This document shows positions 1 to 22,057 of a stretch of 22,057 nucleotides of DNA, in pieces. The position numbers and the translations under genes were made by a program. Positions within the stretch are counted from its first letter, which is position 1; each line of letters starts with the position of its first letter. Source of the DNA: an uncultured Clostridia bacterium (GTDB taxonomy: Bacteria; Bacillota_A; Clostridia; Christensenellales; UBA1242); assembly GCA_947629895.1 (NCBI GenBank), contig CANRFP010000014.1:1-22057 (forward strand), in the 5' to 3' direction. The notes beneath the pieces were generated by a model, which did no database searches, was not told the origin of the DNA, and saw only the letters and a program-made list of their open reading frames with translations.

Positions 1-31
1 CCTTTTGTTGTTTTGATTTAAAAAGTCCCAT
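1..31 (-). CDS. 5' end of an unidentified gene (truncated by window edge)
   Basis: An ATG at 31-29 on the minus strand is preceded by GGAGG (plus-strand CCTCC at 40-44) at good spacing. It opens a reading frame beginning MGLFKSKQQK that leaves the window. It lies only a few bases after the stop of the 35-640 gene, so it is probably the fifth gene of the leftward operon. Ten residues are too few to assign a product. Confidence 0.55.
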   Translation of the reverse strand, partial: MGLFKSKQQK

Positions 32-34
32 TTT

Positions 35-640
35 TTATTCCTCCATTTTTGCTTTTTTCTTTTTTACAGGTTGACTCTTTTCCTGTGAAAATTCTTTTTC
101 TTCTTCGCTTTGCGCTTCTTGTTCAAACATACTCAAAATCTCGTCTTCGTTTTTGCCTATGCCATAGATTGGCTCGCTGACTTCATATGCCGACTGCACT
201 TCCGTGAAAAGTTCGTCCGCCGATGTAAGCACGTCTTCCGAAGATATTCTCGTTTCAAGCGCCTTGTTTAGAAACTTTGCAAGTTTTTTCTGGTCAGCCA
301 AGAGTTCTGAGAGTGGCACTTTTGTTTGAGTTTTAAAAAATGTGTTGCTGTCAAACGCGTCTTTAAGTTTGTTCATAAGGCGAATGTTGTATAAAAGATA
401 CATTCCCCTTTCCATGCAAGTTTGCTTCTCTTCATTGAGATGCGTAATTTTTTTTGCATAGAAAAGTTGCAAATCCTTGTTTTTCTCCTTTTTGCCCTTT
501 TCAACAAGCGCGTCAATCTCTTTTATCTTTTGATAAACTTCCGCTTCCGCAGTGCGTTCTTGACGTTCAAGTTCGCAGATGGAATTCACCAAATCTTCGC
601 GCTTAAGGTTTTTGAATTTGTTTCTTCTAAACGGCCACAT
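35..640 (-). CDS. Coiled-coil protein, possibly PspA/ESCRT-III-like
   Basis: This is a 201-aa soluble protein. Residues 10-110 are almost entirely charged heptad-like helix with no membrane segment, followed by a second helical region and an acidic then Lys-rich C-terminal tail (ending KKKKAKMEE). A basic amphipathic N-terminus (MWPFRRNKFKNL) followed by long helices recalls PspA/Snf7-type membrane-remodelling proteins, but I see no diagnostic motif, so that is only a guess. The start codon overlaps the stop of the upstream TPR-like gene (TGATG), implying translational coupling. It sits downstream of an SPFH gene; the Bacillus ydj operon, which pairs a PspA homologue with an SPFH protein, is a known analogue. 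The function is otherwise unknown. Confidence 0.8.
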   Translation of the reverse strand: MWPFRRNKFKNLKREDLVNSICELERQERTAEAEVYQKIKEIDALVEKGKKEKNKDLQLFYAKKITHLNEEKQTCMERGMYLLYNIRLMNKLKDAFDSNTFFKTQTKVPLSELLADQKKLAKFLNKALETRISSEDVLTSADELFTEVQSAYEVSEPIYGIGKNEDEILSMFEQEAQSEEEKEFSQEKSQPVKKKKAKMEE

Positions 641-999
641 CAGTAATTATCTCCTTCATTTATTTGATAGATTTTGTCAAGCATCCACTTATATTGATTT
701 GCAGTGTTTTTGTCAGCAAGTTCAAGCGCCTTTTGGCACTCTGGCAAGTAAATCGCACTTTTGTAGGCAAGCGGGTCTGTGAAAAGTGTGTCTTCATCTT
801 TAAGTTGAAATTTTTCAAGCATCAGCCCCCAGTAAGCATCCGCGCAATCCTTGTCCCACTCCAAAGCCACCGTGAAATTCATTTTTGCCTGTTCGAAACA
901 GCCGTCCTCAAGGTTGATGTAGCCAAGTTTGAGTTCCCTTTCAACCCTTTGCGCTGTCTCTTCGTTTACATTCTGTGAAGCATGATAGGTTCTTTTCAT
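640..999 (-). CDS. Small TPR-like protein
   Basis: This 119-aa protein shows a TPR-like helical repeat: residues about 24-60 read G-x-x-x-LEDG-x-FEQAKMNFTVAL followed by D-x-x-x-ADAYWGL, the usual spacing of small and aromatic residues in a tetratricopeptide unit. A second helical pair follows. TPRs mediate protein-protein contacts, so it is probably an adaptor for its operon partners. Its ATG overlaps the TGA of the upstream gene by 4 nt (ATGA), and its own stop overlaps the start of the next gene, so all are translationally coupled. No signal peptide or membrane segment is seen. Confidence 0.75.
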   Translation of the reverse strand: MKRTYHASQNVNEETAQRVERELKLGYINLEDGCFEQAKMNFTVALEWDKDCADAYWGLMLEKFQLKDEDTLFTDPLAYKSAIYLPECQKALELADKNTANQYKWMLDKIYQINEGDNY

Positions 1000-1403
1000 T
1001 CAATCTCTTCCTTTTTGCGCTGGACAATATATGCTTCAATCTCTTCCAAAAGTCGCATGCAGGTTTCTTGTGTGTTGTCCTTGGCTGTTGCGATTTTAAG
1101 GTCGTCAAGTTTGTTTGAAAGTTTGCTGTCAACCAGCAGCACGCGGTCGTTTGTGGTTGGATTGAAAAATCGAATGTTGTCCTTCACTTCCACAAGCCTT
1201 CTGCAAAGTTCGTCATTGCCGTTGGCATACACGATTATGCTTTCCACATTTGCCACCATGTTTTCAATGGACTTTTTGTTTTTTATTATCCCGCGCGAGC
1301 CTTCTTCTTTTTCGCTTTTAGGCTTTTTTATGTATTCTTTGCAGATGTAAAACACCGCAAATCCAACAATCGCAAGCAAGACGATAATATAAAGTGCAAT
1401 CAT
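996..1403 (-). CDS. Single-TM protein with cytoplasmic helical domain
   Basis: This is a 135-aa protein with an N-terminal hydrophobic helix (residues about 3-20, YIIVLLAIVGFAVFYI). A Lys/Glu-rich linker and a roughly 95-residue soluble domain rich in predicted helix follow (LCRRLVEVKDNIRFF, LLEEIEAYIVQRKK). Positive residues after the helix suggest that the soluble part is cytoplasmic. A strong ribosome site (AAAGGAGAGAAG) precedes the ATG. The gene lies between the SPFH gene and the TPR-like gene with tight spacing. I do not recognise the soluble domain. It may tether the operon's complex to the membrane. Confidence 0.75.
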   Translation of the reverse strand: MIALYIIVLLAIVGFAVFYICKEYIKKPKSEKEEGSRGIIKNKKSIENMVANVESIIVYANGNDELCRRLVEVKDNIRFFNPTTNDRVLLVDSKLSNKLDDLKIATAKDNTQETCMRLLEEIEAYIVQRKKEEIE

Positions 1404-1416
1404 ATCTTCTCTCCTT

Positions 1417-2232
1417 TTACAATTTTTGTCCGCAGGTTGCGCAGAATTTTGCGCCCTTTTCGTTTATTGTGCCACAGTTTGGACATTTCAAGTCGACAAC
1501 CTTGCTTCCACAGTTGGAACAGAATTTCGCACCTGGCAAAAGTTCTTGTCCGCAAACTTCACATCTTAATTGTTCTCCCTTGTTTCTTGTAGAACTTAAA
1601 CGCTTGTAGTCTTCTTCGTCAATAATAATGTTTGCAATATTGAAAGAAAAAACCGAAATGCCATATTCGCTTAAAAGTTTGTGACTTAGGCTTTTTAAAA
1701 CCTTTTGCGCAATGTTTTTCTTTGCAATGGAAAGTTGATTGAAGCGAATGTTGTTTTCTTTTATATATGAAACGGCTTCTGCTTCCAAAACCGAAACAAC
1801 CGTTGATTGAAGCCTTTCTTGCAACGCGTCCGCCGTCAAATCTTCCGCCGCGCCAACAAGATAAAGATAACTTTTTCTTGGGTCGCCAATCTGGACATCA
1901 AAATCGCCAGACATTCCAACCTTGTAGTCCTCTTCCAAAACCCCGTCATAGAAATCAATCTTCTGCGGCGTCCCCCACAACAGTTTCAGTTTCGCTGTTT
2001 TGGACATAAACAACACTTCAATCGACGCGTCAGGTTCTGCCTTCAAATCGACAAAATCGCTTAAAAGATATTTGCCGGATGAGAGCGTTTGCAGCATCTG
2101 CCCGTCCTTGACCAGAATGGCGTTGTGCGTTTCTGGCACAATAAGCGTCTGACGCCCGTCAATGTGGTCGATAAGCGTTCTTGAAAACAATTTTTCGTTT
2201 GTTCCAACAAATTTTATTGAGTTTTGTTCCAT
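1417..2232 (-). CDS. SPFH-domain protein with two C-terminal zinc ribbons (YdjI-like)
   Basis: This 271-aa protein consists of an SPFH/Band-7 type region (about residues 25-215, including the FDVQIGDPRKSYLYLVG strand region and the LLSEYGISVFSFNIANI segment typical of the distal SPFH subdomain). Two tandem zinc ribbons follow, with CxxC pairs at Cys224/227 with 238/241 and Cys250/253 with 264/267. Proteins of this design in Bacillota are often annotated 'SPFH domain/virion core protein' and resemble B. subtilis YdjI; SPFH proteins organise membrane microdomains. There is no transmembrane helix. It is the first gene of the leftward operon, directly after promoter 2254-2282. Confidence 0.8.
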   Translation of the reverse strand: MEQNSIKFVGTNEKLFSRTLIDHIDGRQTLIVPETHNAILVKDGQMLQTLSSGKYLLSDFVDLKAEPDASIEVLFMSKTAKLKLLWGTPQKIDFYDGVLEEDYKVGMSGDFDVQIGDPRKSYLYLVGAAEDLTADALQERLQSTVVSVLEAEAVSYIKENNIRFNQLSIAKKNIAQKVLKSLSHKLLSEYGISVFSFNIANIIIDEEDYKRLSSTRNKGEQLRCEVCGQELLPGAKFCSNCGSKVVDLKCPNCGTINEKGAKFCATCGQKL

Positions 2233-2253
2233 GCTAGACTTTCCTCTAATAAG

Positions 2254-2282
2254 ATTTTAACAAAAAGCATCACAAAAGTCAA
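2254..2282 (-). promoter_or_regulatory. Sigma-A promoter for the SPFH operon
   Basis: On the minus strand, TTGACT (plus 2277-2282), a 17-bp spacer and TAAAAT (plus 2254-2259) form a near-consensus vegetative promoter about 20 nt upstream of the start codon at 2232. Confidence 0.75.
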
Positions 2283-2373
2283 AAAGAAAAGCGTAAATTT
2301 CTTTGATTTAGCCCAAAATTTTGCAAGTTTTTACGCCTTTTTCATTGCTTTAAAAAATTTTTTGAATAATTTG

Positions 2374-2402
2374 TTGACAATTTCGCATAGATATGTTAAA
2401 AT
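2374..2402 (+). promoter_or_regulatory. Sigma-A promoter for tRNA-Ala
   Basis: TTGACA (2374-2379), a 17-bp spacer and TAAAAT (2397-2402) lie immediately upstream of the tRNA gene. This is the chromosomal side of the integration site, so the promoter belongs to the host. Confidence 0.85.
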
Positions 2403-2420
2403 TTGCTAGTCAAAAGTTTT

Positions 2421-2497
2421 GGGGGTATAGCTCAGCTGGCTAGAGCACCTGCCTTGCAAGCAGGGGGTCAAGAGTTCGAATCTCTTTATCTCCACCA
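2421..2497 (+). tRNA. tRNA-Ala(UGC), integration target
   Basis: A complete cloverleaf is visible: acceptor GGGGGTA pairs with TATCTCC (G-U allowed), the D-arm is canonical, the anticodon stem CCTGC/GCAGG (2448-2452/2460-2464) encloses loop CTTGCAA with anticodon TGC, the T-loop is TTCGAAT and CCA is encoded at 2495-2497. The 3' part from 2452 onward is repeated at 20441-20487, so the present 3' half was supplied by the integrated element and restores a functional tRNA. Confidence 0.97.
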
Positions 2498-2498
2498 A
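2452..2498 (+). repeat. attL: left copy of 47-bp att direct repeat
   Basis: These 47 bases, covering the tRNA-Ala anticodon loop to the CCA end plus one A, recur without mismatch at 20441-20487. Exact 3'-tRNA duplications with an adjacent tyrosine recombinase gene are the classic mark of site-specific integration. Confidence 0.95.
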
Positions 2499-2509
2499 TA
2501 GTATTTTGA

Positions 2510-2545
2510 GAACACAACAAACACAATATGTTGTGTTCTTTTTTT
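2510..2545 (+). terminator. Element-borne terminator for tRNA-Ala
   Basis: GAACACAAC (2510-2518) pairs perfectly with GTTGTGTTC (2530-2538), followed by seven T residues. It lies inside the element and therefore replaces the native terminator now found beyond attR (20495-20524). Confidence 0.85.
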
Positions 2546-2565
2546 ATAAAAATTTCCTTTGTGAC

Positions 2566-3723
2566 TCATTTTGTGAAGAAATTATCGTCAAAATTATCGT
2601 CAAAGTTAGGGTATAAATCGCCGTAAAGTCCGCGCAAAGCGGCCTTTGGTATGTTTTCCTTTATGTTCGTGTATATGTCATTTGTGATCACAATCGAGGC
2701 GTGCCCTAAGTAAAGTTGCCTAAATTTATCACTTGCGCCAAGGAAATATAAGTTGGCCGAACAGGTGTGTCGCAGTTCGTGAAGAGTTTTGTCAATATCA
2801 ATTTCTCTGAAAACTTCTTTTGTTTTCTTTGTGGCAGTTCGTGGATGCATTCTAAAACTATCCTGCTTCATGTTGGTTTTTAAAAATTCAATAAAACTTT
2901 TTGTCACTGGAATATATCTGTCAGCGTGTTCCGTTTTTGTTCCCCGGATATGAATTGTTTGTTTAACCTCATTCAAATCTCTAGCCAACGAAAATCTCAA
3001 AGTTTCTTCTCTACGACTCCCGGCAATCAAAGAAAACATAAAAAATGCATACAATTTTGATTTTTTTGCTTCCTCCAGGAATAAGCACTGCTCTTCCAGC
3101 GTCATCGGCGAACGCACTTGCTTAAACTTCTGCTTTGGCTTCTCAAGGCCAACAGTCAGGTCTTTTTTAATTTTTCCTGTCACAAAAGCCTTTAACAGAA
3201 CTCTTTTGACTTTGTGAAAGATTTTTCCGCGTGTGGTTTCTTTTTTGATGCTGTTTATAAATTTCTGCCACTGTTCTGTTGTGCATTTTTCCAACTCCAC
3301 TCGAAAAAAGTTTGGCCTTATGTAATTTCTGATCATCCTTTGCCATTCGTCTTTTGTGCTTTTCGTCAGATCACTGTTTGCAACGTAACTGTCATAAAAA
3401 TATTCAAAATATGAAATGACTGTCAATTTCCCGGATGTTTTTATTCTTTTAACTTCATTTTTCTTTCTTGGAACGATTTTTGGAATCTTTTCAACAAGTT
3501 CTCTGTAAGTGTTCGCAATGGCATAATAAAGAAGTCCATTTTGCAATCGCGAATACTCCCAGCGACTGTCTTTTCGTTTATAGCAATATTTTTTCAATGT
3601 TTCTACTCCTTTATTTTCAGTTTTTGGAGCAGAGTTTTTTTGACGTCTTTGAAAGTTTATCACTTTTGGCTGCAGGTCAAACGGGCCTTTGCTATCTTCT
3701 CGGGCCTGTTCATAAACTTTCAA
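2566..3723 (-). CDS. int: Tyrosine recombinase (site-specific integrase), N-terminus apparently frameshifted
   Basis: The protein is 385 aa from a TTG codon. It contains a SAM-like core-binding region (about 100-200) and a full catalytic domain: Arg in AGSRREE, Lys in GTKTEHAD, HELRH (His315, Arg318), His341 in YLGH and nucleophile Tyr351 in DIYTN. It integrates and excises the element at tRNA-Ala and lies directly inside attL. The listed TTG start has no ribosome site. A better start is ATG 3796-3794, which follows AAAGGAG but is out of frame by one base; removing one A from the A5 run (plus-strand T5, 3778-3782) would join it to this frame and give about 409 aa. Either the gene carries a real indel or the assembly has an error. 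The C-terminal Asn/Asp/Phe repeats coincide with the arm-type DNA sites. Confidence 0.93.
   Translation of the reverse strand: MKVYEQAREDSKGPFDLQPKVINFQRRQKNSAPKTENKGVETLKKYCYKRKDSRWEYSRLQNGLLYYAIANTYRELVEKIPKIVPRKKNEVKRIKTSGKLTVISYFEYFYDSYVANSDLTKSTKDEWQRMIRNYIRPNFFRVELEKCTTEQWQKFINSIKKETTRGKIFHKVKRVLLKAFVTGKIKKDLTVGLEKPKQKFKQVRSPMTLEEQCLFLEEAKKSKLYAFFMFSLIAGSRREETLRFSLARDLNEVKQTIHIRGTKTEHADRYIPVTKSFIEFLKTNMKQDSFRMHPRTATKKTKEVFREIDIDKTLHELRHTCSANLYFLGASDKFRQLYLGHASIVITNDIYTNIKENIPKAALRGLYGDLYPNFDDNFDDNFFTK
2582..2607 (+). repeat. Left arm-type integrase site (tandem AATTATCGTCA)
   Basis: Two tandem copies of AATTATCGTCA lie here within the last codons of the integrase gene, where they encode the Asp-Asp-Asn-Phe repeat at its C-terminus. 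The same 26 bp, with one change (A to G), occurs in the same orientation at 20365-20390 near attR. Paired direct repeats flanking the core sites are typical of the arm-type binding sites recognised by the N-terminal domain of Tn916/lambda-type integrases. Confidence 0.7.
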
Positions 3724-3823
3724 CTTTTCTAAGATTTCACTGATTTGTTTGGTGTGAACCTCAATCTGTTCGATTTGTTTTTATATATTCTTCCATCTTT
3801 TATCTCCTTTATTTCAAAAAATT

Positions 3824-3852
3824 TTGACTTAAAAAATTTTTAGTGCTATAAT
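3824..3852 (+). promoter_or_regulatory. Sigma-A promoter of small RNA 1
   Basis: TTGACT (3824-3829), a 17-bp spacer and TATAAT (3847-3852) form a near-perfect rightward promoter in the integrase-repressor intergenic region. It points away from the integrase gene and overlaps the region where the leftward integrase promoter must lie. Confidence 0.75.
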
Positions 3853-3858
3853 TTACTA

Positions 3859-3931
3859 TGACAAATTGCTCTTCTATCCTGTATTTTGGTAGAGAGAGTT
3901 CTAAGAACGGTTGCTTTAAGTAGCCGTTTTT
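3859..3931 (+). ncRNA. Candidate small RNA 1 (about 73 nt)
   Basis: The transcript predicted from promoter 3824-3852 ends at a hairpin AACGGTTGC/GTAGCCGTT (3906-3914 with 3920-3928, two G-U pairs) followed by a T tract. A 21-codon open frame starts at 3858, almost at the predicted transcription start, without a ribosome site, so an untranslated RNA is more likely than a leaderless peptide. It is complementary to any leftward transcript entering the integrase leader from upstream, so it could act as antisense control of the integrase. Its family is not recognised. Confidence 0.5.
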
Positions 3932-3937
3932 ATGTTT

Positions 3938-3967
3938 TTAGTAAAAGCTAAGTTTATTTTCAGCCAT
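3938..3967 (-). CDS. Candidate 9-aa leader peptide upstream of the integrase
   Basis: An AAGGAGG ribosome site, 5-6 nt spacing and ATG at 3967-3965 open a frame encoding MAENKLSFY followed by TAA. The quality of the ribosome site is out of proportion to the length. It could be a leader controlling downstream leftward transcription into the integrase, or a chance remnant of a truncated gene. Confidence 0.25.
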   Translation of the reverse strand: MAENKLSFY

Positions 3968-3982
3968 AAAAACCTCCTTGTC

Positions 3983-4010
3983 TTGACATTTTTAAATCTG
4001 AATGTATAAT
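3983..4010 (+). promoter_or_regulatory. Sigma-A promoter of small RNA 2
   Basis: TTGACA (3983-3988), a 16-bp spacer and TATAAT (4005-4010) are both exact consensus hexamers. No credible gene follows; the transcript would be the structured segment 4017-4093. Confidence 0.75.
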
Positions 4011-4016
4011 GTTTGC

Positions 4017-4093
4017 ATAAAAAGCCTCTGGCATTTCCGAAGGGCTACGCGATCGCGTGGACGGTTCATGTAGGTATGCCGGGGGCTTTTTTA
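4017..4093 (+). ncRNA. Candidate structured small RNA 2 (about 76 nt)
   Basis: Starting about 7 nt after the promoter's -10 box, the transcript is closed by a 16-bp helix (4019-4034 with 4076-4091, two G-U pairs) whose 3' strand runs into the terminating T tract. Inside is a second helix CTACGC/GCGTGG with a GATC loop (the palindrome ACGCGATCGCGT lies here) and short flanking CCG/CGG pairing. The long helix also has a T tract on the minus strand, so it may double as terminator for the convergent XRE gene ending at 4091. The family is unknown to me. Confidence 0.5.
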
Positions 4094-4447
4094 TTTTCTA
4101 CTGTATATTCTGCGAATGGTGTCACGTTCTTGTTGTGTTTCTTTAAGGCCTTCGATGTATGCCTCGGCCTTGCCGCACAAATCTTCATCCAGATCTCTGA
4201 TTGATTCAATGATATTTTGTTGCGCTGCATTGAAACTGTCAGTGTGAATGATGCCTTTTGTTTCATGGCCTAAAAGATAGTCGATGGATACGCCAAAGTA
4301 ATCGGCTATCTTAAAAAGTGTTTCAACAGAAGGGCTGACTTTTCCTCTTTCATAAAAACCTAGCGATGCTTTTTTCAAGCCGAGTTGTTCAGCACATTCT
4401 TTCTGTGAAAGTTTCTTTTGTTCTCTTAATGTTCTGAGATTTGACAT
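4091..4447 (-). CDS. XRE-family repressor A
   Basis: This 118-aa protein has an N-terminal helix-turn-helix of the Cro/CI-like XRE class (residues about 4-58: LRTLREQKKLSQKECAEQLG, then SLGFYERGKVSPSVETLFKIADYFGVSIDYLLG) and a short helical C-terminal domain (YIEGLKETQQERD). It lacks a CI-type peptidase domain, so induction would not occur by RecA-stimulated self-cleavage. It lies 14 bp downstream of its paralogue 4462-4815, with its own GGAGG site. The pair presumably binds the three operators at 4861-4952 and sets the integrated/induced switch. Confidence 0.88.
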   Translation of the reverse strand: MSNLRTLREQKKLSQKECAEQLGLKKASLGFYERGKVSPSVETLFKIADYFGVSIDYLLGHETKGIIHTDSFNAAQQNIIESIRDLDEDLCGKAEAYIEGLKETQQERDTIRRIYSRK

Positions 4448-4461
4448 AATTTAATCCTCCT

Positions 4462-4815
4462 TTAAGAAAATTTTTTGCGAACATTATCGCGTTCTTGCTG
4501 TGTCGCCGCTAATCCTTCAATATATGCTTCGGCTTTATTACACAAGTCATCATCTAAAATTTTTATCAAAGATATAATGTTTTGCTGAACACCGTTAAAA
4601 CCATCTGCATGAATAATGTTCTTTGTTTCATGTTCAAGCAAATAATCGATTGAAACACCAAAATAATCTGCGAGTAATATTAGAGTATTTGAATCTGGCT
4701 GCCTTTTCCCTAACTCATAATTTTGATATGTTTGCTTTTGTAATTTCAAATCCTGTGCCACTTCAGCCTGTGTTTTTTTTAGATTTTTGCGCAAAAATTG
4801 TAAGTTCTTCATCAT
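4462..4815 (-). CDS. XRE-family repressor B (paralogue of A)
   Basis: This is a 117-aa XRE helix-turn-helix protein closely related to repressor A: both contain YFGVSIDYLL-x-HETK, a QQNII block and a KAEAYIEGL-x-x-TQQERD tail. The start may be the first or second of two adjacent ATGs (ATGATG) after AGGAGG. It is the first gene of the leftward two-gene operon, facing the operator region. Tandem paralogous repressors suggest either heterodimers or division of labour in the way CI/Cro share operators; the sequence does not tell which. Confidence 0.88.
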   Translation of the reverse strand: MMKNLQFLRKNLKKTQAEVAQDLKLQKQTYQNYELGKRQPDSNTLILLADYFGVSIDYLLEHETKNIIHADGFNGVQQNIISLIKILDDDLCNKAEAYIEGLAATQQERDNVRKKFS

Positions 4816-4860
4816 TTAATCCTCCTTTTAAATTTAATTTACACTATAATTGTAAAAAAA

Positions 4861-4952
4861 AATATGCGATTTGTATATTTTTTTCTTAAAAACGCTTGAC
4901 AAATATGCAAATTGTATTCTAAAATTGCATTAGAATATACATTTTGTATATT
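4861..4952 (+). promoter_or_regulatory. Three-copy 19-bp operator array
   Basis: Three near-identical imperfect palindromes occur at 4861-4879, 4902-4920 and 4934-4952, with consensus AATATRCAWWTTGTATATT. The second fills the spacer of the rightward promoter (4896-4925) and the third lies just downstream of it, so binding would block transcription. The first lies on the side of the leftward repressor operon. The layout is that of a lysogeny control region. Confidence 0.75.
4896..4925 (+). promoter_or_regulatory. Main rightward promoter (repressor controlled)
   Basis: TTGACA (4896-4901), an 18-bp spacer and TAAAAT (4920-4925) form the promoter. The spacer is occupied by operator 2. The transcript would enter the tiny frame at 4970, then run antisense to the 5018-5374 gene toward the operon that begins at 5499, because the intervening hairpin has no T tract in this direction. 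Confidence 0.7.
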
Positions 4953-4969
4953 TAATTTAGGAGATGGCT

Positions 4970-5014
4970 ATGGCAGGAAAACAAAAAAATTGCCCCGAAG
5001 GGCAATTTGATTGA
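4970..5014 (+). CDS. Candidate 14-aa peptide on the rightward leader
   Basis: A ribosome site TTAGGAGA precedes ATG 4970, giving MAGKQKNCPEGQFD and a TGA. Its last codons coincide with the hairpin 4987-5008. It is the first translatable frame after the main rightward promoter, so a role as leader peptide or anti-repressor peptide is possible; there is no homology basis. Confidence 0.3.
   Translation: MAGKQKNCPEGQFD
4982..5008 (-). terminator. Leftward terminator of the 5018-5374 gene
   Basis: A perfect 9-bp stem AAATTGCCC/GGGCAATTT (4987-4995 with 5000-5008) has a CGAA loop (TTCG on the minus strand). On the minus strand it is followed by a run of T, on the plus strand by GATTGACG, so it should terminate leftward transcription only. 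Confidence 0.75.
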
Positions 5015-5017
5015 CGC

Positions 5018-5374
5018 TTAGGATTTGCGTTTACTAGATTTCGCTTTACCTTTAGCGTTCAAACGGTTGTTGTTGATACCTACATTTTTGGTATTGCTTA
5101 CAGAAACATTTGATTTAACCTGCACGTTTTTGCTGGAACAGTCAACTTTGGTGCTAGAAACTTTTGAAAGTTCAAGATTTTGTTTGTGTTCAAAATTTTT
5201 AATTCTTCTGTCCAAAGCACCTTCACGTTTTAAGAGATTAGATAGTCTTTTAGAATCACGTTTATCTAAAAATTCATCTTCTCTCTTCTGACGGCGCAAA
5301 TCAGCGATTTCTTCTTTAACCTGATTTAATCTGCCAGCATCGCGTTCACTTCTAAAATTTTGCAAACGATTCAC
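5018..5374 (-). CDS. Basic coiled-coil protein of unknown function
   Basis: This 118-aa protein starts at GTG 5374, behind AAAGGAG. Residues about 1-70 are highly charged helix (NQVKEEIADLRRQKREDEFLDKR); the rest is Ser/Asn/Val-rich and ends in a Lys/Arg/Ser tail (KGKAKSSKRKS). The net charge is strongly positive, so nucleic-acid binding is plausible. It is the only leftward gene inside the rightward block and lies in the leader of the main rightward promoter, so induction would produce antisense RNA across it. A -10-like TATAAT exists on the minus strand (plus 5451-5456). The expression pattern suggests a function in the integrated state. No family is recognised. Confidence 0.65.
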   Translation of the reverse strand: MNRLQNFRSERDAGRLNQVKEEIADLRRQKREDEFLDKRDSKRLSNLLKREGALDRRIKNFEHKQNLELSKVSSTKVDCSSKNVQVKSNVSVSNTKNVGINNNRLNAKGKAKSSKRKS

Positions 5375-5498
5375 TATGTATCACTCCTTTTGTAAAAATT
5401 TCTAGTAAATGGCAATCGACATACCACCTCCTAAACTTTACTAACAAACTATTATAGCAAATTTTGGAGTGATATTAAATAAAAAACGGAGGATTTTT

Positions 5499-5816
5499 AT
5501 GACAAATCAAGAAATTTCAAACTTAATAGATGAAAAATTTGAAAAAGTGAGACAAGAACTCAAAGCACAACTTTGTCCAAAGTGGGAGTTCTCAGAAGAT
5601 GAGAAAGTTATCTTGCGAAATCTTCAGCAAAGATATAAGTGGATTGCGAGAGATATAGACGGCCGGTTATTTATATTTGTTGATAGGCCAATGAAAGATG
5701 ACTATTACTGGGCATCTGCATCTTTGAAAATAGCTCCTTTAAATACATTTGACAAACTCTTCCAACAAATCACATGGCATGACGAAGAACCTTGCGAGTT
5801 TAGAAAATTTATTTAG
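5499..5816 (+). CDS. Small conserved phage/mobile-element protein
   Basis: This 105-aa protein starts at ATG 5499, chosen because CGGAGG lies 7 nt upstream. It has an N-terminal helix (NQEISNLIDEKFEKVRQEL) followed by a small alpha/beta domain with the motif YKWIARDIDGRLFIFVDRP and a C-terminal WHDEEPCEF. This ARD-x-DG ... W-x-D-x-EP pattern is familiar from many uncharacterised early proteins of Bacillota phages and integrative elements; the function is not known to me. It is the first gene of the main rightward operon. Confidence 0.75.
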   Translation: MTNQEISNLIDEKFEKVRQELKAQLCPKWEFSEDEKVILRNLQQRYKWIARDIDGRLFIFVDRPMKDDYYWASASLKIAPLNTFDKLFQQITWHDEEPCEFRKFI

Positions 5817-5827
5817 GAGGAAATAAA

Positions 5828-6109
5828 ATGAAAATCATTAACGAAAAATTTTTCGATCAACTGACAATCAATCCTGGCAACACAGATTTGCCTTACATAG
5901 ACATTTTCAAAGATAAAGTTTGTGATCTTGATAGTTTTAAGATGCATTTAGGCAACTATATTGATTTTTTGAATTATTCTTTCAAAAGATACAAAATTCA
6001 TAGAAAAATAAACCCAATCTTGTCTTTTGACGATTTTATGCGTGAGTTTTGGCTTGAAGGCATATCAACAAAACAAAATATGGAATTTTCCCCTGGTGGT
6101 GCAGAATGA
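5828..6109 (+). CDS. Hypothetical early protein
   Basis: This is a 93-aa protein behind a strong AGGAGG site, 11 bp after the previous gene. It is a soluble, mixed aromatic/charged sequence (FKMHLGNYIDFLNYSFKRYK, FDDFMREFWLEG). No signal peptide, membrane segment or recognisable motif is present. Its stop overlaps the next ATG (ATGA). It is probably an early regulator or replication accessory by position only. Confidence 0.65.
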   Translation: MKIINEKFFDQLTINPGNTDLPYIDIFKDKVCDLDSFKMHLGNYIDFLNYSFKRYKIHRKINPILSFDDFMREFWLEGISTKQNMEFSPGGAE

Positions 6110-6291
6110 GTGTTTCATTCTTGTATCGCGAGGGCTTTTTTATATCCTGGCCAACAAAAAACGCCGGAGATTGCAGAATTTTTGTGAAAAGCAAAAGTGA
6201 AGCAGACAATTTGTATGCCACGTTAAAATCGAAAAATCCGAATGTAGAAAAATACGCGGTAGGTTTTGGAAAAATTAAAAAACTTACTTAA
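6106..6291 (+). CDS. Small hypothetical protein
   Basis: This 61-aa protein is translationally coupled to the preceding gene by a 4-nt ATGA overlap. Its sequence reads as a small alpha/beta fold (FLYREGFFISWPT, CRIFVKSKSEADNLYATLKSKNPNVEKYAVGFGKI). I do not recognise it. It ends just before the ribosome site of the initiator-like gene 6303-6908. Confidence 0.6.
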   Translation: MSVSFLYREGFFISWPTKNAGDCRIFVKSKSEADNLYATLKSKNPNVEKYAVGFGKIKKLT

Positions 6292-6302
6292 AAGGAGATC
6301 AG

Positions 6303-6908
6303 ATGAGAGAAGAGAATATTGCATATTTTGCAAATTTGCCATATCCGGTGCGCGCTTCTACCAACATTTCAAGCGATGAAAAACTTTTGTATGCCGAAGT
6401 TATTGCGCGATTAACGCCCGCCGGCTGCTGCAAAACAACAAATGAAACCTTCGCACAGTTCTTTGGAACTGACGAAAGAACTATCTCTCGCAGAGTGAAA
6501 AACCTGGCAACTTGGGGATATGTGAGAATTACTCAGGATCACAAGCGCCACATTCGAAAATTGTGGCCTCTAGAGATTCAAATCCCGGACATTTCAGAAG
6601 AACCTGAAAAATGGTCAGAAAAGCAAAAAATGTTTGCAAAGGCATTTCCTGAAAGGCAAATTGACATGGCGGACATCCCGGATAGTGTGGATATGGAACT
6701 TTTGATAAAGAAAATCAAGGAATCAAAGTTTCTGTCAAAAGCAAAAAATATGAGCCTGCGATCATGTGTGTTGAAATATAAAGCGATTGTGGCTGACGGC
6801 TATAATCAATTCAGTGAAGAAAAGAAAAAGAAATTCAGCACAGAAAGAAGTTATACCGCAGAAGAAACAAATGCATTATTTCAAAATGTAGACGACATCG
6901 AAATTTAA
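6303..6908 (+). CDS. Winged-helix replication-initiator-like protein
   Basis: This is a 201-aa protein. Residues about 10-95 form a helix-turn-helix/winged-helix of the type found in replisome-organiser and DnaD-like phage proteins: SSDEKLLYAEVIARL, then TNETFAQFFGTDERTISRRVKNLATWGYVRI, with a beta wing ending near LWPLEIQ. The remainder is helical and charged. Such proteins recognise the element's origin and recruit the helicase through a loader; a DnaC-like loader is encoded at 16062-16886. It could instead be only a transcription regulator. AAAGGAG lies before the ATG. Confidence 0.7.
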   Translation: MREENIAYFANLPYPVRASTNISSDEKLLYAEVIARLTPAGCCKTTNETFAQFFGTDERTISRRVKNLATWGYVRITQDHKRHIRKLWPLEIQIPDISEEPEKWSEKQKMFAKAFPERQIDMADIPDSVDMELLIKKIKESKFLSKAKNMSLRSCVLKYKAIVADGYNQFSEEKKKKFSTERSYTAEETNALFQNVDDIEI

Positions 6909-6921
6909 AAGGAGAAAAACA

Positions 6922-8115
6922 GTGCAAGAACACAAACTTAGCGGATGGTGGAAAGCTTTAATAGCAATCTTAATAATTGTTGGTCTGCCGTTGAATGGCT
7001 GGCTGTGTTATTACGAGCTTGTTTTGAAAGAAGCAACCGTTGTAATAGACACTTCGTTTGTGGACACTGCCGGCTATCGTGACGAAGAAACATATTTCAT
7101 GGAAGTAAATTATTATTCCAACGAAAAGAAAAACGGCGTTGAGTGTATGGAGTTTAAATTTAATTATTACATAGACACCTCAATCCCGGACAAAGGTGAA
7201 AATGGATCTTATGACAATAAGTATATGTTTTCAACAGGAGTGCAGCTTATAGACGGAGAAAATTATTATCGCACTTACAACACTACAAATGGCATTTCTC
7301 AAACAGTCACACATTTTGCTTTAAACAACGCAACTTTTTATGCAAGTCCTGATGGCTTAGATCAGGGATATAAAGTTTCAGATGCCACACTTGGAAACAG
7401 TTGGATTTTTGATATTGGCGGAAAGCTTTGTTTAATTGAAAACAAAGGGCTTGTAAAAACAGATAGTTTCTGGTGGTGGAATTATTACGCAGACTATGAC
7501 ATTCAGTTTATGATTGCATCATCAGTTATGTCTATTCAATCATTGAAGAACGGAACAACAATAACAGCGTTTAATTTTAGTGATTATCTTAAAGTCACAA
7601 AAGTTTACGATGAAGAAAGCGGACAATTTAGAGAAGATCTTGTAGATGAAAATATCACAAAATATTTCACATTCATGAATGTTAAAGTAAACAAAACCGA
7701 CAACGGCATGATTGAAGCCAAAAATTCAGTTTTTAATTCTTACAAAGGTGACACAGAATGGTCTTTTCATGGTATTGGCGACAGAAATGCTTATTGGAGA
7801 GATGAAACAATTTACGATATTGATTCAGATGATTTCAAATTCATTTCTGTTGACAATGGTTACAGTATTGAACTTAAAGACTCTTGTATCGAATATCTTT
7901 CTGAATTTTCTGATGTTGTTTTGAACGTTGAAATCAATCTTGACGATTTTAGTTCCATTCTTAACATTATTGGTTTTACAAAAAAACCTTTCAAAAACTT
8001 AAATGTTAATTCAATTAAGATTACATCATCCACACAAAAAGATTTCACTGTTTATGGTTTTGACGATATGGACATTCACACTGAAAATGTCAATATTGTC
8101 CATGGAGGTGTGTAA
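6922..8115 (+). CDS. Membrane-anchored extracytoplasmic protein 1
   Basis: This 397-aa protein starts with GTG after AAAGGAG. It has a short basic N-terminus, one membrane helix (about residues 12-31, ALIAILIIVGLPLNGWLCYY) and a roughly 360-residue beta-rich, Asn/Asp/Tyr-rich ectodomain without a cell-wall-anchor motif. The topology suggests an N-in signal anchor with the bulk outside. I do not recognise the fold. It opens a block of three consecutive membrane-anchored proteins, and the next ATG overlaps its stop. As no capsid gene is found in the element, surface or virion-envelope function is a possible role, by context only. Confidence 0.75.
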   Translation: MQEHKLSGWWKALIAILIIVGLPLNGWLCYYELVLKEATVVIDTSFVDTAGYRDEETYFMEVNYYSNEKKNGVECMEFKFNYYIDTSIPDKGENGSYDNKYMFSTGVQLIDGENYYRTYNTTNGISQTVTHFALNNATFYASPDGLDQGYKVSDATLGNSWIFDIGGKLCLIENKGLVKTDSFWWWNYYADYDIQFMIASSVMSIQSLKNGTTITAFNFSDYLKVTKVYDEESGQFREDLVDENITKYFTFMNVKVNKTDNGMIEAKNSVFNSYKGDTEWSFHGIGDRNAYWRDETIYDIDSDDFKFISVDNGYSIELKDSCIEYLSEFSDVVLNVEINLDDFSSILNIIGFTKKPFKNLNVNSIKITSSTQKDFTVYGFDDMDIHTENVNIVHGGV

Positions 8116-8717
8116 TGCTTGAGATGATTTTAATTGTCGTTGCAATTTTAGCAATAGTGTTGGTTCTTGTTGCTTCGATTAAATATAAAAGTTACAAAGT
8201 TCTTGGAATGATTGTATTGATTGCATGGTGTGGACTTTCAATTTTTAGCGGATTTACTTGTTTCAAATATTATAATTCTCACTCAGATCTTTTCGGAACG
8301 CCAGCTATCCATAATCCTTATGAAAACTTTAATTATTACGAATATGATCTTTCCGGAATTTCTTGGTATTTTACTGAAAATGATCCAACACTTAGATATG
8401 AAGTAGAGTATAAAACCTCAATCAAGTTCGATGGAAACAAAAATAAATATCATTTACTTGTTAATGATGCCCCGTGCACAAGAACCGAATCTTCAAATGG
8501 CAAACTTAAAGGTTTTTTGAAAAAACAGTTTAAAGATATCGATGGTGAAGTTAATAAGGAAATAAATTTTGAAATTACTTTTGAATTTTACACTTCTTCA
8601 ATCGATTTAACAATCAAAACAGATGCTACGCTCGATGATATAGGTTATGTTAATGAATTTGTCGACACATATGGTTTTAATTTAAGAATTATCAATGCCG
8701 TATACGGCGAGATTTAA
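8115..8717 (+). CDS. Membrane protein 2 with ectodomain shared with protein 3
   Basis: This 200-aa protein has two membrane helices (about 4-21 and 29-49) and then a roughly 145-residue soluble domain. The segment INFEITFEFYTSS followed by D-x-x-x-DDIGYVNEFVDTYGFNLRI resembles FDFKLTYKFKSS followed by EDLDHLRDLGFNYTF in the 649-aa protein encoded next, suggesting a common domain. It is coupled by overlap to the preceding gene and followed by AAAGGAGG of the next. The function is unknown; it probably interacts with proteins 1 and 3 at the membrane. Confidence 0.7.
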   Translation: MLEMILIVVAILAIVLVLVASIKYKSYKVLGMIVLIAWCGLSIFSGFTCFKYYNSHSDLFGTPAIHNPYENFNYYEYDLSGISWYFTENDPTLRYEVEYKTSIKFDGNKNKYHLLVNDAPCTRTESSNGKLKGFLKKQFKDIDGEVNKEINFEITFEFYTSSIDLTIKTDATLDDIGYVNEFVDTYGFNLRIINAVYGEI

Positions 8718-8728
8718 AAGGAGGAAAC

Positions 8729-10678
8729 ATGGATTGGAAAAAGGCTTTTAAAATCACAGGTGCTATAATTTTGATTTTAGCTTTCGTGTTTGCCGCAATA
8801 TGGACCGCCTTTAACTGGAAAACAATCTTTTCAGGTTCAAAAATTTACACATCACAGCAAAGAGAAGACTATGGCAATCAACGATATAATGATGCGCTAG
8901 AACAAGCCGAAAAATGGCGTGTGCAAGTTCAAGAATTGCAAGCGAAGGTTGTTGTTTATGAAGAGAATCAAGACAATCTTAAATCACAAGTAAACACATT
9001 GAAAAGTGAGAAAGAAACACTTCAAAATGAAAAAACAACTTTACAAGAAGAAGTAAAACAAAAAACTGCCAAGATTACTGAACTTGAACAATCACATTCA
9101 AGCGATCAAGATGAAATAAAGACTTTAAAAGAAGAAAAAAGTAACTTGGAAGCGCAAATTTTGCAAAAAAATACTCAAATTGCAGAAAAAGAACAGAAAA
9201 TCTTGCAACTGCAAGGACAAATCACTGAATTACAAAACAGTGTGACAAGGTTGAATGCTGAATTAGAAGCTTATAAAGACAAAGACCTTGGACTTAATAA
9301 AGTTGAATTTATGAATGGTGATTCAGTTGAAAAAGTTATTTATTACAAACAAGGAGAAACACTTCCATATATTCCAACTGTAGAACAAACAAAAGATGAA
9401 TGGTTTTATGGTTGGACAAAAAATCAAGGCAGTGAAGAAGTCTTTAACCTCACAACTTCCTATACTCCATCCGGAGATGAAACTTTTTATGCTGTAAAAG
9501 GGCCAACTGTTCCTGTTTATTTGGGCTATTCTTATTATGATGAAAAAAGCACTGCTAAAAAATCATTTAGTTGGTATGGAGAAAATTTAAGAATTAGAGA
9601 TATTTTAATTTTTGACGAAGATATTGATTTAGAAGATCCAAATTTTACACTAGAACTAACATCATATTCTAAAAAAACTCCACATATTACTTTGGATACA
9701 AAATTAAAAGATTTTAATGATTGTCATCTTTATAACGATGGATCGTTTGAAGATGGATATAGTGCGGGTATGCACGCATGTAAATTTGATTTTAAACTGA
9801 CCTATAAATTTAAAAGTTCTCTTTCTGGAATTTTTACTCTTGCAGACCAAAACAAACCATACTTTACCGGGGAGGATTTAGATCACCTTCGAGATTTAGG
9901 ATTTAATTATACTTTTTCTCGTCTTTTGGGATTTGACTATCAAATTAAAGAACCTAATCAAGATCATTATTCTGAATTAGCAACATATAGTGGAGAATTT
10001 AAATTTATTTCCAATGAGGGAAAACAAGAGAATGCTTTAATATCTGTTTATGAATGCACGCTTGACAATTCAGAAAAATTACAATTTATGCTTTATCTAA
10101 ATTTTAACGGAATTATAAATTACAAGTTGAATTATGTAGATAATCTTTCAGAAGGACGAATTATTCAATATAAAAATGTTGAATATGAATTAAATGTTAA
10201 AGATTGCAAATGCAAACCTTGCTACAGATCCGGATCTAATGATTATTTCGATTACTTAAAAGAGACCTACGCCTACTCATTTACTGATAATGGTGAATTG
10301 TGGGTAAATAAATCCCTGGATAACAATAGTTTCGATTATATTATAGAAAGGAAAGGACCTCTCTTCGTTGACTCGAAAAAAGTTAATATTTCTGTTGACA
10401 ATCCAACAGATTTAAGTCTAGACATTTTTGCCTTAGAGAAAGAAGAGAATGTTCAAAACTGTTATTTTGCAATTATCTACACCGTAAGATCCGCGGGAAA
10501 AGATTACTCATCGATTCTTCTAGTATATTATGAAAATAGCGAATTTAAAACTAAAACTCTTATCGAAGAAAGCCCGTGTTCTATTACTAGACAGGGAACA
10601 ATCATAACAATCAATTCAGATAACGAAACTAAAAACTACACATTAAACGAGGATACATTCTCGCTTGATGCAGTTTAA
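8729..10678 (+). CDS. Membrane-anchored stalk protein with coiled coil and InlB-type repeat
   Basis: This is a 649-aa protein. It has an N-terminal membrane helix (about 9-29), a long coiled coil (about 56-186, with heptads such as KTAKITELEQ and LQGQITELQNSV) and one InlB/Listeria-Bacteroides-type small beta repeat (about 190-258: VEFMNGDSV ... YYKQGETLPYIPTVE ... WFYGWT ... FYAVKG). About 390 residues of beta-rich distal domain with a CKCKPC motif follow. The layout of anchor, stalk and distal head resembles adhesins or viral spikes. There is no LPxTG or lipobox. The stalk is similar to that of the protein encoded at 11213-13288. The likely role is contact with other cells or receptor binding, inferred from architecture only. 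Confidence 0.75.
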   Translation: MDWKKAFKITGAIILILAFVFAAIWTAFNWKTIFSGSKIYTSQQREDYGNQRYNDALEQAEKWRVQVQELQAKVVVYEENQDNLKSQVNTLKSEKETLQNEKTTLQEEVKQKTAKITELEQSHSSDQDEIKTLKEEKSNLEAQILQKNTQIAEKEQKILQLQGQITELQNSVTRLNAELEAYKDKDLGLNKVEFMNGDSVEKVIYYKQGETLPYIPTVEQTKDEWFYGWTKNQGSEEVFNLTTSYTPSGDETFYAVKGPTVPVYLGYSYYDEKSTAKKSFSWYGENLRIRDILIFDEDIDLEDPNFTLELTSYSKKTPHITLDTKLKDFNDCHLYNDGSFEDGYSAGMHACKFDFKLTYKFKSSLSGIFTLADQNKPYFTGEDLDHLRDLGFNYTFSRLLGFDYQIKEPNQDHYSELATYSGEFKFISNEGKQENALISVYECTLDNSEKLQFMLYLNFNGIINYKLNYVDNLSEGRIIQYKNVEYELNVKDCKCKPCYRSGSNDYFDYLKETYAYSFTDNGELWVNKSLDNNSFDYIIERKGPLFVDSKKVNISVDNPTDLSLDIFALEKEENVQNCYFAIIYTVRSAGKDYSSILLVYYENSEFKTKTLIEESPCSITRQGTIITINSDNETKNYTLNEDTFSLDAV

Positions 10679-10691
10679 ATAAATTTACAAC

Positions 10692-10707
10692 GGCGCTTTT
10701 AAGCGCC
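10692..10707 (+). other. Hairpin 0 of the structured segment
   Basis: GGCGCTT (10692-10698) pairs with AAGCGCC (10701-10707). It begins 13 nt after the stop of the preceding gene and lacks a T tract, so it is not a simple terminator. Four further helices follow in tandem. Confidence 0.65.
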
Positions 10708-10711
10708 ATAT

Positions 10712-10785
10712 GGGAATGTAGCACAATCAGTAGTGCGAAAACTTGGCCAGTTAATATATGAGTGCAAGGCTCATCATTCCCTCCA
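10712..10785 (+). tRNA. Divergent tRNA-like structure with encoded CCA
   Basis: This 74-nt segment folds as a cloverleaf with tRNA geometry. It has a perfect 7-bp acceptor (GGGAATG 10712-10718 with CATTCCC 10775-10781), two linker bases T-A (U8, A9), a 4-bp D-stem GCAC/GTGC with an 8-nt loop, a purine at position 26, a weak anticodon arm whose 7-nt loop TTGGCCA would give anticodon GGC (only three pairs, AAC/GTT), a 3-nt variable region and a perfect 5-bp T-stem ATGAG/CTCAT with a 7-nt loop TGCAAGG abutting the acceptor. T and CCA follow. A14, A21, T33, G53-C61, C56 and A58 are kept, but G18-G19 and T55 are not. It may be a non-translational or decayed tRNA, or a tRNA mimic; charging identity is unknown. 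Confidence 0.55.
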
Positions 10786-10846
10786 AAGCAGAGAGAAACA
10801 TTTACTCCTCCAAAAATTAAAAATGTTCTGGGCTCTCTGCTTACCA
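10786..10846 (+). ncRNA. NCCA-ended helix 2 (tRNA-acceptor-like)
   Basis: It starts directly after the CCA of the tRNA-like unit. AAGCAGAGAG (10786-10795) pairs perfectly with CTCTCTGCTT (10833-10842), immediately followed by ACCA (10843-10846). An inner 7-bp helix AACATTT/AAATGTT (10797-10803 with 10821-10827) closes a 17-nt loop that contains CTCCTCC, complementary to a Shine-Dalgarno sequence. A continuous helix ending in NCCA resembles an acceptor minihelix. Confidence 0.5.
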
Positions 10847-10895
10847 AAGGCAAGAAGTTTTAAATCCTAAACCAAATTTCCTTCTTGCCTTACCA
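10847..10895 (+). ncRNA. NCCA-ended helix 3 (tRNA-acceptor-like)
   Basis: It follows unit 2 with no spacer. AAGGCAAGAAG (10847-10857) pairs perfectly over 11 bp with CTTCTTGCCTT (10881-10891), followed by ACCA (10892-10895). The 23-nt loop is AT-rich with only weak internal pairing. It repeats the plan of unit 2 (5' AAG, long helix, 3' CTT, ACCA) with a different stem sequence. Confidence 0.5.
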
Positions 10896-10910
10896 CTTGC
10901 AAACTGCAAG
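10896..10910 (+). other. Hairpin 4 of the structured segment
   Basis: CTTGCA/TGCAAG (10896-10901 with 10905-10910) has a 3-nt loop and abuts the ACCA of unit 3. It is followed by an AT-rich stretch and the ribosome site AAAAGGAG of the gene at 10940. Confidence 0.6.
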
Positions 10911-10939
10911 AAAAATTTTATTTAAAAGGAGATAAATCT

Positions 10940-11149
10940 ATGGCAAAAGAACACAAAAAAACAATTTCTTTTTTGAAGGTCCTGTTAAGCATTGCAATAA
11001 TTTTAATTGTTGCCGCAGGAATTTTCTGTTTAACAGTCTTCATTGTTTCAACAATGAATAATGTAACTTTTGTTGAACAGTTGAAGATATGGTTTAACAT
11101 AGTGCCAAAAGAAACTGTTTCTTCAGCAATGCAAAGATTTCTAAAATAA
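10940..11149 (+). CDS. Small single-TM protein (coat/membrane protein candidate)
   Basis: This 69-aa protein starts behind AAAAGGAG. It has a basic N-terminus (AKEHKK), one long membrane helix (about 11-37, FLKVLLSIAIILIVAAGIFC and beyond) and a short soluble tail with alternating hydrophobic and charged residues. Size and layout fit a small virion membrane or filamentous-type coat protein, but equally a small membrane accessory; no family is recognised. It lies between the tRNA-like array and the kelch-repeat stalk protein, and a terminator-like hairpin follows, so it may be expressed more strongly than the gene behind it. Confidence 0.7.
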   Translation: MAKEHKKTISFLKVLLSIAIILIVAAGIFCLTVFIVSTMNNVTFVEQLKIWFNIVPKETVSSAMQRFLK

Positions 11150-11161
11150 CTTTATTGATTC

Positions 11162-11199
11162 AAAAGAGTTGTCAATATATTTTTTGATAACTCTTTTTA
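11162..11199 (+). terminator. Terminator or attenuator before the kelch-repeat gene
   Basis: AAAAGAGTT (11162-11170) pairs with AACTCTTTT (11189-11197); after one mismatch TCAA/TTGA extends the stem. It is followed by a short T run and, 5 nt later, the ribosome site AAGGAG for ATG 11213. It may be a partial terminator setting the ratio of the two genes. Confidence 0.55.
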
Positions 11200-11212
11200 C
11201 AAGGAGAAAATT

Positions 11213-13288
11213 ATGTTTAAAAAGCTTTTAATCTGTTGTTGTGCTTTTTTACTTGCGCTTGGTGGTGTTGCTGGCGGAATGTATTTGTCAAATTATATAA
11301 ATGACAAAAACTATTCTGCTGAGTTAAACAATCAAAAAGCAGATCTCTCTTCTGTTGCTGAGAGTCTATCTAGCGTCCAAAAACAATTGGAGTCTCAAAA
11401 AGCAGAATGTGAAAATTTGAAAACACAAAAAGAAACTTTGGAGAGTGAAAAAGACAAACTTACTAAAGAAAATGCTGCACAAAAACAAGAATTGCAAGAA
11501 AAAACAGCCAAAATAACAGAGTTGGAACAAAATAAAGAACAAAATGAGTCTGAAATTTCTAGATTGCAAGGCGAAGTTTCAAGTTTGCAGCAGCAAATTA
11601 AAGAAAAAGAAACTAGAATTGGCGAGTTGGAATCTCAGGTTAAACAATTACAAAACTCAATCACTCAAAAAGATGGAGAAATTTCAAACTTAACATCTCA
11701 ATACAATACTTTGCAAGGACAATTTACTCAACTTCAAGAAAATTATTCAAAACTTCAGGGCGAAGTTGCAGATAAAGACAATCTTATGAAACAACTTAAT
11801 TCACAAATAAGTGAATTGCAAGAACAAGTTGATCAATTAAAATCTCAACTCGCCGAACTTAGTGTTTTGAATACTGCTAGTGTAAAGAATATTGGCATTT
11901 CTAACCCTCCTTTTTATAGTTCTGATGTCTGGAAGTATAACAATAATATATATCTTACATTTAATAATAAAACTTTTGTATTGAATGATAACACTTGGGA
12001 CTCTTCAATTGATCAGTCTATTTACAAAAGTGATCCAAACAATATTTGGACAGATGGACAGAATATTTATTTTTCAAGTGGTTTTTCTCAATATGTTCTG
12101 AATGATAACAAATGGGAGAAAAAAACTTGGCAAGGTAAATTGCCTGAAATGGGTTTATGTATTTGGACAGATGGTTCAAAAGTTTATTATTCAAATGCTT
12201 CTCAGCAATATGTATTGAATGGAGACACTTGGACGGAAAAAACTTGGCAAGGCTATACAAATATTGAGGCTAGAAATATTTGGACAGATGGAAATAATAT
12301 ATATTATTCGAATAGAACTACATATGTATTAAATGGAGACACCTGGGAAAGAAAGACTTGGAACGGTTTATCAAGTTTGGATGGTGAAAACATTTGGTCT
12401 TTTAATAATAAAATTTATTATTCGAAAGATTCTCAACACTATGAATTAAATGGAGACACTTGGAAAACTAAAACCTGGAATGGTTTGACTAACTTTAGTG
12501 GCCATTATATTTGGTGCGACGAAAATAATGCTTTTTATTCTAAAACATCTGAACAATATGTATTGAATGGAGACACTTGGGAAGTAAAAGAGTGGATCTT
12601 AGATTCTTTTTCAAATTTTGATACTTCTAAAGTTTGGACTGATGGTGATAAGGTTTATTATTCAGATTTGACTCAAAATTATATTTTAGATAATAATGTT
12701 TGGAAAAATAAAACTTGGAATAGCGGGCCAGATTTCTTTGATAGATCTAATGTTTGGACTGATGGAGAAAAAACTTTTTATTCCTCCAGTTCAGATCAAT
12801 TTGAATTAAATGGTGACACTTGGGAAGAAAAAACTTGGAATGGTTTAACATCTTTTAATGCTAGCGATATTTGGACAGATGGCGCAAAAATTTATTATTC
12901 AAATGATTCTCAACAATATGTTCTTAATGAAGATACCTGGGTTATAAAAGAATGGAAAGGTCTTGATTCTTTTACTGGAAGTTCAATTTGGACCGATGGT
13001 AAAAATGTTTATTATTCTAGTGGTTCTCAGCAATATGTATTGAATGGAGACACTTGGACGGAAAAAACTTGGCAAGGCCTTGCAAAGATTGAAACTAGCT
13101 ATATTTGGACAGATGGAATCAATACATATTACTCTTATGGCTCAAATCAATATGTTTTAAGAAATGATTCATGGGTAAAACATTCTTGGAATGGTTTAAC
13201 TAGTTTTTATGCAGGTTATGTATGGACAGACGGCGCAAATTACTATGTATATTCAAATGGACAAAACTATATTCTGTCACATCAATAA
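11213..13288 (+). CDS. Membrane-anchored coiled-coil stalk protein with 11-12 kelch-like repeats
   Basis: This is a 691-aa protein. It has an N-terminal hydrophobic anchor (about 4-26, LLICCCAFLLALGGVAGG), a very long coiled coil (about 35-222) and from about residue 239 to the end eleven full repeats and one partial repeat of 38-41 residues. The repeat core is IWTDG-x-N-x-YYS, then SQQYVLNGDTW, then KTW-x-GL. Alternating W, YY and G at these spacings are kelch-like, so one or two beta-propellers are expected. The stalk shares KTAKITELEQ and related heptads with the protein encoded at 8729-10678. The domain order fits a receptor-binding spike or adhesin. DNA repeats are well conserved in places, which allows repeat-number change. 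No cell-wall anchor is seen. Confidence 0.8.
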   Translation: MFKKLLICCCAFLLALGGVAGGMYLSNYINDKNYSAELNNQKADLSSVAESLSSVQKQLESQKAECENLKTQKETLESEKDKLTKENAAQKQELQEKTAKITELEQNKEQNESEISRLQGEVSSLQQQIKEKETRIGELESQVKQLQNSITQKDGEISNLTSQYNTLQGQFTQLQENYSKLQGEVADKDNLMKQLNSQISELQEQVDQLKSQLAELSVLNTASVKNIGISNPPFYSSDVWKYNNNIYLTFNNKTFVLNDNTWDSSIDQSIYKSDPNNIWTDGQNIYFSSGFSQYVLNDNKWEKKTWQGKLPEMGLCIWTDGSKVYYSNASQQYVLNGDTWTEKTWQGYTNIEARNIWTDGNNIYYSNRTTYVLNGDTWERKTWNGLSSLDGENIWSFNNKIYYSKDSQHYELNGDTWKTKTWNGLTNFSGHYIWCDENNAFYSKTSEQYVLNGDTWEVKEWILDSFSNFDTSKVWTDGDKVYYSDLTQNYILDNNVWKNKTWNSGPDFFDRSNVWTDGEKTFYSSSSDQFELNGDTWEEKTWNGLTSFNASDIWTDGAKIYYSNDSQQYVLNEDTWVIKEWKGLDSFTGSSIWTDGKNVYYSSGSQQYVLNGDTWTEKTWQGLAKIETSYIWTDGINTYYSYGSNQYVLRNDSWVKHSWNGLTSFYAGYVWTDGANYYVYSNGQNYILSHQ

Positions 13289-13337
13289 GTGCTTACAAAG
13301 TGAGTAAATAAACAAAATCAATTAAAAAGGAGAACAA

Positions 13338-13550
13338 ATGACACGTAAAGATTTAGCAGAACAAATTTATCATCACAAAATTAGAACCGGCGCTTGCATT
13401 ACGCCCGTTGGAAGGAAAACGCCTCTTTCAAAACAAGAATTTGTCCATAGATATTTAAACGGTGTTGGTGCAAGCAAAGGTTTTAAAAAAGCCGAGTTAC
13501 AATCTATTTTAAGCCGAATTGAAAAGGTTAAAAGTAAGGAGAAAAAATGA
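13338..13550 (+). CDS. Small basic hypothetical protein
   Basis: This 70-aa protein has an AAAAAGGAG ribosome site. It is Lys/Arg-rich with two short helices (RKDLAEQIYHHKIR and LQSILSRIEKVKSKEKK). It is coupled to the following basic protein by a 4-nt overlap (ATGA). No motif is recognised; association with DNA or with the next protein is only suggested by charge. Confidence 0.65.
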   Translation: MTRKDLAEQIYHHKIRTGACITPVGRKTPLSKQEFVHRYLNGVGASKGFKKAELQSILSRIEKVKSKEKK

Positions 13551-13918
13551 CAAACAAAGAACTGCAGAAGAAAGAACAACAAATTGTTGATTATTCAAGA
13601 AAAGTTCGTGCTGGTGAAACTTGGACAATAAATGATATAAGCACGAGAGGTCACAAATCAACAATCACAAAGGTAAAAGGCGATGAAATTCGTCACATTC
13701 CACGGACACATTCCCCTACTACACGAAGAAGAACAAATATCCCCCTTCAAGAGAATCCGCAAAAGGGCAATCGACAAAAAACCTATATCTTGTCAAAAGT
13801 GCAAAAAACAAAAAGAAAAAACATTGGTAAGAAACACATTAATCAAGATATAAAAAATCCGATTGATAAATCGGTAATTAGACATATGAAGAAGGTTGAT
13901 AAAAAGCGTAAAAAATAA
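13547..13918 (+). CDS. Strongly basic protein (nucleic-acid-binding candidate)
   Basis: This 123-aa protein is coupled by ATGA overlap to the previous gene. Its N-terminal third is mixed (LQKKEQQIVDYSRKVRAGETWTIND). The rest is extremely Lys/Arg/Asn-rich with a SPTTRRRTNIPL segment and a KKVDKKRKK end, giving a very high positive charge. Such composition fits a genome-condensing or packaging protein. It precedes another Lys-rich protein and the Zot-like ATPase, consistent with a morphogenesis or packaging cluster. There is no known family. Confidence 0.7.
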   Translation: MTNKELQKKEQQIVDYSRKVRAGETWTINDISTRGHKSTITKVKGDEIRHIPRTHSPTTRRRTNIPLQENPQKGNRQKTYILSKVQKTKRKNIGKKHINQDIKNPIDKSVIRHMKKVDKKRKK

Positions 13919-13923
13919 AAGAC

Positions 13924-14000
13924 GGGATGGCCTGTGAGTGTTCAAGAACAAACCAGTTCTGTATCCCTATCTTCAGTATTATTATATCCAAAAGATATAA
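13924..14000 (+). other. Structured intergenic segment
   Basis: Before the Lys-rich gene, GGGAT (13924-13928) can pair with ATCCC (13963-13967) around an inner hairpin AGAAC/GTTCT (13945-13949 with 13956-13960). A separate perfect 7-bp hairpin TTATATC/GATATAA lies at 13982-13988 with 13994-14000. No T tract follows, so these are not simple terminators. Confidence 0.4.
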
Positions 14001-14047
14001 AAAAGTCAATATTTATTGGCAAAAAATTAAAAAAAGGAGAAAAAAAC

Positions 14048-14206
14048 ATGAAAAAAACAAAAAAAATCACAAAAAAACCGCAAAAGAAGGTTAAAAGTGC
14101 ACCAAAGAAGCCTACCAAGGCTGTTTATGCTGCAAAGAAGCCCGCAAGTGGCAAAAATGCTACAAAAAGCAAAAATCGCCGTGTAATTGTAATCAATGTT
14201 AGGTAA
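14048..14206 (+). CDS. Lys/Ala/Pro-rich histone-H1-tail-like protein
   Basis: This is a 52-aa protein starting at ATG 14048 with AAAAAGGAGAAAA upstream. It is almost entirely Lys, Ala, Pro, Thr and Ser (KKTKKITKKPQKKVKSAPKK, then KKPASGKNATKSKNRR), like the C-terminal tail of histone H1 or viral core proteins. It would neutralise and condense DNA. It overlaps the start of the Zot-like ATPase gene, linking the two. The A-rich codon stretch raises the chance of slippage errors, but the frame is intact. Confidence 0.65.
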   Translation: MKKTKKITKKPQKKVKSAPKKPTKAVYAAKKPASGKNATKSKNRRVIVINVR

Positions 14207-15113
14207 AATGAAGGAATATGCTAAACTAGAAGACATTTTTGCAGATGGCATTTTCACACCCTACGACACGTTGGTAATTTGGGCGAAGCGCGGCAAGGGG
14301 AAGTCTGCCTTTGCCGCCTTTCTCCAAACTGAATTTATGCGCCCGGCCATAGCAGATTTTTTCATAAGCAAATCAAAAGAAAAATGTGAAAAATTAAAAA
14401 GGGCCGGAATTTATGTCGAACCTCCAAGCGATCATCTAGTTTTTAACGATACATTCTGTTTTGACTATCGAAATCCGAATAGAATCGCATATTCAATCAA
14501 GGCTACAGAGATTGGTATACCAAACAAAATTCACAAGGTAAAGCAACTTATCCCTTTCTCTCAAATCTTTTTGGAAGAAATTCAAGATTTGTTTGACAGT
14601 CACCTTGGTGCACCACCAACCTTTGTCACAAAAGCATTTGAACTTGCGCGACATAATGGACTGTTTCTGTGCATGACTCTTCAAAGGCCAATTCGATTAC
14701 ATAAAGACATTCGCGAAATTGCCACGTTTGTTGAAATTGTTGAAATGCGTGTTGTTAAAAACAAATACGGGAAAATTTTGAGAACTGAGTGGATCTGCAA
14801 CATTATCTATGACAATGCCAATTTGGAATCATATTTAACTTCGAAAGATAATGATTGTGTTGATTTAACAGTCAAATTTGTTTTCAACGGCAACATTTTT
14901 AACTGTTATGATCCTGAATTTTTCTCTTTGGCATTTTACTCCGGGGATAATATTGAGGCTTTAGATCTTGTCAAAACACAAAAAATTGATTTTACACCTG
15001 AATCTCTTGAGTTATTCGGGCAGCAGCACAGCATCGATATTCCTGAAACTTATCGAGGCAAAACTCCAAAACAACCTAAATCTAATAAAAAGGAGAGTGA
15101 TAATAATGACTGA
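14196..15113 (+). CDS. Zot/pI-like P-loop ATPase
   Basis: This 305-aa protein carries Walker A AKRGKGKS (residues 30-37), a Walker B-like QIFLEEIQDLF (123-133), then FELARHNGLFL (148-158) and TLQRP...IR (161-173). The order of P-loop, acidic strand, A-R-H-x-G-L and T-x-Q is that of the Zot/inovirus pI and FtsK-HerA-related packaging or assembly ATPases. In filamentous phages pI drives virion assembly at the inner membrane; here no C-terminal membrane helix is visible, so a soluble packaging role is equally possible. The start is ambiguous (ATG 14196 or 14208). It overlaps the preceding basic-protein gene and the following gene (8 nt). This is the best marker that the element is a virus. Confidence 0.65.
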   Translation: MLGKMKEYAKLEDIFADGIFTPYDTLVIWAKRGKGKSAFAAFLQTEFMRPAIADFFISKSKEKCEKLKRAGIYVEPPSDHLVFNDTFCFDYRNPNRIAYSIKATEIGIPNKIHKVKQLIPFSQIFLEEIQDLFDSHLGAPPTFVTKAFELARHNGLFLCMTLQRPIRLHKDIREIATFVEIVEMRVVKNKYGKILRTEWICNIIYDNANLESYLTSKDNDCVDLTVKFVFNGNIFNCYDPEFFSLAFYSGDNIEALDLVKTQKIDFTPESLELFGQQHSIDIPETYRGKTPKQPKSNKKESDNND

Positions 15114-15561
15114 CGAAGAACGCCGGGCTTATGAAGAATATGTCTTTTCCGAAGACTATTTTGATGAGTTTAGGAAACTCAGAGAAGTTTCTGATATTAT
15201 GTCACCTAAAGAATTTAAGCGCGCGCAACAGTTGATCTCTACTGGGTTAGCAGATAAATATGAGTATCGTAGCAAGATTTCAGCGAAATACAACAAGAAA
15301 ACACCTTGGTGGCGCAAACTGTTGGAGAAGCGAGAACAAAAGAAATCGCTTAATGAACCACTTAAGCAGTCATCCAATCAGGATGAAGCAGAAATTAAAG
15401 CGCGGCCTGAACCTGTTGAAAAAGTTGTTAATAACAAACTTCTTTCACAGTCTTCTTCAGTTACAACTGAAGAATTACTTGGAACAACTGATCGAGTTGT
15501 TCTATTAGGAAATTCAAAAACTTCGAAATCTGCTAAGGAAAGCGAAGCGCTTGCAGATTGA
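15106..15561 (+). CDS. Hypothetical charged protein
   Basis: This 151-aa protein starts at ATG 15106 behind AAAAAGGAG, overlapping the end of the ATPase gene by 8 nt. Residues 1-75 are helical and charged (DEERRAYEEYVFSEDYFDEFRKLREV, KKTPWWRKLLEKREQKK); the C-terminal half is Ser/Thr/Glu-rich and probably disordered. The tight overlap suggests it works with the Zot-like ATPase. No family is recognised. Confidence 0.6.
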   Translation: MTDEERRAYEEYVFSEDYFDEFRKLREVSDIMSPKEFKRAQQLISTGLADKYEYRSKISAKYNKKTPWWRKLLEKREQKKSLNEPLKQSSNQDEAEIKARPEPVEKVVNNKLLSQSSSVTTEELLGTTDRVVLLGNSKTSKSAKESEALAD

Positions 15562-15581
15562 GAGTTGAATTTCCGATTGTC

Positions 15582-15646
15582 AATATGTTGATTTAAACAT
15601 ATTTTCCAAAGGTCGAATAGACCTTTGGCGGTTGCATATCCGCAAC
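15582..15646 (+). other. Three-hairpin intergenic cluster
   Basis: Three successive perfect stems occur in a non-coding gap: AATATGTT/AACATATT (15582-15589 with 15596-15603), CCAAAGGTC/GACCTTTGG (15606-15614 with 15620-15628, loop GAATA) and GTTGC/GCAAC (15631-15635 with 15642-15646). None has a T tract. They could be an RNA-processing site, or a DNA signal such as a single-strand origin or packaging signal. Confidence 0.5.
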
Positions 15647-15693
15647 GGCGCACAAATTTTACTTGTTTTAAAAATTTTTATGGAGAAAATTTT

Positions 15694-16053
15694 ATGAGAA
15701 AAAATGATTTTATTTCAGAAAATTTAAGATTTTGCAAAATTTTAACTCAGCAAAAAATTTCTGCAGAAGATGATCACGTTTTAAAAAATTTCATTGCTGA
15801 AAATTCCGCGCATATTTTCACAGAAATTGTTGCGCAACAAAACAAAATTTCTAAAACAGACTACATAACTGATACAATGCGTCTATGTGAAATTTTGCCA
15901 CGTTGTGAATTTGGATCTCGCGAAGATAGCCAAATTAAGAAAGAAATAGCATCGAATTTATCAAAAATTTCTCAAATTGAAGCAATGGAATCCGAGTCCC
16001 GGCGCAACAAAAAGGATTATGATCTGATCTTAAAAATGACTTCATGTATGTAG
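15694..16053 (+). CDS. Small protein with an internal duplication
   Basis: This 119-aa protein starts at ATG 15694 with GGAG upstream. It consists of two similar halves: KNDFISENLRFCKILTQQ followed by an acidic helix, and KTDYITDTMRLCEILPRC followed by SREDSQIKKEIASNLSKIS. The duplicated helix-turn pattern suggests a small helical protein. The gene overlaps the region just before the helicase-loader start (16062), implying co-translation and perhaps a partner role in replication. No family is recognised. Confidence 0.6.
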   Translation: MRKNDFISENLRFCKILTQQKISAEDDHVLKNFIAENSAHIFTEIVAQQNKISKTDYITDTMRLCEILPRCEFGSREDSQIKKEIASNLSKISQIEAMESESRRNKKDYDLILKMTSCM

Positions 16054-16061
16054 GAGAGCTT

Positions 16062-16886
16062 ATGAGAACGATAAATTTTAAAAGCTACCAATTAAATGAC
16101 GATGAGTATCTAGACGAAAACAATTTGCCTGTATGCTCCATCTGTGGCATGAAAAGATACATTATCAATCCAGTAAATAATCAAGTTTGTATTTGCCTTT
16201 GCAAGTGCCAAAAAGAAAAATCTGAAGAACAACAAGCAAAATTCGCAAGGCTGCAATTATCTATCAAGATCGAAAAGGCTAAATTTTTAAGTCTTTTAGG
16301 AAGAAGATATTTACATGCAACTTTCAACAACAGTGAAATAACTGCTCAAAATCTTGAAATATATAGAAAAATTAAGGACTATGCGGAACGGCATGAAGAA
16401 ATGCTAAAAAAAGGATTTGGATTTTATGTCTATGGGGCAAATGGGGTAGGTAAAACGCATCTCCTGGCATGCTTATGCAATTATTTAATTGAACAAGTAC
16501 AAGCCTGCTGTTTCACAAATTTTTTAAATATAGCCGAAGATCTGAAACGTGCCTATGTATCCAAACAAGATGAAAGTAATGTTATAGCTAAATATTCGAA
16601 AGTCAACTTTTTAATCATTGATGATCTAGGAAAAGAAAGCTATAAAAAAATAAGAAGTGACGATGAAAATCTTTGGCTTGAAGAAAAAATTTTCGAAATT
16701 TTGAATAATCGCTATAATGCAATGCTTCCAACAATTTTCTCTAGTAATTACTCTTTAACCGAACTTTGCACCGTTTTTGGATTTGACAAGGCTATAATTG
16801 ACAGGATCTACGAAATGTCAAACAAAGTCTTTGAAATGAAAGGGCCGAACAGGAGATTTTCAAATCAGCATCAAGAATGTTGGTAG
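16062..16886 (+). CDS. dnaC: DnaC/IstB-type helicase loader with N-terminal cysteine cluster
   Basis: This is a 274-aa protein starting at ATG 16062 after AGGAG. The N-terminus carries a Cys-rich zinc-binding-like cluster (CSICG at 25-29 and CICLCKC at 43-49). The C-terminal AAA+ domain has Walker A GANGVGKT (125-132), Walker B LIIDDLGKE (184-192), sensor-1 SSN (227-229) and an arginine in IIDRIYEM (248). This is the DnaC/DnaI/IstB pattern: loading the host replicative helicase onto the element's origin with the help of the initiator-like protein (6303-6908). No transposase is adjacent, so IstB is unlikely. The length is usual for the family. Confidence 0.88.
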   Translation: MRTINFKSYQLNDDEYLDENNLPVCSICGMKRYIINPVNNQVCICLCKCQKEKSEEQQAKFARLQLSIKIEKAKFLSLLGRRYLHATFNNSEITAQNLEIYRKIKDYAERHEEMLKKGFGFYVYGANGVGKTHLLACLCNYLIEQVQACCFTNFLNIAEDLKRAYVSKQDESNVIAKYSKVNFLIIDDLGKESYKKIRSDDENLWLEEKIFEILNNRYNAMLPTIFSSNYSLTELCTVFGFDKAIIDRIYEMSNKVFEMKGPNRRFSNQHQECW

Positions 16887-16894
16887 GAGGGCTT

Positions 16895-17089
16895 ATGGAA
16901 ACAACACTAAAAGAAAAAATTGAGAAAATCATGGCTTGGCACGATTGGGCCCCTTGGCAATTCGCCAAATGGCTTGGCGTGTCCAATTCTCAAGTAACGC
17001 GTTGGAGATCAGGTCAACAAACTCCGCGCGGCGAAACCTATATGAAAATTTGCAAGGAATTTGACGATAAATTTTCAAGTGGAGGTTGA
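16895..17089 (+). CDS. Small XRE/Cro-like DNA-binding protein
   Basis: This 64-aa protein starts at ATG 16895 after GGAGGG; the upstream in-frame ATG belongs to the preceding reading region. A helix-turn-helix covers most of it: WAPWQFAKWLGVSNSQVTRWRSGQQTPRGETYMKIC. It is similar in kind to small phage HTH regulators and differs from the two repressors at the left end. It is located directly after the helicase loader and may tune late or replication gene expression. Confidence 0.7.
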   Translation: METTLKEKIEKIMAWHDWAPWQFAKWLGVSNSQVTRWRSGQQTPRGETYMKICKEFDDKFSSGG

Positions 17090-17090
17090 T

Positions 17091-17342
17091 ATGGATGGTT
17101 TAAGCGTTTATTCACAAGTTGACAGAACTCAGTATTTCTCTATTTCAACAATCGATCCAGAACAAATGAAAAAGCATGGATTGAATATGTCTATCTCGCA
17201 ATTAAAAGAATTGGCGCGTAATCATCCATGGGCAAAAGAAATTCGCACCGGATCTTCTACAAATGAAAAAAGACAAAGTTGGACAAAAATTTATAGATAT
17301 GATGATTTCAAAAATTTTAACTATAAAAATGTGGGAGGATGA
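17091..17342 (+). CDS. Small hypothetical protein
   Basis: This 83-aa protein starts at ATG 17091 with GTGGAGG immediately upstream and one base between it and the preceding stop. The sequence is mixed polar (LSVYSQVDRTQYFSISTIDP, then MSISQLKELARNHPWAKEIR). No motif, signal or membrane segment is seen. It belongs to a run of tightly packed small genes. Confidence 0.6.
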   Translation: MDGLSVYSQVDRTQYFSISTIDPEQMKKHGLNMSISQLKELARNHPWAKEIRTGSSTNEKRQSWTKIYRYDDFKNFNYKNVGG

Positions 17343-17343
17343 T

Positions 17344-17577
17344 ATGGATCTAATATTCGTTATGCTGTGGTTAATGGTAACATTTTCTGGCATACTTGTA
17401 ATTGCAAATATAATTCTTCTATTTCGCATCTATTTTAAGGAAAAAAATGATTATGATTCTGATATGCAAATAGAATATTTAAGAAAACAGGTTTCAAGTT
17501 TAAAAAGTGAAGTAGATGCTTTAAAATTAAAAAATCGAAAAAAGAAAGGAGAAAAAGACGATTATGAAGTTCTTTAA
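17344..17577 (+). CDS. Small single-TM protein with cytoplasmic coiled coil
   Basis: This 77-aa protein starts at ATG 17344 following GGGAGGAT. It has an N-terminal membrane helix (about 4-30, FVMLWLMVTFSGILVIANII) and then a coiled coil (about 40-65, LRKQVSSLKSEVDALKLKN) ending in a Lys/Glu tail. It is another of the element's small membrane proteins. Its last 14 nt overlap the start of the next membrane protein gene, suggesting a functional pair. The size fits a holin-like or minor coat protein, but there is no specific evidence for either. Confidence 0.6.
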   Translation: MDLIFVMLWLMVTFSGILVIANIILLFRIYFKEKNDYDSDMQIEYLRKQVSSLKSEVDALKLKNRKKKGEKDDYEVL

Positions 17578-17896
17578 ATCAATTTTAAAATTTGCACTTG
17601 ACGACATTGGTTCGCTAGTTTATGCCATAATTGCTGCTGTAATAAGTGGTTTTTTGTTTCCACTGTTTGTCCATCTTGTAAAAACAAATAGTGCCGTTGG
17701 CCTGATTGCAGCCATCTTCGCCGGGATCTTTGCTGTCAGCCTTATAATTTCAAGTGCAACCTGCGCCCTGGTTGTCCTGGTTAAAGGCTGCTTTAAAGAC
17801 AAAAAATGGAAGAAGGCCGTATACATAACTCTTTCTGCGCTAACAGTGGTTGCAGATATTTTAATTGCGACAATTTCTTTTGTGGTGGTGATGTAA
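17564..17896 (+). CDS. Three-TM membrane protein
   Basis: This is a 110-aa hydrophobic protein with three predicted membrane helices (about 17-39, 44-75 and 85-110), rich in Ala, Ile and Val, and a short basic loop KGCFKDKKWKKA before the third helix. It overlaps the preceding and following genes, so expression is coupled. It might be an integral virion or envelope protein, a holin-like protein or a superinfection-exclusion protein; the sequence does not decide. Confidence 0.65.
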   Translation: MKFFKSILKFALDDIGSLVYAIIAAVISGFLFPLFVHLVKTNSAVGLIAAIFAGIFAVSLIISSATCALVVLVKGCFKDKKWKKAVYITLSALTVVADILIATISFVVVM

Positions 17897-18369
17897 TGGC
17901 TGAAGAATATTTAGTAAAAATAAAAAATTCCGATTGTGTCTTACTTTCAACTTTCTACAAGCCCGAGGCAGAAGAATTTGTCACGTATTGTGAAGAAAAC
18001 GGCCAAGAAGTTGAAATTTCTGTTTTGGAAGTAAAAGATAAAGAAGCGATCCAAAAATTATCCTTACAACAAAAAGAATCAAGGGCTTTAATAAGTTCTT
18101 TTGCACAATATGTAAACCGCGAAGATATTTTAAAACTTATGGCCGATAAAAAAGCCTTGGAAAACATAATCAAAGAAAATGATGAAGAAATTGACCTTCT
18201 ACACACTCAAATTGACAAATTAAAGAAAATCCTGGTTGAAAGGGAAACTGTTTTGGCCATGCCAGATCAGAAAGCAAAGAAAGAACTGTTGGAGACAAAA
18301 CACTCCTTACAGTGCGCCTTAAACAGAATTAAAGAGTTAAACAAAGAGATAACAATTAAAAGAAACTAA
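17896..18369 (+). CDS. Hypothetical protein with C-terminal coiled coil
   Basis: This 157-aa protein starts at ATG 17896, which overlaps the upstream TAA by one base. The N-terminal 50 residues form a small alpha/beta unit (EEYLVKIKNSDCVLLSTFYK); the C-terminal two thirds is helical coiled coil (ENIIKENDEEIDLLHTQIDK, LKKILVERETVLAM, LQCALNRIKELNKEI). No family is recognised. It lies in the operon between the three-TM protein and the methyltransferase-like gene. Confidence 0.65.
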   Translation: MAEEYLVKIKNSDCVLLSTFYKPEAEEFVTYCEENGQEVEISVLEVKDKEAIQKLSLQQKESRALISSFAQYVNREDILKLMADKKALENIIKENDEEIDLLHTQIDKLKKILVERETVLAMPDQKAKKELLETKHSLQCALNRIKELNKEITIKRN

Positions 18370-18382
18370 AAAGGAGAATGTT

Positions 18383-18955
18383 ATGAAGAAGGTTTTGGTT
18401 CTTTTCGAAACATCTGGGGCTGTTTCAGTTCCATTTAGAGAGGCTGGCTTTGATGTTGTGACAGTGGATATTTTGCCACACAAAATTGATAATGAACATC
18501 ATCTACAAATTGATTTAAAAAATCCTGCCGCGCTAAATTTAAACTTTTCTGATTATACGTTGCTTATCGCATTTCCACCATGCACATATTTTTCAAAGGC
18601 TGGGCTGCATTATTTACGAACTCAACCGGGGAGAAAAGAAAAACAATTGGCTGATTTAGAAATGATTAAACGTTTATGGGAAATTCCTATTAAACATAAA
18701 TGTTTCGAAAATCCGGCGGGAAGTGCACTGAATAAACTTTGGATGCTACATAGTTGCAAAATAGACTATAAAGATTATTCGGAATTTTCTAAATCAACAC
18801 ATCTTTGGCTTCAAAATTTGCCTCCATTATTGCCAGAATTTGAAAATTTTAATGCAAAAAGTCTTGTTGCTACACATTGGAGATATAAAAGGTCTATTAC
18901 TCCTATAGGAGTTGGCTATGCTATGGTTAAGCAGTGGGGGGGGTATTTAGAGTAA
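18383..18955 (+). CDS. Short C5-methyltransferase-like protein
   Basis: This is a 190-aa protein behind AAAAAGGAG. Motifs fit a Rossmann-fold DNA cytosine-methyltransferase-like domain: a SAM-binding start LVLFETSGAVSVPFREAGFD (motif I, lacking the usual F-x-G-x-G), VDILPHK (motif II-like), the catalytic-loop type AFPPCTYFSKAG with Pro-Pro-Cys at 65-67 (motif IV) and FENPAGS (109-111) as the ENV/ENP motif VI. At 190 aa it lacks a full target-recognition domain. Similar short proteins occur in phages, where they modify DNA to resist restriction or act on nucleotides. It is the last gene of the rightward operon. Confidence 0.65.
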   Translation: MKKVLVLFETSGAVSVPFREAGFDVVTVDILPHKIDNEHHLQIDLKNPAALNLNFSDYTLLIAFPPCTYFSKAGLHYLRTQPGRKEKQLADLEMIKRLWEIPIKHKCFENPAGSALNKLWMLHSCKIDYKDYSEFSKSTHLWLQNLPPLLPEFENFNAKSLVATHWRYKRSITPIGVGYAMVKQWGGYLE

Positions 18956-18975
18956 CGAAACTCAACCTCTCATGT

Positions 18976-19026
18976 GGTAGAATGGACTAGCGGAGTTCTT
19001 TCACAGGTTCAAATCCTGGTTCTACC
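18976..19026 (+). ncRNA. 51-nt two-armed tRNA-like structure
   Basis: A perfect 7-bp acceptor-like helix GGTAGAA/TTCTACC (18976-18982 with 19020-19026) encloses a 5-bp arm GGACT/AGTTC with an AGCGG loop (18984-18998) and a canonical T-arm with loop TTCAAAT whose 3' strand abuts the acceptor, as in tRNA. T at position 8 is present. No CCA is encoded and there is no room for both D- and anticodon arms. It could be a decayed tRNA or a mimic. A 5-bp hairpin CAAGG/CCTTG (19034-19050) follows. Confidence 0.45.
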
Positions 19027-19081
19027 TACAATCCAAGGTGTAATTCCTTGCTAAAATAACTATTTTTAATGATTTTAATGG

Positions 19082-19113
19082 AAACGCGACACAAAGTGCC
19101 ATGCGTTTTTTTT
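19082..19113 (+). terminator. Terminator of the rightward operon
   Basis: AAACGC pairs with GCGTTT, with an inner CAC/GTG pair, followed by eight or more T residues. It closes the transcription unit that ends with the methyltransferase-like gene and the tRNA-like element. Confidence 0.75.
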
Positions 19114-19121
19114 GTATGTTA

Positions 19122-19245
19122 AAGTGGTAGACAAACTGTGACGGGAGTGGTAGACAAATTTGTCTACCACTTAAAAAGAGAATCAGAAAAATAATACCAA
19201 TTATATTTTATATTATATACTTTATTTATTATATAAAGAGAGATA
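19122..19245 (+). other. Candidate replication origin: palindrome, half-site and AT-rich tract
   Basis: A perfect 26-bp palindrome (19146-19171; half AGTGGTAGACAAA) is preceded 23 bp upstream by a direct copy of the same half-site (19123-19135). It is followed by about 60 bp of nearly pure A/T (about 19186-19245). Iteron-like protein sites next to an easily melted tract are the usual plan of initiator-dependent origins, and the element encodes an initiator-like protein and a helicase loader. A strong operator or a recombination site is an alternative. Confidence 0.5.
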
Positions 19246-19274
19246 TATGTCACAAATTTTGGCAATTTATCTCC

Positions 19275-19342
19275 GCGCAAGCGCAAAATAGGTGTTTTTT
19301 TATATTCGCAAGCTGGCAGTTTCCGTTTGCCACGTCAGCGAA
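19275..19342 (+). other. Hairpins between the origin candidate and the toxin-antitoxin pair
   Basis: GCGC/GCGC around AA (19275-19284) and a longer imperfect hairpin (TTCGC 19305-19309 with GCGAA 19338-19342, plus inner TGGCA/TGCCA) lie in the remaining gene-free stretch. They add to the structured nature of this 500-bp intergenic region. No gene is supported between 18956 and 19453. Confidence 0.4.
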
Positions 19343-19407
19343 GGTGCTTGTGAAAGGGTAAAAATCATAAACTGCCTCGAAAAAATTTACTTTTAGACAA
19401 AAACTAT

Positions 19408-19436
19408 TGACTTTTTTGTAAAAAATTGGCATAATT
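19408..19436 (+). promoter_or_regulatory. Promoter of the Panacea-YoeB operon
   Basis: TTGACT (19408-19413), a 17-bp spacer and CATAAT (19431-19436) lie just upstream of AAGGAGG and ATG 19454. The toxin-antitoxin pair is therefore expressed independently of the rightward viral operon. Confidence 0.7.
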
Positions 19437-19453
19437 TTAATAAGGAGGCTTAA

Positions 19454-20053
19454 ATGACTAAGGAATATGATGCAAAAGACATTGCACAATGGTTCATAAA
19501 TCGTGCTGCAATGGACGCAGAAATGTTTTATGGTGAGTATATGACAAACCTCAAGTTGCAAAAACTTCTTTATTTTGCACAAGGTTTTTCTTATGCAATA
19601 AACAACAAACCGCTTTTTAAGGAAGAACTCCAAGCATGGCAGCACGGTCCAGTTGTTCCATCTATTTACATGACTTACAAAGTATGCAAGGCAGCTCCAA
19701 TTTCGGATGTCAATCCTGTTGAAATAGACGATGAAACTTCCGCACTGTTGGAATTAGTGTATAAACATTTTGGAATTTATACTGCAACACAGTTGAGAAA
19801 CATATCTCACTCTCAGATGCCTTATATGAAAAACTTTAAAGAAAATGTTCCAAACATTAAAATTCCAAAAGCAGATATCAAACAACAATTTCAACCAGAA
19901 CATGAGTCTCTGTCAAAGGAATTTAACGAAAATAAAGAAGAATTATTGAATTATGCTGAAACATGTTACATCAACAGTGTTCCAAACTTAAAAGAAAAAA
20001 TTCTTCAAGACAATGATGATCTTGTAGAGGTGGACTGGCGCAATGAGTTATAA
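19454..20053 (+). CDS. Panacea-domain (DUF4065/SocA-like) antitoxin
   Basis: This 199-aa protein shows the Panacea/GepA-SocA signature: TNLKLQKLLYFAQGFSYA (residues about 32-49), PLFKEELQAWQHGPVVPSIY (about 54-73) and a helical ISHSQMPYMKNF. Panacea domains are known as antitoxins that neutralise unrelated toxins encoded beside them. A roughly 60-residue C-terminal extension rich in Lys/Glu may contact the toxin. The gene overlaps the downstream YoeB-like toxin gene by 11 nt, the antitoxin-first order expected for a type II system. It has its own promoter and lies near attR, so it probably stabilises the element or gives defence. Confidence 0.85.
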   Translation: MTKEYDAKDIAQWFINRAAMDAEMFYGEYMTNLKLQKLLYFAQGFSYAINNKPLFKEELQAWQHGPVVPSIYMTYKVCKAAPISDVNPVEIDDETSALLELVYKHFGIYTATQLRNISHSQMPYMKNFKENVPNIKIPKADIKQQFQPEHESLSKEFNENKEELLNYAETCYINSVPNLKEKILQDNDDLVEVDWRNEL

Positions 20054-20303
20054 AATACAAATGACTAGAGACGCCCTGAAAGATTATGAAAAAGTTAAAA
20101 AATCAGTTTTTCATGAGGCTGTAAAAGATTTGCTTAGCATTTTGGCAGAAGATCCACTAAAATTTCCACCTGCATTTGAACAACTTAAGGGAGATTTAAA
20201 AGGCTATTATTCCAGAAGAATAAATAAACAACATCGACTTGTATATACAATTCAAGATAATGTTGTAATTATAAAATCAATGTGGACTCACTATGAAATT
20301 TAA
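20043..20303 (+). CDS. yoeB: YoeB-like mRNA interferase toxin
   Basis: This is an 86-aa RelE/YoeB-family protein. Residues corresponding to the catalytic set of E. coli YoeB are at the same numbers: Glu46, Arg65, His83 and Tyr84, within FEQLKGDLKGYYSRRI and NKQHRLVYTI and the C-terminal MWTHYE. YoeB toxins cut mRNA in the ribosomal A site. The usual partner YefM is absent; a Panacea-domain gene occupies its place and overlaps this start. The length is normal for the family. A terminator follows at 20311-20336. Confidence 0.9.
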   Translation: MSYKIQMTRDALKDYEKVKKSVFHEAVKDLLSILAEDPLKFPPAFEQLKGDLKGYYSRRINKQHRLVYTIQDNVVIIKSMWTHYEI

Positions 20304-20310
20304 TAAAAGA

Positions 20311-20336
20311 AAATGAACCATAACGGTTCATTTTTT
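20311..20336 (+). terminator. Terminator of the toxin-antitoxin operon
   Basis: AATGAACC (20312-20319) pairs with GGTTCATT (20325-20332), has a 5-nt loop and is followed by T residues. Confidence 0.8.
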
Positions 20337-20364
20337 GATAACCTTTGTTTCTATTTTTGCACAA

Positions 20365-20390
20365 AAATTATCGTCAGAATTATCGTCAAA
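20365..20390 (+). repeat. Right arm-type integrase site
   Basis: This is a 26-bp copy, with one mismatch, of the tandem AATTATCGTCA repeat at 2582-2607, in the same orientation, about 50 bp inside attR. A further inverted repeat TGTGGC/GCCACA lies at 20420-20436, between it and attR. Confidence 0.7.
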
Positions 20391-20440
20391 AAACTCTACT
20401 CATTCGTAATTTAGCAATGTGTGGCGATTGGCCACAAGTC

Positions 20441-20487
20441 CCTTGCAAGCAGGGGGTCAAGAGTTCGAATCTCTTTATCTCCACCAA
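20441..20487 (+). repeat. attR: right copy of 47-bp att direct repeat
   Basis: This matches 2452-2498 exactly and is the displaced 3' half of the original tRNA-Ala gene; the 5' half of the tRNA is missing here. It marks the right end of the roughly 18.0-kb element. Confidence 0.95.
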
Positions 20488-20494
20488 AGAATTT

Positions 20495-20524
20495 ATACAC
20501 AATATATATTGTGTATTTTTTATT
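20495..20524 (+). terminator. Native tRNA-Ala terminator left beyond attR
   Basis: ATACACAAT/ATTGTGTAT (20495-20503 with 20508-20516) is followed by T residues. Before integration it would have followed tRNA-Ala by about the same distance as the element's substitute at 2510-2545. Confidence 0.75.
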
Positions 20525-20554
20525 TCTCAAGTTTTCTAGGCACATTTTTAGGCA

Positions 20555-20587
20555 CAAAAAAAGAAGGCGTTTTCTTGCCCTCTTTTT
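20555..20587 (-). terminator. Terminator of the PH-domain gene
   Basis: On the minus strand AGAGGGC pairs with GCCTTCT (one G-U), followed by seven T residues; the hairpin directly abuts the stop codon at 20586-20588. Confidence 0.75.
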
Positions 20588-20981
20588 AATCTTCGTGTGC
20601 GTGATATTCTGTCATGTGGATGTTGTTGAGTTTTCTTTGTTCTTCCATAAGATCTGAGAACATATCTCTCACTTGATATGGATTTTTGATATTCTTCAAA
20701 ACAAATGTTGGCTTTGATTCGTCACTGCTGAGCAGCGTGACAGTGCCATAGTTCAATATCTTTCCAAGAAGAGTTTGGTGGAAAGTGATATCGCAAATTC
20801 TATAAATGTTCACTTCGTCAAGATATGAAGAAAACAACCCCACATTGCTGAAAACCTTTGTCCACGCCCCTGGCTTTTTCACAAGACGATATCTTGTAAA
20901 CGAAAGTGGCAATCCAAAAAATCTTTTTCTGTCCGCCCACATAAGTTGTGCACCTGGGCCATATACTCTTTCAATGTCCAT
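20586..20981 (-). CDS. Bacterial PH-domain protein (bPH2/DUF304-like)
   Basis: This 131-aa protein has one soluble domain with the sequence pattern of bacterial PH domains (YdbS/YdbT-like, DUF304): RFFGLPLSFTRYRLV, then SSYLDEVNIYRICDITFHQTL, then YGTVTLLSSDESKPTFVLKNIKNPYQVRDMFSDLMEEQR. The strand plus C-terminal helix ending in a charged tail is typical. It lacks the membrane helices found in many relatives, so it is probably a cytosolic single-domain version. It has a monocistronic layout with its own promoter (21006-21034) and terminator. It is a chromosomal gene, outside the element. Confidence 0.8.
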   Translation of the reverse strand: MDIERVYGPGAQLMWADRKRFFGLPLSFTRYRLVKKPGAWTKVFSNVGLFSSYLDEVNIYRICDITFHQTLLGKILNYGTVTLLSSDESKPTFVLKNIKNPYQVRDMFSDLMEEQRKLNNIHMTEYHAHED

Positions 20982-21005
20982 ATCAAAAATCTCCTTTACA
21001 ACATA

Positions 21006-21034
21006 ATTTTACAATAAAACGCCCAAAAAGTAAA
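21006..21034 (-). promoter_or_regulatory. Promoter of the PH-domain gene
   Basis: On the minus strand TTTACT (plus 21029-21034), a 17-bp spacer and TAAAAT (plus 21006-21011) precede AAAGGAG and the ATG at 20981. Confidence 0.65.
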
Positions 21035-21064
21035 CAGTTTTTGCGTAAATTTTTTGATAAAAAT

Positions 21065-21095
21065 AAAAAATCCCTCCAAAATCGAGGGATTTTTT
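21065..21095 (-). terminator. Bidirectional terminator after the Cys-rich gene
   Basis: A perfect 12-bp stem AAAAAATCCCTC/GAGGGATTTTTT (21065-21076 with 21084-21095) with T tracts in both directions lies just beyond the stop codon of the leftward gene 21107-21313. Confidence 0.85.
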
Positions 21096-21106
21096 CGTGC
21101 GCGAAA

Positions 21107-21313
21107 TTACTTGTTGCAACCACATCCGCAGTTTGAAAGCAAAATTAAAAAGAGAAGAGTTCCACAATCGATGCAGATTTCTCCACCTTTCATTCCGCCA
21201 AAACCACCGCAGTTTTGAAGAAGCAAAAGCAAGAAGATAAGAGAGCAGCAGTCGTTTCCGCAGCCATCGCCTCTGTTCATTTCGCCACAATTAGAGCCTC
21301 CAAAAAAGTTCAT
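21107..21313 (-). CDS. Small Cys/Gly-rich hydrophobic protein
   Basis: This is a 68-aa protein with AGGAGG at proper spacing before the ATG. It is rich in Cys and Gly with two Leu/Ile/Phe-rich segments (CCSLIFLLLLLQNCG and CGTLLFLILLSNCGCGC). Small proteins of this kind are common and uncharacterised in Clostridia. The Cys pairs could bind metal or form disulfides; spore-coat-like or membrane association are guesses. It lies outside the element and is followed by a strong terminator. Confidence 0.7.
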   Translation of the reverse strand: MNFFGGSNCGEMNRGDGCGNDCCSLIFLLLLLQNCGGFGGMKGGEICIDCGTLLFLILLSNCGCGCNK

Positions 21314-21408
21314 TTGTGCCTCCTGAATTTCTTATGTACGACTTTTACGTGCAAAAACCATGCACATTAACAATTTATTTAAAATATATAAAAAATGTGA
21401 AGAATTTA

Positions 21409-21437
21409 TTGACAAAAGCGGCTTTTTTGAGTATAAT
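21409..21437 (+). promoter_or_regulatory. Sigma-A promoter for tRNA-Ser
   Basis: TTGACA (21409-21414), a 17-bp spacer and TATAAT (21432-21437) match the consensus exactly in both hexamers and in spacing. Confidence 0.9.
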
Positions 21438-21454
21438 ACAAATGCTTCGATAGT

Positions 21455-21543
21455 GGAGGTTTGGCTGAGCGGTCGAAAGCGGCGGTCTTGAAAACCGTTG
21501 AGGTTAACAGCCTCCTGGGGTTCGAATCCCTAAGCCTCCGCCA
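21455..21543 (+). tRNA. tRNA-Ser(UGA)
   Basis: This is an 89-nt class II tRNA: acceptor GGAGGTT pairs with AGCCTCC, anticodon TGA lies in the loop CTTGAAA, a long variable arm is present, the T-loop is TTCGAAT and G-CCA is encoded at the end. Its 3' end is copied downstream (see the repeat array). Confidence 0.97.
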
Positions 21544-21938
21544 GAGAAAAACAACCGTGCAACCGGTTGTTTTTTTGTTAACACTTAAAAGGGATTCGAA
21601 CGGGCGGAAAAGCAAAGGCAACCGTGTTTGCGTTTGCCCGCCCCGGCGTGATAGCAAGCCCATGGCAATGGGCGGTCGCGCCAGCGATGCGGAGCGAATC
21701 CCTAAGCCTCCGCCAAAAAAATTACAGCCCTTGGCTGTTTTTTTGTTGCTTAGGGATTTGAAAGACTTCGTCTTTCGCAAAACTCCGTTTTGCTGAACCC
21801 CAGCCCTGGGCTGCGACCAATGGCGCGTAAGCATTGTGGTCGTCATGTCGGCTTGTCGCAAGTAAACTTGCCGCCGCCATGTGCGCACCCTTAAGCCTCC
21901 GCCAGAGAAAAACAGCCGTGCAAGCGGTTGTTTTTTTG
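21523..21938 (+). repeat. Array of three tRNA-Ser 3'-end copies, each with a terminator
   Basis: A tRNA-Ser 3' end occurs three times: in the gene (21523-21543), identically for 21 bp at 21695-21715, and for 13 bp (TAAGCCTCCGCCA) at 21892-21904. Each is followed by a hairpin with a T run (21550-21577, 21724-21744, about 21911-21938). Inverted T-arm-like sequences (AGGGATTCGAAC near 21591 and the degenerate AGGGATTTGAA near 21751) lie between, together with GC-rich spacers. There is no gene here. The array fits scars of repeated integration at the tRNA or a tRNA-derived repeat family. Confidence 0.75.
21550..21577 (+). terminator. Terminator of tRNA-Ser
   Basis: AACAACCG/CGGTTGTT (21550-21557 with 21564-21571) is followed by a run of T. 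A near-identical copy with two changes is present after the third repeat (about 21911-21938). Confidence 0.9.
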
Positions 21939-21948
21939 TTGTCATATT

Positions 21949-22057
21949 TTAATTATTTTCAACATAATTCTTATAGAGCGCGTCTATAAAACAGTCGGAA
22001 ATCAGTTTCATCCCGGCGGTGTTTGGATGAAGAGAATCATTTGCATAAGCCTGCGCT
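21949..22057 (-). CDS. C-terminus of an SGNH/GDSL-type hydrolase (truncated by window edge)
   Basis: The minus strand from the window end to the TAA at 21949-21951 encodes 35 residues, including DSLHPNTAGMKLISDCFIDA. The D-x-x-H-P-N-x-x-G block is the family V motif holding the catalytic Asp and His of SGNH/GDSL esterases and lipases. The rest of the gene lies outside the window. It converges on the tRNA-Ser array. Confidence 0.75.
   Translation of the reverse strand, partial: AQAYANDSLHPNTAGMKLISDCFIDALYKNYVENN

Follow-up and report, generated by a model that had tools for sequence, protein, structure and literature searches.

Candidate tRNA-mimicking RNAs with encoded CCA ends between the genes of a Zot-type provirus from an uncultured Clostridia bacterium

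The stretch of DNA that we have analyzed, referred to here as the window, comprises 22,057 nucleotides of contig CANRFP010000014.1 (assembly GCA_947629895.1) from an uncultured Clostridia bacterium. A tRNA-Ala gene is found at 2421-2497 and its 3' part is repeated downstream, generating direct repeats of 47 nt at 2452-2498 and 20441-20487, with a tyrosine integrase gene (2566-3723, minus strand) adjoining the repeat. Repeat and integrase together place the array described below in an integrated element of ∼18 kb (2452-20487). The marker of the element is a Zot-type ATPase of 305 residues, similar to pI of filamentous phages (14196-15113, plus strand), that scores 19.1 bits against the Pfam Zot family, just under the cut-off of 20.3, and is without a PHROG match; its structural model has a mean pLDDT of 90.9 and as best PDB match the Zot domain from Neisseria, 2r2a (E = 1e-7). 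A scan of 14 proteins of the element brought up a replication-initiation/DnaD-like protein and a DnaC-like loader and no rolling-circle Rep; the element also encodes small membrane proteins, as judged by eye. We refer to it as inovirus-like and not as an inovirus. Zot-type elements are common in a Clostridia family of ∼1 Mb genomes: the Zot alignment matches 94 of the 309 genomes in the G001 family (E ≤ 1e-20) and 44 of the 396 genomes sampled from the order (E ≤ 1e-15), yet neither the Zot protein of the window nor an alignment of 40 Zot sequences finds a confirmed relative among the viral contigs. Two further features of the element deserve mention. A second structured RNA, of the Rfam family DUF3800-VIII (4022-4088, plus strand; 44.6 bits, cut-off 40.2), sits between repressor genes and the integrase, and a 190-residue protein with no Pfam match (18383-18955, plus strand) is 63-69% identical in four otherwise diverged elements.

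The array itself occupies positions 10692-10910 of the plus strand. Upstream is a gene for a protein of 649 residues (8729-10678, plus strand) with a hydrophobic N-terminal segment, recognized by eye, and a coiled coil, and downstream one for a protein of 69 residues (10940-11149, plus strand), by eye a small membrane protein and lacking a PHROG match. An earlier note on this DNA, made from the letters alone, had described five consecutive helices between two membrane-protein genes, the second a cloverleaf and the next two perfect helices followed at once by ACCA, without spacers between the units; folding and a renewed reading of the sequence bear this out, with some corrections, the first of which concerns hairpin 1. 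This hairpin (10692-10707; GGCGCTT/AAGCGCC, 7 bp) begins 13 nt past the stop codon of the upstream gene, its CC is paired so that there is no free NCCA end, and ATAT follows. The tRNA-like unit of 74 nt (10712-10785) has perfect acceptor (7/7), D (4/4) and T (5/5) stems, an anticodon-like arm of 3 bp with the loop TTGGCCA, a short variable region and an encoded TCCA end. Unit 2 (10786-10846) consists of a perfect 10-bp helix, AAGCAGAGAG/CTCTCTGCTT, that encloses an inner helix of 7 bp and ends in ACCA; its loop carries the anti-Shine-Dalgarno-like string CTCCTCC (10805-10811). Unit 3 (10847-10895) is a perfect 11-bp helix, AAGGCAAGAAG/CTTCTTGCCTT, again ending in ACCA, and is followed by hairpin 4, CTTGCA-AAC-TGCAAG (10896-10910). 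Unit 2, unit 3 and this last hairpin each begin one base past the preceding CCA. The Shine-Dalgarno sequence of the downstream gene, AAAAGGAG, is read at 10924-10931.

The minimum free energy (MFE) of the array, -67.4 kcal/mol, compares with -44.5 (sd 4.2) kcal/mol for 200 shuffled versions, corresponding to z = -5.5, and none of the 200 folds as well. For hairpin 4, comparison with shuffles gives P = 0.03 and 0.01 in two runs. The Rfam model of the histone 3' UTR stem-loop (RF00032) matches hairpin 1 with its flanks (10687-10731, plus strand; 26.3 bits, E = 1.7e-5); the score is below the cut-off of 34 and we take it as a chance likeness of a short hairpin.

How similar is the 74-nt unit to a tRNA? 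The Rfam tRNA model (RF00005) matches 10712-10782 with 39.3 bits (cut-off 29) only when the search is confined to 311 bases and its filters are permissive, and misses it with default filters; the tRNA gene finder ARAGORN reports neither this unit nor its counterpart in the homologous locus L001 described below. The closest of 85 distinct tRNAs is tRNA-Thr(GGU), with 51 identical positions and a score of 24 (next isotype 15), although these tRNAs were taken from the fetched loci and Thr is over-represented among them because matches of the R1 model brought several in. The best of 200 mononucleotide shuffles scores 6, and the L001 cloverleaf is nearly equally close to Thr (19) and Val (17). When R1 is used as a finder it matches 69 of 309 genomes and, besides G001, the eight loci inspected are tRNA-Thr; the anticodon-stem helix of R1 carried no information, since its three pairs were two columns off. 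The window unit shares with tRNA-Thr(GGU) the cloverleaf, the stem lengths, the CCA end and, nearly letter for letter, the D-arm, and differs in that U55 is replaced by G and G18 by A, the variable region is short and the anticodon would be GGC. Unlike an ordinary tRNA it is placed between protein genes and has lost U33 in L001. It had been noted that the unit loses both G18-G19 and U55. The loss of U55 holds, the T-loop TGCAAGG (10763-10769, plus strand) reading U54, G55, C56 and A58 in our own numbering, while that of G18-G19 holds in part: the D-loops AATCAGTA (window) and AATGAGAA (L001) can be read, in the same numbering, as A18-G19, so that the G19-C56 contact may be kept while G18-U55 is replaced by A18 and G55. 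U33, listed as retained, is present in the window and is a C in L001.

L001 derives from the metagenome-assembled genome of an uncultured Clostridia, isolate Lapin-025, a name that suggests rabbit, and is the only one of 13 loci found via the Zot alignment in which BLAST detects the array (81% identity over 287 bases). Identity of the upstream protein is 57%, and between array and Zot this locus has no counterparts to the products of the window genes at 10940 and 11213. Hairpin 1 is present in a 6-bp form. Compensatory stem changes between homologues are indeed found, 18 of the 19 cloverleaf pairs being kept in L001, six of them by double change (37 of 38 cells pair), as against 0 to 2 double-changed pairs when the partners are slid; 10 of 500 shuffles reach this level, and covariation from two sequences alone is suggestive only. 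The L001 cloverleaf has C33, one mismatch in the anticodon stem, a T-loop identical to that of the window and no Rfam match. In unit 2 the outer stem is identical and TCCTCC is kept, and unit 3 shows one compensatory change, G-C to A-T. The unit ends read, in order, ACCA, ACCA and ACAA; two of the three CCA junctions are therefore kept and one is lost. In a third genome, G013, a counterpart is found only for units 3 and 4 (83% over 48 nt); it is preceded by a different NCCA hairpin and followed by a small gene, with the unit 3 counterpart ending in CCCA. Among 396 genomes of the order G001 alone has a DNA relative at E ≤ 1e-6; no close DNA relative is found in phage records and none in viral contigs by a 37-base exact pattern.

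Comparable RNAs can nevertheless be recognized in other Zot loci. The set that we have used contains 140 fetched regions (part of the matches listed), the window and five earlier loci, for a total of 146 loci (1.99 Mb), 145 of which have Zot. Scanned on both strands, 23 of these loci from related Clostridia yield 23 RNA blocks, assembled partly by eye, and 123 of the 145 Zot loci have none of these RNAs by the scans used. Abutting NCCA arrays comprise six units in L110, four in L107 and two each in L093 and L095, and L109 has two NCCA units separated by 2 nt. Under strict conditions, with NCCA helices separated by 0-3 nt, no pairs are returned from 0.86 Mb of shuffled sequence (one strand). 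Under looser conditions, abutting helices form 29 pairs in 94 loci, compared with 4 once the same 1.35 Mb has been shuffled (both strands scanned); 15 of the 29 lie in reported arrays (some being mutual alternatives) and one is two ordinary tRNAs. We have dropped six pairs judged by eye to be chance and seven formed by the palindrome GTGTGCTTGTC (L113, L116, L123, L147 and L155). The long palindrome around GTGTGCTTGTC...GACAAGCACAC is seen near the Zot genes of L113, L116, L119, L123, L147 and L155 and may represent a repeat or a DNA recombination element.

Nine tRNA-like units of 55-78 nt are found, including those of the window and L001 and one in the L093 array, with T-loops TGCAAGG, TGCAAGT, TGCAACT, TGCAATT, TTCAATC and TTCGAGT. 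Acceptor and T-stem add up to 12 bp in eight of the nine (7+5 in the window), and to 11 bp plus an unpaired base in L101, where 10-15 were allowed. The usual D-arm is absent from the MFE folds of all but the window and L001 units, and the folds of L093 and L099 show no T-arm. The acceptor/T-arm scan, when CCA and a T[GT]NRA loop are required, yields 15 candidates with a score ≥ 27 on the Zot strand, one of which was dropped as a tRNA fragment, and 0 on the other strand, the limit of 27 having been set once matches had been seen. Controls at this limit return 13 (Zot strand) and 17 (other strand) for other loops, 0-6 and 0-3, respectively, for ten other tails, and 0, 2 and 3 for three shuffles of all loci, both strands. 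At all scores the T-loop motif with CCA occurs 17 times on the Zot strand and 7 on the other, and other tails are unequal between strands as well (CAA 25/13, ACA 21/10, CGA 9/1). Less stringent scans were of little use. Omitting CCA from the acceptor/T-arm search gives noise (CCA is present in 5 of 232 Zot-strand matches and in 1 of 177 from the opposite strand), omitting the T-loop condition gives 71 non-tRNA matches on the Zot strand, 89 on the other and 148 in shuffles, and hairpins with NCCA between genes (28/1742 versus 15/1615) are in large part unrelated. The candidates L002 (score 30) and L177 (26) are apparent fragments of ordinary tRNAs, L132 (24) was omitted as weak, and L109:9812-9926, with an ACCA end and no clear cloverleaf, was left out of the count.

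A second form of RNA, of 120-200 nt, was first met in four loci. Its RNAalifold structure comprises a 7-bp acceptor, a two-base linker, a 3-bp D-like arm, a 5-bp arm with a large loop, a variable-like arm, a T-arm with a 7-nt loop, the closing acceptor strand and CCA, the same plan as in a type-II tRNA. A model of the class finds seven more members in the loci (L105 and L156 had been noticed earlier; L008, E = 2e-4, and L088, 2e-5, are weak) and matches in 12 of 309 genomes, E being below 1e-10 at eight places that include the four training loci. Weak matches of this search of 309 genomes and those at G470:C68, G456:C34 and G450:C10 stand outside the counts, as do weak R2 matches at 8722-8783 of the window and in L128, L213 and L218. 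In a MAFFT alignment of ten members, four of which had provided the structure, 87.6% of cells are paired, and double changes are seen in 18 of the 29 pairs (50 such cells), compared with 4-8 pairs and 5-10 cells in the slid control; four of five measures are reached by none of 500 shuffles and the fifth by 7 of 500. In one small helix the paired cells amount to only 56.5%. A CCA end is present in 7 of the 11 members with a visible 3' end, four of the seven having built the model, and absent from L222, L092, L008 and the L156 copy. The L153 copy has no match in phages or plasmids, and two exact patterns of the class are absent from viral contigs.

Beyond tRNA, no Rfam family reaches its cut-off on the 15 of 23 RNAs scanned, a number that combines scans of the window and 16 loci at cut-off with searches of short stretches at looser limits; L135, L152, L104, L085, L088, L222, L092 and L008 lie outside these scans. 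The whole L105 and L156 loci give tRNA only at cut-off, and the one match with E ≤ 1 in L153:1800-2150, to 6A RNA (19 bits versus 41.2), falls outside the RNA.

All 22 RNA blocks on Zot-bearing contigs are found on the same strand as Zot, 0.8 to 7.7 kb upstream of it; several of the blocks are related, so that these are not 22 independent events. A Shine-Dalgarno-like string follows 8 to 133 nt past the block in 21 cases, with a start codon after it in 19 (a loose pattern). A hairpin directly after the RNA has P ≤ 0.14 in nine of 23 blocks, none from the pure 120-200-nt class, and amounts to a trend that is confined to the array and tRNA-like set. Shortly before the Shine-Dalgarno sequence of a gene the string AAAAGTCGA recurs (L107 at 6322, L110 at 7221, L010 at 7065, L135, L153 and others); it comes after the RNA in several elements and is also seen in elements without such an RNA.

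The CTCCTCC string of unit 2, to which the earlier note had drawn attention, has parallels in the other blocks. CCTCC occurs in 16 of 23 blocks, 14 of which have it outside the NCCA end, whereas shuffles of the whole RNAs give a mean of 3.1-3.2 blocks and a maximum of 8-9 (300 shuffles); GGAGG occurs in none of the 23; related blocks have CCTCC by common descent. The recurrence is thus above shuffles, while pairing specifically with the Shine-Dalgarno sequence of the next gene is at most slightly so (mean complementarity 5.96 nt, as compared to 5.32 nt in shuffles; P < 0.1 in 4 of 23, namely L107, L110, L101 and L008). A lock in cis, with the loops of the RNA on the adjacent Shine-Dalgarno sequence, is therefore not supported, and the strings look more like an anti-Shine-Dalgarno sequence of general reach.

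Support for the RNA structures is good, and positions 10692-10910 are best explained as encoding non-coding RNA within the transcript of a Zot-type, inovirus-like provirus. We consider it reasonably probable that this RNA belongs to a new group of tRNA-mimicking RNAs that lie inside phage mRNAs and are excised by host RNase P. The hallmarks of the group would be an acceptor stem that often closes on a T-arm whose loop reads U-N-N-R-A, usually an encoded NCCA, and a position on the Zot strand ahead of a ribosome-binding site. The proposal of a CCA-ended, tRNA-like precursor gains strength from the compensatory changes, the likeness to tRNA-Thr and the similar RNAs of other Zot elements, and is to be set beside the CCA lost at one junction in L001.

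Because units begin one base past the previous CCA, RNase P alone could cut the array, and it is for this reason that excision by RNase P is proposed. RNase P RNA pairs with an RCC end and cleaves model hairpins in vitro, in which a stem followed by RCC(A) suffices (PMC12710915). Units 2 and 3 end in ACCA, the window cloverleaf in TCCA, with U73 in place of a purine, and the helices of units 2 and 3 (10 and 11 bp, no T-arm) fall short of the ∼12-bp acceptor/T stack. In the pathway that we envisage the array would be co-transcribed with its flanking genes, and host RNase P would recognize each acceptor or acceptor/T-arm stack together with the NCCA and cut 5' of every unit, such that a spacerless array would be dissected by a single enzyme and CCA 3' ends produced. 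Excision would separate the upstream from the downstream mRNA, the cut before hairpin 4 leaving this hairpin as the 5' end of the latter. Finally, the released RNAs, many with CCUCC, might act on Shine-Dalgarno sequences in trans; both this action and operon punctuation are hypotheses for the function, and it is the CCUCC strings that prompt the guess of an effect on translation. More tentatively still, and as a possibility that we rate well below the group reading itself, Zot-type phages of these Clostridia might place modular CCA-ended tRNA mimics, some of them in spacerless tandem, between their genes so that host RNase P cuts the phage mRNAs at defined sites and frees CCUCC-loop RNAs that act on translation. 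The CCUCC inner loops would then mimic the 3' end of 16S rRNA, and the 120-200-nt class would be shaped as a type-II tRNA with an anti-Shine-Dalgarno loop in the place of the anticodon loop.

Other explanations have to be weighed against excision of tRNA mimics. The hairpins could act as DNA, forming a packaging signal and/or a replication origin of a filamentous-type single-stranded genome as in the Ff phages, consistent with the Zot-fold ATPase, with five hairpins in ∼220 nt between genes, and with the placement of all 22 RNAs on a single strand, upstream of Zot; the stem covariation fits DNA hairpins too. However, the resemblance to tRNA, the T-loop consensus and the encoded NCCA are features of RNA, G-U pairs are found on the coding strand, the architecture varies freely from element to element, and the 14 proteins scanned include DnaD-like and DnaC-like ones and no rolling-circle Rep. 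We favor this explanation less and regard it as improbable. A similarly low likelihood is assigned to stable mRNA hairpins between two genes whose sole effect is to protect the transcript or attenuate it, the CCA ends being incidental. Stable helices at an intergenic site before a Shine-Dalgarno sequence, and the CCA lost in some relatives, are what this would predict, but runs of four and six abutting NCCA units, T-arms with 12-bp stacks, the coincidence of T-loop and CCA on one strand and a covarying cloverleaf class are not, and terminator-like sites, like promoter-like ones, occur at chance level. A phage-borne tRNA that decodes alanine codons (anticodon GGC) beside unrelated hairpins would account for the TTGGCCA loop, U33, CCA and an Rfam tRNA score above cut-off, yet is very unlikely given C33, the mismatched anticodon stem and the missing Rfam match in L001, the replaced U55 and G18, the failure of ARAGORN on both units and the seven other tRNA-like units without the usual D-arm in their MFE folds. 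Just as unlikely is a captured tRNA decaying without function beside chance hairpins, suggested by the resemblance to tRNA-Thr and the CCA lost in L001, since stems are kept by double changes even though the upstream protein is only 57% identical, and the RNAs recur in other elements.

If true, excision of tRNA mimics from phage mRNAs would give a DNA phage a new route into the pathway of tRNA processing and would be an unusually compact way to punctuate an operon. It would also permit direct tests of the minimal portion of a tRNA that RNase P needs in nature, and of anti-Shine-Dalgarno loops on tRNA-like carriers as a means of translation control.

Several known systems provide points of comparison. 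In the Ff filamentous phages an intergenic cluster of hairpins acts as DNA; like the window, the Ff intergenic region combines about five hairpins with an element encoding a Zot/pI-type ATPase, and to our knowledge its hairpins have no tRNA features or NCCA ends. C-rich small RNAs of Gram-positive bacteria bind Shine-Dalgarno sequences through C-rich loops complementary to them, as in the RNAs described here, and we know of none that is tRNA-like or arranged in arrays. Plant RNA viruses and a few cellular RNAs offer familiar cases of tRNA mimicry. We could not find the present group of tRNA-mimicking RNAs described: a literature search, with subscription papers mostly outside its scope, returned no description of such RNAs in inovirus or filamentous-phage elements. 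Viral tRNA-like structures such as that of TYMV mimic tRNA and have a CCA end (PMC12710915), and the yjdF riboswitch has a tRNA-like fold (PMC9142559); the former are the ends of RNA genomes and the latter is a riboswitch, whereas the RNAs of the window type are intergenic, partly in tandem, and belong to a DNA element. Substrates of RNase P other than tRNA include the phage M3 and C4 RNAs, 4.5S RNA, tmRNA and mRNAs (PMC11143913), with phage and operon contexts known, as for the window array. The putative substrates here differ in that several CCA-ended helices follow one another in spacerless arrays, within an element of the Zot type.
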